64,000 bases of DNA from NCBI RefSeq assembly GCF_000735585.1, contig NZ_JNNO01000004.1:1-64000 (forward strand), in the 5' to 3' direction. The DNA comes from Devosia sp. LC5 (GTDB taxonomy: Bacteria > Pseudomonadota > Alphaproteobacteria > Rhizobiales > Devosiaceae). Numbering within the stretch: position 1 is the stretch's first letter; each line of letters starts with the position of its first letter. Shown piece by piece: positions 1-64,000 of this stretch. The notes under the pieces are model-generated. The model did not search any database and was not told the origin of the DNA. It saw only the letters and a program-made list of their open reading frames with translations. The translations under genes and the position numbers were made by a program.

Positions 1-2
1 GG

Positions 3-2834
3 CTGGGACGGGGCCAGGTGCCTTTGGTATCGCACCACGGCGAGGGGCCGGCCTATGGCGGCACACCTTCGGATGGCTCGGTGCTGGCGGCGGTTGCCGA
101 CCTGCGGGCGCGCGGGCTCAAGGTGACGCTCTATCCGATCATCATGATGGATGTGCCTTCGGGCAATAGCCTGCCCGATCCTTATTCGGGGACGGCGGGG
201 CAGGGCGCTTATCCCTGGCGGGGGCGGATCACCTGCCACCCGGCACCGGGGCGGGCAGGGTCGCCCGACCAGACAGGCGTGGCGGCGGCGCAGATATCGG
301 CGTTCGTGGCCAATGGCTATCGCAGCATGGTGCTGCATTATGCGGGGATCGCTGAAGCGAGCGGGGCGGATGCGCTGCTGATCGGCTCGGAAATGCGTGG
401 GCTGACGACGGTGCGCGGGGCGGGGAATAGCTTTCCGTTCGTCGAGGCGCTGGTGGGGCTGGCGGCGGAGGCGCGGGCCATTGTGGGGCCGGCGACCAAG
501 CTGAGCTATGCGGGCGACTGGAGCGAATATTCGGGCTATCAGCCGGACGGGGAGAAGTTCTTTCATCTCGATCCGCTCTGGGCGAGCCCGCATATCGATG
601 CGGTGGGGATCGACAATTATATGCCGCTGGCCGACTGGCGCGATGGCGCGGGGCATGCCGATGCGGCGCTCTCGGCCAATGGCTATGACCTCGACTATCT
701 CATGGGCAATATCGCCGGTGGCGAGGGGTTTGACTGGTATTATGCCAGCGATGCCGACCGGGCGGCGGGGACGCGGTCGCCGATTGGCGACGGCACTTAC
801 GGCGAGCCCTGGGTGTGGCGCTACAAGGATATCCGCAGCTGGTGGAGCCAGTGGCATCATGACCGGCCGGGGGGCGTGCGCAACGCAATGCCGACGGGCT
901 GGGTGCCGGGCAGCAAGCCAATTTGGATGACGGAACTGGGCTGTGGCGCGGTCGACAAGGCGGCCAATCAGCCCAATATTTTTGGCGACGACAAGAGCGC
1001 GGAAAGCGGGCGGCCCTATTTTTCGAGTGGGCTGCCGGACCCGCTGATGCAGCGGCAGTTCTTGCGGGCGCATCAGGCCTATTGGCGCGATCCGGCGAAT
1101 AATCCGGCGGGGATGATTGATGTGTCGCGGGTCTATCTGTGGACCTGGGATGCGCGACCCTATCCGGCGTTTCCGGCACAGGTGGATGTGTGGGCCGATG
1201 GTCCCAATCATCGCACCGGGCATTGGTTGACCGGGCGGCTGGGCGGGTTGGCCAGCGATGAATTGGCCAGTGCGATTGCGGCTGAGCATGGCGTGGCACT
1301 GACGGCGGAACCGGCGGCGCCATTTGTGTCGGGATATGTGCTGGGCACGGCCACGACGGGGCGGGAGGCGCTGAAGCCGTTGCTGGAGGTGGCGGGGCTG
1401 AGCCTGCGCGGCACCTTGGATGGGCTGCATGCTGGGGTGCCGCGGCTTGTGCATACGCTGACGCTTGATCCATTGCAGCTGGCGGCCGGGGAAGGGCCGA
1501 CGTTGTCGCGGCGGCGTGGCGATGCGATGGAGGCGCCGGGGCGGTTGGCGCTGTGCTATGTGGATCGGGAGCGCGATTACCTGACCGGCACCGTGACGGC
1601 TATAGCCAGGGCCGATGGCCCGCTGGTAGGCGAAGCCTTGGCGCTCGTGCTGGATAGTGCGGCGGCGCGGCTGGCGGCCGAACGGGTACTCGATAGCCGG
1701 GCAGCGGCGCGGGAGACGCTGGATTTTGTCCTGCCGCCATCGCTGTTGGCGCTGGAGCCGGGCGATCTCGTGAACATTGCGGGACTGGCCGAGGGGCCGT
1801 TTGAAATCGCTGAAATTCGGGACGGGCTGAGCCGGCAGATCAAGGCACGGACTTTGCCGAACAATACTGCGGTGGCAACGGCCGTGGACCGGCCGCTGGC
1901 ACCGGGCGGCGGCGAATTTGCCGAAGTACTGCCACTGGTGGCTGTGGCGCATCTGCCGGCGCTGCCGGACGATCCGGGGCGGTCGCGGCTGGTGGTTGCG
2001 GGCTATGCGCAGCCATGGCCGGGGCATTTGCTGGTGACCGACGAGACGACGGGCGCGGCCGTGGTGGAGCTGACCCGCCGGGCGGGGATGGGCGAGACCG
2101 TGACCGCGTTCGGCGCTGGGCCGCTTGGCGTCTGGGAGCTGGGCAATGTGATCGAGGTGAGCCTGTTGTCGGGGCATTTGGCTTCGGCGGACGAACTGGC
2201 GGTGCTGGCGGGCTCCAATCGGATTGCTGTCGAGAGCGGGGGTAATTGGGAGGTCATCGGCTTTGGGGCGGCGGAATTGCTGGCGCCCGGGCATTTCCGG
2301 CTGAGCCGGCTGTTGCGGGGGCTGGAGGGGACCGTGCCGGTGGCAACCGCGCCTGGATGCCGGGTGATTGTACTGGATGGGCGGGCGGTGACGCTGCCGG
2401 TCGAGACGCAATTGCTGGGCGAAGAGCGGGCGTTTCGCGTTTATGCGGGCAGCAGCGACGTGACAGGAACGGTTTGGCCGGTTGCCACTGGGGTGGCGCC
2501 GGCGCTGCCATTGCCGCCGGCGCAATTGCGAGCGCGGCGGGAGGCGGATGGCGGCATAGCCCTGTCGTGGGTGCGGCGCAGCCGGGCCGATGGGGATGGC
2601 TGGGGCGCGGTGGAATCCCCGCTTGAGTACCAGCCGGAGAGCTATCGCATCGACATCCTGAATGGGTCGACGCTGGTGCGGACGCTTTCGAGCGCCACCC
2701 CGGCGGTGAGCTATGGACCGGCGGAGCAGATGGCTGATTTTGGGGCCCTGCCGGCTGATTTTGGTTTCAGCGTGGCGCAGATCAGCCCGGTGCTGGGCGT
2801 GGGACACGCCGCGACAGGAGAATTTCATGGCTAG
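3..2834 (+). CDS. Gene-transfer-agent baseplate 'megatron' protein (GTA TIM-barrel / host-specificity protein), 5' end cut off
   Basis: Large tail-tip or baseplate protein of the gene transfer agent (GTA) type, a structural part of the phage-like particle that touches the recipient cell. The first 400 or so visible residues look like the glycoside-hydrolase-like TIM-barrel domain of this family (a sugar-hydrolase-like fold with several W/D/Y-rich stretches such as LWTWDARPYPAFP), and the rest resembles the phage tail C-terminal domains. The frame is open to the window edge, so the true start lies upstream; family members are usually about 1300 residues and about 943 are visible. The GTG at 18 is just an internal valine. 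The last 8 bases overlap the endolysin gene. That this is GTA rather than ordinary prophage is inferred, because only the last tail gene is visible. Confidence 0.85.
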   Translation: MGRGQVPLVSHHGEGPAYGGTPSDGSVLAAVADLRARGLKVTLYPIIMMDVPSGNSLPDPYSGTAGQGAYPWRGRITCHPAPGRAGSPDQTGVAAAQISAFVANGYRSMVLHYAGIAEASGADALLIGSEMRGLTTVRGAGNSFPFVEALVGLAAEARAIVGPATKLSYAGDWSEYSGYQPDGEKFFHLDPLWASPHIDAVGIDNYMPLADWRDGAGHADAALSANGYDLDYLMGNIAGGEGFDWYYASDADRAAGTRSPIGDGTYGEPWVWRYKDIRSWWSQWHHDRPGGVRNAMPTGWVPGSKPIWMTELGCGAVDKAANQPNIFGDDKSAESGRPYFSSGLPDPLMQRQFLRAHQAYWRDPANNPAGMIDVSRVYLWTWDARPYPAFPAQVDVWADGPNHRTGHWLTGRLGGLASDELASAIAAEHGVALTAEPAAPFVSGYVLGTATTGREALKPLLEVAGLSLRGTLDGLHAGVPRLVHTLTLDPLQLAAGEGPTLSRRRGDAMEAPGRLALCYVDRERDYLTGTVTAIARADGPLVGEALALVLDSAAARLAAERVLDSRAAARETLDFVLPPSLLALEPGDLVNIAGLAEGPFEIAEIRDGLSRQIKARTLPNNTAVATAVDRPLAPGGGEFAEVLPLVAVAHLPALPDDPGRSRLVVAGYAQPWPGHLLVTDETTGAAVVELTRRAGMGETVTAFGAGPLGVWELGNVIEVSLLSGHLASADELAVLAGSNRIAVESGGNWEVIGFGAAELLAPGHFRLSRLLRGLEGTVPVATAPGCRVIVLDGRAVTLPVETQLLGEERAFRVYAGSSDVTGTVWPVATGVAPALPLPPAQLRARREADGGIALSWVRRSRADGDGWGAVESPLEYQPESYRIDILNGSTLVRTLSSATPAVSYGPAEQMADFGALPADFGFSVAQISPVLGVGHAATGEFHG

Positions 2835-3582
2835 GACGCGCTTTGATATCTGCCTCGACGAGGTGTTGCGGCATGAGGGTGGTTATGCGGACCACCCCAG
2901 CGATCCCGGCGGGGCGACCAATCTGGGGATCACGCACAAGACGCTGGCGCGATGGCGCAATGTATCGCCGTGGTGGAAGCTGCCCAAGGCGGAGGTCAAG
3001 GCGCTGGGGCGGGCCGAAGCGGCGCGCATCTATCGGGCGAGCTATTGGGATCGCAGCAAGGCGGGCAATCTGCCGGCGGGGCTCGATCTGGCGCTGTTCG
3101 ACTTTGCCGTCAATTCGGGGCCGGATCGGGCAATCCGCACGCTGCAGGCCGAGCTGGGCGTGCTGGCGGATGGTCAGGCCGGGCCGCTGACGCTGGCTGC
3201 TGTGCAAGCGCGGGACGCAGCCGGGCTAATCGCTGCGCTGTGCGACCGGCGGCTGGGCTTTCTCAATCGGCTCTCGAGCTTCCCCACTTTCGGCAAGGGT
3301 TGGACCAGCCGTGTTGCGGCCATCCGCAAGGCGGCACTGGCGGCCGCGGGCACGCCGATTGCCCCGATTTCACCCTCTTCAAACTGGAGCATCGCAATGG
3401 ATTTCCTCAACGGATACAAAACTTACGTCGTCGCCGTCATCATGCTGTTGGCAGCCGGTGCGCAATTGCTGGGGGTCGAGTTGCCGGCATTGGACGGGGC
3501 TTCGTCGGGGCAGATGATCATGGAAGCGCTTGCCATAATTTTCCTGCGCAAAGGACTTAAAGGGGATATCGGCAAGGCGTGA
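2827..3582 (+). CDS. GTA-linked endolysin: glycoside hydrolase family 108 muramidase with C-terminal membrane segment
   Basis: Peptidoglycan-cleaving muramidase that probably lyses the cell to release GTA particles. The N-terminal 90 or so residues carry the GH108 pattern with catalytic Glu17 in HEGGY followed by DPGGATNLGIT; residues about 95-165 look like the partner peptidoglycan-binding domain. The last 61 residues (191-251) hold one hydrophobic span (about 200-218), a holin-like tail not needed for catalysis. The ATG at 2827 is chosen because AGGAG sits just upstream and it overlaps the tail gene by 8 bases, as in a coupled operon. An in-frame ATG at 3397 has GGAG 7 bases before it and could start a separate 61-residue membrane protein. 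No signal peptide is seen. Confidence 0.85.
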   Translation: MARTRFDICLDEVLRHEGGYADHPSDPGGATNLGITHKTLARWRNVSPWWKLPKAEVKALGRAEAARIYRASYWDRSKAGNLPAGLDLALFDFAVNSGPDRAIRTLQAELGVLADGQAGPLTLAAVQARDAAGLIAALCDRRLGFLNRLSSFPTFGKGWTSRVAAIRKAALAAAGTPIAPISPSSNWSIAMDFLNGYKTYVVAVIMLLAAGAQLLGVELPALDGASSGQMIMEALAIIFLRKGLKGDIGKA

Positions 3583-3594
3583 CCCACACCAACT

Positions 3595-3619
3595 GGACAT
3601 GACCGCCATATTCATGTCC
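3595..3619. promoter_or_regulatory. Inverted repeat and ATTCA direct repeat before the small secreted protein gene
   Basis: GGACATGA (3595-3602) and TCATGTCC (3612-3619) form an 8-base perfect inverted repeat around a 9-base spacer, which could be a hairpin ending the GTA operon or an operator. The same stretch begins an 11-base-spaced direct repeat of ATTCA (3610-3614 and 3621-3625), the spacing that OmpR/PhoP-family regulators read. A possible -10 (CATAGAT near 3634) then lies only about 10 bases before the ATG at 3650. Binding by the adjacent response regulator is inference. Confidence 0.35.
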
Positions 3620-3649
3620 CATTCAGCAACGCCGCCATAGATTGCCCTC

Positions 3650-3943
3650 ATGAAAACCTCGATCATGAAATTGCTGTCCGCAACCGTCCTTGCCCTGGCC
3701 ATCGGCTTTGCCGCTACCGGCACGGCGAGCGCCCAGGCATGCCTCGACAAGCGGCAGATCCAGGAAGCGGTATCGTCCGGGCAGATCGTATCGCTCGATG
3801 CGGTCCTCGCATCGGCGGGCGTCGACAGCAGCGTCGAGGTCCTCAATGTGCAGGTATGTGACCAGGGCGGCCGGCTAGTCTATATTATCGGCGTGCTGAG
3901 CCGCGACGGTCAGGCCCAGAATCTGGTTCTGAGCGCGCAATAA
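3650..3943 (+). CDS. Small secreted PepSY-like protein upstream of the two-component pair (possibly FeuN-like)
   Basis: Ninety-seven residues with a clear signal peptide (MKTSIMKLL then a hydrophobic core, cleavage near ASA-QA). The mature part is about 70 residues with two cysteines and a short alpha/beta pattern ending in VYIIGVLSRDGQAQNLVL, which resembles PepSY-type periplasmic modulators. It lies 22 bases before the response regulator, in the same direction. In Sinorhizobium a small periplasmic protein, FeuN, sits before feuP-feuQ and restrains the kinase; position, size and export all fit, but I cannot confirm homology by alignment. No Shine-Dalgarno sequence precedes the ATG, so the transcript could be leaderless. 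Confidence 0.65.
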   Translation: MKTSIMKLLSATVLALAIGFAATGTASAQACLDKRQIQEAVSSGQIVSLDAVLASAGVDSSVEVLNVQVCDQGGRLVYIIGVLSRDGQAQNLVLSAQ

Positions 3944-3965
3944 CACGGCATCTGGGGGGCCATCG

Positions 3966-4625
3966 ATGCGAATTCTGGTTGTCGAAGACGATACCAATCT
4001 CAATCGGCAGATCAAGGAAGCGCTGACCGAATCCGGTTATGCGGTCGATGTGGCCTTTGACGGCGAGGAAGGCCATTTCCTTGGTGACACCGAACCCTAT
4101 GACGCCATCGTGCTCGATATCGGTCTGCCGCGCATGGATGGGCTGAGCGTGCTCGAAGAATGGCGCCGGGCTGGCAAGACCACCCCGGTGCTGTTGCTGA
4201 CAGCGCGCGATCGCTGGAGCGACAAGGTGCAGGGGATCGACGCCGGCGCCGATGATTATGTCGCCAAGCCGTTCCACATGGAAGAAGTGCTGGCGCGCAT
4301 CCGTGCGCTGGTGCGCCGCGCGGCAGGGCTGGCCTCCAACGAAATCGTCGCCGGATCGGTGCGGCTGGATTCCCGCTCAGGCAAGGTGACGGTGGGTGGC
4401 CAATCGGTCAAACTCACCAGCCATGAATTGCGCCTGTTGAGCTATCTCATGCACCACAAGGGCAAGGTGATCTCGCGAACCGAGCTGACCGAGCATCTCT
4501 ACGACCAGGATTTCGACCGCGACAGCAATACGATCGAAGTGTTTGTCGGCCGGCTGCGCAAGAAGCTGCCGGAGGATTGCATTCAAACGGTGCGGGGTCT
4601 CGGCTATCAGATCGCTGAAGACTAG
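3966..4625 (+). CDS. feuP: OmpR/PhoP-family response regulator (FeuP-like)
   Basis: Transcription factor of a two-component system. Receiver domain at residues 1-115 with acidic pair E7-D8-D9, phospho-acceptor Asp51 (VLDIGLPRMDG), Thr79 and Lys101 (KPFH); winged-helix DNA-binding domain at 125-219, ending GRLRKKLP...TVRGLGYQI. The 219-residue length is standard. It follows the small secreted protein by 22 bases and precedes its kinase by 62 bases. In rhizobia the equivalent FeuPQ system responds to the envelope or to osmotic state and drives cyclic glucan export. The feu name rests on order and type only; 'PhoP-like' is the safe description. Confidence 0.85.
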   Translation: MRILVVEDDTNLNRQIKEALTESGYAVDVAFDGEEGHFLGDTEPYDAIVLDIGLPRMDGLSVLEEWRRAGKTTPVLLLTARDRWSDKVQGIDAGADDYVAKPFHMEEVLARIRALVRRAAGLASNEIVAGSVRLDSRSGKVTVGGQSVKLTSHELRLLSYLMHHKGKVISRTELTEHLYDQDFDRDSNTIEVFVGRLRKKLPEDCIQTVRGLGYQIAED

Positions 4626-4687
4626 GGGATCCGGCTTGGAGCAATTGCCCAGGTCTCTTCCGGCTTTGTCATTTTGCCTGGATCGCT

Positions 4688-6064
4688 ATGCGTAAGGGCT
4701 CTATCGCCGCATCCCTGTTCTGGCTATCGGCGGGCTGGCTGGTCCTGGCGCTGGTCGCTACCGGCTTCCTGCTGACCGATCTGTACTCGCGAGCGCTGGA
4801 CACCTCGCTGTCCCAGACGCTGGAATTTCATGTCGAAAGCCTGACGGGGGCTCTGCTTGAGGCAGGCGATCCGGTAAGCCCGGATATCGCACTGACCGAT
4901 CCGCGGTTCGACCGGCCGCGTTCGGGCTGGTATTGGGCCATCCGCGACGCCAATGGCACGCTTTATAATCTGTCGACCTCAGTGGTGGGGATCGACCTGC
5001 CGGTGGTGACCGGTCCCCCCGATGTGCTGGGCCGCCGCACGGCCGTGATGGACGACGTATTCGGTACCCGCATGCGTGTGGTGGAGCGCGCGGTGACCGT
5101 GGCGCCCACGACCTATCATATCGTGGTTACGGGCAATCTCAGTGAAATCCTTGAACTGGTGGACGATTTCCGCGGCCAGGCCTTTATCGTGCTCGGTGCG
5201 GTCTGCGTGATGCTGGCGGTGATGAGCTTCATCGTCGCCCGCTTCGCCTTGCGGCCAATCTCCCGGCTCAGCAAGGCTATCGAAAATGTTCGCTCCGGCG
5301 ACACGGGCGTGGTGGCGGGCACCTATCCGCGCGAAATTGCGCCGCTGGCCGAGGAGGTCAACGAATTGCTGCGCTCCAATGCGCAGATCATCGAGCGGGC
5401 GCGAAACCAGGTGGGCAATCTGGCCCATGGACTGAAAACGCCGATTGCCGTGCTGCGCAATGAGGCAGGCGCCAGAAAAGGCGCGCTGGCCGATGTGGTG
5501 CTGGCTGAAAGCGACAAGATGAGCACCATGGTCGCGACCTATCTGGAGCGGGCACGACTGGCGGCACGCACTTCCGTGGTCGGCAAGCGGGCCGACGCCA
5601 CCATGGTCATGCTGCGGCTGACAAGGGTGATGAGCAAGATCCATCCCGACGTCACGGTGGCCTTCCAGCGGCCCGATGCCTCGCTGCCCTGGTTCCGTGG
5701 CGACGAGGCAGACCTCGAGGAAATGGCGGGCAATCTGCTCGACAATGCCTGCAAATGGTCCAAAGGGCAGGTGGGGGTGCGGCTCGACGCCGAGCGGGGC
5801 GACACGGGCACCATCCTGCTGATCCGCATTGACGACAATGGCCCCGGCTTGACCGAGGAAGACGCCCAGAAAGTGTTGCGTCGCGGTGTCAGGCTGGACG
5901 AGAAAACGCCCGGCAGCGGGCTGGGACTCGATATCGTCAAGGAATTGGTCGATGTCTATGGCGGCAGCCTGGAACTGAAACGCTCGGCTTTGGGCGGTCT
6001 TCTGGTAGAATTGCGCTTGCCGACGGCCCGATTGGGCTCGATGGCCAAGCCGGTTGCAAGTTGA
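4688..6064 (+). CDS. feuQ: Sensor histidine kinase, partner of the preceding regulator (FeuQ-like)
   Basis: Membrane-bound sensor kinase of 458 residues. Membrane spans near residues 10-30 and 166-186 enclose a periplasmic sensor of about 135 residues; a HAMP-like linker follows, then the H-box with His247 (NLAHGLKTPIAVLRNE), an N-box (NLLDNACKWS), and the ATP-binding G-boxes DDNGPGL and GSGLGLDIVKE. The sensor shape matches PhoQ/FeuQ-type kinases. Same strand as the regulator, so they are almost certainly cognate. The periplasmic loop is where the upstream small secreted protein could act. Confidence 0.87.
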   Translation: MRKGSIAASLFWLSAGWLVLALVATGFLLTDLYSRALDTSLSQTLEFHVESLTGALLEAGDPVSPDIALTDPRFDRPRSGWYWAIRDANGTLYNLSTSVVGIDLPVVTGPPDVLGRRTAVMDDVFGTRMRVVERAVTVAPTTYHIVVTGNLSEILELVDDFRGQAFIVLGAVCVMLAVMSFIVARFALRPISRLSKAIENVRSGDTGVVAGTYPREIAPLAEEVNELLRSNAQIIERARNQVGNLAHGLKTPIAVLRNEAGARKGALADVVLAESDKMSTMVATYLERARLAARTSVVGKRADATMVMLRLTRVMSKIHPDVTVAFQRPDASLPWFRGDEADLEEMAGNLLDNACKWSKGQVGVRLDAERGDTGTILLIRIDDNGPGLTEEDAQKVLRRGVRLDEKTPGSGLGLDIVKELVDVYGGSLELKRSALGGLLVELRLPTARLGSMAKPVAS

Positions 6065-6121
6065 CGCATTTTCGCCGCAATACACCAACAAGAGCCACTC
6101 ACCGATAACGAGAACCCAGAC

Positions 6122-6604
6122 ATGAACCGTATCGCCCTTCTCGCCACGCCGCTGTTTGCCTTGACCTTGGCCGCCTGCGCCAGCACGGCGCCGTCTGCGC
6201 CGATCCAGCAGGCCCCGATCGTGGCAGCCCCGGCGATCGTGATGCCGAATGTGCCCACCCCGGCCCAGACCACCCAGCAGGCCCTGGCGACCACCAGCGT
6301 TGCCAATGGCTTTGTCGACTCGGCCGCCCTGGCCTCGATGACGGCAAAGGACTCCGCAGAAGCCAATAGCGCACAATTCTATGCGCTGCAGTTCGGCCGC
6401 CCCGGCGCACCGCGCCAATGGGCTGGCGACAAGGGCACGACCGGCTCGGTCTCGGTGGGTCCCTATGTCCGCGTGAACAATCTTGATTGCCGCGACTTCA
6501 CCCACTCGGTGAAGATCAACGGCCAGGACTTCACCAAGAAGGGCACGGCCTGCCGCGAGCAGAACGGCAATTGGGCCGTGGTGCCGGGCTCCGGCGCCGC
6601 CTGA
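6122..6604 (+). CDS. Lipoprotein of the RT0821/Lpp0805 surface-protein family
   Basis: A 160-residue outer-membrane-type lipoprotein. The signal peptide ends in a lipobox, LAAC, with Cys20 as the lipidated residue. A low-complexity Ala/Pro/Gln/Thr linker (about 21-60) leads to a C-terminal domain with the paired cysteines NLDCRDFTHSV and GTACREQNGNW typical of the RT0821/Lpp0805 surface antigens. Their function is unknown; they are often linked to envelope integrity. It starts 57 bases after the kinase gene and may be cotranscribed with it. Confidence 0.75.
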   Translation: MNRIALLATPLFALTLAACASTAPSAPIQQAPIVAAPAIVMPNVPTPAQTTQQALATTSVANGFVDSAALASMTAKDSAEANSAQFYALQFGRPGAPRQWAGDKGTTGSVSVGPYVRVNNLDCRDFTHSVKINGQDFTKKGTACREQNGNWAVVPGSGAA

Positions 6605-6687
6605 TTGATCCGCTGATCGGCTGGTAAGGATTGTTTACCAAGCCGCGGTAGGGTTTGGGGAGATTTGCTTCCCAAACCGACTGCGTG

Positions 6688-7866
6688 ATGTCCCAAGCCA
6701 GCAACCACTCCGCCGACGCCGCCCAGCCGCGCCGATCTGTGCGCGGCGATGCTTCGTCGTCCCAGCTTTTTGCCGGGCTGATCGATGCGGTGATCGTGGA
6801 AGACCCGGTGGCCTTTCCGTTTCCCGGCTCGGTGGCGCGCAGCCAGGCTATGGCGGTGTGGACCTGGATCAATCGCGATCTCTGCGGGGATATCGATCTC
6901 AGCGATCTCGACGCCGCCATGCCCCAAGTGCTGGCGCGGATGCGGGATGCCGTGGCGGGCGCTGATGCCGATTTCGACGCGGGCCGACGGCTGCGCGCCG
7001 CGCTGGGCAATGACGAGGCGCGTGCCGCCCTGCCGGTGATCATGGGGGCGCTGCGCAACCGCGCCGTGCTCGACAAGGCGCAGGCCTTTGGCCGGGCGGT
7101 CAATACCATTGCCGACGAGACGGCGTTGAGCACGGCCATTCATTCCATGCCCCTGCAGGACCCGCCGCTGGCGGCGCTGCTGTTTCATGCAGCCATGGGG
7201 CAAATCATCAATCCGACCAGGGTTGTTGGCGCGATCATCCGCCTGTCTGGCAATTCCAACGAGGGGACAGTGGCGCGGGCCGGTTTCGGACCGGTGATCG
7301 ACGCCATTCTGGCGCATGCGCAGAACCAGCTCTATCTGCTGCAACCCGCGGGACCGTTCTCCGATATCGACCTGATGTGCCGGGCGCTGGATCGGTTTCA
7401 CCGGCTGGTCCGGGCGCTGACCGGCAATATCGAATTCGCGCGCGGCAGCCGCTGGTCCATGGTGCTGTCGAGCCTGACCAAGCAGATTTCCGATCGCGTC
7501 GAGCCGCGCCTCAAGGACGTGGTACCCGATATCAACCAGGCGCTGCGCAAGCCGCGCGAGGGTGCCGACCGATTGGATAATGACCGGCTGCTGGCGGCGC
7601 TGAACGGGATTTATCTGCTCTCGGCGATCCGCGATTGTCGCGACAGCCTGGCGCTCAATGCGCTGTTCGACCAGGCCTGGAGCCAATCGGGGCAGGCGCT
7701 GGAAATGCACCTGCAGCGTAATCTGGAACTGCTGCGGCAGAACCCGGCCGATGCCATTATCGGCACGCGGATGGAAGCGGGCATCAAGATGGCCGAGATC
7801 CGGTTCAATCCCGAATATGCCGAAACGCTCCGCCGCGCCCGCGCTGCAGCTGAACGCCGGGGCTAG
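6688..7866 (+). CDS. Conserved protein of unknown function
   Basis: About 392 residues, soluble, no signal peptide, largely alpha-helical and rich in Ala, Leu and Arg. I do not recognise a catalytic motif or a named family. Regions of note are an acidic segment after WTWINRDLCGDIDLSDLD, a long helical centre, and LEMHLQRNLELLRQNP near the C-terminus, which could mediate self-association. The ATG at 6688 is preferred to a TTG 33 bases upstream because the extra residues look like non-coding sequence, though neither has a good ribosome site. It ends 13 bases before a fold-back repeat and converges with the oxidoreductase genes. Confidence 0.6.
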   Translation: MSQASNHSADAAQPRRSVRGDASSSQLFAGLIDAVIVEDPVAFPFPGSVARSQAMAVWTWINRDLCGDIDLSDLDAAMPQVLARMRDAVAGADADFDAGRRLRAALGNDEARAALPVIMGALRNRAVLDKAQAFGRAVNTIADETALSTAIHSMPLQDPPLAALLFHAAMGQIINPTRVVGAIIRLSGNSNEGTVARAGFGPVIDAILAHAQNQLYLLQPAGPFSDIDLMCRALDRFHRLVRALTGNIEFARGSRWSMVLSSLTKQISDRVEPRLKDVVPDINQALRKPREGADRLDNDRLLAALNGIYLLSAIRDCRDSLALNALFDQAWSQSGQALEMHLQRNLELLRQNPADAIIGTRMEAGIKMAEIRFNPEYAETLRRARAAAERRG

Positions 7867-7879
7867 GTTTCCTTCTGCT

Positions 7880-7970
7880 AGACCTCATGGTGAGCCTGTC
7901 GAACCACGAGGTCGGGAGAGTGGAGGCTTGCGTATCGACCTCGTCCTTCGACAAGCTCAGGATGAGGTCT
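7880..7970. repeat. Fold-back intergenic repeat, copy A
   Basis: The outer ends are inverted copies of each other: AGACCTCATGGTGAGCC at the left and GCTCAGGATGAGGTCT at the right, with two further inverted GACCTCGT-like segments inside. The same ends recur at 22084-22156. This is the build of REP/palindromic intergenic elements common in this bacterial group. The right end supplies part of the stop codon of the minus-strand oxidoreductase, which ends at 7969. It may act as a bidirectional terminator between the convergent genes. Confidence 0.75.
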
Positions 7971-9948
7971 ACTGGGGCAGCCGGACGTCTTCCATATAGG
8001 GCGCCACCAACCGGATCGGGATGGCCCTTCCGTGGTCGCGCAGCGAGAGTGTTTGCGGCGCTTGCCTGGCCATGAGTGCGATGGCGCCTTTGTCACTGGT
8101 GCGCAGGATGACGCCCACGGCATGCCGCGGATCGTGATCGCTGGACGAGCGGTGGATGAGGCTGCCGGGGTCGAGCATGCGGGGTTCGACGGGCGCAACC
8201 AGCCAGAGTTCGGCATCACTACCAAAACGAGCGGCGAGAAAGGCTGGGACGAGCGGCGGCGTGACTGGCTGGGGCGGCGGAGTTGAGTTGGTGCCGATGA
8301 CCACCATGCCGACGCGCTCCTGGGCGACGATGCCAGCGCGATCGGCCGGGATGACGTCCAGTTGCACACCAGCAGCGATGGCTGCGATGTCGAGTGATTG
8401 CGGTGTGTCGGCGAGCGACCAAAGGCGGGGCTTTTTGCGCCATGATAGGCGGCCTTTGCTGGGCGCGTGCGGGCGTTCGAGCAAACGCAATCCGCTGTCG
8501 AGCATGGCGGGCGGGCCGGCTTCGGGCATGAGCGGGCTGATCGGGCAAGGTGCATCCGGCGTTTCGTGGATCGGGTCGATGACGACGTCATGGACCGGCT
8601 TGCGGTCGCGGCCCAGCAGCATGTTTACCGCGTCCGCGCCGCTATCGACGGCAGCGTGGCGGCTGAAATAGCCGGCCGCTGAACCGGCAAGGGCGACGCC
8701 GGTGGGACCATCCAGCGGTTCCAGCCGGTGGGTTTGGGCGTTCCAGCGGCTGTGGCCGCCGGCCATATGCCAGAGCGTCAGATCAGGCTGCCAGCCACCG
8801 CAGACGATCAGGCGATCGCCAGTGACCTGGGCATCTGGTCTGGTCTGCCGCCCGGCGGATAGATGCGACGCCAGGGTGATGCCCCGGCCTTTGGCGGGCT
8901 GGGCCGAGGCGGGAACCAGACCCGGCGCCATGGTGATGCCATAGGCTTTGGCGAATTCGATGAAGCGCGATTGCGGCTGCGGTCTGGTGTCGAGAATGCG
9001 GGTGACCGATACGCCTGCATCGCTGGCCAGCATGGCGAGGCGATAGGCGGGATTGCTGGCGGTGGCGATCAGCGCAGTCTGGCCCGGCCACACGCCATAG
9101 CGGCTCGCCAGTTCGAAGGCTTCGAGTGCGCCCATGACACCGGGCAGGCGATTGCCGGGGAAGATCGGGAGGCGTTCGACGGCGCCGGTCGCCAGGATAA
9201 TGCGGGGCGCGTGGATCAGGACGGCTCGACCTTGGGCGGCATCGACAATATGGACGCGCAACAGGCCTGGCCGCTGCGCGGTGACTTCGGCGCAGAGCTG
9301 GACGGCGATGCCTGCCTTGGTGACGGCGGAGGACAGGCGCTCAATGCTCTGGTCAGGCGTTTCCTCGCCATCCTGGGTGCCGAACAGGCGCGAATGGCCA
9401 CCTAACAGCGATGTGGCTTCGAGCAGCATGACCGACAGACCGGCCTTGTTGCCCGCCAGTGCCGCAGCCATGCCCGTAACGCCGCCGCCGACCACGACGA
9501 GGTCGTATTCCAGTTCTGCTTCGATGGGGCTATCGAGCCATGGTTGGACGAGGCTTTGCCCGCCATCGAGCTTGAGGCCGAGCGAACGGGCGGGGCGGAG
9601 GATGCGGCCGAGCAGGCCGTGCCGCTGGGCTGGACCGGCGACGGTGAGATAGTCCGCGCCTTCGGTGACCGACACCCGCGCCATGGGCAGGGCGCGTAGC
9701 GTGTCGCCCGGGTGTCGCACAGGAATGATGGACGGGGCAAAGCGGGCACTGAGCGCCAGGGGCCGGCCGCCGCGCTGACCGGCCGTGTCGATGCCGGCGG
9801 CCAAGGCGGCGCTGAGCACGCTGTCGCCCACGAAAGCCTCGATAATCCTGCCGTCGAGCCGGAATTTGAGCGGCTTGCTGCGATCGATCAGGCTGCCGGA
9901 GAATTGGTGGGGCGTGGTGGCTGCCAGGCGATTGGGCTGGCCGGTCAT
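7969..9948 (-). CDS. FAD/NAD-dependent oxidoreductase, sarcosine oxidase alpha-subunit-like but short
   Basis: A 659-residue flavoprotein. The N-terminus (residues 25-105) matches the 2Fe-2S-ferredoxin-like fold that begins sarcosine oxidase alpha subunits (KPLKFRLDGR...GDSVLSAALAAGI) and, as in those proteins, lacks cluster cysteines. A Rossmann FAD site follows at about 148 (DLVVVGGGVTGMAAAL), then a second nucleotide-binding region and LIVCGGWQPDLTLW. Classical SoxA is about 1000 residues with a C-terminal GcvT-like folate domain; here that domain is missing or reduced to about 100 residues. The stop and start overlap by 4 bases with the upstream partner, so the two are coupled. Likely role: oxidation of a secondary amine or amino acid; substrate unknown. 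Confidence 0.7.
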   Translation of the reverse strand: MTGQPNRLAATTPHQFSGSLIDRSKPLKFRLDGRIIEAFVGDSVLSAALAAGIDTAGQRGGRPLALSARFAPSIIPVRHPGDTLRALPMARVSVTEGADYLTVAGPAQRHGLLGRILRPARSLGLKLDGGQSLVQPWLDSPIEAELEYDLVVVGGGVTGMAAALAGNKAGLSVMLLEATSLLGGHSRLFGTQDGEETPDQSIERLSSAVTKAGIAVQLCAEVTAQRPGLLRVHIVDAAQGRAVLIHAPRIILATGAVERLPIFPGNRLPGVMGALEAFELASRYGVWPGQTALIATASNPAYRLAMLASDAGVSVTRILDTRPQPQSRFIEFAKAYGITMAPGLVPASAQPAKGRGITLASHLSAGRQTRPDAQVTGDRLIVCGGWQPDLTLWHMAGGHSRWNAQTHRLEPLDGPTGVALAGSAAGYFSRHAAVDSGADAVNMLLGRDRKPVHDVVIDPIHETPDAPCPISPLMPEAGPPAMLDSGLRLLERPHAPSKGRLSWRKKPRLWSLADTPQSLDIAAIAAGVQLDVIPADRAGIVAQERVGMVVIGTNSTPPPQPVTPPLVPAFLAARFGSDAELWLVAPVEPRMLDPGSLIHRSSSDHDPRHAVGVILRTSDKGAIALMARQAPQTLSLRDHGRAIPIRLVAPYMEDVRLPQ

Positions 9949-11015
9949 GACATTGCCTCCAGCGGCGCGGCATATTCCGCGACTGGCGAGGTGTGGGCCG
10001 AGCGGGTCACCAGCCGCGCCGCCAGCCAGCGGTTCTCATCTTCCGTCGCAACGCCTGCCAGCCATCGAGCGAGGGCGGGCGCAAAGAACATGCCGCTTGG
10101 CCCGAACCCTGCCAGCACATCGGGGCCGCTGCCATCGATGCGGCCGGCGGCGGGGGCGCCGTCGCGTGTGATGAGGCTCTCATATTGCGATTGGCCGGCG
10201 CGATGCACCGTGCCGCCGAGCAGGGCGCTGATCTTGCCAAGTACATTATCCATCGGCCCTGGGGCAAAGGCCGCGACACCGCCTTCGGGGCGCTGCCAGA
10301 GAGTGAGGCCGCTATCGATTTCGAGCATGACGGGCGCGGCGATCCGCCCGGTCGGCTCGGTGAGGATGGTCGTGGCGGGTCGACGCAGCAGCAGGGTGGG
10401 CCAGTTTTCGGCAGGCAGGTGGCGCAGGATTGCGGCGTCATCAGCCAGCACGCATTGGGTAGCAGATATGGCTGCTTCACCGAAGCGGATTTCCCCGCTG
10501 CCATCGGTGTGGACGACGATGTCGCTGCGCGGATCGAGCACGCTCGCGCCTTGCTGCACCATCCAGCGGTCGAGCGCCGGTTCGGCCACGACGCGGTGGA
10601 TCATGGTGACATCGCGAAACACCACGCCTTCGCGCCCGTTGGACAGGGCATTGGGCCGCAGCTTTTCGACGGCGAGGCCAAAGCCCTGGGCAATCTGCCG
10701 GATATGGGCGAGCGCCTGTTGCCCTTCGGCGCTATCGGCGAACAGCACCGGATCAAGACGCCCCCAGCTGGTACGCCCGCCGATTCGGGTGATCAGCTTT
10801 TGCACCACGGGTTGGGCCGCCCGCAGCAGGGCCCAGCTGTCGGGCCGGGTGAGCGGCGCGATCGATAGATCGAGATCGCGCGGCAGACGGAAACCTGATC
10901 GGCTTTCGCCGACAAAAACCACTGATTTGCCATGTGTTCCGGCCAGCAGTCCGGCGAGCAGCCGCGCTTGCGGGGTCGTGCCCAGAATGGCGAAATCGGC
11001 TTGGGCCTGGCTCAT
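9945..11015 (-). CDS. DadA/SoxB-like FAD-dependent oxidoreductase with a degenerate FAD motif
   Basis: A 356-residue protein with the overall layout of D-amino-acid or sarcosine oxidase beta-type flavoproteins, including the C-terminal FAD-contact stretch DVLAGFGPSGMFFAPALA. The N-terminal dinucleotide motif that should read GxGxxG reads FAILGTTPQARLLAG, so two of the glycines are gone and FAD binding is doubtful. Together with the short SoxA-like gene it overlaps by 4 bases, the pair may be a reduced heterodimer, a variant amine oxidase or a decaying operon. The first base of the start codon lies 126 bases from the divergent ccmI start. Confidence 0.65.
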   Translation of the reverse strand: MSQAQADFAILGTTPQARLLAGLLAGTHGKSVVFVGESRSGFRLPRDLDLSIAPLTRPDSWALLRAAQPVVQKLITRIGGRTSWGRLDPVLFADSAEGQQALAHIRQIAQGFGLAVEKLRPNALSNGREGVVFRDVTMIHRVVAEPALDRWMVQQGASVLDPRSDIVVHTDGSGEIRFGEAAISATQCVLADDAAILRHLPAENWPTLLLRRPATTILTEPTGRIAAPVMLEIDSGLTLWQRPEGGVAAFAPGPMDNVLGKISALLGGTVHRAGQSQYESLITRDGAPAAGRIDGSGPDVLAGFGPSGMFFAPALARWLAGVATEDENRWLAARLVTRSAHTSPVAEYAAPLEAMS

Positions 11016-11141
11016 GCCGGCAGACGCCAGGCCTGTGGCAATGGGTCCGGCTCAATGATGTGTGTGAGGGTAGCTTTTCGTGTCATTCGGCCTATAGATG
11101 GCGCGTTCTTGCCGCTGGGCGGCGTCAAGCATTTGGGATCC

Positions 11142-12227
11142 ATGCTGTTCTGGTTCATCGCCATTGCCATTACCGCCATAGCCTGCGCCGCACTTTTTTA
11201 CGCGGCGGGTGGGCGCACGGTCAACGTGAGCGCGGCGGAAACCGGGGATAGCAACAGCCATTTTCGCCTGGTGCTCGCCGGAATCGACGCGGATCTGGCC
11301 GCGGGCAAGCTGGGCGAGGCCGAAGCCAATGCCGCCAGAAGCGAACTGGCGCGCGAAATCATCCGGCTCAAGGCCGAAACCGGCAAGACTGTTGCCGCTG
11401 GTGACCTGGGGCGCACACCGCTCTTGGTGGGTCTGGCTGGCATCGCCATTCTGGCCTTTGCCATCTATGCCGCTTTGGGCAATCCGAACTTGCCCGGCCA
11501 GCCCTTGGCAGACCGCACCGAGATTGCCACCCAATCGCTTGACCTCGGCACGGCGGTGGCTCGCATCGAGCAGCAATTGGCCGCCAAGCCCGATGACGTA
11601 CGCGGCTGGGCCGTGATCGCCCCCGCCTATACCGAAATGGGCCGCTTTGCCGACGCGGCAAAGGCCTATCGGCGGGTGATCGAATTGAGCGGACCCACGC
11701 CGAAATTGCAGACCAGCCTGGCCGAAGCGCTGTTGCTCGAGTCCAATGGCGCCGGTTCAGACGAAGCCATGACCTTGCTGCGCGCCGCCTCGGTCAGCGA
11801 TCCGGCCGATCCGCTGCCGCGGCTTTACCTGGCGGCCGAACTGACCCGCACTGGGCAATATGACGAGGCGGCCACGGCCTGGCAGGGCGCATTGGCGCTG
11901 TCCCAGGGCACCGAACCCTGGCTGGCCGCGGCGCAGCAGGGATTGGCCGTTGCCCAGAATGATGGTGCACCCGCGGGCCCCAGCCCCGGCGAATCCCAGA
12001 TGATCGCCCAGATGGTGGGCGGACTGGCCGACCGGCTTGCCTCGCAAGGCGGCTCGGTTGAGGAGTGGATGCAATTGGTGCGCGCCTATCTCGTGCTTGG
12101 CGACAAGGCGCAGGCCCAGATGGCCTATGACGATGCCGTCGCGGCCTATCCAAAGGCATTCGATCGTGGTGAACTCGATTCCATCGCGCTCAATGCCGGA
12201 CTAACACTGAACGGAGCGACCCCATGA
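11142..12227 (+). CDS. ccmI: Cytochrome c maturation protein CcmI (CycH)
   Basis: Inner-membrane chaperone for apocytochrome c that hands the substrate to the CcmF/CcmH haem ligation complex. N-terminal membrane span (MLFWFIAIAITAIACAALFY) and a second at about 86-108, then a periplasmic region of tetratricopeptide-like repeats (DDVRGWAVIAPAYTEMGRFADAAKAYRRV; later DPLPRLYLAAELTRTGQYDEAATAW). The ATG at 11142 is chosen because the span begins there; the open frame upstream overlaps the divergent oxidoreductase. 361 residues. Stop and the next start overlap (ATGA), opening a tightly packed ccm operon. Confidence 0.9.
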   Translation: MLFWFIAIAITAIACAALFYAAGGRTVNVSAAETGDSNSHFRLVLAGIDADLAAGKLGEAEANAARSELAREIIRLKAETGKTVAAGDLGRTPLLVGLAGIAILAFAIYAALGNPNLPGQPLADRTEIATQSLDLGTAVARIEQQLAAKPDDVRGWAVIAPAYTEMGRFADAAKAYRRVIELSGPTPKLQTSLAEALLLESNGAGSDEAMTLLRAASVSDPADPLPRLYLAAELTRTGQYDEAATAWQGALALSQGTEPWLAAAQQGLAVAQNDGAPAGPSPGESQMIAQMVGGLADRLASQGGSVEEWMQLVRAYLVLGDKAQAQMAYDDAVAAYPKAFDRGELDSIALNAGLTLNGATP

Positions 12228-12697
12228 GCATGCCTGCCGCCATCCGCAAAAAGGGCTGGTCGCGCAAGCAGAAGCGGCTCGCTGTTATCGCTGGGCTCGC
12301 TATGGTCGTGGCGCTGGCGGCCACGCTGGTGCTGGTGGCGCTGCGGGACCAGATCGTGTTTTTCTATTCCCCCTCCGATGTGATTGCGCGTGACGTTGCG
12401 CCGGGCCATCCCATTCGCCTGGGCGGCATGGTCAAGGACGGCACCTGGACCCGCAACGGGCAGGACAATACCTTCACTGTGACCGATGGTGGGCACGACA
12501 TTGTCGCGCACTATACCGGCATCCTGCCGGACCTGTTCCGTGAGGGGCAGGGCGTGGTGGCTGAAGGCAGCATGACGCCTGAGGGTGGCTTTATCGCTAC
12601 CAATGTGCTGGCCAAGCATGATGAGAATTACATTCCCAAGGAAGTCGTCGAGGCGCTGAAGGCGCAGGGCGAATGGCGGCCGGAGGGAGGGCAGTGA
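12224..12697 (+). CDS. ccmE: Cytochrome c maturation haem chaperone CcmE (CycJ)
   Basis: Periplasmic, membrane-anchored haem chaperone of 157 residues. One N-terminal span (about 20-41), then the beta-barrel OB-fold with LGGMVKDGTW and YTGILPDLFREGQGVV, and the covalent haem ligand His132 with Tyr136 in KHDENYIP. These are the known functional residues of the family. It overlaps ccmI by 4 bases and ccmF by 1 base (TGATG), consistent with coupled translation. Confidence 0.95.
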   Translation: MSMPAAIRKKGWSRKQKRLAVIAGLAMVVALAATLVLVALRDQIVFFYSPSDVIARDVAPGHPIRLGGMVKDGTWTRNGQDNTFTVTDGGHDIVAHYTGILPDLFREGQGVVAEGSMTPEGGFIATNVLAKHDENYIPKEVVEALKAQGEWRPEGGQ

Positions 12698-14670
12698 TGA
12701 GCATCGAACTCGGCCATTTCGCCCTCATCCTCGCCTTTGCAGTCGCCACGGTCTCAACCATTGGCGGCTATATGTTCTGGCGGCGGGGGCAGCGGGTTGC
12801 GCTGGTGCTGAGCCAGGGCGCGGTGCTGCAATTCGTGCTGGTGGCGGCGGCGTTCGCAGCGCTGATCCAGGCATTCATCGCCTCCGATTTTAGCCTGGCT
12901 CTCGCGGTCAACAATTCGCATTCGCTCAAGCCGCTGATCTACAAAATCTCCGGCGTCTGGGGCAATCACGAAGGCTCCATGGTGCTGTGGATCCTGATCC
13001 TGGTGGCGTTCGGGGCCATGGTGGCGACCTTTGGCCGGCGCCTGCCATCTGATCTCATGACGCTGGTGCTGGCGACGCAAAGCCTGCTGGTGGCGGCCTT
13101 TGGCGGGTTTACGCTATTCACCTCCAATCCCTTTGCCCGCATGGTGCCGCCCCCGCTTGAGGGCAATGACCTCAACCCGGTGCTGCAGGACGTTGGCCTC
13201 GCCATCCATCCGCCGCTGCTTTACGCGGGCTATGTCGGCTTCTCGATCTGCTTTTCCTTCGCCATCGCCGCGCTGATTTCGGGCCGCATTGATCAGGCCT
13301 GGGCGCGTTGGGTACGCCCCTGGACCATGCTGAGCTGGACCTTTCTGACGCTGGGCATCGCCATGGGATCCTACTGGGCCTATTACGAGCTGGGCTGGGG
13401 CGGCTGGTGGTTCTGGGACCCGGTGGAAAATGCCAGCTTCATGCCGTGGCTGGCGGGCACCGCGCTGCTGCATTCGGCGCTGGTGATGGAAAAGCGCAAT
13501 GCGCTCAAGATCTGGACAATCTTTTTGTCCATCATCACCTTCTCGCTGTCCCTGCTGGGCACCTTCCTCGTGCGCTCGGGTATCCTGACCTCGGTGCACA
13601 CCTTTGCCAGCGATCCAACGCGGGGCCTGGTGATCCTGGCCCTGCTGGCGCTGGTCATTGGCGGCGCGTTTTTCCTGTTTGCGCTGCGGGCTTCCTCGCT
13701 GCGTCAGGGCGGGCTGTTTGCGCCGGTCAGCCGCGAAGGGGCGCTGATCGTCAACAATCTGTTTCTCGCCACGGCAGTCGGCGCGGTGCTGGTGGGGACG
13801 CTCTATCCGCTACTGCTCGACGCACTGGTGGGCACGACGATTTCGGTTGGCGCACCCTTTTTCAATCTCACCTTTGGTGCGCTGATGGCGCCGCTGCTGG
13901 TCGTGCTGCCGTTTGGTCCGTTCCTCGCTTGGAAGCGAGCGGATGTGATGGCGGCGGCGCAACGCCTGATGGGCGCGGCAGCTTTGGCTGTTTTCCTCAC
14001 CATCCTGATTTCGGCTTTGGGCGGCGTTTCTATTTCGCTGGCGCCGCTGGGCCTCTTGCTCGGCTTCTGGGTAGCTTTCGGCGCCATTGCCGAATTGGTG
14101 GACCGCAGCAAGCTGGGCCGCGTTCCCCTGGGCGAAAGCTGGCGCCGGCTTGCGGGCCTGCCGCGCTCGGCCTTTTCCACCGCCATCGCCCATTTCGGCA
14201 TGGGTGTCACCGTGCTCGGTATCGTCGCCACCAGCGCCTGGGAAACCGAATTGGTCACCACGCTCAATCCGGGCGAGACGGCAGAATTGTCGGGCTATTC
14301 CATCGCCTTTGACAGTTTCAGCCAGACCGCCGCGCAAAACTATGTCGCCGATGAGGGGCATTTCACCATCACGGGACCAGATGGCAAAACCCGCCCCATG
14401 ATTGCGGAACGCCGCACCTATGTCGCCACCGGCACCCCGACTACGGAAGCCGCCATCGAGACTTACGGCTTCTCCCAGCTCTATCTGCAATTGGGCGAGC
14501 CGCTCGACGACACCCATGTGCTGCGCGTCTGGTTCAAGCCCTATATCACCCTGATCTGGCTCGGCGCGCTGCTGATGGCCGGGGCCGGCTTCCTGTCGCT
14601 GACCGACCGGCGGATGCGGATCGGCGTGCCCAAGCGGGTTGCCCATGCAGCAGCGGAGCCAGCCGAATGA
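12697..14670 (+). CDS. ccmF: Cytochrome c haem lyase subunit CcmF (CycK)
   Basis: Integral membrane protein of about 657 residues with 14 or so spans that attaches haem to apocytochrome c. It has the haem-handling tryptophan-rich WWD region ([19 protein letters not shown]) and the flanking WGNHEGSM and [11 protein letters not shown] stretches of the family. The ATG at 12697 overlaps the ccmE stop by one base with GGAGGGAGG in front; a GTG three bases earlier is possible. The gene ends in ATGA, shared with ccmH. Confidence 0.95.
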
Positions 14671-15137
14671 TCCGGCTTCGTGTGCTTTTGATCGCTCTGG
14701 CGATGAGCGTGGCTCTACCCGGGTTGGCGGTGGGACCGGGGGAAATTCTGCCTGATCCGGTGCTGGAGCAGCGGGCGCGGGATATTTCGGCAGGCCTGCG
14801 GTGCCTCGTCTGCCAGAATCAATCCATCGATGACAGCGATGCCGATCTCGCGCGCGACCTGCGTGTGCTGGTACGCGAGCGGCTGGTGGCCGGCGACACC
14901 GACGAACAGGTGCGGCAATATTTGGTCGACCGCTACGGGGAATATGTGCTGCTCAATCCGCGCCTCAACGCGCATACCATCCTGCTCTGGGTAGCAGCGC
15001 CGCTGCTGTTGCTGGTGGGCCTGGGCGCGGTGGTGATCGCCGCCCGGCGGCGCAACTCTGCCGATGGCGCCGATCTGGATGATGACGAAGCCGCCGTCCT
15101 GGCCGAATTGCAGGACGGGAACGGCCGCGCCGATTGA
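14667..15137 (+). CDS. ccmH: Cytochrome c maturation protein CcmH (CycL)
   Basis: Periplasmic thiol protein of 156 residues that reduces apocytochrome c before haem attachment. A signal peptide of about 22 residues, the redox motif LRCLVCQNQ with Cys46 and Cys49, the conserved [11 protein letters not shown] and [18 protein letters not shown], and a C-terminal membrane anchor (about 108-127). It is the short, CcmL/CycL-type form without the C-terminal TPR domain, which here is supplied by ccmI. Confidence 0.95.
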
Positions 15138-15219
15138 GCGTTTTGCCGGACCCCGCGGAGTGTGGCGGAACCGTGATGAAAGGCTGCCGCATTCCCGCCA
15201 GCAACATTGCGAAACCTTA

Positions 15220-15234
15220 ATGTTGGCGCAACAT
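15220..15234. promoter_or_regulatory. Perfect palindrome in the promoter region of the HtrA-type protease gene
   Basis: ATGTTG-GCG-CAACAT is a perfect 6-base inverted repeat around a 3-base centre, 70 bases before the start codon, and a related GCAACATTGC lies at 15201-15210. This could be an operator, or a heat-shock-type promoter element, because the sequence after it (ACATCTTAG) is loosely like the -10 of alphaproteobacterial RpoH promoters. The assignment is tentative. Confidence 0.3.
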
Positions 15235-15304
15235 CTTAGAAAGATCGCGGGGTTCATAACCTGTCGCCATAAGCTGTTGAGGCTTGTCCAAGGAGATTGA
15301 ATCC

Positions 15305-16837
15305 ATGCGCCCGACTATTCTTTCGCGTACCCGCCGCTGGCTCGGAGCTTCGGTCCTGGCTCTCATGGTAGGCATTGGTGGCGTCAGCACCGCCTATGTC
15401 CTGACGGGCCAGGTGGCCAACGCTCAGGTTCAGCCGGCGGCGCAGATCGTCGTGCCCCCGACCGCCGTGCCCCAGGCCGGTTTTGCCGATCTGGTCGAGG
15501 CGGTGAAGCCCGCCGTGGTCTCCATTCTGGTCGAGGCGGAAGATTCGTCGGCCCGCAATGTGCAGCGCGGTGGTGGCCAGTTCCAATTCCAGTTCCCGGA
15601 CCTGCCGCCCGATCACCCGTTCCATGACTTTTTCAACCAGTTCGGTAACGGGCCACGCGGTGGCCCGCAGGGTGCCCCCGACCAGGAGCCGCGCCGCTAC
15701 ATGGCCGCCGGCTCGGGCTTCGTGATTTCCGGCGACGGCTATATCGTCACCAATAATCACGTCGTCGCTGACGCGACCAAGGTGACCGTGGTGTTCGATG
15801 ACGGCACCGAAAAGGAAGCCACGATCGTCGGCACCGACGAGCGCACCGACCTGGCCGTGGTCAAGATCGAAGGCACCGATCTGCCCTTCGTCAAATTCGA
15901 TGAAGCCCCGCCACGCGTCGGCGATTGGGTGGTGGCCATCGGCAACCCGTTCGGCCTTGGTGGCACGGTGACGGCCGGCGTCATCTCCGCATCGGGCCGC
16001 AATATCGGCGGCTCGAACTATGGCGATTTCCTGCAGATCGACGCTGCCGTCAATACGGGCAATTCGGGCGGCCCGGCCTTTAACAGCAATGGCGAAGTGG
16101 TGGGCGTCAATACCGCTATCTATTCGCCAAATGGCGGCAATGTCGGTATCGCCTTCGCCATCCCCGCTGCCACGGTCAAGGCCATTGCGGGCCAGTTGAT
16201 CGAGAGCGGTTCGGTGACCCGCGGCTATCTCGGCGTGTCCATTCAGGACGTGACCCGTGACATCGCCGATGGCGTGGGCCTGGCCGATGCCAAGGGTGCC
16301 ATTGTCCGCGATGCGGCTCCCGATGGTCCTGCCGGTCCCGCTGGCGTCAAGTCCGGTGACATCATCACCGCCGTTGACGGCACCCCGATTGACGATGCGC
16401 TCGGCCTCAGCCGCACCATTGCCAACAAGGCGCCGGACTCCACTGTCGAGCTGACCATCTGGCGCGACGGCAAGGAGACCAAGCTATCGGTCAAGCTGGG
16501 CAAGCTGAATGAAGAAGTGGCCCAGAACGAGCAGAACACCCCGACGCCTCCGGCGCCGGTGGCTCCCTCGCCCTCCAGCGTCGGCATTACCTTGGTGCCG
16601 AACTCTGACGGCTCGGGCGGTCTGCTGATCCAGGACGTCGATGCCGATAGCCAGGCTGCCTCCAAGGGCCTCGCCGTTGGCGACTCGATCCTTGAAGTCG
16701 ACAACAAGCCGGTATCCTCGGTGCAGGAATTTGAATCGGCCCTCGATGCGGTCAAGGCGCGTGGGCTCAACACCGCCCTGGTCAAGGCCAGCCGCGATGG
16801 CGAGGCGCGCTTCATCGGCCTGCCGCTCGGCAACTAA
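15305..16837 (+). CDS. degP: Periplasmic serine protease of the Do/HtrA (DegP) family
   Basis: Envelope quality-control protease and chaperone. The N-terminus has a signal sequence or anchor (cleavage near ANAQ), followed by the protease domain with catalytic triad His152 (TNNHVV), Asp182 (RTDLAVVK) and Ser254 (TGNSGGP), then two PDZ domains, the first around GYLGVSIQDV and the second around GGLLIQDVDADSQAA. The ATG at 15305 has AAGGAG about 10 bases in front, better than a TTG 21 bases upstream. About 510 residues. It is followed after a hairpin by a two-component system, an order familiar in rhizobia, so the kinase may respond to envelope stress. Confidence 0.93.
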   Translation: MRPTILSRTRRWLGASVLALMVGIGGVSTAYVLTGQVANAQVQPAAQIVVPPTAVPQAGFADLVEAVKPAVVSILVEAEDSSARNVQRGGGQFQFQFPDLPPDHPFHDFFNQFGNGPRGGPQGAPDQEPRRYMAAGSGFVISGDGYIVTNNHVVADATKVTVVFDDGTEKEATIVGTDERTDLAVVKIEGTDLPFVKFDEAPPRVGDWVVAIGNPFGLGGTVTAGVISASGRNIGGSNYGDFLQIDAAVNTGNSGGPAFNSNGEVVGVNTAIYSPNGGNVGIAFAIPAATVKAIAGQLIESGSVTRGYLGVSIQDVTRDIADGVGLADAKGAIVRDAAPDGPAGPAGVKSGDIITAVDGTPIDDALGLSRTIANKAPDSTVELTIWRDGKETKLSVKLGKLNEEVAQNEQNTPTPPAPVAPSPSSVGITLVPNSDGSGGLLIQDVDADSQAASKGLAVGDSILEVDNKPVSSVQEFESALDAVKARGLNTALVKASRDGEARFIGLPLGN

Positions 16838-16846
16838 GCCAAACCC

Positions 16847-16870
16847 GGCCCCGGAGATCACTCCGGGGCC
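16847..16870 (+). terminator. Hairpin after the HtrA-type protease gene
   Basis: GGCCCCGGAG and CTCCGGGGCC are perfect 10-base arms around the loop ATCA, followed by ATCTTCTC. It is a strong stem with a weak T stretch, so it is probably a partial terminator or attenuator between the protease and the response regulator genes. Confidence 0.65.
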
Positions 16871-16897
16871 ATCTTCTCAACCTGGATGGAGCCTGCG

Positions 16898-17569
16898 GTG
16901 AAAATTTTGCTCATCGAAGATGATCGCGAGGCCGCGAGTTATCTCATCCAGGCGCTCGATGAAGCCGGACACATCACCCACCACGCTGCCGATGGCGAAA
17001 CCGGTTATGCCATGGCTTCGGGCATGGACTATGACGTGCTGATCGTCGATCGGATGCTGCCGCGCCGCGATGGCCTGTCCATCGTCGAAAGCTTGCGCGC
17101 CGAAGACGACAAGACCCCCGTTCTCATTCTCTCAGCCCTTGGTGAAGTCGATGACCGCGTGACCGGCCTGCGCGCCGGCGGCGACGACTATCTCACCAAG
17201 CCCTATGCCTTTACCGAATTGCTGGCCCGTATCGAGGTGCTGGCGCGCCGCTCCAGCCCCGCGGAAGCTGCCACCAGCTATGAGGTTGCAGGCCTGCACC
17301 TGGACCGGCTCTCCCGCAAGGTCGAGCGCGATGGCGAAACCATCCTGCTGCAGCCGCGCGAATTCCGCTTGCTTGAATATCTGATGAAGAACGCCGGCAA
17401 GGTGGTGACCCGCACCATGCTGCTCGAGAACGTCTGGGACTATCACTTCGACCCCCAGACCAATGTCATCGATGTACACATGTCCCGCCTGCGCTCCAAG
17501 ATCGACAAGGGGCATGCCTCCCCGCTGCTGCATACGGTGCGCGGCGCCGGCTACATGATCCGCGAGTAG
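16898..17569 (+). CDS. OmpR-family response regulator of the second two-component system
   Basis: Transcription factor with a receiver domain (acidic pair in LLIEDD, phospho-acceptor Asp51 in LIVDRMLPRRDG, Lys in TKPYAF) and a winged-helix DNA-binding domain ending SRLRSKID...LHTVRGAGYMIRE. About 223 residues. The GTG at 16898 has GGAG 6 bases before it and gives the usual KILLIEDD beginning; an ATG at 16886 would add four residues. It is followed 3 bases later by its kinase. Probably regulates envelope-stress genes with the protease upstream (inference). Confidence 0.88.
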   Translation: MKILLIEDDREAASYLIQALDEAGHITHHAADGETGYAMASGMDYDVLIVDRMLPRRDGLSIVESLRAEDDKTPVLILSALGEVDDRVTGLRAGGDDYLTKPYAFTELLARIEVLARRSSPAEAATSYEVAGLHLDRLSRKVERDGETILLQPREFRLLEYLMKNAGKVVTRTMLLENVWDYHFDPQTNVIDVHMSRLRSKIDKGHASPLLHTVRGAGYMIRE

Positions 17570-17572
17570 ACA

Positions 17573-18982
17573 TTGAACCGCTTCGTCCAACTCTGGCGCA
17601 CATCGACGGTCCGGCTGACGGCGACGTTCATCCTGATCTTCGTTATCTTTGCTATCCTGCTGCTGGCCTTTACCGGCTGGCAATCGAGCATCCAGATCCA
17701 GCGCCAGCAGAGCGATGACATCGACCGCGAAGTGCGGCTGTTCCAGCGCATGGATGCTAACCAGAGCATCCGTTCGCTCGCCTTTGCCGTCGAGCGGATT
17801 TCCCGCCAGCCCGGTCCCGGCGTCTACTATCTGGGCGACGCAACGGGGCAATATCTGCTCGGCAATATGACCGACGTGCCGCCCGAAGTGCTGATCACCC
17901 CGGGCGTATATAGTTTTGCCTATGAACGGTCCAATCCGCTGGCCGGGTCCGGCCTGCCCGATATTCGTCCGCCGCGCTCGGGCTATGCCTTGGTCCGCTC
18001 GGTGGAACTGAGCAATGGCCTGCGCCTTGTTGTCGGGCGCGACGTTGTCGAGCGGCGCGGCTATTCGGCCATCATCGTCCAGAGCTTTCTGGTCGGGGTG
18101 CTGGGCATCATTCTCTTTTCGCTGGTCGCCGGTGGGGTCACCGCGCGCCGCGTGCTGCGGCGCATCGACACGATCCGCGACACCTCCACCAAGATCATGT
18201 CGGGCAATCTCTCCGAGCGCATCCCGATCACCAAGCGGCAGGATGAGTTCGATGGCCTTGCCACCAATCTCAACGCCATGCTGGACCGCATCGAGGCGCT
18301 ATTGCAGGGCCTCAAGGAAGTGACCGACAATGTCGCCCACGACCTCAAGACGCCCCTGACACGTTTGCGCAACCAGGCCGAGTCGGCACTGCGAGATGGC
18401 GCCAGCGACGAGACCCGGCAGGCGGCGCTCGAAACCACCATCGCCGAGAGCGACCGCCTGATCCAGACCTTCAATGCCCTGCTGATGATCGCCCGCGCCG
18501 AAGCCGGCGCGCCCTCCGGCGCCTTCAGCGATGTTGATATCAGCGCCGTGGTGGCCGATGTGGCCGAGCTTTACGGCCCCGTGGCTGAGGACGAGGGCAT
18601 AGTCGTTGAAACCGCCATTGCCGAAGGCGTCCACCTGCGTGCCAATCGCGAACTGATCGGCCAGGCCATGGTCAACCTGCTGGAGAATGCGGTCAAATAC
18701 GCCAAGCCCGAAGGCGAAGGCACTGGCCGCATCAATGTGGGCCTGCGCACCGATAGCGGACGCGTGCTGATCGAAGTGGCCGATAATGGCCCGGGCATTC
18801 CCGAGGAAGACCGCAAACGGGTGCTGGAACGCTTCGTCCGGCTGGAAAAAAGCCGGTCCGAAACGGGGTCTGGCTTGGGGCTGTCGCTGGTCGACGCGGT
18901 GACGCGGCTACACGGGGGGACGTTCCGGATCGAGGATAATGCCCCGGGTGTGCGAGCGGTGATCGATCTGCCGGGGGCCTAG
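17573..18982 (+). CDS. HAMP-domain sensor histidine kinase of the second two-component system
   Basis: Membrane kinase of 469 residues: spans at about 17-35 and 166-188 around a periplasmic sensor of 130 residues, a HAMP linker (about 189-240), His256 in the H-box (NVAHDLKTPLTRLRNQ), NLLENAVKYA (N-box), DNGPGIP and GSGLGLSLVDAV. The start codon is TTG at 17573, three bases after the regulator stop; no ATG gives a complete first membrane span. Same operon as the response regulator. Confidence 0.9.
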   Translation: MNRFVQLWRTSTVRLTATFILIFVIFAILLLAFTGWQSSIQIQRQQSDDIDREVRLFQRMDANQSIRSLAFAVERISRQPGPGVYYLGDATGQYLLGNMTDVPPEVLITPGVYSFAYERSNPLAGSGLPDIRPPRSGYALVRSVELSNGLRLVVGRDVVERRGYSAIIVQSFLVGVLGIILFSLVAGGVTARRVLRRIDTIRDTSTKIMSGNLSERIPITKRQDEFDGLATNLNAMLDRIEALLQGLKEVTDNVAHDLKTPLTRLRNQAESALRDGASDETRQAALETTIAESDRLIQTFNALLMIARAEAGAPSGAFSDVDISAVVADVAELYGPVAEDEGIVVETAIAEGVHLRANRELIGQAMVNLLENAVKYAKPEGEGTGRINVGLRTDSGRVLIEVADNGPGIPEEDRKRVLERFVRLEKSRSETGSGLGLSLVDAVTRLHGGTFRIEDNAPGVRAVIDLPGA

Positions 18983-18990
18983 GACCCTTT

Positions 18991-19143
18991 CTTCCCCTCG
19001 CCCCTTGAGGGAGAGGGACAGACCTGACGCGTTCAGCGGACGGTCGGGGTGAGGGGGTTCTGCGCCCTCCATGCTTCACTGCCTGCGGGACCAACCCCTC
19101 ATCCGCCCTTCGGGCACCTTCTCCCTCAAGGGGAGAAGGAAGA
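18991..19143. repeat. Inverted-repeat element between the kinase gene and glnE
   Basis: The left end CCCCTTGAGGGAGAGGG and the right end CTTCTCCCTCAAGGGGAG are near-perfect inverted copies about 110 bases apart, with further GGGGTGAGGGGG and CCCCTCATCCGCCC inside. This is a familiar type of palindromic intergenic repeat in Hyphomicrobiales, unlike the copies at 7880 and 22084. It may end transcription of the kinase operon. Confidence 0.7.
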
Positions 19144-19190
19144 AGCGCCCACGGCTTGCTCTGCCCCACCCGCCAAGCTATCCCTTTTTC

Positions 19191-22073
19191 ATGGTCATTT
19201 CGCTCCGCTCCCTGCCGCCGATCGCGCATCCTCGTTTTGACGCCTGGCTCGCTGAGCTTCCGGCTGATCAACGCGGCATAATCAGCAATGCTGCCAATGC
19301 GCTGGGGCCGTTACTTGAATCAGCGCCCTATCTGTTCGAACTGGCCCAAACCAATGCCGGATGGCTGGCTGAAGCCTTCGCCGACACGGCCGATGGCGCC
19401 TTTGCCGATATCATCGCCGCAGTCGAAACGACAGGCCGCGAGGCGGCTGACGAAAACGCCCTCTCGCCCGTCCTGCGCATCGCCAAGGGCCGCACGGCGC
19501 TGCTGGCGGCAGCGGCTGAAACCGGCGGTGTGTGGACCACCGCACAGGCCACCGCCGCGCTGTCCGATCTTGCCGACGCCGCCCTCGATGCAGCCCTCGA
19601 TTTCCTAATGCGCCAGGCCAGCGCCAAGGGCCTGCTCGCGATCCAGCCTGAGCAGGCCACTGCCGCTCAATCGGGTCTCGCCATTTTCGCGCTGGGCAAG
19701 CATGGCGGGCAGGAGCTGAACTATTCCTCCGACATCGACATCGTCGCCTTCTACGATCCCGAAAAGGGCGTGCTTGCCAATCCGGCGGAGGCGACCAAGG
19801 TCTATTCGCGCATGATCCAGAAGCTGGTCGGGCTGATGGAGGAGCGGCGCGGGCATGGCTACGTGTTTCGCACCGATCTGCGCCTGCGCCCCGATCCGGG
19901 CTCGACGCCTGTCGCCATCTCGTTCGACGCGGCGATGGCCTATTATGAAAGTCGCGGCCAGAATTGGGAACGCGCCGCCTGGATCAAGGCCCGCGCCTGC
20001 GCCGGTGACAAGCAAGTGGGCGAAGCCTTCCTCAAGGAGCTTGCCCCCTATGTCTGGCGCAAGCATCTGGATTTTGCGACCATTGCCGATATCCAGGCCA
20101 TGAAGCGCCAGATCAATATCGCCAAGAATGTCGGCGATATCCGGGTCGAGGGGCACAATGTCAAGCTCGGGCGCGGCGGCATTCGCGAGATCGAATTCTT
20201 CACCCAGACCCAGCAATTGATCGCCGGTGGTCGCGACAAGGCCTTGCGCGTCAAGCCGACCGCGCACGCTTTGGCGGCGCTGGCTGACGCCAACTGGATC
20301 ACGCCCAAGGCCTCCACCGAACTGACGCAGACCTATTGGTATCTGCGCGCCGTGGAAAACCGCCTGCAAATGCTGCGCGACGAGCAGACCCATGTCATGC
20401 CCGCCACCGCCGATGAGGTGGCGGTCATCGGCCGCCTGATGGGCGAGCCGGACCTGATTGCTTTCGAAAACACCTATCGGGCCGCGCTGGAGCGGGTGGT
20501 CGGCTATTATTCCGAGCTCTTCACCGAGGGCGAAACCTTGGGCAGTGGTGAAGGCAATCTGGTCTTTACCGGCAGCGATGACGACCCCGGCACGCTCGAA
20601 ACCCTCACCGCCATGGGCTTTGCCGATCCGCACAAGGCCATCGAGACCGTGCGCAAATGGCACTATGGCAGCTATCCGGCTACCCGCGCCTCTGCCGCCC
20701 GCGCCCACCTCACCGAATTACTGCCGGCCCTCTTGGTGACGCTCGGCAACGCCGGTAACGCGGACGAGGCTTTGGCCCGCTTCGACAATTTCCTCTCGCG
20801 CCTGCCGACCGGCGTACAGCTCTTCGCGCTGCTGCGCAGCCATCCGCATCTGCGCACCTTGCTGGTGCAATTGCTGGCCTCGGCGCCACGCATGGCCGAA
20901 GCGGTGATCCACCGCGCCCATGTCATGGACGGGTTGATCGACCCCGCTTTCGCCAATGACGTGACCCATCGCGACGTGCTGGTCGCCAAGGTCGATGCAT
21001 TCCTCGCCGAAGCGCGCTCCTATGAGGAAATCATCGACCGCGCCCGCATTATCGGGCAGGAGCAGAAATTCCTCATCGCGGCCGGCCTGCTCTCTGGCAC
21101 GGTCAGCGCCAGCGGGGCAGGGGAGCAGTTCACGGCCCTGGCCGAAACCCTGCTCAACCGCCTGTTCGGCAGTGTCCGCACCGAGTTCGAGCGCCGCCAC
21201 GGCGCCATGCCCGGCGGGCGCGTCGCGCTGCTTGCCTTCGGCAAGATGGCCAGCCGTGAAATGACGGTGACCTCCGATCTCGATTTCATCCTGCTCTATG
21301 ACGCGCCCGACGGGGAATCCATCGGCGACAAGCCGCTGAGTACCAATCATTACTACACCCGCCTCACCCAGCGCCTCGTCACGGCCATCACCGCGCCGAC
21401 CGCCGAGGGCGTACTCTATGAGGCCGATATGCGGCTGCGGCCGTCCGGCAATGCCGGCCCGCTCGCCACCGCACTGGCCGGCTTCCGTGCCTATCACCGC
21501 GACAATGCCTGGACCTGGGAACATCTGGCCCTCAGCCGCGCCCGTGTAATCGCCGCCGATGGCGATTTCGGCTTCCAGGTCGATGCTGCCGTCGGGCAGG
21601 TCATGGCCCAGCCGCGCGACGCTGCCACTACGATTGCCGATGTCGTCGCCATGCGCGCGCTGATGGCCAAGGAGCGTCCCGCTCGCCATCCCTTCGATCT
21701 CAAGCTCGCCAAGGGCGGGCTGGTCGATCTCGAATTCATTGCCCAATCCGCCCAACTCGTTGCCGGCGCAACGGTGGGCCTGCCTCAGGCCCTGACAGTG
21801 CAAGTCCTCGCCCGGCTGGGCCAAACCGGCCTTGTGCCCCAGGGCATGCGCCTGGCCGAAATCCACGAGGTCTATTCCACTGTATTGCAGGTGATGAGTT
21901 CGGCGTTGGTCAGCCCGTTCAAGGAAGAAGCGTGGACGAAGGCCTTCAAGGAATTGCTGGCCGGGCTGACGCATTATCCCGATTTCGGGCGGCTGGAACT
22001 GGATCTGGCAACCATGCGAGCCGAGGTGCAGGAAGCGGCCGGCGCCTGGTACGAAAAGGCCAAGGGGCTGTAG
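19191..22073 (+). CDS. glnE: Bifunctional glutamine synthetase adenylyltransferase/adenylyl-removing enzyme
   Basis: Regulates nitrogen assimilation by adding AMP to, or removing it from, glutamine synthetase in response to PII proteins and glutamine. It has two nucleotidyltransferase domains: the de-adenylylating one near residue 170 (GKHGGQELNYSSDIDIVAFYD) with FRTDLRLRPDPG, and the adenylylating one near 682 (FGKMASREMTVTSDLDFILLYD) with YEADMRLRPSGNAG. About 960 residues, the normal length. The ATG at 19191 is chosen because family similarity begins there; the open frame upstream lies in the inverted repeat. Promoter probably within or just after that repeat. Confidence 0.95.
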   Translation: MVISLRSLPPIAHPRFDAWLAELPADQRGIISNAANALGPLLESAPYLFELAQTNAGWLAEAFADTADGAFADIIAAVETTGREAADENALSPVLRIAKGRTALLAAAAETGGVWTTAQATAALSDLADAALDAALDFLMRQASAKGLLAIQPEQATAAQSGLAIFALGKHGGQELNYSSDIDIVAFYDPEKGVLANPAEATKVYSRMIQKLVGLMEERRGHGYVFRTDLRLRPDPGSTPVAISFDAAMAYYESRGQNWERAAWIKARACAGDKQVGEAFLKELAPYVWRKHLDFATIADIQAMKRQINIAKNVGDIRVEGHNVKLGRGGIREIEFFTQTQQLIAGGRDKALRVKPTAHALAALADANWITPKASTELTQTYWYLRAVENRLQMLRDEQTHVMPATADEVAVIGRLMGEPDLIAFENTYRAALERVVGYYSELFTEGETLGSGEGNLVFTGSDDDPGTLETLTAMGFADPHKAIETVRKWHYGSYPATRASAARAHLTELLPALLVTLGNAGNADEALARFDNFLSRLPTGVQLFALLRSHPHLRTLLVQLLASAPRMAEAVIHRAHVMDGLIDPAFANDVTHRDVLVAKVDAFLAEARSYEEIIDRARIIGQEQKFLIAAGLLSGTVSASGAGEQFTALAETLLNRLFGSVRTEFERRHGAMPGGRVALLAFGKMASREMTVTSDLDFILLYDAPDGESIGDKPLSTNHYYTRLTQRLVTAITAPTAEGVLYEADMRLRPSGNAGPLATALAGFRAYHRDNAWTWEHLALSRARVIAADGDFGFQVDAAVGQVMAQPRDAATTIADVVAMRALMAKERPARHPFDLKLAKGGLVDLEFIAQSAQLVAGATVGLPQALTVQVLARLGQTGLVPQGMRLAEIHEVYSTVLQVMSSALVSPFKEEAWTKAFKELLAGLTHYPDFGRLELDLATMRAEVQEAAGAWYEKAKGL

Positions 22074-22083
22074 AACTCCGAAT

Positions 22084-22156
22084 AGACCTCACGGTGAGCC
22101 CCCGATGCGGGCACCCTGCCACGACCTCGTCCGTCGACAGGCTCAGGATGAGGTCT
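22084..22156. repeat. Fold-back intergenic repeat, copy B
   Basis: Ends AGACCTCACGGTGAGCC and GCTCAGGATGAGGTCT match copy A at 7880-7970, with a shorter and different centre. It sits between the convergent glnE and kinase genes, again at a place where a terminator would be useful. Confidence 0.75.
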
Positions 22157-22177
22157 ACTGTCTGATGGCGTGAGTAC

Positions 22178-23842
22178 CTACGCCGCTGCTTCCAGCGCAT
22201 GCCCCGCCACCTGGATTGGCAGCGATATCGCCACAGTGGTGCCCAGCGACGGGCTGGAATCGATCGCCAGCCGTCCTCCGCTCAGCTCCGCAATTGCGCG
22301 GGAAATCGAAATGCCGAGGCCGGGGCCGACTCCATCCCGGGTAAAAGTCGCGTCGCCCAGCGCAAAAGGCTGCGAGAGCGAAGCCAGCCGTTCCTCGTCC
22401 ATGCCGATGCCGGTATCGGTGACCTCGATCACCACCCCATCGGTCGCGGCAAACGCCGCCAGCGTGATCCGCCCGCGGGCCGGGGTGAAGCGGATGGCGT
22501 TTTCAACGATATTGCCGACCATGCGTTGCAGCCCGAGCCGGTCGCCATTGACGATGGCGCCACAGCCCTGGCGGAGGGCAAAGGTCAGCCCGGCGCGCTG
22601 CGCCTGGCCGCGGAAGCGCTGCACCACGCTATCGAGCAGGGCATCGACGGAAACTGGCTCGCTGCGCAATTCCTTGCGGCCGCCTTCGAGTTCGGCCAGG
22701 TCGAGAATGGTGGCGAACGAAGCCAGCAGATGCTCGCCCGAGCTTTTGATGGAATTGACATAATCGGCATAGCGCGCATCGCCCAGCGGCCCATAGGTCT
22801 GGTGCCGCATCAGCTCGGCAAAGCCGATAATGTGGTTGAGCGGAGTGCGGATATCGTGGCTGAGATGGGCAAGGAAATTGGTCTTGGCGTGGCTGGCGGC
22901 TTCGGCCCGCAGCTTTTCCTCGTGATAGCGCCGCGCCAGATGGCGTTGCTCTTCGCGGATCGCTGCGAGCAGGGCATCGGTGCGTTTGCGCTCGGTAATG
23001 TCGCTGACCAGCGTCATGAAGGCGCCGTCATCCAGCGGCCGCTCGTCGATCAGCAGGCACGAGCCGTCCTCGCCATGCAGCTCGAGCAGGCGGCTATGCT
23101 CGTCCTCGCTGATCGGTTTCATATAGCCCCGGGCGATCAGGCGTTTGACCGCATCATGATAGCTGACCTTGACGCCGGTCAGGTTCAGCCGGTCGCGATA
23201 GCGGTCATTGCAGACGATCAACTCGCCCATCCTAGTCCAGCAGGCAACACCCATAGGGATAGCCGCGGCCAGCGTCTGGTAATTCTGGCGCTGCAACAGG
23301 TCGGGCATGCCGGCGCGGCGGCGCCTGAATGCAACCAGCAGGGTGATGAGCACAGCGAGCCCGAATGCAATGCCGCTGCGGGTAGCCATGCCGGCCAGGG
23401 CCGGCATTTGCGCCGCTTCTAGGGCCAGCGTGCCATGCGAACCCAGGGGCACTGCCTGGCCGAATAGGGTCGGCGTGGCAGAGCCGGCATCAGCGCCGGT
23501 CAGGCTGGCCGTGATGACACTGGCATAGCGGCTGGCGGAGTTCACGAGAGCCATTTCCGCGGATTCCGGGGAAACGTCGGCAATATCGGCGGCGATGGCT
23601 GTGCCGATCATGGCCAGCTCGCGCTGCACGTCATCCAGGGTCCGGGCGCTGTCATAGATAAGAAACAGGGTCGCGGCGAGCAGTGAGGTCAGCGCCACCG
23701 CAGCAGTGATCGGGGAGAGCCGGAAACGAGCGGCCAGAGAAGACGGAGCGGCCACGCGGCCCTTGGGGCGGTCAAATTCGGACTGTATTTGGCCCGCGCC
23801 GAATCCTTCGGCGCCGGCGCCGGATTGCTCCGCCGACCGCAT
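22178..23842 (-). CDS. Orphan PAS-domain sensor histidine kinase
   Basis: A 554-residue kinase with no regulator gene next to it. Two membrane spans (about 44-63 and 155-172) around a short extracytoplasmic part, a PAS-like domain at about 186-285 ending DITERKRTD, a coiled segment, the H-box with His329 (NFLAHLSHDIRTPLNHIIGF), NIVENAIRF, and G-boxes DTGIGMDEE and GPGLGISISRA. The H-box style is that of PleC/DivJ-type and other alphaproteobacterial HisKA kinases, so it could feed a cell-cycle or motility phosphorelay (inference). GGGAG precedes the ATG at 23842. Confidence 0.85.
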   Translation of the reverse strand: MRSAEQSGAGAEGFGAGQIQSEFDRPKGRVAAPSSLAARFRLSPITAAVALTSLLAATLFLIYDSARTLDDVQRELAMIGTAIAADIADVSPESAEMALVNSASRYASVITASLTGADAGSATPTLFGQAVPLGSHGTLALEAAQMPALAGMATRSGIAFGLAVLITLLVAFRRRRAGMPDLLQRQNYQTLAAAIPMGVACWTRMGELIVCNDRYRDRLNLTGVKVSYHDAVKRLIARGYMKPISEDEHSRLLELHGEDGSCLLIDERPLDDGAFMTLVSDITERKRTDALLAAIREEQRHLARRYHEEKLRAEAASHAKTNFLAHLSHDIRTPLNHIIGFAELMRHQTYGPLGDARYADYVNSIKSSGEHLLASFATILDLAELEGGRKELRSEPVSVDALLDSVVQRFRGQAQRAGLTFALRQGCGAIVNGDRLGLQRMVGNIVENAIRFTPARGRITLAAFAATDGVVIEVTDTGIGMDEERLASLSQPFALGDATFTRDGVGPGLGISISRAIAELSGGRLAIDSSPSLGTTVAISLPIQVAGHALEAAA

Positions 23843-23989
23843 GGAATTCTCCCGTAAATGAATGGGTTTGCCCTAACCCGATTTGCCCTTAACAAACCAT
23901 GAATCAAGCCGGGGTGCCTTGTCCAGACCCCTCAATGGGGGCTTGGACGCCGTTAGGCAAATTCGAGAGTCGTTTGAATCACTTAGAGG

Positions 23990-24006
23990 CAGAAGAAAAA
24001 TTCTTC
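23990..24006 (-). terminator. Weak AT-rich hairpin after pepN
   Basis: AGAAGAA-AAA-TTCTTCT is a short inverted repeat just beyond the pepN stop, reading as a small stem on the minus strand. The stem is weak, so termination is uncertain. The rest of 23843-24021 shows a CCCCTCAATGGGGG dyad and no gene; it should contain the promoter of the kinase gene on the minus strand. Confidence 0.35.
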
Positions 24007-24021
24007 TATTTTCCGGTTGCC

Positions 24022-26661
24022 TCACTCCGCCAGCATGCGCGCCAGGATATCGGCCGTATTGCGGCTGAGCTTGCCGCCATCCTGCAGCGCGGTGAGCGCG
24101 GAACGGGCAGCTTCGCGACGCTGCGGTTCCAGCATTTGCCAGATACGGAAGCCCGTCAGCACCCGTGCCGCCACTTGCGGATTGCGCGTATCGATATCGG
24201 CCACGACGTCGGTAACGAAGCGGAATGCCGCGCCATCCGGGCGGGTGAATTGCGCCGGATTGCTCATCACAAACGAGCCGAGCAGCGAGCGCAACCGATT
24301 GGGATTGGACTTGGGGAAGTCGGGCGCCGCCAGGATCGCTTTGATGCGCTCCAGCACACCCTCATCCTGCGCCAGCGACGACACCATCAGCCATTTGTCG
24401 AACACCAGCGGATTGGCGGTGAAGCGGGTACGGAAATCGGCCAGCACGGTCGGCGCTTCCGCCGTCCAGGCGCTGCCCAAAATGGTCAGCGCCGCATAGC
24501 GATCGGTCATGTTGGTTGCTTCGCTATATTGCGTTGCCGCCAAAGCCGATGCACCCGCCGCCTCGCTACCGACCAGCAGCGCCAGAACCCGATTGCGTAA
24601 CGCGCGACGGCCCGTGCTCGCGGCATCGGGCTGATAGGGCAGGGTGCTCGACAGGTTGGTATAGGCAATCAGCAAGTCGCGGCCCAGCGGGCTAAACACT
24701 GCTTTGGTCAGTGCGTTGCGCACCTCGTGAATGCGGGCCGGGTCGATATCCTTGCCGATGGTCCGCCCGATCAGCGCCTCGCCCGGCAGGCTCAAGGCCA
24801 GCGCTTTGAACGCGTCGTCAAGGTCCTTGTTGGCCAGCGTATCGGCCATGGCCCGGCTCAAACCATTCACAGAGGCATCCGACCAGGGCTTACCCGTCGC
24901 CGCGCCCACAGCCAACGCAGTTGCCACATCCTGCAAAGCCTGCCAACGGCCATAGGGGTCGCTGTCGTGCTGGGCCAGGAACAGGCGATCGTCCTGCGTC
25001 AGATTGGTGTCGAGATTGACCGGCGCCGAGAACTCGCGCAGCAGCGATGGCACCGGCTTGTTGGCAATGCCCTTGAAGGTGATCTCGGCGCTCGCCTCGC
25101 GCAGCACGATCATGTCGTCCCGCACCTCGCCGCCGCTCACTGCGCTCCAGCCCATCGGGCTGCCATTGGGGCCGATCAGGCCGAACTTGATGGGCAATAC
25201 CAGCGCCTGCTTGGTCGGCTGGCCCGGCGTCGGTAGCGTCTCCTGGCTTAGCGTGAGCGTATAGGTCTGGCTGGCTGCATCATAGCTGTCGCTCATGGTC
25301 AGGCGCGGCGTGCCGGCCTGCAGATACCAGGTCTTGAACTGCTCGAGGTCCACGTCATTGGCTTCGGCGAATACGGCAAGGAAGGCCTCGATCGTGGTCG
25401 CTTCCCCATCATGGCGCTCGAAATAGAGGTCCATCCCCTTGCGGAAACCGGCCTCGCCCAGCAGCGTCGCCAGCATGCGGACGATCTCGGCGCCCTTTTC
25501 GTAGACGGTGGGCGTATAGAAATTGTTGATCTCGCGATACTGGTCCGGCCGGGCCGGGTGGGCCAGCGGGCCGCCATCCTCGGGGAATTGCGCCGAGCGC
25601 AAAGTCACCACATCCGAAATCCGTTTGACCGCACGGCTGCGCTCGTCGCTGGTGAATTCCTGGTCGCGATAAACCGTCAGCCCCTCCTTGAGGCAGAGCT
25701 GGAACCAGTCCCGGCAAGTGATTCTGTTGCCTGTCCAATTGTGGAAATATTCATGCGCTATGACGCGCTCGATATTCTCATAATCGGCATCGGTCGCCGT
25801 TGCCGACTGGGCGAAGACCAGCTTGTCGTTGAAGATATTGAGGCCCTTGTTTTCCATCGCGCCGAAATTGAAATCGGAGACGGCGACGATGTTGAAGATG
25901 TCGAGATCATATTCGCGCCCGAAGCGCCTTTCGTCCCAGGCCATCGAGCGCTTGAGGCTGTCCATCGCCCAATGGCACTGATCTTCCTTGCCATGCTCGC
26001 AATAGATCGCCAGGTCCACCTTGCGGCCCGAGGCGGTGGTGAAGCTGTCGGTGATCGAGCCCAGGTCGCCTGCTACCAGCGCAAAGAGATAGGCCGGCTT
26101 GGGGAACGGATCTTCCCACACCGCAAAATGCATGCCGTCGCCCGCATCGCCCCGGCCCACCAGATTGCCATTGGCCAGCAACACCGGCGCCAGATCGCGC
26201 GGCGCTGTCATGGTCACCTTGAAGGTCGCCAGATTATCCGGCCGGTCGAGATAATAGGTGATGCGCCGGAACCCCTCGGGCTCGCATTGCGTGCACCAGG
26301 TACCGCTCGAGCGGTATAGGCCCATCAGCTTGAGATTGCCCTCGGGCTTGAGCATGACTTCGGTTTCCAGCACGAAGCGGCGCAGCGGCGGCTCGATAAT
26401 AGTCAGGCCATTGTCATCGGCCGCATAGGCGACAAGCGCCAATGGCGCGCCATCGATAGCCACTGAGCCGAGCTTGAGCCCATCCCCGTCCAGCACCAGC
26501 GGCGTACCCGGCGCTGTCTCGGCTTGCGGTTCTATGGTCAGCAGCGCGCGCACCCGCGTCGTGTCGGCCAGAATGCGGAAATCGAGATCCACCGCGGTGA
26601 TTTTGTAGGGGCTGGGGGCATAATCCCTGAGATAGATCGTGTGCTCGGTTTCCGTGCGCAT
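24022..26661 (-). CDS. pepN: Aminopeptidase N (M1 zinc metallopeptidase)
   Basis: Broad-specificity cytoplasmic exopeptidase that trims N-terminal residues. The M1 signatures are present: GAMEN at 267-271, zinc ligands HEYFH at 303-307 (HEYFHNWTGNR) and Glu326 (LKEGLTVYRDQEF). 879 residues, matching the E. coli-type PepN with its long helical C-terminal domain. No signal peptide. It is a single gene with its own promoter region shared with the divergent ABC exporter. Confidence 0.95.
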   Translation of the reverse strand: MRTETEHTIYLRDYAPSPYKITAVDLDFRILADTTRVRALLTIEPQAETAPGTPLVLDGDGLKLGSVAIDGAPLALVAYAADDNGLTIIEPPLRRFVLETEVMLKPEGNLKLMGLYRSSGTWCTQCEPEGFRRITYYLDRPDNLATFKVTMTAPRDLAPVLLANGNLVGRGDAGDGMHFAVWEDPFPKPAYLFALVAGDLGSITDSFTTASGRKVDLAIYCEHGKEDQCHWAMDSLKRSMAWDERRFGREYDLDIFNIVAVSDFNFGAMENKGLNIFNDKLVFAQSATATDADYENIERVIAHEYFHNWTGNRITCRDWFQLCLKEGLTVYRDQEFTSDERSRAVKRISDVVTLRSAQFPEDGGPLAHPARPDQYREINNFYTPTVYEKGAEIVRMLATLLGEAGFRKGMDLYFERHDGEATTIEAFLAVFAEANDVDLEQFKTWYLQAGTPRLTMSDSYDAASQTYTLTLSQETLPTPGQPTKQALVLPIKFGLIGPNGSPMGWSAVSGGEVRDDMIVLREASAEITFKGIANKPVPSLLREFSAPVNLDTNLTQDDRLFLAQHDSDPYGRWQALQDVATALAVGAATGKPWSDASVNGLSRAMADTLANKDLDDAFKALALSLPGEALIGRTIGKDIDPARIHEVRNALTKAVFSPLGRDLLIAYTNLSSTLPYQPDAASTGRRALRNRVLALLVGSEAAGASALAATQYSEATNMTDRYAALTILGSAWTAEAPTVLADFRTRFTANPLVFDKWLMVSSLAQDEGVLERIKAILAAPDFPKSNPNRLRSLLGSFVMSNPAQFTRPDGAAFRFVTDVVADIDTRNPQVAARVLTGFRIWQMLEPQRREAARSALTALQDGGKLSRNTADILARMLAE

Positions 26662-26977
26662 GGCTACATCCAGTCACTGACAGTCAGAAAATAATTGTGT
26701 CTGCCGGGCTACAGCAGACTCGGCTCTTTGTGTATCTTAACGGGCTCGCGACTGCATCGGTTCTTTCTTCTCGCCAAGTGGACGGCATGGGGAAGAAGGC
26801 ACCACAAGCCGCGACACGCTGCTCCTCTGGCCAATTGCGGGCGTATCGAGCGCGGTATCCAAATTTCCCGTCCGGCTTTACGCGCCATCGGTCAGTTCTG
26901 CCTTGACCTCAACCATGCTTGAGGTCCTAGAGGCTCTGGCCATGAACGCTGGGCCCGCGGGCCAGAAACTATGGTGA
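26662..26977. other. Divergent intergenic region between pepN and the ABC exporter
   Basis: 316 bases with two short open frames (26695-26922 and 26697-26906) that lack ribosome sites and family resemblance, so I do not call genes. The notable content is the MerR/SoxR-type operator at 26903-26933 and a GC-rich near-palindrome (GGGCCCGCGGGCC, 26951-26963) between that promoter and the exporter start. Confidence 0.6.
26903..26933 (+). promoter_or_regulatory. SoxR/MerR-type promoter and operator before the ABC exporter
   Basis: GACCTCAA (26905-26912) and TTGAGGTC (26919-26926) form a perfect 8-base inverted repeat around 6 bases, containing CCTCAA-N6-TTGAGG, the half-sites known for SoxR boxes. 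It overlaps TTGACC (-35, 26903-26908) and TAGAGG (possible -10, 26928-26933) with a 19-base spacer, the over-long spacing that MerR-family activators act on. The exporter start is 45 bases further on. No soxR gene is in the window. Confidence 0.6.
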
Positions 26978-28834
26978 ATGACAATGTTGCGTTGGTTTGA
27001 ACGGCGCCTGGAAGCCTACCCCTCGACGGAACCGACCGAGCCGCCCAAGGGCTTGCTGGCGTTCTGCCTTTATTACAGCCAGGGCGCCAAGAAGTGGCTG
27101 GCGCTGATGGCATTTGCCGCCGCGGCCGTGGCCATCGGCGAAATCATCATCTTCGGCTTTATCGGCGATGTGGTGAATTGGCTGGCCGGGGCAAATCCCG
27201 ACACCTTCCTGCAAACCGATGGCTGGAAACTCGCCCTTATGGGCGCGATGGTCATCTTTGTCCTGCCCGCATTCGCGCTGGTGTCGACGCTGACCATGCA
27301 CCAGACCCTGCTGGGCAATTTCCCGCAACGTATCCGCTGGATGAGCCATCGTTACCTCATCCGCCAGTCGATGAGCTATTTCCAGGATGAGTTTGCCGGC
27401 CGCATCGGCGCCAAGCTGATGCAGACCTCGCTCGCGGTGCGCGAAGTGGTCATGAAGCTGCTCGATATGCTGGTCTATGTCGTCGTGTATTTCACCGGCG
27501 CGGTGATCCTGGCGGCTTCGGCCGATTGGCGGCTGGCCATTCCGTTCCTGGTCTGGCTCGCCGCCTATGTCTCGATGATGTTCTATTTCATCCCGCGCAT
27601 GGGCAAGATTTCCCAGGCGCAGGCTGATGCGCGCTCGATGATGACTGGCCGTATCGTCGACAGCTACACCAATATCGCCACGGTCAAGCTCTTCAGCCAC
27701 TCCAACCGCGAGGAGAGCTACGCCAAGGAGGCGATGGACGAGTTCCTCGACACCGTCTACCGGCAGATGCGGCTCTTTACCGTGCTCAATATGCTGGTGC
27801 TGTGGTCCAATGCCCTGCTGCTCTTTGCGGTGGGGGCAACCGGCATCTGGCTGTGGATGCAGGGGCTGATGAGTCCGGGTGCCCTGGCTGTGTCGCTGGG
27901 CCTGGTCATGCGATTCCAGGGCATGAGCCAGTGGGTGATGTGGGAAATGTCGTCCCTGTTCGAGAATATCGGCACGGTCAAGGACGGCATTGCGTCCTTC
28001 TCGCTTCCTCGTGTGGTCTCTGATGCCTCGGGTGCCCAGGCCATCGGCACCGTCAAGGGCGATATCAAGTTCGAGAATGTCTCGTTCCACTACGGCAAGA
28101 AAACCGGCGTGATCGACCATCTCAACCTGCATATCCGCCCGGGCGAAAAGATCGGCCTGGTCGGCCGCTCCGGCGCCGGCAAGTCGACCATCGTCAACCT
28201 GCTGCTCCGCTTCTACGATCGCGCCGATGGCCATATCTTCGTGGATGGGCAGGACATCGCCAAGGTCACGCAGGATAGCCTGCGCGCCAATATCGGCGTG
28301 GTGACGCAGGACACGTCCCTGCTGCATCGCTCGGTGCGCGACAACATCGTCTATGGCCGCCCCGACGCGACCGAGCAGATGATGCGCGAGGCGGCCGATC
28401 TTGCCGAGGCGACCGGCTTCATCGAGGGGCTGAGCGATCTGCAGGGCCGCAAGGGCTTCGATGCCCATGTCGGCGAGCGGGGTGTCAAGCTCTCGGGCGG
28501 ACAGCGGCAGCGTATCGCCATTGCCCGCGTCCTGCTCAAGAATGCGCCGATCCTGGTGCTCGACGAGGCCACGTCCGCCCTTGACAGCGAGGTCGAGGCG
28601 GCCATCCAGGGGCAACTGCAATTGCTGATGAAGGGCAAGACGGTGATCGCCATCGCCCACCGCCTCTCCACCATCGCCATGATGGACCGGCTGGTCGTGC
28701 TCGATAAGGGCGTCGTGGTCGAGCAGGGCACCCATGCCCAACTGCTTGAAACCGGCGGTATCTACGCCAGCCTTTGGCACCGCCAGTCCGGCGGCTTCAT
28801 CGACGCCGACCAGCCTGAAGAAGCGGCGCAATAA
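26978..28834 (+). CDS. ABC half-transporter with fused membrane and ATPase domains (exporter type)
   Basis: A 618-residue type IV/exporter half-transporter expected to act as a homodimer. Residues about 40-330 hold six membrane helices; the ATPase domain has Walker A GRSGAGKS (about 396), the Q-loop TQDTSLLHRSVRDNI, the signature LSGGQRQR (about 505), Walker B LDEATSALD (about 528) and the H-loop AHRLST. Resembles the multidrug/lipid exporter group (MsbA/Sav1866-like); substrate unknown. The SoxR-like operator in front suggests induction by redox-active compounds, as for SoxR-controlled efflux pumps in other bacteria. ATG at 26978, with a second at 26984. Confidence 0.88.
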   Translation: MTMLRWFERRLEAYPSTEPTEPPKGLLAFCLYYSQGAKKWLALMAFAAAAVAIGEIIIFGFIGDVVNWLAGANPDTFLQTDGWKLALMGAMVIFVLPAFALVSTLTMHQTLLGNFPQRIRWMSHRYLIRQSMSYFQDEFAGRIGAKLMQTSLAVREVVMKLLDMLVYVVVYFTGAVILAASADWRLAIPFLVWLAAYVSMMFYFIPRMGKISQAQADARSMMTGRIVDSYTNIATVKLFSHSNREESYAKEAMDEFLDTVYRQMRLFTVLNMLVLWSNALLLFAVGATGIWLWMQGLMSPGALAVSLGLVMRFQGMSQWVMWEMSSLFENIGTVKDGIASFSLPRVVSDASGAQAIGTVKGDIKFENVSFHYGKKTGVIDHLNLHIRPGEKIGLVGRSGAGKSTIVNLLLRFYDRADGHIFVDGQDIAKVTQDSLRANIGVVTQDTSLLHRSVRDNIVYGRPDATEQMMREAADLAEATGFIEGLSDLQGRKGFDAHVGERGVKLSGGQRQRIAIARVLLKNAPILVLDEATSALDSEVEAAIQGQLQLLMKGKTVIAIAHRLSTIAMMDRLVVLDKGVVVEQGTHAQLLETGGIYASLWHRQSGGFIDADQPEEAAQ

Positions 28835-28840
28835 TCGAAA

Positions 28841-28867
28841 CGGGCCCTGCCATTGCGGCGGGGCCCG
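28841..28867. terminator. Bidirectional hairpin between convergent genes
   Basis: CGGGCCCTGCC and GGCGGGGCCCG form an 11-base stem with one G-T pair and a 5-base loop, between the exporter stop (28834) and the stop of the minus-strand GGDEF/EAL gene (28869). It probably ends transcription from both sides. Confidence 0.65.
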
Positions 28868-28868
28868 G

Positions 28869-30839
28869 CTACTTTCCGGCGCCAAACAGGCGGTTGCGGC
28901 TGGCCTGCCAGCCCGGCTGCGGGCTTGATAGCTTTTCCAGCATCATCTGCTGGGTCATCGGCCGGCCAAACAGATAGCCTTGCATCACCGAGCCGCCCAG
29001 GCCCAGCAGGGCCTCGAGCTGTTCCTCGGTCTCGATGCCCTCGAACACGCAGGACACACCCAGGTTCCGGCACAGATCGATCGTGGTCTTGATGATGGCG
29101 CGGCTGGTCGCGTCGCTGTTGACCACGGCCACGAAGCTGCGATCGATTTTGATCCGATCCAGCGGCAGCTTCTGCACATGCGTCAGGCTCGAATGGCCGG
29201 TGCCGAAATCATCCAGCGCAATTCGCGAACCCAGCGCCAACAGCGCCAGCAGCGCCGCATTGGCCTGTTGCATATCGCCCATCACCGCTGTTTCGGTGAT
29301 TTCAAAATCGATCCGGCAGGGCGTTCCCGCCTTCCCGATCAGCGACACAATGCCCTCGATGGCGGTCATCGAACTGACGTCATGCGCCGAGAGGTTGACC
29401 GACAGCCGCATCGGCGGCGGCAATTGGTCGATCACCGCCAGGGCCTTGCGCACCACCGCCTGCGTGATCTTGGGCACGATGCCGGAATGCTCGGCCATCG
29501 GAATGAAATCGGCCGGCGATACTTCGCCCAGCACGGGGCTGCGCCAGCGCGCCAGCACTTCGTAGCCGGTGACGCGGTCGAGCGAGATATCGAATTGCGG
29601 CTGGAACAGCACATAGATTTCTTCATCAAGGTCGGCCGTGTGCAGGGCGTGTTCCATCGCGCGAACCCGGCTGATTTCCTCCTCGTGGCGGGCGGAAAAT
29701 ACCACGGCGCCGCCCCGCGCCTCCCGCTTGGCGACCGACGTCACGTAGTCGGCCCGGTCGAACAGAATTTCGGCTCCGTCCCCGGGCTGGGACAGCGCCA
29801 CCCCGGCCGAGGCCGTGACGTGCAGGCTCGCCTCGGCAAAGACGAAAGGGCGCCGCACCACTGCGCACAGCGTCTCGCCCCACGCGGCCACCTGCGTCTC
29901 GGTGCGCGGCTCATCGCAGATCAGCCCGAACTGGGCATTATCGAGCCGCGCCACATAAGCGCCCAGCGCGCGGGTGCGGTTGGCGACTTCCTGCAGCACA
30001 CGATCGCCCGCGGCGTGGCCAAAAATTTCATTGACCGATTTGAACTTGTCGAGATCAAGCCGGGCCACGCTCAGCCGCTTGCCCGCGGCGGCGGCCACAT
30101 CCAGTCGCGCCTGCAATTCACGGTGGAAGGTATGCCTGTTGGGCAGCCCGGTCAGGCTGTCGAGATGCGCCAGCCGCTCGTTTTCCGCATAAAGGCTTTG
30201 CGCTTCGTCCTGCTGGCGGGCCGTCTGCGAGCGGGAAGCGACAAGGGCCGCGAAATCGCGCGAATTGCCTGCCACCACCACCAGCAGGGCCAGGGTGATC
30301 AGCACCAGATTGATGGCCAGCACAACCAGCACAGGATTGCCGCTAAAGGCAAAAAATCCAAAGAACGGTACCAGTACGCCCATTGCCGACAATGCCGCCG
30401 CGACCCGCAGATAGCTGAGGCAGAACAGGCAGCAAATGCTGGTAATGGCCATGTAGAACACCACATGCGCCTGCTGGAAGGCATCGCCATGCGGAAACAG
30501 CGCCAGCGACCAGGCCGAGAACGCCACCGACAGTGAAATGGCGACATAGCTGGTGCTGGTGAGCAAGGTAGCGGCTTGCTCGCCCGTGAGCTCGCGATGC
30601 CGCTTGCTCCACCACATGCCCAGCCGCGCGAGGCACACCAGTATGAGCAGGCAGGGCACGCCATAGCGCAACGGGGCCGGCGCCGCGCTTTGAGTTAGGG
30701 CCAGCAAAATGCTGTTGGCCACGAGGATGGCGTAAAGCACGGGAGCCTGGCGGATGAAGGAGCGCGCCTGGGCCAGCGCAAGCTCCTGGTCTTTCGGCCG
30801 CGAGGCATAGCGCCCGGCCAATCTGTCAAATAGCGACAT
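28869..30839 (-). CDS. Membrane GGDEF-EAL protein, likely c-di-GMP phosphodiesterase
   Basis: A 656-residue second-messenger protein with about six N-terminal membrane spans (residues 35-190), a GGDEF-like domain (about 222-390) and an EAL domain (about 400-650). The catalytic GGDEF motif is replaced by DNAQF at 300-304, so cyclase activity is not expected; the domain may sense GTP. In the EAL domain the motif reads EVL (GYEVLARW) with the essential Glu kept, and LDDFGTGHSSL and KIDRSF are intact, which favours phosphodiesterase activity. It is a lone gene, so the controlled behaviour (motility, biofilm) is not shown. Confidence 0.85.
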   Translation of the reverse strand: MSLFDRLAGRYASRPKDQELALAQARSFIRQAPVLYAILVANSILLALTQSAAPAPLRYGVPCLLILVCLARLGMWWSKRHRELTGEQAATLLTSTSYVAISLSVAFSAWSLALFPHGDAFQQAHVVFYMAITSICCLFCLSYLRVAAALSAMGVLVPFFGFFAFSGNPVLVVLAINLVLITLALLVVVAGNSRDFAALVASRSQTARQQDEAQSLYAENERLAHLDSLTGLPNRHTFHRELQARLDVAAAAGKRLSVARLDLDKFKSVNEIFGHAAGDRVLQEVANRTRALGAYVARLDNAQFGLICDEPRTETQVAAWGETLCAVVRRPFVFAEASLHVTASAGVALSQPGDGAEILFDRADYVTSVAKREARGGAVVFSARHEEEISRVRAMEHALHTADLDEEIYVLFQPQFDISLDRVTGYEVLARWRSPVLGEVSPADFIPMAEHSGIVPKITQAVVRKALAVIDQLPPPMRLSVNLSAHDVSSMTAIEGIVSLIGKAGTPCRIDFEITETAVMGDMQQANAALLALLALGSRIALDDFGTGHSSLTHVQKLPLDRIKIDRSFVAVVNSDATSRAIIKTTIDLCRNLGVSCVFEGIETEEQLEALLGLGGSVMQGYLFGRPMTQQMMLEKLSSPQPGWQASRNRLFGAGK

Positions 30840-31056
30840 GGTCTACGAGCCCCCTCGTCGGGGCATATTACGCAATCAACCCCTAATACATCGGTAACTC
30901 GTGCTGACCTAGTTGCCAGCTTCCGCAACGTTGCAAAAATCTGCTTTCGCCCATTGGCGATTCGGCCTGAACAGGCTAAAAACCGTTTCCGAAATCGATT
31001 GCATAAGCACTTCGCAAGGACAGACGCCCGCTCGCGGCGTCTTGGAGGAGATCTCA

Positions 31057-33573
31057 ATGTCAGCACCGGCCTATTCCGCCCTCGATCTGGGCGGCGTCTT
31101 CAACCTGTCCTCTCCGACCAGCGATATCGCCGTGCCGATCACGCTGCCCGGCGATGTGCATTCGGCACTGCTGGCAGCCGATCGCCTGCCCGATCCCTAT
31201 TACGGCGAAAACGAAAAAACCGTCATGTGGGTCGGCGAAACGGCCTGGACTGTCGAACGCGACTTTACCGCAACGGCCACTGATATCGAGGGCTACCTGA
31301 CGCTGACCCTGGCTGAGGTCGATTGCATCGCCACCATCCTGCTCAATGGCGAGGTGATCGCCAAAACCCAGAATTCTTTCGTCCGCAACGATATCGACGT
31401 CACCGGCAAGGTCCGCGCTGGCGAGAATACATTGCGCATCGAATTCGACATCACCCCCGATGTCGCCAAGGCCCGCGCCGACGCGCACCCATTCCCGATC
31501 CCCTTCACCAAGAATTACCAGACCAACGGCCTGAAGGGCATCCACATGAATTTCGTCCGCAAGGCCGCGTGCCATGCGGGTTGGGATTGGGGCATCTGCC
31601 TCATGCCCATCGGCGTCTATGGCACGATGAGCCTGCGCAAATCGCGCCTCGCCCGCCAGGATAGCGTGCAGGTCGATCAGGCCCACGGCAAAAATAGCGT
31701 CGAACTCGCCGTCAAAACCCACATCTTCGCCTTCGCCCATGGCGAGGTCGAGATCGAGCACACCATCGATGGCCAGACCATCACCGACAAAATCGTGGTC
31801 AACAAGGGCGACAACGTCGTCACCCACAACCTGACCATCCACAATCCCAAGCTGTGGTGGCCAGCCGGGCAGGGCGCCCAACCGCTCTATGAGCTCGTGA
31901 CCAATCTCGAAGGCGAAAAAACCAGTCGCAAGATTGGCCTGCGCAAGCTCGAATGGGTCATCGAAAAGGACGAGATCGACCACACCTTCAAATGCCGCAT
32001 CAATGGCCGCGACATCACCATGATGGGCGCCAACTGGATTCCGGCAGACGCCATCCCATCCCGCATCACCCCCGCCGTCATTCGCGACCTGCTCGACAGC
32101 GCCAAGGCCGCCAATATGAACATGCTCCGCATCTGGGGCGGCGGGCAGTATGAGCCCGACTATTTCTACGATCTCTGCGACGAGTTGGGCATCCTGCTCT
32201 GGCACGATTTCATGTTCGCCTGCATGAGCTATCCGTCAGACCGGCCATTCCTTGACAATGTCCGCACCGAGATCACCCAGCAAATCCGCCGCCTCTCCCA
32301 CCATGCCTCGATCGCCCTGTGGTGCGGCGACAATGAAGTGATCGGCTCGCTCGGCTGGTACGAGGAAACCAAGGCTGCGCCCGAGCGCTACGTCGCCAAT
32401 TACGACCGCCTCAATTCCATGCTCGGCAATATCGTCGAGGACGAGGACCCTATCCGCCGCTTCTGGCCGTCCTCGCCGTCCATGGGCTATCTCGACTTTT
32501 CCGATGGCTGGCATGCCGATACCCGTGGCGACACCCATTATTGGGACGTCTGGCATTCGGCCAAGAGCTTCGAAGCCTATCGCAGCGTCAATCCGCGCTT
32601 TGCCTCCGAATTCGGCTTCCAGTCCTTCACCTCGATGAATGTCATCGAGACCTTCACCGAGCCCAAGGATCGCAATCCATCCTCCCCGGTGATGGAAAAT
32701 CACCAGCGCAATGCCGGCGGCAATGCGCGCATTCTCGAAACCATGACGCGCTATTTCCGCTTCCCGCGCGATTTCGACCAGATGGTGTTCCTGTCCCAGA
32801 TCCAGCAGGGCCTCGCCATCAAGACCGCCATTGAATATTGGCGCTCCACCAAGCCGCGCTGCATGGGCACGCTCTATTGGCAGATCAACGATATCTGGCC
32901 GGTCGCGTCCTGGTCGAGCCTCGATTACGGCGGACAGTGGAAACTGCTGCAATACATGGCCAAGCGCTTCTTCCTGCCTGTCAATGTCGTTGCCGTTCCC
33001 GAGCATGACGCAGTTCTCAAGAATTCGCGCGGCACCCCCGTCGAAGGCGCGCCACCCGACCGCATCGTCTTCAAGGGTATCAACGACACAGCTCGCCCGG
33101 TCAGCATTTCTCTCGAAATCCGGGCCGTCAAAATCAGCGGCGGTGATCGTGTGGTCTCCTCCACCAATGCCGCCATCGGCCCCGACGCCGCGCTCGCTCT
33201 CGCCAGCGTGGACTTTGCCGATCTGGCTGAGGATGAATTCCTGTTCTTCTCCTGGAAGGACGCCTCGGGCAACCTGCTCGGCGAAAACGACTACTTCCCC
33301 AAGCCTTACAAGGCCTACGAATTGGTTACGCCCACTGTCACCGCCCAATGGTCGGAGCGCAATGGCGCTCCGCTGCTGACGCTTGAGACCGATAAGCCGG
33401 CGCTATTCGTCACCGCGACCGTCGATCTGCCGGGCTATTTCTCCGATAACGCCCTGACCCTGCTGCCCGGCCGCAGGGCCGAGCTCACTTTCACCCCACG
33501 CCACGGCGCTGCACCGTCCGCGGCTGAACTGGTCAAATCGCTCAAGGTCCGCAACCTGAGCGAGACGTTCTAA
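31057..33573 (+). CDS. Glycoside hydrolase family 2 beta-mannosidase-like enzyme
   Basis: An 838-residue cytoplasmic glycosidase. N-terminal jelly-roll sugar-binding domain (FNLSSPTSDIAVPITLPGDVHSALLA), Ig-like domain, TIM-barrel catalytic domain with proposed acid/base Glu near 425 (WCGDNEV) and nucleophile near 519 (SEFGFQS), then C-terminal Ig-like domains. The WGGGQYEPDYFYDLCDELGILLWHDFMFAC stretch, quoted here only in part as WGGGQYEPDYFYD, is typical of GH2 mannosidases. The ATG at 31057 has GGAGGAG 6 bases upstream. It stands alone, without a transporter. An AAATCGATT-like dyad at 30991-31002 might be a LacI-type operator. Confidence 0.85.
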   Translation: MSAPAYSALDLGGVFNLSSPTSDIAVPITLPGDVHSALLAADRLPDPYYGENEKTVMWVGETAWTVERDFTATATDIEGYLTLTLAEVDCIATILLNGEVIAKTQNSFVRNDIDVTGKVRAGENTLRIEFDITPDVAKARADAHPFPIPFTKNYQTNGLKGIHMNFVRKAACHAGWDWGICLMPIGVYGTMSLRKSRLARQDSVQVDQAHGKNSVELAVKTHIFAFAHGEVEIEHTIDGQTITDKIVVNKGDNVVTHNLTIHNPKLWWPAGQGAQPLYELVTNLEGEKTSRKIGLRKLEWVIEKDEIDHTFKCRINGRDITMMGANWIPADAIPSRITPAVIRDLLDSAKAANMNMLRIWGGGQYEPDYFYDLCDELGILLWHDFMFACMSYPSDRPFLDNVRTEITQQIRRLSHHASIALWCGDNEVIGSLGWYEETKAAPERYVANYDRLNSMLGNIVEDEDPIRRFWPSSPSMGYLDFSDGWHADTRGDTHYWDVWHSAKSFEAYRSVNPRFASEFGFQSFTSMNVIETFTEPKDRNPSSPVMENHQRNAGGNARILETMTRYFRFPRDFDQMVFLSQIQQGLAIKTAIEYWRSTKPRCMGTLYWQINDIWPVASWSSLDYGGQWKLLQYMAKRFFLPVNVVAVPEHDAVLKNSRGTPVEGAPPDRIVFKGINDTARPVSISLEIRAVKISGGDRVVSSTNAAIGPDAALALASVDFADLAEDEFLFFSWKDASGNLLGENDYFPKPYKAYELVTPTVTAQWSERNGAPLLTLETDKPALFVTATVDLPGYFSDNALTLLPGRRAELTFTPRHGAAPSAAELVKSLKVRNLSETF

Positions 33574-33599
33574 ACTACTCCAGGAGAGCGATTATTGCT

Positions 33600-33620
33600 G
33601 CCCATGTCGTTGACATGGGC
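33600..33620 (+). terminator. Hairpin after the GH2 gene
   Basis: GCCCATGTC-GTT-GACATGGGC is a perfect 9-base stem with a 3-base loop, 27 bases after the mannosidase stop. There is no T run, so it may be a weak terminator or an RNA-stabilising structure. Confidence 0.5.
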
Positions 33621-33682
33621 GGCCGCATCTTCCATCGCTACGTCTGTCGCGCGCTATTCCTTGCGCCGGTTCGGAACCAGCC

Positions 33683-34600
33683 ATGTCCGCTCAGATTGCG
33701 CCCGTTGAGGAGCGCCACAATACCGGTATAGGCATTCTGCTACTGTCGCAGCTGATCTTGCTGGTCCTTGATACCTCAGCCAAGTGGATGTCCGCCCAGG
33801 GCATTCCCACCGGCGAGATCGTGTTCATGCGCTATGCCGTCCACGTCGCGCTCATCCTGGTCTTCATCTGGCCCCTGCGTGGCCGCGATCTATTCCGCAC
33901 GCGCAATTGGAAACTCGAAGTCCTGCGCGGCATCTGCCTGCTGCTGACCACAGCCGGCAATTTCCTGGCCATGCGCTACCTGCCGCTGACGGTCACCGGA
34001 GCGTTGATCTTCACCAGCCCGCTGATGATCTGCGCCCTGTCCGGTCCACTACTGGGCGAAACCGTCGGCTGGCGGCGCTGGCTTGCCATTCTCGCCGGTT
34101 TCGTCGGCATCCTGATCATCGTGCGGCCCGGCACCGAGGCCTTTCAGCCGGCCTCACTGCTGGGGCTTGGGGCAGCCTTGTTCCTGGCGCTCTTCTCGAT
34201 CATCACCCGCAAGCTGGCCGGCGTCGACAGCGCCATGACGCAGCAGTTCTACGCCGGCGCAGTGGCGCTGCTCCTCGTCACGCCCGTTGCGTTCACAAGT
34301 TGGGTCTGGCCATCCAATGGCATCACCTGGCTCGCCTTTTTCGCGGCAGGGACGGTGGGCATGATCGGTCATATCCTGATTTCGGTTGCCCATCGCTACG
34401 CGCCGCCATCCACCCTGGCGCCGTTCAATTATCTGACGCTGCTCTACCTGGCCATCGTCAGCTGGCTGATCTTCAACCAGCCGCCCGACCACTGGTTCTA
34501 TCTTGGTGCCGGCTTCATCATTGCCAGCGGCCTATATATCTGGCTCCGCGAACGCTCGTTGCAAAAGCGCGCAATCTCGGTGGAAACCATCGTCGACTAG
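33683..34600 (+). CDS. EamA-family (DMT superfamily) membrane transporter
   Basis: A 305-residue inner-membrane protein with about ten hydrophobic spans in two repeated EamA units, for example LLLSQLILLVLDTSAKWMS in the first and ALFLALFSIITRKLAG in the second. The family moves small metabolites such as amino acids or nucleosides, often outward; the substrate here is unknown. Its stop codon overlaps the convergent NDH-2 stop by 4 bases. Start ATG at 33683 with a poor ribosome site. Confidence 0.8.
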   Translation: MSAQIAPVEERHNTGIGILLLSQLILLVLDTSAKWMSAQGIPTGEIVFMRYAVHVALILVFIWPLRGRDLFRTRNWKLEVLRGICLLLTTAGNFLAMRYLPLTVTGALIFTSPLMICALSGPLLGETVGWRRWLAILAGFVGILIIVRPGTEAFQPASLLGLGAALFLALFSIITRKLAGVDSAMTQQFYAGAVALLLVTPVAFTSWVWPSNGITWLAFFAAGTVGMIGHILISVAHRYAPPSTLAPFNYLTLLYLAIVSWLIFNQPPDHWFYLGAGFIIASGLYIWLRERSLQKRAISVETIVD

Positions 34601-35889
34601 CCCTTGGCAATTTCCTCGATCGGTGCCTTTTTGGTCGCATCGCCCTGAGTGATCAGCCGGGCGCTGCGCTGCCCGCTGAGGTAAATCCACAGCCAGCTCA
34701 TTGCCACAAAGAGCCGGTTCTTGGTGTCGATCAGGAAATAGATATGGGCCAGCCCCCATGCCCACCAGGCGATCCAGCCCTTGAGGCGAATCCAGCCAAA
34801 ATCGATGACGGCCGCCCGCTTGCCGATGGTGGCGATGTCCCCGGCATGCTTGTAGCGGAACGGCTTGGCGCTGGTGTCACCGGCCAGCCGCGCCTTGATG
34901 ACATTGGCCGCATGCCGTCCGCTCTGCTTGGCCGCATCGCCCACGCCGGGCACCGGCTTGCCGTCCGGCATGGTGATGCTCGCCGTGTCGCCCACCACGA
35001 ATACATCCGGCAGGCCCGGTACGCTCATATCCGGTTCGACTCGCACACGTCCGGCCCGATCAGGCTCGACACCCAGCCACTTGGCGGCCGGCGACGCCTG
35101 CACGCCCGCGGCCCAGATAATGGTATTGGCCTCGATCCGTCTGTCGCCATAGACCACGCCCTTGGCATCGACATTGGTCACCGCCGCGCCCAGCTCCACC
35201 TCAACACCCAGCCGCTGCAGCGCGCCCAGGGTGTATTCCGATAGCTCCGGCTTGAAATTGGCCAATACCTTTTGACCGCCCTCGATCAGCACCACGCGAG
35301 CCTGCTCGGGCTCAATCACACGGAAATTGTCCCTGAGGCTGATCTTGGCCAATTCGATAATGGCGCCCGCCAGCTCCACGCCGGTCGGCCCAGCCCCGAT
35401 GATAACAAAGGTCATCAAGGCCTGTCGCTTGGCCGGATCACTCTCCCGCTCTGCGGCCTCGAACGCCAGCAACAACTTGCGCCGGATGGTCGTTGCGTCT
35501 TCCAGCGTCTTCAGGCCTGGTGCGAACTGCTCCCAATCGTCATGGCCGAAATAGGCATGTCGCGCGCCGGTCGCGATGATCAGGCTGTCATAGGAAACAG
35601 GCTCTCCGTCCTCGATCTGCACGATCTTGGCCGCAGTATCGACACCGATGACCGTCGCCAGCAGCGTGCGCACATCGCCGCGTTTGCGTAGAATACCGCG
35701 GATCGGCCAGGCAATTTCAGAGGTGCTGAGCGAGGCGGTAGCCACCTGATAGAGCAGGGGTTGAAACAGATGATGATTGCGCCGGTCGATCAGCGTCACG
35801 TCCGCATCGGCACCCGCCAGCGCTTGCGCTGCCGACAAGCCGCCAAAACCGCCGCCCACGATGACAATTCTATGCTTGGCGGCGCTCAT
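34597..35889 (-). CDS. ndh: Type II NADH dehydrogenase-like FAD enzyme (NDH-2)
   Basis: A 430-residue non-proton-pumping NADH:quinone oxidoreductase. Two Rossmann motifs: IVIVGGGFGGLSAAQAL at the N-terminus for FAD and VIIGAGPTGVELAGAI for NADH, plus YDSLIIATGARHAYFG and the C-terminal GWIAWWAWGLAHIYFLI that attaches these enzymes to the membrane. The ATG at 35889 has AAGGAGAG 7 bases before it; the open frame extends 12 codons further but lacks a ribosome site there. The leader carries a pairing-switch-like structure (35898-35973). Downstream of the FGGY kinase gene on the same strand. Confidence 0.88.
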   Translation of the reverse strand: MSAAKHRIVIVGGGFGGLSAAQALAGADADVTLIDRRNHHLFQPLLYQVATASLSTSEIAWPIRGILRKRGDVRTLLATVIGVDTAAKIVQIEDGEPVSYDSLIIATGARHAYFGHDDWEQFAPGLKTLEDATTIRRKLLLAFEAAERESDPAKRQALMTFVIIGAGPTGVELAGAIIELAKISLRDNFRVIEPEQARVVLIEGGQKVLANFKPELSEYTLGALQRLGVEVELGAAVTNVDAKGVVYGDRRIEANTIIWAAGVQASPAAKWLGVEPDRAGRVRVEPDMSVPGLPDVFVVGDTASITMPDGKPVPGVGDAAKQSGRHAANVIKARLAGDTSAKPFRYKHAGDIATIGKRAAVIDFGWIRLKGWIAWWAWGLAHIYFLIDTKNRLFVAMSWLWIYLSGQRSARLITQGDATKKAPIEEIAKG

Positions 35890-35897
35890 ATCGCTCT

Positions 35898-35973
35898 CCT
35901 TGTGTGCTGCTTCTGAGCTAAGCACACAAGGTCCGCTTCACAACAGCGCCTGCTGCAAGGCTCGTGTGCTTAG
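35898..35973 (-). promoter_or_regulatory. Alternating hairpin over the ndh ribosome binding site
   Basis: On the minus strand three segments can pair: CTAAGCACAC (35973-35964), the central CTTGTGTGCTTAG (35930-35918) and AGCACACAAGG (35908-35898). The central one pairs perfectly over 10 bases with the first, or over 11 bases (CCTTGTGTGCT with AGCACACAAGG) with the third, whose AAGG is part of the ndh ribosome site. The first segment includes the stop codon of the upstream kinase gene, so ribosomes finishing there could decide which pair forms. It could instead be a DNA operator with three AGCACAC half-sites. Confidence 0.5.
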
Positions 35974-37328
35974 AGTTTGGCGAGCCAACTCCCGGCATAG
36001 GCATCAAAACCATCTACAGCGAGTGGTTCCAGCAACACTCCCGGCTTTGCGGCTCCGTCCTGCTCGCCAAATAACATAGCCGCGCCAAGGCTTGTGCCCG
36101 TCGCGTCACCCGATGCCGTCACCGGCACACCTGCCAGCGTCGACAGCGCCTGCCCGAACAGCTTGTTGCGCGCCAGCGGTCCCTCAATGACGATCTCGCG
36201 ACCCAGCCCGCTCAAGTCGAGGCATTGCCGTGTCACCAGCGCCAGATACAGCGCCACCACCGCACTGCGCTCGCCAATGCTCAAAGCTGCCGGATCATGT
36301 GTCCAGCGCCCCTTATGATGCGGGTAGGGCCCCACGCCGGGCGTAAAGCTCGGCAGCGCCTGAATCTCCGCCGTGATGACGTTGGCGATATCGGCCTCCG
36401 ACGGCTCGATCGCGCCCGGCACCAACATATCAAATTCCCGCCCGCCCATGAAACGCGCCGTCGGCACCGGCCGGCCAAAGGCGTCCACATTGGCCAGGCT
36501 GTCGCGCTCGGAATCCAGCCGCCCCGTATCCCCGCCCACCGTCATGGCAATGGCCCAGGTCCCCGTAGACAAAATGGTGAAAGGCGCTTGCCGCGTTTCC
36601 AGATGTGGCACCAGCGAGGCATTGGAATCGTGAATGCCGCAGGTCACCGGCGTCGTCACCGGCAATCCCGTTGCCGCCGCCAATTCTGGCAGCAGTGTCC
36701 CCAATATCGACGCGGCCGGCTTCACCGCCGGAAACAGCCCACGCCAGCCCTCATCGCGCACGAGCGAAGAAAAATCTGCCTTGTCTGGAGCCCACAAATC
36801 AGTGTGGCACCCCAGCGACGTCACCTCGCTCGCCGCCACCCCGGTCAGCCGCCAGGCATAATATTGCGGATAGGTCAGTATCTGGCTGACCTGTGCAAAC
36901 TGCTCGGGAAAAGCGCGGCTCTGCCAGAAAATCTGCGCGCCAAGATTGAGCCCATTCGGCAGACGCGGCGACAAGGTCTCGCTGAAATCCGGTCGCGCCT
37001 CGGCATAAAGAGCCACATCGCCCGGCGCGCCATGTTCATAATCGAGCACTGGCAAGGCCAGCCCATTGGCTCCGATCAGCGCAGCGGTCGCCCCATGTGT
37101 GGTGATCGAAATGCCGTCTATACTCTGCTCGGCATGCAGTTCGCCCAGGCTTTGCAGAATGAATGCCCAAAGCCGCTCCACATCGGCATGCGGGTAAAGC
37201 CCGTCGCGCTTGACCGTGTTGGGCGTGCTGCGCCCCCCGACCTGGCTTGCGTCGTCGCGGTCGATCAACACCACCTTGGCATTGGTCTTGCCGATATCGA
37301 TGACGGCGATGAAACGGGGCGTGGTCAT
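35970..37328 (-). CDS. FGGY-family carbohydrate kinase (rhamnulokinase/fuculokinase-like)
   Basis: A 452-residue cytoplasmic sugar kinase of the FGGY family. N-terminal phosphate-binding VIDIGKTNAKVVLIDRD, the catalytic-base region GIHDSNASLVPH, the second ATP-site FTILSTGTWAIAM and the C-terminal GDATGTSLGAAML. The pattern resembles L-rhamnulose/L-fuculose kinases more than glycerol or xylulose kinases, but the substrate cannot be read directly. No sugar transporter or isomerase lies beside it. It is transcribed toward ndh, 80 bases upstream of it. Confidence 0.8.
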   Translation of the reverse strand: MTTPRFIAVIDIGKTNAKVVLIDRDDASQVGGRSTPNTVKRDGLYPHADVERLWAFILQSLGELHAEQSIDGISITTHGATAALIGANGLALPVLDYEHGAPGDVALYAEARPDFSETLSPRLPNGLNLGAQIFWQSRAFPEQFAQVSQILTYPQYYAWRLTGVAASEVTSLGCHTDLWAPDKADFSSLVRDEGWRGLFPAVKPAASILGTLLPELAAATGLPVTTPVTCGIHDSNASLVPHLETRQAPFTILSTGTWAIAMTVGGDTGRLDSERDSLANVDAFGRPVPTARFMGGREFDMLVPGAIEPSEADIANVITAEIQALPSFTPGVGPYPHHKGRWTHDPAALSIGERSAVVALYLALVTRQCLDLSGLGREIVIEGPLARNKLFGQALSTLAGVPVTASGDATGTSLGAAMLFGEQDGAAKPGVLLEPLAVDGFDAYAGSWLAKL

Positions 37329-37412
37329 GCTCTGGCGCTCGCTTGAATTTGCAGGGGCAATACTGCAATTCCGCCCCTTGCGCCAGCGCTAACATGTTAG
37401 TTTTGATATCAG

Positions 37413-37862
37413 CTATTTGACGACCAGAACCGGAATGCTCGCATGCGCCAGAACTTCCGCCGCCTGGCTGCCAAGCAATAGCCGCCCCAGCCCACGCCTG
37501 CCGTGCGAGCCCATCACGATCAGGTCTGCACCCTGGCTAGTGGCCGTCTCCAATATGCCATCCGCCGTCTGGCTATCGGGCACATGTAATACCTCGATCC
37601 GCTGCCCCGCAGCAGCGGCTGCCTCTTTTGCCGCACCTAGAATTCGGGCGGCACTTTCTTCCTTGGCGCGATTCAACTCGTTGATCACGGTCGTGGTGTT
37701 GACCTGCATCATCTCCGCGCCCGACGTGACGATCAGCGATGGGTCGGTGACAGTCACCGCGATCAGCTTGGCCTTGAGTTGGCCCGCCAGTCCCAGCGCG
37801 TGACGAAAGGCCTTGTCGGACAGCTCCGACCCATCGATGGCGACGACAATCCGCTGATACAT
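37413..37862 (-). CDS. Universal stress protein, UspA family
   Basis: A 149-residue single-domain protein: YQRIVVAIDGSELSDKAF at the N-terminus and the ATP-binding loop GSHGRRGLGRLLLGSQAAEVL ending PVLVVK, which marks the nucleotide-binding class. Supports survival under stress; target unknown. The ATG at 37862 has AGGAGA just upstream and begins exactly at the family start; the open frame to 38036 is non-coding-like. Confidence 0.9.
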   Translation of the reverse strand: MYQRIVVAIDGSELSDKAFRHALGLAGQLKAKLIAVTVTDPSLIVTSGAEMMQVNTTTVINELNRAKEESAARILGAAKEAAAAAGQRIEVLHVPDSQTADGILETATSQGADLIVMGSHGRRGLGRLLLGSQAAEVLAHASIPVLVVK

Positions 37863-38115
37863 CTCATGTTCTCCTGGTGCTTTGCGAGCTATGAGCATAA
37901 CGCCTATCGGCCCAGCTTGATCCAGCGCAAACCGGCCCGAATATTGCCCTGCCGACCGGCGGGCAGCCGCCTCCTGGAACTGCGCAGGCCTCCTCCTCCA
38001 GCTCGGCGGGATGCGCGCGGTGCTTCCCCTCGTCATGAGCCTTCGGGCGCGCCAGCGTGCCCTTGGCGCAATTCTTCTCGCGCGGGTTCACTGCGGGCAA
38101 GCGTGACTTTGGATG

Positions 38116-38679
38116 CTAGTCCGCTTTGGGCCTCGACATGAACCGAGACGGTGGCGCCATGACCGTCGTGCTGTCCGGAACATCGGTAACAACTACGGCA
38201 TTGGGCCCGATCTTCACGTCGTTTCCAATCCGAACTTTGCCCATGACCACAGCGCCAACCCCAAGATCCACTCTGTCACCCAGAACCGGTGCAAACTCGG
38301 GTCCGAATTCACGCCGGTCAATGCCACCAATTCCCAAGGTCACCCCTTGGCGGATCAGGAGATCATCGCCAATCGTCGCATGACGATGGATCACGATGCC
38401 CCCCTGGTGTCCAATGTGCAGGCGTCGCCCGATTTTGGCGGTGGGCGAAATCTCAATGCCATAGACGTTCCTGATGTAGCGGTTAACTAAAGAGTGAAGC
38501 GCCGAGAAAATGAACCTGGTCAAGCCATGCTCTCGGCTGCGCGCCCAGACGCCAAAGCGATATACGACCGCAGCTCGGGTACCGGGCCGCCCCCAGTCAC
38601 GCTGATTAACCTCAAGATCTTCTCGAACAAGTTGCTTCAGCCCAACAGTTCGCATCAGTTCATTTTCGATTTTTTGCAT
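38116..38679 (-). CDS. Serine-acetyltransferase-like hexapeptide-repeat acyltransferase
   Basis: About 187 residues. A helical N-terminus (VREDLEVNQRDWGRPGTRAA) and a left-handed beta-helix of hexapeptide repeats (IGRRLHIGHQGGIVIHRHATIGDDLLIRQGVTLG, quoted in part as HIGHQGGIVIH), with catalytic-type His in that stretch, then GDRVDLGVGAVVMGKVRIG. The family uses acetyl-CoA; members beside acyl-carrier genes often modify polysaccharide rather than making cysteine. The ATG at 38679 follows GGGAA; an ATG at 38706 is also possible. It is divergent from the acyl carrier protein gene across about 100 bases. Confidence 0.75.
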   Translation of the reverse strand: MQKIENELMRTVGLKQLVREDLEVNQRDWGRPGTRAAVVYRFGVWARSREHGLTRFIFSALHSLVNRYIRNVYGIEISPTAKIGRRLHIGHQGGIVIHRHATIGDDLLIRQGVTLGIGGIDRREFGPEFAPVLGDRVDLGVGAVVMGKVRIGNDVKIGPNAVVVTDVPDSTTVMAPPSRFMSRPKAD

Positions 38680-38777
38680 GGCAGATTCCCGGAGAATAAT
38701 ATTCATTGCTTGCGCGCTGAAGTTTTGGCTAAGCTAGTTAGATATTAGGGAATCCGGAATAGAAAGTGGGAATTTTT

Positions 38778-39035
38778 ATGAACAAGGAAGAGGTTGAGAG
38801 CAGGATAAGGTCGGCATTCGCAAAGACAATTGATGACAATGGCACGAAAATTGAAGATGCGCTAACTGACGAGACAGTTTTACTCGAAACAGCCCTCGAT
38901 TCACTTGGGTTTGCAATTCTGGTCGCTCGGCTTGAGGAGGACCTTGGTTGGGACCCTTTCTCGATCTCTGACACGCCCTTTTATCCCGAGACGTTCGGGC
39001 AATTTGTAGCGTTTTATGCCGATAACCAACCTTGA
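38778..39035 (+). CDS. Acyl carrier protein (phosphopantetheine-binding)
   Basis: An 85-residue carrier protein of the four-helix type. Ser42 in TALDSLGF is the expected phosphopantetheine site, and the acidic helix VARLEEDLGWDPF follows. It differs from the essential AcpP in the DSL surroundings, so it should be a dedicated carrier for one acyl group. The ATG at 38778 is preferred to the GTG at 38766. Its last 20 bases overlap the ligase gene, showing tight coupling. Base composition here is visibly more AT-rich than the rest of the window. Confidence 0.82.
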   Translation: MNKEEVESRIRSAFAKTIDDNGTKIEDALTDETVLLETALDSLGFAILVARLEEDLGWDPFSISDTPFYPETFGQFVAFYADNQP

Positions 39036-40371
39036 ACAGGCTGTGCTCGATCGCAGGATCGAGCAGGCGGTGATCATAAGCGAACACGGATATTGGGGCC
39101 TGACGGACCTCCGGGTTCTCGTGAATGCCGATGTGCTTATCAGGGCCAGGGACTACCGGTCCGTTGCTTTGCGCCTGACTGATCCAGCCAAACTTGCGCT
39201 CGCCCTCCTGGCGTTGGATGGATTTGTCGAGCGGCTGTTGCTTTTGTCTGCCGATTTGGCTGACGACCTGGCTGCCAGCCTGAGTGCGCAGTTCGGAGCG
39301 GACGCCATCCTCACGGACCTTGACGGTGGCTTGACCCCGGCGGTTCCCAATCGCCTGGTATGGACAGGGCCGACTAGTGCCGGTCCTGATCAAAGCCCTT
39401 CGCCCAAAACGGCAACAGAGTGGACGCTCACGACCTCAGGCACGACAGGTGTACCAAAGCTCGTAACGCACACGCTTGCGTCCCTTTCTCGAACAACCAA
39501 GGGGGCAGCAACGGCGAAATACCGTTGGGGGCAACTTTACAGCATGGAGCGGTTCGCAGGCTTGCAGGTATTCCTCCAGGCTTTACTGGGGGGCAGCCTT
39601 GTATTGCCTGGAACAGAATGGCCATTGCCCAGGCGATTGAGTTATCTTGCCGACCACGAATGTACAGCACTGTCAGCCACCCCGACGCTTTGGCGCAAGA
39701 TTTTGATGACCCCCGCCAGTGCGTCCCTGGCACCGATGCAGATCACGTTAGGGGGCGAAATCGTTGATGATGCCATACTTGGCGCCTTGGCCGCTCGTTT
39801 TCCAGCTTCTCGTATTGTTCACATCTATGCTTCCACTGAAGCCGGGGTGGGGTTTTCGGTGAAAGATGGACGCGAGGGCTTCCCTGTTGAATACCTCGCT
39901 GACGCTCCCGGCGGGGTGCAGCTCAAGATTGTCGATGGACATTTGTTCATACGTAACCCTGCGGCCAGGACAATTGCCGAGTTGGACTCCGCGAGCAGCG
40001 ACGCTTCATTTATCGATACGGGAGATGCTGTTGCCGTCATAGGAGAGCGTTGTTACTTCCTTGGACGCGCAAGCGGAGTCATCAATGTTGGTGGCAACAA
40101 GCTCTTTCCAGAGGAGGTAGAGCAGGTTCTGCTGGCCCATCCTGCTGTGAAGCAAGCCAGGGTTTGGGGGATAAAAAGTCCAATCACCGGCCAGCTCGTC
40201 TCTGCCGAAATTGTTCCTGCTTCCCAAGATTACGCGATAGAAGAATTACACAAAATCTTGCATCGGTATTGCACGGACAGGCTTGAGCCTTGGAAAATGC
40301 CCGCGATCATTCGCGTTGTTGACGACTTGGAAGTCAATGCCGCCGGCAAGGTAAAGAGAAGCCCACAATGA
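39016..40371 (+). CDS. AMP-dependent ligase (ANL superfamily), proposed loader of the adjacent carrier protein
   Basis: A 451-residue adenylating enzyme. Motif WTLTTSGTTGVPK (about 138) binds ATP, HIYASTEAGVGF is the A5 region, IDTGDAVAVIG and the hinge GRASGVINVGGNKLFPEEVE begin the C-terminal subdomain, and GKVKRS near the end carries the catalytic lysine. It should activate an acyl acid as an adenylate and pass it to the carrier protein whose gene it overlaps by 20 bases. The N-terminal subdomain is shorter than in fatty-acyl-CoA ligases. Acyl substrate unknown. Confidence 0.8.
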   Translation: MPITNLEQAVLDRRIEQAVIISEHGYWGLTDLRVLVNADVLIRARDYRSVALRLTDPAKLALALLALDGFVERLLLLSADLADDLAASLSAQFGADAILTDLDGGLTPAVPNRLVWTGPTSAGPDQSPSPKTATEWTLTTSGTTGVPKLVTHTLASLSRTTKGAATAKYRWGQLYSMERFAGLQVFLQALLGGSLVLPGTEWPLPRRLSYLADHECTALSATPTLWRKILMTPASASLAPMQITLGGEIVDDAILGALAARFPASRIVHIYASTEAGVGFSVKDGREGFPVEYLADAPGGVQLKIVDGHLFIRNPAARTIAELDSASSDASFIDTGDAVAVIGERCYFLGRASGVINVGGNKLFPEEVEQVLLAHPAVKQARVWGIKSPITGQLVSAEIVPASQDYAIEELHKILHRYCTDRLEPWKMPAIIRVVDDLEVNAAGKVKRSPQ

Positions 40372-41090
40372 AGACAGCTCTTGTTACCGGAGCCACCCGA
40401 GGACTCGGTGCGGCGATCGCAAATCGTCTTCTGGCAGAGGGCTACAAGGTCATAGCGACCGGTCGGCGGGAAACTGAAGACGTCGTCCGTATGCGCGAAG
40501 CATATGGCGAGGCCCTGGCGTTTGAGGCTTTCGATCTGGCGCAGACGGACCTGATTGCCGATCTGGTGAAGGGTTTGGTTCGACAGCATGGACCAATCTA
40601 TGGGTTGGTGAACAATGCCGGAATTGGCACTGACGGCATCTTGGGAACTATGCATAATTCCGACATTCAGCGCGTGATGACGGTGAATTCAATCGCTCCC
40701 ATGATCCTCACCAAATACCTTTCGCGTTCAATGATGCTCGCGGGGGAGGGGCGGATCGTGAACGTATCCTCCATCATCGCTTCCACGGGCTTTTCGGGCC
40801 TTGCCGTATATGCTGCATCCAAGGCTTCTCTGGAGGGATTTACACGCTCTCTCGCGCGAGAACTGGGCCGGCTCAACATCACCGTCAATGCGCTGGCTCC
40901 AGGCTTCATGCAAACCGATATGACAGGCTCGCTCGTGGGCGATAAACTTGGATCGATCTTGCGCCGAAGTCCGCTTCAACGCCTCGCTACTACGGCCGAC
41001 GCGGCTGGAGCCGTGGCATATTTCCTTGGCCCTGACGGGGCGGCAGTAACAGGCACGGTGTTGACAGTAGACGCCGGTAGCACTGCGTGA
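40368..41090 (+). CDS. Short-chain dehydrogenase/reductase, FabG-like
   Basis: A 240-residue NAD(P)-dependent reductase. TGATRGLGAAIA binds the cofactor, NNAGIG is the structural motif, the catalytic Tyr147-x3-Lys lies in YAASKAS and Ser in VSSIIAS; ends PDGAAVTGTVLTVDAG like 3-oxoacyl-carrier reductases. It overlaps the ligase stop (ATGA). With the carrier and ligase it could make a hydroxyacyl group, such as a 3-hydroxyacyl chain for a surface sugar (inference). Confidence 0.85.
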   Translation: MKTALVTGATRGLGAAIANRLLAEGYKVIATGRRETEDVVRMREAYGEALAFEAFDLAQTDLIADLVKGLVRQHGPIYGLVNNAGIGTDGILGTMHNSDIQRVMTVNSIAPMILTKYLSRSMMLAGEGRIVNVSSIIASTGFSGLAVYAASKASLEGFTRSLARELGRLNITVNALAPGFMQTDMTGSLVGDKLGSILRRSPLQRLATTADAAGAVAYFLGPDGAAVTGTVLTVDAGSTA

Positions 41091-41248
41091 TGCTGCTTGC
41101 GGCAATGAACTGCTGCCGGTTTTGAGGGCACAAGTCGAGCTTACTGAACTGCGCCCCTAGCCCAGTGGGCTGGCCCCGCCGAAATTTAAAGGCCGGTGAT
41201 CGGGTCCCAGTCGGTCGGGTGGGCGTCGGATCTATCCATCAAATGCAG

Positions 41249-41298
41249 TTATCGCTCCTGCAGGTAATTGCATTTCTCGTTTATCGCCCCGGCTGCTA
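41249..41298 (+). promoter_or_regulatory. Island promoter motif, site 1 (before first binding-protein gene)
   Basis: TTATCGC (41249-41255), 12 bases, TTGCATT (41268-41274), 8 bases, ATCG (41283-41286), 7 bases, TGCTA (41294-41298). Spacing is identical to sites 2 and 3. TTATCGC recurs at 41281-41287 as a direct repeat 32 bases on, a whole number of helical turns. The start codon at 41351 is 53 bases beyond the end of the motif. Proposed operator for the LysR regulator at 47507-48496. Confidence 0.75.
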
Positions 41299-41350
41299 GG
41301 TCGAAGGGAGGCCGAACCCGGATAACACGGGCGGCTCCGGAGGATACAGC

Positions 41351-42859
41351 ATGAACAAGCGGCTTCTAACTGCCGTTCTGGCCGGCGCTCTCATGTTGGG
41401 CGTGGCGCCCTCGGCCTTGGCGCAAGTGGCGAACGACGCCGATACGCTGGCGCTCGGCGCGACGATCGACAATGTGAGCTTCGACCGCGCCCAGCTGATG
41501 ATCGGCCATCAACTCCAGTACTGGTCGCCAGTTTTCGATACGCTGCTGGTGCGCGAGCCCAACGGCGATATCGGCCCGAACATGGCGGCCGAATACAGCT
41601 ATAACGGCGATAACAGCGAGCTGACGCTGAAGCTGCGCGAAGGCATCACCTTCACGGATGGCACGCCCTTCGATGGCGAGGCGGTGAAGGCAAACCTGGA
41701 ATACCTCAAGAATGGCGCGGGCCAGAACAGTTTCATGGCCGCCTCGATTTCCGAGATCGAGATCGTCTCGCCCAACGAGGTCAAGCTGCGCCTCGCCGAG
41801 CCCGATCCCGGCTTGCTGCAAAACCTTGCCGTCGTCGGCGGCGCGATGGCCTCGCCTGCTAGCCTGGGTGTCGAAGGTTCGGCCAATAACCCCATCGGCT
41901 CCGGCCCCTATACTTATGACGCGACCGCCTCCGTCGCCGGCCGCCAGTATGTCTACAACCGCAATCCCGACTATTGGAACGCCGCCGATTTCCCGTTCGA
42001 ACGGGTCACCATCACGCCGATCAACGACAATGTGGCTCGACTCAACGCGCTGAAGTCCGGCCAGATCGATGCCGGTATCAGCGAAGCCCGCGCCGTGGCC
42101 GATGCCGAGGCCAATGGCCTGGTACTCAATCGCGTCGATGTCGACTGGTTCGGCCTGATCATCGCTGACCGCGAAGGCAAGATTGCGCCGGCTCTGGCCG
42201 ATTTGCGCGTTCGCAAGGCGCTCAACATGGCCTTTGATGGTGCGTCCATCTTGAAGTTTGTCGACCTGGGTTATGGCCGCTTGTCCGATCAGATCTTTCC
42301 ATCCACCAGCCAGGCCTATGTTCCCGAACTCGACGAGGCCTATCCCTTCGACCCGGCTGCCGCCAAGGCGCTGCTCGCCGAGGCCGGGTATCCGGATGGA
42401 TTTGAACTTCTTCTTCCGGAAACGACCAACTACGCCGCCTTCAATCCCATTGTGGAGAAATTCCTCAAGGATATCGGCATCACCGTTAAGTGGGAAAAGA
42501 TTGCGCCCAACGCGGTCATTTCTGAGCTGCGCTCCGGAAAGTTTCCGGCCTACGTCTTCCAGTTCGGCTATCAGGGCGAGTGGTCGGAAATCCGCAAGTT
42601 CGGCTTCCCCGACAGCCCCTGGAACACCTCCAAGGTCGCCGACCCGGCTCTCCTCGAACTGATCGACAAGGTTCAGTATGCCTCGGGCGACGAGCAGAAC
42701 GCGCTCTACAAGGATGTTGGCCGCTACTTCGTCGAGAATGCCTATTACGCGCCGATGTATCGTCGCGACATCATCTATCTGACCAACAAGCAAACCGTTG
42801 TGGATCTGCAGACGACAAATGTGGTCTCGCCCATCCGCAATTACTCCAAAGCCGAATAG
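41351..42859 (+). CDS. ABC importer substrate-binding protein, family 5 (first paralogue)
   Basis: A 502-residue periplasmic binding protein of the peptide/nickel/oligosaccharide class. Signal peptide of about 24 residues (cleavage after ALA-Q). The mature part has the SBP family 5 features LTLKLREGITFTDGTPFDGEAVKANLEY and LRVRKALNMAFD. It aligns without gaps along its length with the second paralogue at 45964. It is expressed from the island promoter motif at 41249 and ends at a strong terminator. In the sulfatase island it probably captures a sulfated organic compound for the permease at 48697 (inference). Confidence 0.88.
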   Translation: MNKRLLTAVLAGALMLGVAPSALAQVANDADTLALGATIDNVSFDRAQLMIGHQLQYWSPVFDTLLVREPNGDIGPNMAAEYSYNGDNSELTLKLREGITFTDGTPFDGEAVKANLEYLKNGAGQNSFMAASISEIEIVSPNEVKLRLAEPDPGLLQNLAVVGGAMASPASLGVEGSANNPIGSGPYTYDATASVAGRQYVYNRNPDYWNAADFPFERVTITPINDNVARLNALKSGQIDAGISEARAVADAEANGLVLNRVDVDWFGLIIADREGKIAPALADLRVRKALNMAFDGASILKFVDLGYGRLSDQIFPSTSQAYVPELDEAYPFDPAAAKALLAEAGYPDGFELLLPETTNYAAFNPIVEKFLKDIGITVKWEKIAPNAVISELRSGKFPAYVFQFGYQGEWSEIRKFGFPDSPWNTSKVADPALLELIDKVQYASGDEQNALYKDVGRYFVENAYYAPMYRRDIIYLTNKQTVVDLQTTNVVSPIRNYSKAE

Positions 42860-42882
42860 TCCTCCCAAGTCTGTTCGAGCAG

Positions 42883-42911
42883 AAAGGCGGCCAGCACCGG
42901 CCGCCTTTTTT
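42883..42911 (+). terminator. Rho-independent terminator after the first binding-protein gene
   Basis: AAAGGCGGCC and GGCCGCCTTT are perfect 10-base arms around the loop AGCACC, followed by further T residues. It lies between the binding-protein stop (42859) and the hydrolase start (42932), so the hydrolase depends on read-through or a promoter of its own. Confidence 0.9.
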
Positions 42912-42931
42912 CTTCGTTTTATGGAGCGCCT

Positions 42932-43840
42932 ATGTCTGATGATGCCCGCGCCGCCCAGCGCAAAGAACTCGACGTCTGTCTCGATCGCTTCGAAAGCCGT
43001 GCCGATGGCGCCCGCGTCTGGCCCGAACTGCTCTATAGCCAGCCCTTCGGTTTTCGCGCGCTGACCATGTCGCTTGCCGTGCCGCCGGGGCAGGGGCCGC
43101 ATCCGCTTGTGGTCTATATCCATGGCGGCGGCTGGATGCTGGGCCATCCCCATGCCATGCACCCCAATCTGGCGGCCATGCACATCGTCGAAACCCTGCT
43201 GGCCGCTGGCTATGCCGTTGCCCGGCCATCCTACCGCCTCTCGGGCGAAGGCAAGTTTCCGACCCAGTTGCAGGACCTCAAGACGGCGCTCCGCTACCTC
43301 CGCCACCATGGGGCGCTGTTCAATATCGCGCCCGACCGCATTGCTGCGCTCGGCGAGAGTGCCGGCGGTCACCTGGCGGTCCTGCTTGGCCTCGAGACGC
43401 CGCCCGACTGCGAAGGCGATGAGGGATTTGTCGAGGAGAGCGGCAAGGTACAGGCCGTCATCAACTGGTATGGCGTTACCGACATGCTCAATCTGGACGC
43501 GCATTCGCTGCCGACCGCCCGCTTCAAGCACGACGCGCCAGAATCCGCCTCCGGCCGGCTTATCGGCGGCCGCCCTTCCGATAATCCGGAAGCCGCTCGC
43601 CGCGCCTCGCCCATCACCTGGGTAACCCCGAGGTCTGCTCCCATGCTCATCCAGCACGGCACCTCGGATTCAATCGTCCCGCCCCGCCAGGGCGAAAGCC
43701 TCTATGAAGCGCTGCGGAGTGTTGGCGTGTCAGCCGAATGGCACCCGGTTGAGGGCGCCGACCATTGCTTCATCGATGGCGACACCGCCCCGATCATGCC
43801 GGCAGTGACCGGCTTTCTCGGACGATACTTGAAGGTCTGA
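42932..43840 (+). CDS. Alpha/beta-hydrolase fold esterase in the sulfatase island
   Basis: A 302-residue cytoplasmic hydrolase. The oxyanion loop is HGGGW (about residue 64), the nucleophile Ser is in GESAGGH (about 142), the acid Asp in HGTSDSIVPP and the catalytic His in GADHCF, so the catalytic set is complete. Similar to BD-FAE/carboxylesterase-type enzymes. Sited downstream of the first binding protein and convergent with the first sulfatase; a role in trimming an ester from the imported compound is inferred. GGAG lies 6 bases before the ATG. Confidence 0.82.
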   Translation: MSDDARAAQRKELDVCLDRFESRADGARVWPELLYSQPFGFRALTMSLAVPPGQGPHPLVVYIHGGGWMLGHPHAMHPNLAAMHIVETLLAAGYAVARPSYRLSGEGKFPTQLQDLKTALRYLRHHGALFNIAPDRIAALGESAGGHLAVLLGLETPPDCEGDEGFVEESGKVQAVINWYGVTDMLNLDAHSLPTARFKHDAPESASGRLIGGRPSDNPEAARRASPITWVTPRSAPMLIQHGTSDSIVPPRQGESLYEALRSVGVSAEWHPVEGADHCFIDGDTAPIMPAVTGFLGRYLKV

Positions 43841-43879
43841 AGTCGCCGTATGTGACGCGTGCAACTACGATAGCGCCCT

Positions 43880-45718
43880 TCACGCGGGCACGGGCTTGCT
43901 TGTGCTGGCCTTCTGCTTGCCCATCTGACCCTCGCCATCGAGCCGGCTCAAGTCGAAAATGACATTGGTTGGTCGATAGGTCCCGTCCAGCCGTTGCGCC
44001 AGATAGTCCGACGATTGGCGTAAATAGGTGTCGTCATCATCATGCAACGCCTGCACTGCGGCGAGAGAAATATCGGCATGGAGCGGTAGCCAGGTCAGTG
44101 CATCCAGGGCCTGCAGCTTGACGCGCGGATCGTCACTGTCGGCGAGAATTTTCGTCACCTCGCTTGCCCAATGGCGGTCGTCCCCCACGCGCCCCAGCGC
44201 CTCCGCCAGTGGAATGCGCACCTGTGGATCGCTCTCAGCCGCATAGGCCTCGGCCACACCGTCGGGTAGGGGCAGGCCGGCCGCGGCCAGTCCCAACAGT
44301 CCACGCGCCGCCCAGTGCCTTGCGACCGCCGAGCCATGCGTCAGGTCGGCGACAAATCCCGACCCATTTGCGGGATCACGCTCGGCCCCTCGTGCGGCAA
44401 TCTCCATGATCCTGCCGAGCGGGTAGATGGCCTCGTCCTGGCTCGCGGTCCAGGTTTCTGCAGCGCTATGTTCCGGAATGAAGCCGGTATCGCCAATAGC
44501 GAGCATATGCTGGTCGAGTGCCGCGCGGTGTTCATCGGCCAGCACAAGGTGCGAGCGCGAGCCGATCAGGTTGACGGTGGCGTCGGGATCGGCATCGAGG
44601 TCATAAAACTCCTCCGCCGGCTTCTGCCGCCAGAATTGTTCCTGCTTGTCGTCAAGCGTCCCGGAGAGGCGCTCCGTCTCATAATCCTGATAATGCGCAC
44701 CAAGCCATTCGAAGGCGACATATTGGCCGAGCGGACGATAGGGGGTGTAGTTGCGGATATAGCGATAGCGCGCCGAGCGCACCGTACGGCTGAGATCATA
44801 GCGCTCGCCCATGCGATCGCGCCCGCCGAATACATATTGGCGCGGGTCAACCGCGAGGCCCAGCAGGGTATTTCCATGCAACTGCCGCGGCACCTCGACC
44901 CCGGCAATGGTGAGGAAGGTCGGAAAGAGGTCGACCAGCGATGCCGGCGCCTCCACCCGAGCACCGGGCCCATGCTGGGTGAGATGCCACCACTTCGGCG
45001 GTACGCGGATCACCAGCGGTACCCTGAGCCCTTCGTCATAGAGATAGCGCTTGGAGCGGGGCAGGGCCGAACCGTGATCGGAAAAGTAGAAGACTACCGT
45101 ATCCTCGGCGAGACCGTCGGCCTCAAGATCTGCCAGATGCCCACCCAGCTCCGCATCCATCTTCGCCATGGCATTGTAGTGCCGCGCCATGCTCTGCCGC
45201 ATCCCCGGCGTATCTGGCAGGTAGGAGGGCAGGGTGACATCTTCGGGCCGCACCGAGCCTTCCTGTTCCTTGAAAGTGCAGGATTCATGCGTCGTCATGC
45301 AGTTGAAGACGGCAAGGAAAGGCTGGCCGTCGGCCCGGTTGCGCCAGTGCGCCGTGCGGCTCGATTCATCCCAGATCTCGTCGGGGTCGACATCGCAATT
45401 GTAGTGCGTCTTGGCATTGTTGGTGCAGTAATATCCGGCCTTCCGCATCTCGGCGGGATAGGTGAGAAAGCCTTCGGGCAGATGCGCCAGCGCCTGCATA
45501 TGCTGGGCGCGCGGACAACTTTCAGCATGCCGCCCGGTCAGAATGGCGAAGCGCGATGGCGCGCAGACCGGCGAGGTACAATTGGCTGTTTCATAAAGCA
45601 TGCCCTCCGAGGCAAGGCGATCGAGATGCGGCGTCCGCGCCACGGGATCACCATAGGCACCAATCTTGGGTGGGCAGTCCTCGCTGACGATGCACAATAT
45701 GTTGGGCCGTTTGGTCAT
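43880..45718 (-). CDS. Sulfatase 1 with C-terminal HEAT-like repeats
   Basis: A 612-residue type I sulfatase that removes sulfate from an ester or sulfamate. The metal-binding start RPNILCIVSEDC and the formylglycine site Cys52 in CAPSR (CAPSRFAILTGR) are intact. Alkaline-phosphatase-like core to about 480, then helical HEAT-type repeats (VRIPLAEALGRVGDDRHWASEV). No signal peptide, so it acts in the cytoplasm. The ATG at 45718 has GGAGA in front. A weaker copy of the island promoter motif lies divergently upstream. Substrate unknown; core resembles the heparan N-sulfatase-like group. Confidence 0.88.
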   Translation of the reverse strand: MTKRPNILCIVSEDCPPKIGAYGDPVARTPHLDRLASEGMLYETANCTSPVCAPSRFAILTGRHAESCPRAQHMQALAHLPEGFLTYPAEMRKAGYYCTNNAKTHYNCDVDPDEIWDESSRTAHWRNRADGQPFLAVFNCMTTHESCTFKEQEGSVRPEDVTLPSYLPDTPGMRQSMARHYNAMAKMDAELGGHLADLEADGLAEDTVVFYFSDHGSALPRSKRYLYDEGLRVPLVIRVPPKWWHLTQHGPGARVEAPASLVDLFPTFLTIAGVEVPRQLHGNTLLGLAVDPRQYVFGGRDRMGERYDLSRTVRSARYRYIRNYTPYRPLGQYVAFEWLGAHYQDYETERLSGTLDDKQEQFWRQKPAEEFYDLDADPDATVNLIGSRSHLVLADEHRAALDQHMLAIGDTGFIPEHSAAETWTASQDEAIYPLGRIMEIAARGAERDPANGSGFVADLTHGSAVARHWAARGLLGLAAAGLPLPDGVAEAYAAESDPQVRIPLAEALGRVGDDRHWASEVTKILADSDDPRVKLQALDALTWLPLHADISLAAVQALHDDDDTYLRQSSDYLAQRLDGTYRPTNVIFDLSRLDGEGQMGKQKASTSKPVPA

Positions 45719-45788
45719 CTCGCGTCTCCACGGTTTTCCAAGCGGTACCATTGGGCTGCGAAGGCGAGGACTGCTTAAAGTCGCCACA

Positions 45789-45795
45789 GCGATAA
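45789..45795 (-). promoter_or_regulatory. Degenerate island motif facing sulfatase 1
   Basis: TTATCGC on the minus strand starting at 45795, followed after 12 bases by AAGCAGT (compare TTGCATT) and then CCTCG, where sites 1 and 2 have TCTCG. The distance to the sulfatase 1 start is 77 bases. Spacing is right but the second box is poor, so a weaker binding site is possible. Confidence 0.35.
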
Positions 45796-45838
45796 GCTGT
45801 CTGCATCGGTCACCGGCCGCGCCGGCGATCAGCCGCGC

Positions 45839-45888
45839 TTATCGCCTTCGCAGGTCTTTGCATTTCTCGGTAATCGCTGCCAATGCTA
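45839..45888 (+). promoter_or_regulatory. Island promoter motif, site 2 (before second binding-protein gene)
   Basis: TTATCGC (45839-45845), 12 bases, TTGCATT (45858-45864), 8 bases, ATCG (45873-45876), 7 bases, TGCTA (45884-45888). The last stretch extends into TGCTAGG, as in site 1. It lies in the 245-base gap between the divergent sulfatase 1 and second binding-protein genes. Confidence 0.75.
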
Positions 45889-45963
45889 GGCAGGGGTAGG
45901 CGAAGAGCCGGAACGGCCCGCTGAGGAGTGCTGCCCTTCGGGGCAGTAGTGGAGGACCCAGTC

Positions 45964-47472
45964 ATGAAGACCATTCTGCTCGCGGCAGCTGTCGCGGCAT
46001 TAAGCTCTGTTGCCGTTATGCCCGCCGCCATGGCGCAAGTGGCCAATGACGAGAACACGCTCGCCATCGCCGCCATTCTCGACAACAACAGTTTCGACCG
46101 CGCCCAGCTGATGATCGCAAACCAGATGCAGTTCTGGCAGCCGGTGCTCGACACCCTGCTGGTCGCCAGGCCGGATGGCACGATTGAGCCAAACCTTGCC
46201 ACCGAGTGGTCTTACAACGCTGACAACAGCGTGCTGACGCTGAAACTGCGCGAAGGCATCTCCTTCACCGATGGCACCCCCTTCGATGGCGCTGCGGTGA
46301 AGGCCAATCTCGAATACCTCAAGAACGGCGCCGGCCAGAACAGCTTTATGGCTGCCCTCATCTCCGAGGTGGAAGTCCTTTCTCCCACCGAAGTGGCACT
46401 GCATCTCAGCGAGCCCGATCCGGCACTGATTGACAATCTCACCGTCGTCGGTGGTGCCATGGCCTCTCCGGCGACCCTGGGCGTCGAGGCTTTCGCCAAC
46501 AATCCCATCGGCTCGGGCCCCTATGTCTTCGACGCCCAGAATTCCGTGCTTGGCCGGCAATATGTCTACAACCGCAATGCCGGCTACTGGAACGCCCAGG
46601 CCTATCCCTATGACCGCATCACCATCACCCCGATCAACGACCAGGTCGCCCGTCTGAACGCACTGAAATCGGGCCAGGTTGACGCCGGTCTCGGCGAAGC
46701 CCGCACCGTGGCCGATGCTGAAGCCAATGGCCTCGTGGTCCACAAGAGCGACGTCAACTGGCTCGGCTTCATCATCGCCGACCGCGAGGGCAAGATTGCC
46801 CCGGCCCTCGCCGACATGCGTGTCCGCAAGGCCCTCAACATGGCCTTCGACAAGGCCTCGATCCTCAAATTCGTCGAGCTCGGCCACGGCCGTCTCAGTG
46901 ACCAGATCTTCCCAACTGTCAGCGAGGCCTATCTGCCCGAACTCGACGAGGTCTATGCCTATGACCCCGCTGCCGCCAAGGCGCTCCTCGCCGAAGCCGG
47001 CTTTGCCGGGGGCTTCAGCCTGAAGCTGCCGGACATCGCCAATTTCGCCAATTTCAATCCGATCGTCGAACAGCAGCTCAATGCCATCGGCGTCACCATA
47101 GAGTGGGAAAAGATCGCCCCCAACGCCACCATTCCCGAACTGCGCTCGGGCAAGTTCCCCGCCTATGTCTTCCAGTTCGGCTACCAGGGCTCCTGGGCCG
47201 AATACCGCAAGTTCGGTTATCCCGATTCGCCCTGGAACACCGCCAGGGTCGCCGATCCCGCTTTCCTCGAAATGCTCGACAAAACCCAGTATGCCACTGG
47301 CAGCGAGCAGATCGCAGGCTATCAGGATCTCAACCGCTACATGGTCGAAAACGCCTTCTTCGCCCCCTGGTACCGGCGCGACACGATCTATCTGACTACC
47401 CCTGAGACCAAAGTGGAAATGCGCGGCACCAACGCCGTCCCCCATATCCGCGACTTCGCGAAGGCCGGCTAG
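45964..47472 (+). CDS. ABC importer substrate-binding protein, family 5 (second paralogue)
   Basis: A 502-residue periplasmic binding protein, same length as the first paralogue and gaplessly alignable to it (shared GYQG..WNT and DFAKAG/NYSKAE ends). Signal peptide of about 25 residues (AMA-Q). GGAGG lies 8 bases before the ATG at 45964. Differences cluster in stretches expected to line the ligand pocket, such as PDIANFANFNP versus PETTNYAAFNP, so the two may capture different members of one substrate class. Nearest permease genes begin 1.2 kb downstream on the same strand beyond lysR. Confidence 0.88.
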   Translation: MKTILLAAAVAALSSVAVMPAAMAQVANDENTLAIAAILDNNSFDRAQLMIANQMQFWQPVLDTLLVARPDGTIEPNLATEWSYNADNSVLTLKLREGISFTDGTPFDGAAVKANLEYLKNGAGQNSFMAALISEVEVLSPTEVALHLSEPDPALIDNLTVVGGAMASPATLGVEAFANNPIGSGPYVFDAQNSVLGRQYVYNRNAGYWNAQAYPYDRITITPINDQVARLNALKSGQVDAGLGEARTVADAEANGLVVHKSDVNWLGFIIADREGKIAPALADMRVRKALNMAFDKASILKFVELGHGRLSDQIFPTVSEAYLPELDEVYAYDPAAAKALLAEAGFAGGFSLKLPDIANFANFNPIVEQQLNAIGVTIEWEKIAPNATIPELRSGKFPAYVFQFGYQGSWAEYRKFGYPDSPWNTARVADPAFLEMLDKTQYATGSEQIAGYQDLNRYMVENAFFAPWYRRDTIYLTTPETKVEMRGTNAVPHIRDFAKAG

Positions 47473-47494
47473 TCCTCCCAGATGGTCCCTCGCG

Positions 47495-47522
47495 GTTCGG
47501 GCAGCCTCAGGGCTGCCCGAAC
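47495..47522. terminator. Hairpin between the second binding-protein gene and lysR
   Basis: GTTCGGGCAGCC and GGCTGCCCGAAC are perfect 12-base arms around the loop TCAG, which holds the stop codon (minus strand TGA, 47507-47509) of the lysR gene. It can serve as terminator for both convergent genes. No clear T run. Confidence 0.7.
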
Positions 47523-48496
47523 TCTCGTTCGCCGGTCGGTGACTTCACACCGCCGGCCCGCGAAAGGTCGAAATCCAGTTCCTCGGTGACGCCGAATTTG
47601 TCTTGGCAAAGTCGGAGGAGTGTCTTCATCGGCGCCCAGTCGCGCATCTCGGTGCGGAAGATCATGCCGATATCCGCCGTGCTTCGGCGCATGGGCAGGG
47701 GGATCGGCACGATCTTGGGCGAATTCACCGCCTGCACCGAGAGGTAGGGCAGCACGCACAGACAATCGCTTTGCTGCAATATCGTCAGCACCGAGAGCAG
47801 GTTCTGGCAGATGAAGCGAACGTCAGGCAGGCCACCGATATATTCGGCCACGGTATGTTCGGTAATCTCCCGATAGGCCGGCAGCTCGGAATAGACGATC
47901 CAGGGATAGGCCCGCAGGCTCGATGGCGGAATGGCGTCGGGGTTCTTGCCCGCCAACAGCGGATGATCTTCCCGCGCCATCACGTAATTGGTCACCTCGG
48001 TCAGCTTCACCCGCGCAAACCGCGGACTGCTGCCCCCATCGTTGAAGACCCCGCCAAAGGCGACGTCCAGCCGCCCTTCACGCAGGTCCTGCAGCGTCTT
48101 GCCATAGGTCAGCGTTGTGAATTCGATGACGATGCGCGGATAAGAACTCTGCAACTCGGCCAGGATGCTCGACAGGATCCCCGAGCGCCAGACCGGCCCC
48201 CCGCCGATCCGCATTATCGTTTTTTCGTCCGTCACCTCGGCGCGCAGTTCGTGTTCGGCAATCTCCCAATAGCGCTCGATGCGATTGGAAACCGACAGCA
48301 CCTTTTCTCCAAACGGCGTCGCCTTCACGCCCCGCGCATGCCGCTCCACCAGTTGCTGTCCGAAGTAGCTTTCGAGCTGGGCAAGCGAACGCGACAATGC
48401 TGGTTGCGTCACGTTCAGCTTCTCCGAGGCGCGGCGCAGGCTGCCCTCTTCGAGAATGGTGCGCAGGCGAAAAAGGTGCGTGATCTGGTCCAGCAT
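47507..48496 (-). CDS. LysR-family transcriptional regulator of the sulfatase island
   Basis: A 329-residue regulator. Winged helix-turn-helix at the N-terminus (EEGSLRRASEKLNVTQPALSRSLAQLE), then a two-lobed effector-binding domain (IGGGPVWRSGILSSILAELQ onward). It sits between the two transport parts of the island, divergent from the permease operon, and the island promoter motif begins 18 bases upstream of its start codon. In Pseudomonas, LysR-type proteins (CysB, SftR) govern sulfate-ester use, which supports a similar role here by analogy. Start ATG at 48496. Confidence 0.88.
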   Translation of the reverse strand: MLDQITHLFRLRTILEEGSLRRASEKLNVTQPALSRSLAQLESYFGQQLVERHARGVKATPFGEKVLSVSNRIERYWEIAEHELRAEVTDEKTIMRIGGGPVWRSGILSSILAELQSSYPRIVIEFTTLTYGKTLQDLREGRLDVAFGGVFNDGGSSPRFARVKLTEVTNYVMAREDHPLLAGKNPDAIPPSSLRAYPWIVYSELPAYREITEHTVAEYIGGLPDVRFICQNLLSVLTILQQSDCLCVLPYLSVQAVNSPKIVPIPLPMRRSTADIGMIFRTEMRDWAPMKTLLRLCQDKFGVTEELDFDLSRAGGVKSPTGEREFGQP

Positions 48497-48513
48497 CGAG
48501 GTATCAGCCTTAT

Positions 48514-48563
48514 TTATCGCTCAAGGAGTTTTTTGCATTATCTGCGCATCGGTTCAACTGCTA
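48514..48563 (+). promoter_or_regulatory. Island promoter motif, site 3 (lysR / permease operon)
   Basis: TTATCGC (48514-48520), 12 bases, TTGCATT (48533-48539), 8 bases, ATCG (48548-48551), 7 bases, TGCTA (48559-48563). It lies between the divergent lysR and permease genes, the usual place for a LysR regulator to bind its own promoter and its target. Confidence 0.75.
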
Positions 48564-48620
48564 TCACAAGATCAACGAGCGCCCGAAGCCACAAATGGCG
48601 GGGTATTGTGGAGGAAAATC

Positions 48621-48704
48621 ATGATCACTTTCGGCCCGGGCGCCGCTGGGGACGGACGTCCCTTCGCGCCGGAAAGTGCGGGGAAGGACCTTCCCCATGC
48701 TTAG
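48621..48704 (+). CDS. Possible 27-residue leader peptide before the permease gene
   Basis: A short frame with an excellent ribosome site (GGAGG 6 bases before the ATG at 48621). Its stop overlaps the permease start by 8 bases, an arrangement that would couple translation. The peptide is rich in Gly, Pro and Ala with no membrane character. It could be a real leader, or chance coding in a GC-rich leader; it has no relatives that I recognise. Confidence 0.35.
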   Translation: MITFGPGAAGDGRPFAPESAGKDLPHA

Positions 48705-49635
48705 CTATGTGTCCAAGAGACTGCTTTCGAGCCTGGTTTTGCTAGCCCTGGTCACGACGCTGACCTTCGCCATGGTCTTTGGCGGCGCCGATAATGTCGC
48801 CCAGAACATTCTGGGCGAAAACGCCACCGATCAGCAGATTGCCGATCTCGAAACCAGGCTCGGCATCGACCGCCCGCTCTACGAGCAATATGGCACCTGG
48901 GTTGCCAAGGCCGTGCGTGGCGATCTGGGCGTGTCCTGGACCATGGGCGAGAGCGTCTCCAAGATTCTCTCGGGCCGGCTGCCTGTAACCCTGTCCATGG
49001 TCGTGCTTGCCATCTGCATCATCGGCATCGTCTCGGCCCTTCTGGGCATCGCCGCCGCCGTGCGTGGCGGCTGGGCCGATCGCGTCATCCAACTCATCAG
49101 CGTCGTGGGCTTCTCGCTCCCCAATTTCTGGCTGGGCCTTATCCTTGTGGTCGTCTTCGCGCTCAATCTGCGCTGGCTTCCCGCCACCGGCTACACGGAC
49201 TTCCTCAACTCGCCAACCGGCTGGCTTGCCTCGCTCGCCCTGCCGGTCGGCGCTCTGGTCCTGTCCGGTATTGCCTCTGCTTCCCAGCAGGTGCGCGGCG
49301 CCATGATCGACGCGCTGCGCCAGGACTATGTCCGCACCCTGCGCGCCGGCGGCATCAAGCCGTCTTCGGTCTTGTTCCGCCACGCTCTGCGCAATGCCAT
49401 GCCGGCGGCGTTGACCGTGCTGTCGCTGCAGTTCATCGGCCTGCTGGGCGGTGCTGCCATCATCGAACGCGTCTTCGCTATTCCCGGCCTGGGCTCGATC
49501 ACCGTGCAGGCAGCCCTTTCGGGCGACATTCCTGTGCTCATGGGCGTCGTGGTCACCATGATTATTCTCGTCGTCATCGTGAATATCGCCATCGACCTGG
49601 CCAACGCCTGGGTCAACCCGAAGGTGCGCCTCTGA
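48697..49635 (+). CDS. ABC importer permease, DppB type
   Basis: A 312-residue inner-membrane permease with six spans. It has the DppB-type N-terminus (FAMVFGGADNVAQNIL, LGIDRPLYEQYGTWV), the coupling EAA loop near DALRQDYVRTLRAGGIKPSSV and the C-terminal ERVFAIPGLGSITVQAALSGDIPVLMG region, quoted in part. It overlaps the next gene in TGATG. With the fused permease-ATPase and the DppF-type ATPase it forms the complete importer. Confidence 0.9.
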   Translation: MLSYVSKRLLSSLVLLALVTTLTFAMVFGGADNVAQNILGENATDQQIADLETRLGIDRPLYEQYGTWVAKAVRGDLGVSWTMGESVSKILSGRLPVTLSMVVLAICIIGIVSALLGIAAAVRGGWADRVIQLISVVGFSLPNFWLGLILVVVFALNLRWLPATGYTDFLNSPTGWLASLALPVGALVLSGIASASQQVRGAMIDALRQDYVRTLRAGGIKPSSVLFRHALRNAMPAALTVLSLQFIGLLGGAAIIERVFAIPGLGSITVQAALSGDIPVLMGVVVTMIILVVIVNIAIDLANAWVNPKVRL

Positions 49636-51398
49636 TGTCCCCTGCAAGTTCCGCTCCGGCGCCGGTCAGCGCCCCAGGCCGCGTAAGCATCGTTCGCTCG
49701 GTGCTGACCAATCCGCTCGGGCTCATCGCCGCCATTCTGCTTCTGCTCGTCATCGTCGCTACGGTCTTCGCGCCGCTGATTGCCCCCTTTGCCGCCGGTG
49801 ACCTGCAGATATTCAAGATCAATGCCCCGCCGGGCGACGGTTACCTGCTTGGTGGCGACGGGTCCGGCCGCGATATCTTCAGCCGCCTGGTCTATGGCGC
49901 CCAGAATACGTTGATCGGGGCCCTGATCGCTCTCAGCGTTGCCGCAATCATCGGTGTCACGGCAGGTCTGTTCGCCGGCTATTTCGGTGGCCGCCGCGAG
50001 GTGGTGATGAGCTGGATCGCCGATGGCCTCATGGCCCTGCCGGCCCTCATCGTGCTGCTGGCCTTCTACCAGTCGCTGGGCTCGTCCATTCACGTGTCCA
50101 TGGTCATCTTCGGCGTCATGCTGTCGCCTGGCTTCTACCGGCTCACACGCAATCTCGTGAACGGGGTCAAGCACGAACTCTATGTCGATGCGGCACGCGT
50201 CTCGGGCCTGTCGGATATGCGCATCATCGCCCGGCACATTCTGCTGGTCATCCGCGCCCCGGTCATCATCCAGACCTCCATCGTGGCCGGCATTTCCATC
50301 GTCATCCAGGCCGGTCTCGAATTCCTGGGCCTGGGCGATCCGTCCATTCCCACCTGGGGCGGCATGCTGCAGGATGCTTTCGCGAACATGTTCGTCGTGC
50401 CCACTGCCATCCTCTGGCCTGGCCTGGCCATCTCGGTAACGGTGGCGTCCTTCGTGCTGCTCGCCAACGCCATCCGCGATCGCCTGCAACAGGGCAATCG
50501 GGTGGCTGCGGCGCCCGCGCTTCCTGCTGCAGTTCCTCAGTCAGTGGGCGCGGCGCCTACCGATGCCGGCGTGCTGCTCGATGTCCGGGACCTCGTCGTC
50601 GGCTATCCGGCCAAGTCCGGATGGACCGAAGTCGTCAACGGCGTATCCCTGCAGCTCCGCCGCGGCGAAGTCCTCGGCCTTGTCGGCGAAAGTGGCTCGG
50701 GCAAGACCCAGACGGCTTTTGCCATTCTTGGTCTCCTTTCCACCGGCGGCCGCATCCTCTCGGGCTGCATCTGGTTTGATGGTCGCGACATTGCCAATCT
50801 GCCCGAAAGCGAAATGCAGAAGCTGCGAGGCAAGCGCATTGCCTATGTCCCGCAGGAGCCGATGAGCAATCTCGATCCGGCGTTCCGCATCGGCTATCAG
50901 CTCACCGAGCCCATGGTCACCGTGCTGGGCATCTCGCGGGCCGAGGCCAAGGCCCGCGCGCTGAAACTGCTCGCCCGCGTCGGCATGCCCGACCCCAATC
51001 GGACCTTCAATTCCTATCCGCACCAGGTTTCGGGCGGCATGGCGCAGCGCGTCCTCATCGCCCGGGCCATTTCCTGTAGCCCCGACCTTCTGATTGCCGA
51101 CGAGCCCACCACGGCGCTTGACGTCACCGTGCAGGCCGAAGTGCTCGAACTGATGCGCGATCTCCAGGCCGAGATGAACATGTCCGTGGTGCTTGTCACC
51201 CACAACTTTGGTGTCGTTGCGGACCTCTGCCACCGGGTCTCGGTGATGAAGGATGGTCGCGTGGTCGAGACCAGCGCGGTGAAGACCCTCTTCGCCGATC
51301 CTCAGCATGACTACACCAAGATGCTGCTGGCTGCCGTGCTCGATGATGTGACGCCGCGTGTCTATAAGCCCCTGCAAGCCAAGGAGGTTTCGGCATGA
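49635..51398 (+). CDS. Fused ABC permease (DppC type) and ATPase (DppD type)
   Basis: A 587-residue fusion. Residues about 20-290 are the DppC-like permease (GGDGSGRDIFSRLVYGAQNTL, the EAA loop DAARVSGLSDMRIIARHIL, and LEFLGLGDPSIPTWGGML). After a proline/alanine-rich linker (about 292-310), residues 312-587 are an oligopeptide-type ATPase with Walker A GESGSGKTQ (about 350), the signature VSGGMAQRV and Walker B LLIADEPTTALD. Separate genes are usual for these parts, so the fusion fixes their stoichiometry. ATGA overlap with the next gene. Confidence 0.9.
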   Translation: MSPASSAPAPVSAPGRVSIVRSVLTNPLGLIAAILLLLVIVATVFAPLIAPFAAGDLQIFKINAPPGDGYLLGGDGSGRDIFSRLVYGAQNTLIGALIALSVAAIIGVTAGLFAGYFGGRREVVMSWIADGLMALPALIVLLAFYQSLGSSIHVSMVIFGVMLSPGFYRLTRNLVNGVKHELYVDAARVSGLSDMRIIARHILLVIRAPVIIQTSIVAGISIVIQAGLEFLGLGDPSIPTWGGMLQDAFANMFVVPTAILWPGLAISVTVASFVLLANAIRDRLQQGNRVAAAPALPAAVPQSVGAAPTDAGVLLDVRDLVVGYPAKSGWTEVVNGVSLQLRRGEVLGLVGESGSGKTQTAFAILGLLSTGGRILSGCIWFDGRDIANLPESEMQKLRGKRIAYVPQEPMSNLDPAFRIGYQLTEPMVTVLGISRAEAKARALKLLARVGMPDPNRTFNSYPHQVSGGMAQRVLIARAISCSPDLLIADEPTTALDVTVQAEVLELMRDLQAEMNMSVVLVTHNFGVVADLCHRVSVMKDGRVVETSAVKTLFADPQHDYTKMLLAAVLDDVTPRVYKPLQAKEVSA

Positions 51399-52207
51399 GC
51401 GACGTGATTGTCGAGTGCATCGACGTGAACACCCATTTTGGTGTCCATCACGTCCTCAAGAATATTAATCTTACCGTCCGTCCGGGCGAAACCGTCGGCC
51501 TCGTGGGCGAAAGCGGATCGGGCAAGACCACGTTGGGCCGCGCCATTCTCGGCATTGGTCCGGTCAGTTCCGGCCGCATTCTCTTTGAGGGTCAGGATAT
51601 TGCTGGCATTGCCCCGCGCGATCGCAAGGGCAACGCGGCCTCCATTCAGGCCGTGTTCCAGGATCCATACACCTCTCTCAATCCCTCGATGACCATCGAG
51701 GACATTCTGGTCGAGCCAATCGCCGCCCGCGGCCAGGCCTCCAAGGTCGATGCCACGGCACAGGTTCGCAAACTGCTCGACCAGGTGGCCCTGCCGAGCG
51801 ATGCCGCTTACCGCTATCCCCGCGAGTTCTCCGGCGGCCAGCGCCAGCGCGTCGCGATCGCGCGTGCCCTGGCCCTTTCACCGCACCTTATCGTTTGCGA
51901 CGAGCCGGTGTCCGCGCTCGACCTATCGACCCAGGCCCGCGTGCTCGAACTCTTCGTCGAGATCCAGGAGCGCACCGGCGTGGCCTATCTGTTCGTCAGC
52001 CACGATCTTTCGGTCGTCCGGCATATCTCGCATCGCGTCGCGGTCATGCGCGGTGGCGAGATCGTCGAGTTCGGCGAATGCGACCAGGTTACCGCCAATC
52101 CGCAGCACGACTACACCAAGCGCCTGCTGCTGGCCGCTCCGGTGGCCGATCCCGTCCGGCAGGCCGACCGCCGCGCCGCCCTCCGCGCCCTTGCCGTTGG
52201 AGCTTGA
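51395..52207 (+). CDS. ABC importer ATPase, DppF type
   Basis: A 270-residue ATPase. Walker A GESGSGKTTLGRAILG (about 38), Q-loop QAVFQDPYTSLNPSMT, signature FSGGQRQRVAIARA, Walker B LIVCDEPVSALD and the H-loop VSHDLSVV. It should pair with the ATPase half of the preceding fusion. The C-terminal oligopeptide-family extension seen in many DppF proteins is short. Six bases separate it from the second sulfatase gene, so the operon continues. Confidence 0.92.
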   Translation: MSDVIVECIDVNTHFGVHHVLKNINLTVRPGETVGLVGESGSGKTTLGRAILGIGPVSSGRILFEGQDIAGIAPRDRKGNAASIQAVFQDPYTSLNPSMTIEDILVEPIAARGQASKVDATAQVRKLLDQVALPSDAAYRYPREFSGGQRQRVAIARALALSPHLIVCDEPVSALDLSTQARVLELFVEIQERTGVAYLFVSHDLSVVRHISHRVAVMRGGEIVEFGECDQVTANPQHDYTKRLLLAAPVADPVRQADRRAALRALAVGA

Positions 52208-52212
52208 TTGCC

Positions 52213-53994
52213 ATGCGCGCCATCATCGTCATGTTCGACAGCCTCAACCGGCGCATGCTCCCGCCCTACGGCTACACCCAGGCCCACGCACCGAATTTCT
52301 CCCGGTTGGCGGCCCGCACGGCCACCTTTGATCGCTGCTATGCCGGCTCGATGCCCTGCATGCCGGCACGCCGCGAAATGCACACCGGCCGCTACAATTT
52401 CCTGCATCGCTCCTGGGGCCCGATCGAGCCCTTCGACGATTCCATGCCCGAAATTCTGGGTCGCAACGGCGTCTATACGCACCTCGTCACCGACCATCAG
52501 CATTATTGGGAAGATGGCGGCGCCACCTATCACAACCGATATTCAAGCTACGAGTTCTTCCGTGGCCAGGAGGGCGATCTCTGGAAGGGTGTGGTCGACA
52601 AGACAGACAACAAGCGCCTCAAGGACATCTTCTATCGCATGCACAATCAGGATGCGATCAACAGGACCTATCTCGAAGACGAGGAAGACCATCCGCAAAG
52701 CCTGACCTTCGATGCCGGCCTTGAATTCATCGAGACCAATGCGGCATCCGACAACTGGATGCTGCAGCTCGAAACCTTCGATCCGCACGAGCCTTTCTTC
52801 AGCTATGACCAATACCATAGGCTCTATCCCGAGAGCCTCATGGGCAATGGCGAGGATTTCGATTGGCCGCCTTATGCGCGGGTCACGGAGTCGGAAAACA
52901 CGGTCGAAAACGCCAAGCTGCGCTATCTCGCGCTGCTTTCCATGTGCGACGCCAATCTTGGCCGCGTTCTCGATCTCATGGACGAGAAGAACATGTGGCA
53001 GGATACCATGCTCATCGTCTGCACCGACCACGGCTATATGCTGGGCGAGCGCGGCTGGTGGGGCAAGTCGGTCATGCCCTGGTATGACGAGACCATCCAT
53101 ACGCCGTTCTTCGTTTGGGATCCGCGCGCCGGCGTCGCTGGCGAACGCCGTCAGGCGCTTGTGCAGACCATCGACATCGCGCCGACCCTGCTCAACTTCT
53201 TCGGAATCGAGCCGGCCAAGGACATGCTGGGCCAGCCGCTTGGGGATGCCGTGGCCAGCGACAAGCCAGTGCGCGAAGGCGGCCTGTTCGGCATTTTCGG
53301 CGGCCATGTCAGCGTCACCGACGGCCGCTACGTCTATATGCGCGCCTCCGCCGATGCGAAAAACCAGCCGCTCCTCGAACACACCCTGATGCCGACCCAC
53401 ATGCGGTCACGTTTCGAGCCCGCCGAGTTTGCCGGCGCCGAGCTTGTGCCCGGCTTTTCCTTTACCAAGGGCGCCCCCGTCATGCGTCTGCAAGGCTGGA
53501 CCATGCGCGGCCCCTCCGAATTCGGCACGCTGCTCTTTGATCTGGAAACCGATCCCGGCCAGACGACGCCGCTTCGTGACGCGGCGCTCGAACTGCGCAT
53601 GGCCGATCTTCTGGTGCGGCTCCTCCGCGAGAACGATGCGCCCCCGAGCCAGTATGAACGGCTCGGCCTGCCGGCGACTGGTCCGGTCAACGAAGCGCAC
53701 TTGCTCATCGAAAAACAGTGGGATCAGATTGAGCTCGGCCAGCGTCGCGGTCCGACCGTCGCCGACTTTTCACCAGATGCCGTTGTTGCGACGGTCAGTG
53801 TTAACAGTCTGCTAGCCGAAGACAGCACCAAGGCCATCATCGTCAACGCGCTTCCCGCCTTCGCCAAGGGGCACGTTGCGCCCATCTTCGACGACAAGAC
53901 GCTGCTCGAAATCGCCGGCATGCTGCCCGATCTCGACAAGGCCCGGCTCGATCAGATCGAGGCCTCGCTGCAAGCCGTCGTCCCCGCAGAATAG
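52213..53994 (+). CDS. Sulfatase 2
   Basis: A 593-residue type I sulfatase. The metal site begins with IIVMFDSLNRR, the formylglycine residue is Cys49 in CMPAR (CMPARREMHTGR) where Ala replaces the common Ser, which still fits the minimal CxPxR motif; later metal ligands include TDHGYMLGERGWWGK. No signal peptide, so cytoplasmic. The ATG at 52213 is chosen because the sulfatase fold starts there, 6 bases after the ATPase stop. Translated directly behind the importer genes, which links import and desulfation. Confidence 0.88.
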   Translation: MRAIIVMFDSLNRRMLPPYGYTQAHAPNFSRLAARTATFDRCYAGSMPCMPARREMHTGRYNFLHRSWGPIEPFDDSMPEILGRNGVYTHLVTDHQHYWEDGGATYHNRYSSYEFFRGQEGDLWKGVVDKTDNKRLKDIFYRMHNQDAINRTYLEDEEDHPQSLTFDAGLEFIETNAASDNWMLQLETFDPHEPFFSYDQYHRLYPESLMGNGEDFDWPPYARVTESENTVENAKLRYLALLSMCDANLGRVLDLMDEKNMWQDTMLIVCTDHGYMLGERGWWGKSVMPWYDETIHTPFFVWDPRAGVAGERRQALVQTIDIAPTLLNFFGIEPAKDMLGQPLGDAVASDKPVREGGLFGIFGGHVSVTDGRYVYMRASADAKNQPLLEHTLMPTHMRSRFEPAEFAGAELVPGFSFTKGAPVMRLQGWTMRGPSEFGTLLFDLETDPGQTTPLRDAALELRMADLLVRLLRENDAPPSQYERLGLPATGPVNEAHLLIEKQWDQIELGQRRGPTVADFSPDAVVATVSVNSLLAEDSTKAIIVNALPAFAKGHVAPIFDDKTLLEIAGMLPDLDKARLDQIEASLQAVVPAE

Positions 53995-54016
53995 CGATAT
54001 ATTTCAGGATCTTACT

Positions 54017-55561
54017 ATGCGCCCGAATATCATTTTCATCATGAGCGACGATCACGCAGCCCGGGCGATTTCCGCCTATGGCGCGGGCCTGAATTCGACG
54101 CCCAATCTCGATCGTCTCGCCAACGAAGGCATGCGCCACGACGCGACCTACGTCACCAATTCCATCTGTACCCCCAGCCGCGCCGCCATCCTCACCGGCA
54201 CCTATAATCACGTCAATTGCGTCACCACGCTCTATACCGAGATCGACAATCGTTTGCCCAATGTTGCCAAGCACTTACGCAAGGGCGGCTATCGCACCGG
54301 CATGTTCGGTAAGTGGCATATGGGCGAAGGCCCCGCACACAATCCGACCGGTTTCGACGAATGGGCTGTGGTGCCGGGGCAGGGGGATTACTGGGACCCG
54401 AAATTCATCTTCCCCGATGGCACCCGCCGCATTCCGGGCTACGCCACCGACATCATCACCGATCTCAGCCTTGAATTCATTGACAAATCGGCAGACCAAC
54501 CGTTCTTCCTGATGTGTCATCACAAGGCTCCGCACCGCAATTTCGAGCCGCACCCCAAGTATAACCACCTCTGGGCAGACCAAGACATCCCTCTGCCCGA
54601 GACCTTTGACGACGACTACTCCAACCGCGCCGCCGCAGCAGCAGCCGCCAAGATGCGTATCCGTTCGGATATGAACTACGAGGACCTGGGCCTCGTCACC
54701 CCCTCCGGTCCGGCCACCAAGGTCGGCCCGTTGATGCTCGATTTCATCTCCTGGATGCGCAAGGTTCCCGAACTGCAGCCGGGTGGGACGATCACCGTAA
54801 TCTGTTCTGAAACTGGCGAAAATTTCACCTTCGACGATCCGCAAAAGTTCGCCGAGTTCAAATACCAGCGCTACATGAAGCGCTACCTGCGCACCGTCCA
54901 GTCAATCGACGAAAACGTCGGCCGCCTGCTCGATCATCTCGACGACAGGGGGCTTTCGGACAACACGATCGTTATCTACACCTCGGACCAGGGCTTTTTC
55001 CTTGGTGAGCACGGCTGGTTCGACAAGCGCTTCATGTACGAGGAAAGCCTGCAGATGCCGTTCCTCGCGCGCTATCCTGCTGCAATCAAAGCAGGTTCTG
55101 TGAGCGCCGACATTTCCTGCAATGTCGATTTTGCTCCGACCTTCCTCGACTATGCCGGCCTGCCGATCCCCAGCTATATGCAGGGCCGTTCCATGCGTCC
55201 CGTCCTCGAGGGACAGACACCGGCGGATTGGGAGCAGCTCACCTATCACCGCTACTGGATGCACAACGACGACATCCACGAGGCCTGGGCTCACTACGGC
55301 GTCCGCGATGAGCGCTACAAGCTGATCTATTGGTACAATGACGACCTCGGCCAACGCGGCGCACGCCCCAATGGTGCCCCGCCTGAATGGGAGCTTTTCG
55401 ACTGTAACAAGGATCCGCACGAGCTGACCAATGTGGCACATGATCCTGCCTATGCCCCGGTGTTCAGAGATATGCTCGCCAAGCTCGACGCAAAAATGGC
55501 TGCAATTGGCGACACGCCCGAACACGATAGCGCTACCACTCTCGCAAGGTTTGCGGCGTGA
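54017..55561 (+). CDS. Sulfatase 3
   Basis: A 514-residue type I sulfatase: RPNIIFIMSDDH metal site, formylglycine residue Cys51 in CTPSR, KWHMGEG active-site lysine and histidine region, and TSDQGFFLGEHGWFDK second metal site. Overall layout is close to the arylsulfatase/choline-sulfatase-like groups; the substrate is not determined. No signal peptide. Separated by 22 bases from sulfatase 2 and overlapping the following short frame by 4 bases (GTGA). Confidence 0.9.
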   Translation: MRPNIIFIMSDDHAARAISAYGAGLNSTPNLDRLANEGMRHDATYVTNSICTPSRAAILTGTYNHVNCVTTLYTEIDNRLPNVAKHLRKGGYRTGMFGKWHMGEGPAHNPTGFDEWAVVPGQGDYWDPKFIFPDGTRRIPGYATDIITDLSLEFIDKSADQPFFLMCHHKAPHRNFEPHPKYNHLWADQDIPLPETFDDDYSNRAAAAAAAKMRIRSDMNYEDLGLVTPSGPATKVGPLMLDFISWMRKVPELQPGGTITVICSETGENFTFDDPQKFAEFKYQRYMKRYLRTVQSIDENVGRLLDHLDDRGLSDNTIVIYTSDQGFFLGEHGWFDKRFMYEESLQMPFLARYPAAIKAGSVSADISCNVDFAPTFLDYAGLPIPSYMQGRSMRPVLEGQTPADWEQLTYHRYWMHNDDIHEAWAHYGVRDERYKLIYWYNDDLGQRGARPNGAPPEWELFDCNKDPHELTNVAHDPAYAPVFRDMLAKLDAKMAAIGDTPEHDSATTLARFAA

Positions 55562-55683
55562 CCGGGATGACTGAAATGACCAGGACCATCGCCGAGCTTC
55601 TCGACATTACGAGGCCGGAAGAGCGGGTTTCCTTGCTCTCGGGCAGAAGGCGGCGCTCCATCGAAGTCGAGCCGCGCCCATGA
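55558..55683 (+). CDS. Possible 41-residue coupled protein between sulfatase 3 and the formylglycine enzyme
   Basis: A short frame beginning at a GTG that overlaps the sulfatase 3 stop (GTGA) and ending in an ATGA overlap with the formylglycine-enzyme start. Such double overlap is typical of real operon members. The peptide has a hydrophobic stretch (TIAELLDI) and a basic run of four Arg (RRRR). An in-frame ATG at 55567 is an alternative start. No family recognised. Confidence 0.45.
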   Translation: MTGMTEMTRTIAELLDITRPEERVSLLSGRRRRSIEVEPRP

Positions 55684-56618
55684 GCAGCTGCTGCGGGTCA
55701 TCGCGGGCAGCCTTGGCTGGGCTCGACCTGGCTGCACCCGCCACACCTGCGCCGCAAACGCAGGGCGGCTCGCCCCAGGGGATGATCCGTGTCGTTGGCG
55801 GCAAGAGTTTTGTTGGCACCAACACGCCGGAAATTCCTCAGGATGGCGAAGGGCCGGAAAGAGAGGTGGTGCTCGCGGACTTCGGCCTTGAGGCTGGCAC
55901 CGTGACGGTCGAACGCTTTGCTGCCTTCGTGGCCGCTACCGGCTACGTCACCGAGGCCGAGCGCTTTGGCTGGTCGTCCGTGTTCTTCGGCGACGAGAAG
56001 CATCTGGCCGAGGCAAGGGCGATCGGATCCGGCCTGCCATGGTGGCACAGCGTCAACGAAGCCACGTGGCGGCAGCCTGAAGGGCCTGGTAGTTCCATCG
56101 ACGATCGGCTTGATCATCCGGTGACACAGGTCTCTTGGACGGATGCAAACGCCTTCGCGGCATGGGTTGGCGGGCGCCTACCAACAGAGGCCGAGTGGGA
56201 GCATGCAGCTCGAGGCGGTGCCGTGCGCCGTCGCTTCCCCTGGGGCGAAGCCGAGCCGGCGGACGACGCGATCTATGCCAATATCTGGCAGGGCCACTTT
56301 CCGGACCAGAATACCGCTCGTGACGGCTTTGAACGTACCGCCCCGGCGCGCAGTTTCGAACCCAATCCCCTCGGTTTTTACAGCATGTCCGGCAATGTCT
56401 GGGAGTGGACGCGCGACCCCTTCCGCGTTCGTTCGCTTGCCAGACAAGCGCGGCTCCGCAATGCCCAGGCACTGGCCCATTCGGAAAAGGTGCTGAAGGG
56501 CGGCTCGTTCCTCTGCCACATCTCCTACTGTTATCGCTATCGCATTGCTGCGCGCATGGCCCTTTCGCCAGACAGTGCCGCAAGCAATGCCGGTTTCCGG
56601 GTCGCTTACGACCTCTAG
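55680..56618 (+). CDS. Formylglycine-generating enzyme (sulfatase-activating, SUMF1/FGE family)
   Basis: A 312-residue enzyme that oxidises the sulfatase cysteine in CxPxR to formylglycine. The FGE fold is evident (FEVTVERFAAFV-like start, FGWSSVFFGDE, HPVTQVSWTDANAFAAWVGGRLPTEAEWE quoted in part as VSWTDANAFAAW, NPLGFYSMSGNVWEWT). The active-site pair Cys279 and Cys284 sits in GGSFLCHISYCYRYR, the CxxxxC copper-binding site of the aerobic enzyme. No signal peptide, matching its cytoplasmic substrates, the three sulfatases of the island. Confidence 0.93.
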   Translation: MSSCCGSSRAALAGLDLAAPATPAPQTQGGSPQGMIRVVGGKSFVGTNTPEIPQDGEGPEREVVLADFGLEAGTVTVERFAAFVAATGYVTEAERFGWSSVFFGDEKHLAEARAIGSGLPWWHSVNEATWRQPEGPGSSIDDRLDHPVTQVSWTDANAFAAWVGGRLPTEAEWEHAARGGAVRRRFPWGEAEPADDAIYANIWQGHFPDQNTARDGFERTAPARSFEPNPLGFYSMSGNVWEWTRDPFRVRSLARQARLRNAQALAHSEKVLKGGSFLCHISYCYRYRIAARMALSPDSAASNAGFRVAYDL

Positions 56619-56673
56619 ACATCTGCTGGTCGAGCCGTTCGGCTTGGGCTCCATTCTGTTCGCGGCGCCACAA

Positions 56674-57603
56674 ATGCCCATTTATCTGCCCATAGCCGAA
56701 CTCTCCGTCGACGTATTCTTCCTCCTCGGGATCGGTGCGGCCATCGGTTTCATCTCGGGCATTTTCGGCGTGGGTGGCGGCTTCCTGCTGACGCCCATGC
56801 TGCTTTTCACCGGCGTCCCGGCGCCGGTCGCGGTAGCCTCAGTCACGGCGCAGGTCGTTGCCTCGTCCACATCCGGGGCGCTGTCCTATTTTCGGCGCGG
56901 CGCCATGGATGAAAAGATGGGGGTCTTCCTGGTTTTCGGCGGCGTCTTCGGCTCGGCCCTGGGCGTTTGGATCTTTGGCCTGCTCAGTGCCATGGGCCAA
57001 CTCGATCTCTTCTTGTCGCTTGGCTATCTTCTGCTGCTCGGTTCTGTCGGCACGCTGATGTTCATCGAATCCCTGCGCACGTTGCTCAGGCGCGACCGGG
57101 AAAAGCCTGCGGTGCGCCGCCTGCCAGGGCAGATTCCCTGGGTGCAGCGCCTGCCGCTTCGCACCCGCTTTCGCAAGTCGCAGCTCTATATTTCTGTCTT
57201 GCCTGTTGTGCTGATCGGCTTCGTCATCGGCATCGTCGGGGCGCTGCTTGGCATTGGTGGCGGCTTCGTCCTTGTGCCGGCGCTGGTCTATATTCTCCGC
57301 GTGCCCGGCAAGGTAGTGGTGGGCACATCGCTACTCCATCTGCTCGCGGTCATGGCCGTGACCTGCTTTCTGCACGCGGTCCAGACGCAGTCGGTCGATA
57401 CCATACTGGCTTTCTGCCTCATGGTGGGCAGCGTCGCCGGCGCACAGTTTGGCGCTTCCGCCGGTCAGCATCTGCCTGGCGAACGGTTGCGCATTCTCCT
57501 GGCGCTATTGATCCTTGCCATCGCCATTCGCTTCGCGCTCGGCATCGTCATCTGGCCGGAGGACCCATTCACGCTCACCAAGCTCGGCTTTGGGCAATCG
57601 TGA
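56674..57603 (+). CDS. TauE/SafE (TSUP)-family sulfur-oxyanion or sulfonate exporter
   Basis: A 309-residue membrane protein of about eight spans in two similar halves, with the family glycine-rich segments GFISGIFGVGGGFLLTPMLL and GIVGALLGIGGGFVLVPALV. TSUP proteins are thought to move sulfite, sulfoacetate or related anions, commonly outward. Located behind the sulfatases, it may remove sulfur anion made by desulfation or handle the remaining sulfonate (inference). The ATG at 56674 gives the typical MPIYLPIAELSV start; TGATG links it to the next gene. Confidence 0.85.
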   Translation: MPIYLPIAELSVDVFFLLGIGAAIGFISGIFGVGGGFLLTPMLLFTGVPAPVAVASVTAQVVASSTSGALSYFRRGAMDEKMGVFLVFGGVFGSALGVWIFGLLSAMGQLDLFLSLGYLLLLGSVGTLMFIESLRTLLRRDREKPAVRRLPGQIPWVQRLPLRTRFRKSQLYISVLPVVLIGFVIGIVGALLGIGGGFVLVPALVYILRVPGKVVVGTSLLHLLAVMAVTCFLHAVQTQSVDTILAFCLMVGSVAGAQFGASAGQHLPGERLRILLALLILAIAIRFALGIVIWPEDPFTLTKLGFGQS

Positions 57604-58355
57604 TGCGGCGTCTCCTCGCGATTGTAGCCATTATCGTGCTTTCCTTCGCTCCCGCCGCTGCCCAGGACGAGGTAAATGTCGTCTTCGTCAACTCCGACCC
57701 TGTAGTGGCAGTGCATTCCAATTTCCGGGGGCAGACCGTCACGCTCTTCGGCAGCATCGAACCTGGCCAAGGGGCGCCCGAGGGACCTTATTCCGTGGTT
57801 GTTCTCGTGCAGGGACCATCGTCGGACTGGGTAGTGCGCGAGAAGGGGCGACAGGGTGGTCTCGTGCTCAACAAAGCCGCTGCGCGCTACGCCCAGGCGC
57901 CGAGCTACTACGCCGTCCTGTCGTCCAGCCCGCTGTCCCAGATCGCTCCTCCTGAAGTCGTCGACAGGCAACGCCTCAGTTTTGCGGGGCTCGCCGCTTT
58001 GACCCGGCAGGGCGATGACCTGGCCAGCCTTGATCCTGAGTTTGTCCGTCTGATGCGCTCGGCCGGCAATTTCATCGAGGCAGAGCGGGGCGTCGTTATG
58101 CATTCCCCGACCACTTTCTCGGCTCGCGTTCCCATCGATTCAAATGCCGTGAACGGTCTCTACCTCGCGCGCGCCCTGATCATTGCCGACGGCAAGGTCA
58201 TCGGCGAGACAACCACGCGCTTCACGGTGAGAACCCAGGATTTTGAACGCTATGTCGCCAACCTCGCGACATCCAATCCGCCCCTCTACGGGCTGGCGAC
58301 AATCCTGCTCGCACTAGGCACAGGCTGGCTCGGCGGAATGCTCTTCAAGCGCTAG
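57603..58355 (+). CDS. TIGR02186-like alphaproteobacterial membrane protein
   Basis: A 250-residue protein with a signal peptide (about 19 residues), an extracytoplasmic beta-rich region (NSDPVVAVHSNFRGQTVTLFGSI) and a single C-terminal membrane span (LYGLATILLALGTGWLGGMLF). This matches the TIGR02186/putative transmembrane family of unknown function that in alphaproteobacteria commonly follows a TSUP gene. The overlap TGATG shows coupling, so it is probably a partner of the exporter. Confidence 0.8.
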   Translation: MRRLLAIVAIIVLSFAPAAAQDEVNVVFVNSDPVVAVHSNFRGQTVTLFGSIEPGQGAPEGPYSVVVLVQGPSSDWVVREKGRQGGLVLNKAAARYAQAPSYYAVLSSSPLSQIAPPEVVDRQRLSFAGLAALTRQGDDLASLDPEFVRLMRSAGNFIEAERGVVMHSPTTFSARVPIDSNAVNGLYLARALIIADGKVIGETTTRFTVRTQDFERYVANLATSNPPLYGLATILLALGTGWLGGMLFKR

Positions 58356-58469
58356 GATGCGCACTCTATCCGCTTGGTGGCGGGTAGCAACACGCTGTGT
58401 CCGCCCTTGGGGCTTCGGCGCTGAACCACGGTTGAACGCCGAGTGCTCGCACTCAGCCTTCACCCGGGA

Positions 58470-58816
58470 TTTAGTGGCTGATCCGCAGGAGGCCCCCGCC
58501 TACATCCACAAGCGCTTCGAGCGCGAAGTTGAACTGCGCATCATGGAGCAGCGCCCTGACGGCGTAACCCTTATCCGCCTGATCGACCGGGAGGCCGGCA
58601 CCCAGGAAGAGCGACTAGCGCGCCTTCAACATCAGCCTTCGCGAGGCCGAGGTTTTGCTCTGGCTGACGCACGGCAAATCCAACAAAGAAATCGCCGAAA
58701 TCCTCCAGCTCTCACCCCGCACCATCAACAAACACCTCGAACAGATTTTCGAGAAGCTCGGTATCGAAAACCGGACAGCGGCGGCGACGATGTCGGTGCG
58801 AGTATTGTGGGATTAG
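58470..58816 (+). pseudogene. Frameshifted remnant of a LuxR-family regulator
   Basis: A typical LuxR helix-turn-helix is legible in one frame (58622-58816: LREAEVLLWLTHGKSNKEIAEI, KHLEQIFEKLG, quoted in part) ending in a stop, while the preceding linker of the same protein type (KRFEREVELRIMEQRPDGVTLIRLIDRE) is in another frame. The two join only after a one-base shift near 58615, and a TAG at 58616 blocks the HTH frame. The receiver or sensor domain expected in front is absent. 58817-59079 holds no gene I can recognise. Confidence 0.7.
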
Positions 58817-59079
58817 GACCGCCGCCGGGCAATATGGTATCGATTTCGTATTGCCTGTGATTCACTGACCGTCCGCTTCCAGGAAGAATGAGCCGTGCCC
58901 TCAACGGCCGATTTGGGCGCATTGCGACCGACTGGGCTAGATCGGCACCTTTGCCAGACCGTCAAGCGAGGACGCGTGCTGAAGCCATCCCACGCTACGG
59001 CAATTACGAGCCTTAACAAGGCCGTAGCGTTGCTTCCCTGTACTCTACTCATAGCAATTGTGGAAAGGTCCGCCTCCAA

Positions 59080-60278
<1,199 letters not shown>

Positions 60279-60287
60279 CGTTTGTGA

Positions 60288-61160
60288 ATGGACACGACGA
60301 GCAATCTATTGGACTATCCGAACATGAAACCCATCCCGAGCTATGCCCTATATGGCGAAGCCAACACCAACCAGGAGCAGGATTGGCTGCATTGGGAAAC
60401 CATCCAGTCGCGCAGCCGGCTGCATGGCTATCGCATTGCGCCGCATCGGCATGAACAGTTCTTCCAGATCCTGCATCTGACCGGGGGCCGGGCCCAGGTA
60501 ACGATCGATGCGGTGCAGCATGAGCTCAAGGCGCCAGCGGTGGTCGTGGTGCCGGCGCTGACAGTGCATGCCTACCGCTTCAGCGACGACGTTGATGGCG
60601 TGGTTGTAACGTTGATGGAGCGAGATGTGCGGGCGGCGGGAGCCGGCGAGATGCCGGCGGCAGTGTTCGGTGGTTCAGCCGATGTCGGGGAAGCCATCGA
60701 TCGGCTGATTGCCGAGGCCGACCGGCCCGGTGCCGGGCACGGGGTGGCAATGCGGGCGCTGATTGCACTGCTGCTGGTGGCAATCGGGCGGGCACGGCAT
60801 GCGTCTGTGATCGAGGAAACCAGGGCGAGCAGCCGCAGCCTGCTGCATGCACGGGCCTATCGCTGGCTGGTCGACCAGCGGTTTCGCGAAACGCGACGGA
60901 TCGCCGACTATGCCGAGGCATTGGGCATCAGCCCTACGCATCTGAACCGGGTATGCCGGGAGGTGCTAGGTGCCTCCGCGCTACAGGTCATCGAGCGGCG
61001 CGTGGCACTGGAAGCGCGGCGGCAATTGCTGTTTTCCAGCCTGTCGGTCAAGCAGATCGGGGCGGAGCTGGGCTACGAGGACCCGGCCTATTTTTCGCGC
61101 GTACTGGTGCGCGTGCTGGGTATGGCGCCGGGGACCTACCGGGACCAAGCGCGCGGATAG
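60288..61160 (+). CDS. pobR: AraC-family regulator PobR
   Basis: Transcriptional activator of pobA in response to 4-hydroxybenzoate. 290 residues: cupin-like effector domain (RIAPHRHEQFFQILHLTGGRAQVTID) and C-terminal AraC DNA-binding domain with two helix-turn-helices (RRIADYAEALGISPTHLNRVCRE; SVKQIGAELGYEDPAYFSRVLV). The AraC type is that of PobR in pseudomonads and Azotobacter. The ATG at 60288 is favoured; ATG at 60324 is possible. Confidence 0.88.
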   Translation: MDTTSNLLDYPNMKPIPSYALYGEANTNQEQDWLHWETIQSRSRLHGYRIAPHRHEQFFQILHLTGGRAQVTIDAVQHELKAPAVVVVPALTVHAYRFSDDVDGVVVTLMERDVRAAGAGEMPAAVFGGSADVGEAIDRLIAEADRPGAGHGVAMRALIALLLVAIGRARHASVIEETRASSRSLLHARAYRWLVDQRFRETRRIADYAEALGISPTHLNRVCREVLGASALQVIERRVALEARRQLLFSSLSVKQIGAELGYEDPAYFSRVLVRVLGMAPGTYRDQARG

Positions 61161-61262
61161 CAGCTCGCTACAGCAATCGCCGCGGAGACTTTGCTCTCGC
61201 TGGGCACGCGCTGCTGGGCGCTCTGACAGGCGGCGAAGACATTGAGGCCCTAACGTTCCTCC

Positions 61263-61289
61263 TTGAAAAATGTATACAATAGGTATTTG
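61263..61289 (+). promoter_or_regulatory. Candidate vanA promoter and VanR operator
   Basis: TGTATACA (61271-61278) is a perfect palindrome with flanks AATGTATACAAT-like, close in form to GntR/FCD-type operators such as those of VanR. TTGAAA (61263-61268) in front could be the -35. It lies 52 bases before the vanA start, in a position to block transcription. Confidence 0.5.
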
Positions 61290-61329
61290 ATGATCTGCGA
61301 GATCAATCGCAGGGAAGAGGAGCCCGGTG

Positions 61330-62376
61330 ATGAACACGCAGACATTTCCGATGAACGCCTGGTACGCTGCCGCGTGGGATACTGAGGTTAAACGCGCTTT
61401 GCTGCCGCGCAAAATCTGCGGAAAACCTGTGGTTCTGTACCGAAAACAGGACGGAACGCCGGTCGCCTTGGCCGATGCCTGCTGGCATCGGCTATTGCCG
61501 CTGTCGATGGGTGAGCTCTACGGCGACAATGTTATTTGCGGTTATCACGGTCTGGAATACGACGACACCGGCCGGTGTGTATACATGCCATCGCAGGACA
61601 CCATCAATCCGTCGGCCTGTGTTGTGTCTTATCCGTTGATCGAAAAGCACCGCTTCATCTGGTTGTGGATGGGCGATCCGGCACTGGCGGACCCGGCCAA
61701 GGTGCCTGACCTGCACTGGAACGATGATCCGGAATGGGCGGCAGACGGCAAGCTGATCCACGCCAAATGCGACTATCGCCTGGTCATCGACAATCTGATG
61801 GATCTGACGCACGAGACCTATGTGCACGGCTCTTCCATCGGCAACCGCGCTGTCGCGGAAGCGCCGTTTACCGCCACCCATTCGGACACGACCGCAACTA
61901 TCACGCGGTGGATGAAAGATATCGACGCACCGCCATTCTGGCGCGGGCAATTGGGCAAATCAGGCAATGTCGATCGCTGGCAGATCATCAATTTCGAAGC
62001 GCCAGCCACCATCGCCATCGATGTCGGCGTCGCGCCCGCCGGCACCGGCGCGCCCGAGGGCGATCGCAGCCAGGGCGTCAACGGCTTCGTGCTCAACACG
62101 ATCACGCCAGAGACGGACAAGACTTGCCATTACTTCTGGGCCTTTGCCCGCAACTACAAGACGTCCGAACAGCGCCGCACGCACGAACTGCGTGAGGGCG
62201 TGGCAAGCATCTTCCGTGAGGATGAGCGGATACTGGAAGCGCAGCAGATCGCCATCGACAACAACCCCGACCATGTCATCTACAATCTCAATATCGATGC
62301 CGGCTCGATGTGGGCACGCAAGTTGATCGACGCGATGATCGCCGGCGAGCAGCAGCAAGCCATGGCGGCGGAATAG
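61330..62376 (+). CDS. vanA: Vanillate O-demethylase oxygenase component VanA (Rieske)
   Basis: Rieske non-haem iron oxygenase of 348 residues that demethylates vanillate to protocatechuate and formaldehyde. Rieske ligands Cys51-His53 and Cys70-His73 (ACWHRLLPLS, CGYHG). The mononuclear iron site is in DNLMDLTHETYVHGSSIG. Begins MNTQTFPMNAWYAAAW as in VanA. The ATG at 61330 is preferred to the GTG three bases before, with GAGGAG upstream. Electrons come from VanB, encoded after the regulator. Confidence 0.95.
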   Translation: MNTQTFPMNAWYAAAWDTEVKRALLPRKICGKPVVLYRKQDGTPVALADACWHRLLPLSMGELYGDNVICGYHGLEYDDTGRCVYMPSQDTINPSACVVSYPLIEKHRFIWLWMGDPALADPAKVPDLHWNDDPEWAADGKLIHAKCDYRLVIDNLMDLTHETYVHGSSIGNRAVAEAPFTATHSDTTATITRWMKDIDAPPFWRGQLGKSGNVDRWQIINFEAPATIAIDVGVAPAGTGAPEGDRSQGVNGFVLNTITPETDKTCHYFWAFARNYKTSEQRRTHELREGVASIFREDERILEAQQIAIDNNPDHVIYNLNIDAGSMWARKLIDAMIAGEQQQAMAAE

Positions 62377-62379
62377 GCC

Positions 62380-63123
62380 ATGGCCGTTTCTCCCCAGACC
62401 CGGCAGCAGCCGCAATCGCTCAAGGCGCTGATGGGCGTACGCGATCTGATCCTGGGCGGCAGTGCCCGCCCGGGTGAGCGACTTTCGGAGGTGGCGGTTG
62501 CCGAGAGGCTGGGCATTTCGCGCACGCCGATCCGCGCCGCGCTGGCCCGGCTGGAGCAGGAGGGGCTGCTCGAACTCATTCCCTCGGGCGGCTATGCCGT
62601 GCGTGGCTTTGCCCGCGAAGAGGTTATCGACGCGATCGAGCTGCGAGGGGTGCTGGAAGGCACCGCCGCGCGGCTTGCCGCGGAACGGGGCGTACCGCCG
62701 GGCCGGATGCGTGCCGTCAAGGAACTGGTGCGGGCGCTGGACGAGACCGTGCGCGATCGCCCCGAGGACATGGAATTCGACCGCTATGTCGAGCTCAACG
62801 CTGCCTTCCACGAGGCGCTGGCCGGGCTTTCGGGCAGCGAAACCATCAGGCGCGAAATCGAGCGAGTGACGCGGCTGCCCTTTGCCTCGCCCAGCGCCTT
62901 TCTCGACAAGCAGGCCGATGTGCCCGCCTTCCGGCAATCGCTGCTGGTGGGACAGGCCCAGCACAAGGCCATCATCAATGCCATCGAGCTGCGTGAGGGC
63001 GGCCGGGCCGAGGCGCTGGCGCGCGAGCATGCGCGGCTGGCGCGGCAGAATCTCGAATATGTCATCGAGGAAGACCGCAGCCTGCTGCGCCGCGTGCCGG
63101 CGCTGGCGCTGGTCGGCGAATAG
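62380..63123 (+). CDS. vanR: GntR-family regulator VanR (FCD domain)
   Basis: A 247-residue repressor. N-terminal winged helix (RLSEVAVAERLGISRTPIRAALARLEQEGLL, quoted in part), then an all-helical FCD domain (IEAIELRGVLEGTAARLAAERG, AFHEALAGLSG). It lies between vanA and vanB, 3 bases after the vanA stop. In Caulobacter VanR represses the van operon and is released by vanillate; the same role is expected here. Confidence 0.88.
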   Translation: MAVSPQTRQQPQSLKALMGVRDLILGGSARPGERLSEVAVAERLGISRTPIRAALARLEQEGLLELIPSGGYAVRGFAREEVIDAIELRGVLEGTAARLAAERGVPPGRMRAVKELVRALDETVRDRPEDMEFDRYVELNAAFHEALAGLSGSETIRREIERVTRLPFASPSAFLDKQADVPAFRQSLLVGQAQHKAIINAIELREGGRAEALAREHARLARQNLEYVIEEDRSLLRRVPALALVGE

Positions 63124-63132
63124 GAGGACGCC

Positions 63133-64000
63133 ATGCGCAACAAACTGGAATGGCGCCGGGGCCGCGTGACCCGCGCCGAGAATATTGCGGACGATGTCCG
63201 GTTGCTCGAATTTGCCGTGGATGGGACGCTGCCCCGCTTCGATCCGGGCTCGCACAGCAATTTCACGGTGAGCCTGGGTGAGGGGCAGGCCGTGCGCACC
63301 TATAGCTGCCTGCCGGCACCGGGCGGCCATATCAGCGTGGCCGTCAAGCATCATGAGCACAGCCGCGGCGGCTCGCACTTCATGTGGAGCCTCGAGGCCG
63401 GGACAGCGATTGAGCTGAGCGTGCCGGAAAACCGCTTCGAGTTATCCTGGCGCGCACCATACTATCTGTTGATGGCGGGCGGCATCGGCATCACGCCGAT
63501 CTACGGCATGGCATTGGCGCTGCAGCGGCGCGGCATTGATTTCCGCCTGGTCTATGGCGGCCGCAGCCGCTCGGTCATGGCCTTTGCCGATGCGCTGGAG
63601 GCCGGGCTTGGCGATCGCGTTGCCGTGCATGCTGGCGATGCCGGCGGACGCATCGATGTGGCGGCCGAGATTGCCGCATTACCCGAAAATGGCGAGCTTT
63701 ATGTCTGCGGCCCCATCGACATGCTCAATGCGGTCAAGGCAGCCTGGGCCGCCGCCGGGCGCCCCATGGGCCGGCTGCGCTATGAGGTTTTCGGCGATAG
63801 CGGGCTGTTTGCCGAGGGTCCCTTCAGCGTCGAAGTGCAAGGGCTTGGCCGCTCGGTCACGGTGCGGCCCGACCAGACCCTGCTCGAAGCGCTGCTCGGT
63901 GCCGGTGTCGACATGATCTACGATTGCCAGCGCGGCGAATGCGGGCTCTGCGCCGTCGATATCATCGAGCATGATGGCCCCATCGACCACCGCGACGTAT
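63133..64000 (+). CDS. vanB: Vanillate O-demethylase reductase VanB, 3' end cut off
   Basis: Ferredoxin-NAD(P)H reductase that feeds electrons to VanA. FMN/FAD-binding start (RVTRAENIADDVRLLEFAVDG, quoted in part), YSCLPAP, then the NAD site MAGGIGITPIYGMALAL and YVCGPIDML. A plant-type 2Fe-2S domain follows (GVDMIYDCQRGECGLCAVDI), with three of the four cluster cysteines visible. AGGAGG sits 5 bases before the ATG at 63133. The window ends inside the gene, about 289 codons in, so the stop codon is not visible. Confidence 0.93.
   Translation, partial: MRNKLEWRRGRVTRAENIADDVRLLEFAVDGTLPRFDPGSHSNFTVSLGEGQAVRTYSCLPAPGGHISVAVKHHEHSRGGSHFMWSLEAGTAIELSVPENRFELSWRAPYYLLMAGGIGITPIYGMALALQRRGIDFRLVYGGRSRSVMAFADALEAGLGDRVAVHAGDAGGRIDVAAEIAALPENGELYVCGPIDMLNAVKAAWAAAGRPMGRLRYEVFGDSGLFAEGPFSVEVQGLGRSVTVRPDQTLLEALLGAGVDMIYDCQRGECGLCAVDIIEHDGPIDHRDV

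Follow-up and report, generated by a model that had tools for sequence, protein, structure and literature searches.

The window, i.e., the whole 64-kb stretch of DNA that was analysed, holds an island of genes whose products apparently take up a sulfated compound and desulfate it. Its members are the following:

41351..42859, + strand: SBP1, solute-binding protein of family 5 (PF00496, E 2.3e-61)
42932..43840, + strand: alpha/beta hydrolase, BD-FAE-like (PF20434)
43880..45718, - strand: sulfatase A (PF00884)
45964..47472, + strand: SBP2, a paralogue of SBP1 (355 of 502 aligned residues identical)
47507..48496, - strand: LysR-type regulator, the proposed activator (PF00126 and PF03466)
48697..55561, + strand: the genes behind site 3, namely a permease, a permease-ATPase fusion, a second ATPase, sulfatase B, and sulfatase C (Pfam matches)
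55680..57603, + strand: FGE-type sulfatase-modifying enzyme (PF03781) and TauE/SafE-type exporter (PF01925), downstream of sulfatase C

The regulator belongs to the LysR type, with 63.4 bits for PF00126 (cut-off 26.6) and 93.7 bits for PF03466 (cut-off 28), and its gene and the permease operon diverge around the third of the sites described below. The genes behind that site probably form a single operon, in which the second ATPase is named from its sequence and place. Regarding the alpha/beta hydrolase gene, ahead of which the site profile finds nothing, transcription from the SBP1 promoter may run on into it, past a terminator-like hairpin at 42881-42910.

The initial annotation had reported one spaced pattern, TTATCGC-N12-TTGCATT-N8-ATCG-N7-TGCTA, before each binding-protein gene and between lysR and the permease operon. 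This description is exact: all 23 letters are present without mismatch at 41249 (site 1, before SBP1), 45839 (site 2, before SBP2), and 48514 (site 3, between lysR and the permease operon), and a search of the 64-kb window with up to three mismatches gave no further site (mean of 0.00 matches in 100 shuffles). The second TTATCGC that had been noted in site 1 is indeed at 41281, 32 bp past the first, and it is best seen as a half-site shared by all three, because TAATCGC and GCATCGG stand at the matching position of sites 2 and 3, respectively. Across the 4.2 Mb assembly, TTATCGC-N12-TTGCATT occurs exactly at these three sites only. Allowing up to two mismatches raises the count to 11 (7 forward, 4 reverse), and the pattern read backward gives 8, so that the eight inexact matches stand at background level; they were set aside as chance matches, and when the profile was run on them the best (on C16) scored 10.2 and the others below 0. 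The three window sites are training rows of this profile, hence their own scores are not independent.

The pattern is not spread over many unrelated promoters, be it in the same genome, the genus, the family, or the 397 genomes drawn from the order; it is restricted to the sulfatase locus and its relatives. Among 75 genomes of the same genus, 14 exact places were found in 9 genomes (none for the backward control), 13 of them at the sulfatase locus or its orthologues, and the 14th (G002) was set aside as chance, having none of the surrounding genes at E 1e-20. At the level of the family, 136 genomes were searched with the pattern lacking ATCG and up to two mismatches: it is present in 10 of the 10 genomes that have a LysR at least 60% identical versus 4 of the 126 others (Fisher p 2.4e-12, uncorrected for relatedness), and the backward control gave one place (G105). 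In the order, the search with up to two mismatches gave nine places in four genomes and none for the backward control, eight of the nine sitting in three genomes that carry the LysR; three mismatches added 11 places, spread over 10 genomes that all lack a LysR match. Three other matches were set aside as chance, namely those in G122 (order; profile score 8.8) and G078 (-7.5) and the one at 1934230 in G030 (-5.0).

In LysR-type promoters the regulator's box has its centre near -65, and a further site, for activation, lies near -35. Moreover, an extended -10 element carries TG one base upstream of a -10 hexamer close to TATAAT. The elements found here are listed with the terms of the scheme for LysR-type promoters set out in parts of PMC11739112 and PMC3382589, i.e., RBS for the box and ABS for the activation site; the left arms of the boxes come from an alignment of 36 sites, and the ABS roles are inferred:

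41235..41255, + strand: LysR box (RBS) of site 1, TCCATCA-N7-TTATCGC, of the form T-N11-A, predicted centre -64
41268..41286, + strand: candidate ABS of site 1, TTGCATT and ATCG
41294..41298, + strand: probable extended -10 of site 1, TGCTA; predicted +1 at 41309, 42 nt before the SBP1 ATG
45825..45845, + strand: LysR box (RBS) of site 2, GCGATCA-N7-TTATCGC
45858..45876, + strand: candidate ABS of site 2, TTGCATT and ATCG
45884..45888, + strand: probable extended -10 of site 2, TGCTA; predicted +1 at 45899, 65 nt before the SBP2 ATG
48500..48520, + strand: LysR box (RBS) of site 3, GGTATCA-N7-TTATCGC, 3 bases from the lysR start codon
48533..48551, + strand: candidate ABS of site 3, TTGCATT and ATCG
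48559..48563, + strand: probable extended -10 of site 3, TGCTA; predicted +1 at 48574

The 36 aligned sites come from the window and its relatives, and many of them are related by descent. The alignment leaves out L040 (its site sequences are those of L039), L073 (its contig is that of L036), the sulfatase-A-type sites, lower-scoring places in L043, L045, L047, and L082, and the binding-protein site of L041; L075, a Saccharopolyspora locus with a 29% LysR, had no site scoring above 10 and was not used. What had been called one rigid operator looks composite in this alignment, with a T-N11-A LysR box, an activation site, and a polymerase element, TGNTA. The constancy of spacing holds within the window, while relatives tolerate 1 bp: the ATCG block is displaced at the binding-protein site of L038, and that of L041 has one additional base ahead of TGCTA.

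The pattern had been made to start too late, TTATCGC being the right arm of a palindrome, GCGATAA-N7-TTATCGC, whose left arm lies 8-14 bp upstream of it. The T-N11-A form is found in 35 of the 36 sites, the three of the window included, although the left arm was absent from the models used to find the sites; the single failure, in L044 at 12625, has the box moved by one base. Matches to GCGATAA peak at offset -14 (5.08 of 7, the next offset reaching 3.39; mean of all offsets 1.78, sd 0.59), and the 19 sites away from a lysR start give a left-arm match of 5.11; the left arms in the window are imperfect. TTATCGC was also considered as the left half of the box and rejected, its best partner being upstream, at -14, and not downstream. 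Box-only searches are too unspecific for naming targets, since GATNA-N7-TTATCGC with up to one mismatch gave 45 places in the same genome against 29 for the control.

Relative to the +1 predicted from TGNTA, the box is centred near -64 and the second site about -31, and TTGCATT with ATCG fit an activation site spanning about -41 to -23. TTGCATT as a plain -35 was rejected because it would be too far from the -10 if TGNTA is an extended -10; at a 17-bp spacer, the bases are TTCTCG, TTCTCG, and TATCTG in sites 1, 2, and 3. TGCTA, for its part, is probably an extended -10 of the TG-N-TA kind and not a piece of operator. This is the less sure part of the reading, because the bases after TA are unlike TATAAT: TGNTA is present in 31 of the 36 sites, and the hexamers in the window are TAGGTC (site 1), TAGGCA (site 2), and TATCAC (site 3), so that we speak of a resemblance to the extended -10 element and claim no membership. 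A scan with the sigma-70 consensus found none of the promoters. The predicted +1 is a purine in 30 of the 36 sites, and one position next to it reaches 27.

Besides the three promoters already proposed, all of which were recovered, there is probably a fourth, weaker one, which would drive the divergent sulfatase A:

45746..45809, - strand: fourth site, CCGATGC-N7-TTATCGC ... TGGTA; predicted +1 at 45735

Since this +1 falls between the two possible starts of sulfatase A, we propose that the gene begins at ATG 45718 instead of GTG 45787. The site lacks TTGCATT and ATCG, and T-N11-A and TGNTA are present at all six distinct sulfatase A promoters. Its profile score, 9.6, stands apart in the window (the next is -4.1), lies below that of the unrelated two-mismatch place in the same genome, and is close to that of the G122 place.

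Literature searches found no description of this operator or regulon. The regulon looks new, and its signal looks like those of many known LysR-type switches. BenM and CatM, together with NtcB, are among the closest solved structures, and the promoters of BenM, CatM, and PcaQ share with those described here an HTH_1 and LysR_substrate protein, a lysR gene divergent from the target operon, and a T-N11-A dyad; the positions predicted here for the dyad (near -64) and for a second site (near -31) would also correspond. They differ in serving aromatic catabolism, whereas the targets here are sulfatases and an Opp/Dpp-type transporter, and PcaQ, the best NCBIfam model for the regulator, scores 91.7 bits against a cut-off of 303.8, which leaves the island outside the PcaQ regulon. 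The lys box of PltR in the pyoluteorin operon of Pseudomonas aeruginosa M18, in the part of PMC3382589 that treats it, is likewise a T-N11-A palindrome, located at -74 to -53 from the transcript start and needed for activation by the neighbouring LysR; its sequence and pathway are different, and its authors note that the sliding-dimer model may not apply to PltR. Choline-O-sulfate catabolism offers another parallel, as an alphaproteobacterial breakdown of a sulfate ester under a local regulator, but the regulator named in the portion of PMC12442346 concerned is BetI and not a LysR.

Taken as a whole, we put at roughly 0.83 the probability that the three sites belong to LysR-activated promoters forming one regulon under the protein encoded at 47507-48496, the binding and the activation being inferred from sequence. 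Common control by the adjacent LysR, as first suggested, is well supported by the comparative evidence. At L041 and L042, lysR is not divergent from the permease, yet the permease site is retained, with lysR still near a binding-protein gene, and G120 has an additional site about 14 kb from lysR. Two LysR dimers would sit on each promoter, one on the palindromic T-N11-A box centred near -64 and the other on the activation half-sites GCATT/ATCG, which span about -41 to -23 and run into the -35 region. Since the promoters lack a good -35 hexamer and carry no more than part of a -10 (TG-N-TA), RNA polymerase would depend on LysR. An inducer, which is probably either the sulfated compound that is imported or a product of its breakdown, would shift the second dimer; this would switch on the two binding proteins together with the Opp-type transporter, sulfatase B, and sulfatase C, with the weaker fourth site probably acting alike for sulfatase A. 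Finally, the box at 48500-48520, beside the lysR start, may let LysR limit its own expression.

The alternative that survives best, and an unlikely one, is that LysR binds these sites mainly to repress and is released by a ligand. A protein bound to the proposed activation half-sites could block polymerase, since these reach into the -35 region and the spacer between -35 and -10, the site-3 box is placed against the lysR start as autorepression would predict, and the model in part of PMC11739112 includes repression without effector; the same part, however, describes an effector-dependent movement to the activation site followed by activation, and PltR, as presented in PMC3382589, activates. 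The box centre also lies upstream of polymerase, and the lack of a good -35 and of a full -10 is a trait of activator-dependent promoters.

Somewhat less probable again is that the sites are recognised by another transcription factor, with LysR carried along in the cluster as a passenger. Orthologues of the permease (at least 73% identical) occur in exactly the 10 family genomes that have the LysR, and therefore presence and absence cannot separate LysR from its operon or choose between the two readings. Against a different factor stands the T-N11-A form of the box, typical of LysR sites. The box also stays with the LysR clade despite a different transporter and other neighbours (L044; by position L045-L048 and L082): at six loci whose LysR is about 41-46% identical, a site lies upstream of lysR, at about 15 bases in five and about 105 in L044, where there are four sites and the binding protein of the transporter is of family 1. 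The sites at the 41-46% LysR loci of G022, G050, and G479, and at that of G030, emerge only with the weighted profile, the spaced pattern giving no match in G022 and G050 (up to two mismatches) or G479 (up to three) and, in G030, a match away from its LysR locus. A further point against another factor is that no site lies within 1.5 kb of the three nearest permease homologues that lack a linked LysR (55-63%; best score -22.1).

It is very improbable that the three upstream regions are relics of duplication, copied from one ancestral promoter and under no current control. SBP1 and SBP2 are paralogues, so the flanks, called unrelated in the initial annotation, are only partly so; 37 of 50 positions are the same in the 50-mers of sites 1 and 2, but the spaced blocks are intact where the upstream flanks have diverged (16 of 40), and the gene downstream of the permease site is unrelated. 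The same blocks are also kept in Neorhizobium, Rhizobium, and Roseinatronobacter, and conservation drops past the TGNTA block, from 0.92 bits per column in the 50 bp of the site to 0.15 over the next 60 bp; the 40 bp upstream of the site have 0.34. Least likely of all is that the stretch works as RNA, as a riboswitch or attenuator leader, for which the predicted leaders (42, 65, and 123 nt) and a small ORF in the permease leader of the relatives examined could speak, since the region 38000-58000 has no Rfam match at gathering thresholds, the conservation lies upstream of the predicted +1, and stretches of 100-103 nt over the permease start, folded for 6 of the 13 loci, show no advantage over shuffles (z -1.23 to +0.70).

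Under the preferred reading of LysR-activated promoters, the seemingly rigid pattern can be understood as three elements whose spacing is fixed, namely regulator box, activation site, and polymerase element. It would provide a DNA signature for a regulon that couples the import of sulfated compounds to their desulfation, and therefore further genes of the pathway could be found by it and the inducer sought by promoter fusion. On a wider scale, we see an even chance that a LysR clade with one promoter layout (T-N11-A box, activation site, and TGNTA in near-fixed phase) marks loci for uptake and desulfation of sulfated-glycan fragments across the Alphaproteobacteria, the transporter being swapped between the Opp type and family 1 (CUT1-like). 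A sulfatase C homologue at least 71% identical is present at five of the six loci with a 41-46% LysR, the sixth, L047, being a 13 kb stretch at a contig end. Should this wider reading be right, the layout could be used as a search key for undescribed sulfated-glycan pathways.

The spaced pattern TTATCGC-N12-TTGCATT-N8-ATCG-N7-TGCTA, which the initial annotation had noticed before both binding-protein genes and the permease operon, occurs at these three places without a mismatch and in none of 100 shuffles, and it is a real finding. The features discussed here are as follows.

41249, plus: site 1, promoter before SBP1
45839, plus: site 2, promoter before SBP2
48514, plus: site 3, promoter before the permease operon
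45809–45746, minus: candidate fourth site, before sulfatase A
45789–45845: two putative LysR boxes facing apart
42881–42910, plus: terminator-like hairpin
48621–48704, plus: 27-codon ORF

In pairwise comparison, the three 50-mers share 37, 32, and 32 of 50 positions, and their upstream flanks 16, 16, and 13 of 40. Across the whole assembly (4,202,858 bases in 47 contigs, 98.94% complete), exact TTATCGC-N12-TTGCATT is confined to sites 1–3.

A search of 75 same-genus genomes for the exact half-pattern gave 14 places spread over 9 genomes, and the backward control, i.e., the pattern read backwards, gave none. LysR of at least 68% identity is encoded by 8 of the 75, all of which have the pattern at this locus; the match in the ninth pattern genome, G002, has none of the island genes around it. 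In the family search of 136 genomes, for which ATCG was left out and up to 2 mismatches were allowed, LysR (E up to 1e-55) and the pattern each occur in 14 genomes, with an overlap of 12, and the backward control matches at 1 place. The LysR homologues of G022 and G050 are without a pattern match in this search, and the match in G030, which lies away from lysR, is judged to be chance; a weaker site sits beside the lysR of that genome. At a LysR identity of at least 60%, the pattern is present in 10 of 10 family genomes versus 4 of the 126 others (G002, G024, G030, and G078), that of G024 adjoining a LysR of 41% identity. A sample of 397 genomes drawn from the order gave, at up to 2 mismatches, 9 places spread over 4 genomes, with three LysR genomes accounting for 8, and none for the backward control; a third mismatch added 11 places in 10 further genomes, none with a LysR match, and left G050 and G479, which have LysR matches, still without the pattern. 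The site also precedes the permease in Oryzicola, Neorhizobium, Rhizobium, and Roseinatronobacter, which we take to lie outside the family, and the binding-protein site is present in the three of these four where a binding-protein homologue was found.

The 10 family genomes with this LysR are also those with permease orthologues of at least 73% identity, so co-occurrence fails to separate LysR from the operon itself. LysR is favored as the regulator because the box is of LysR type, because the permease site is retained at L041 and L042, two loci of relatives where lysR has moved, and because a site lies upstream of lysR at all six loci with LysR homologues of about 41–46%, including L044, where four sites surround genes for a family-1 binding protein, a 3-keto-disaccharide hydrolase, and oxidoreductases. 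Moreover, among permease homologues without a linked LysR, the three closest show no site within 1.5 kb on either side. As the initial annotation held, the neighboring LysR probably controls the shared promoters, direction of control and inducer aside.

The anatomy of the promoters was read from 36 aligned sites (13 permease, 13 binding-protein, 9 from the 41–46% LysR loci, and 1 from a second G120 cluster). With TTATCGC counted as positions 0–6, the left arm GCGATAA occupies positions -14 to -8, with a mean of 5.08 of 7 matches, compared with 3.39 at the next best offset and 1.78 over all offsets; this is an independent test, since the arm was absent from the models used to find the sites. 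T-N11-A is present at 35 sites, and TG-N-TA stands at positions 45–49 in 31. By the extended -10 rule, TG-N-TA reads best as an extended -10; the hexamers following it in the window (TAGGTC, TAGGCA, and TATCAC) are all far from TATAAT, and a sigma-70 consensus scan of 41100–48800 detected none of the promoters. Setting its T at -12 places the box center at -64 and the activation half-sites at about -41 to -23 relative to a predicted +1 that is a purine in 30 sites (13 to 27 at other positions from 52 to 67). Information per column is 0.92 bits within the block, compared with 0.34 over the preceding 40 bp and 0.15 over the following 60 bp. The scheme of a regulatory site (RBS, the LysR box) and an activation site (ABS, here probably TTGCATT and ATCG), together with the T-N11-A motif of LysR proteins, appears in passages of PMC11739112 and PMC3382589.

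A 64-column profile with sites 1–3 among its training rows scores those three at 75.1, 66.6, and 65.6 and places next, at 9.6, the site before sulfatase A; the fifth-best place scores -4.1, and the reversed window reaches -4.6 at best. By score alone this site is unremarkable, because a 2-mismatch place elsewhere in the same genome reaches 10.2. T-N11-A and TGNTA recur with the same spacing in all six distinct sulfatase A promoters compared (window, L036, L071, L072, L079, and L081), where TTGCATT and ATCG are not retained. It is fairly likely that this is the fourth promoter of the set, in which case sulfatase A would start at ATG 45718, 17 nt past the predicted +1. The two putative boxes between sulfatase A and SBP2 diverge with centers 36 bp apart, so that each promoter may affect the other.

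In the island, genes for two paralogous family-5 binding proteins are joined by those for an esterase-like hydrolase, sulfatase A (minus strand), and LysR. The remaining products are a permease, a permease-ATPase fusion, and another ATPase (identified by sequence and position), together with sulfatases B and C, an FGE-type enzyme, and a TauE-type exporter. For none of the three sulfatases does a listed NCBIfam model reach its cut-off. The substrate may reasonably be guessed to be a sulfated sugar, because the solved structure closest to sulfatase C is an N-acetylglucosamine-6-sulfatase, ahead of mucin-desulfating and other sulfatases. In a genus relative, L044 (7000–16500) carries a LysR of about 43%, with the promoter layout occurring four times around a sugar-type transporter; its oxidoreductases are two of Gfo/Idh type, and a xylose-isomerase-like protein and homologues of sulfatase C and FGE are encoded alongside, an apparent sulfated-glycoside pathway. 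A further G120 site (L080, 2862–2925, plus), about 14 kb from lysR, precedes a second, different binding-protein/transporter set and then a sulfatase B homologue (59% over 456 residues).

The 12-pair hairpin, with a T-rich tail, falls between the SBP1 and hydrolase genes and is the longest of 8 in the region, where shuffles average 5.8. The 27-codon ORF, with GGAGG upstream, follows the site-3 promoter and terminates across the start codon of the permease (ATGCTTAG). An ORF of 20–33 codons, depending on the start, with GGAG, GAGG, or AGGA upstream, is present in 13 of 13 permease leaders, a count without a control set; it ends between -5 and +8 relative to the permease start, at +8 in nine, and the 13 peptides appear unconserved save between closest relatives. 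Such an ORF may be a translational-coupling leader cistron.

The main inference of the initial annotation therefore stands as probable, and its detail is corrected in that it had missed the left arm, the polymerase element, the probable fourth site, and a small tolerance in spacing. The regulon itself is new, and its type, LysR-type, is already known.
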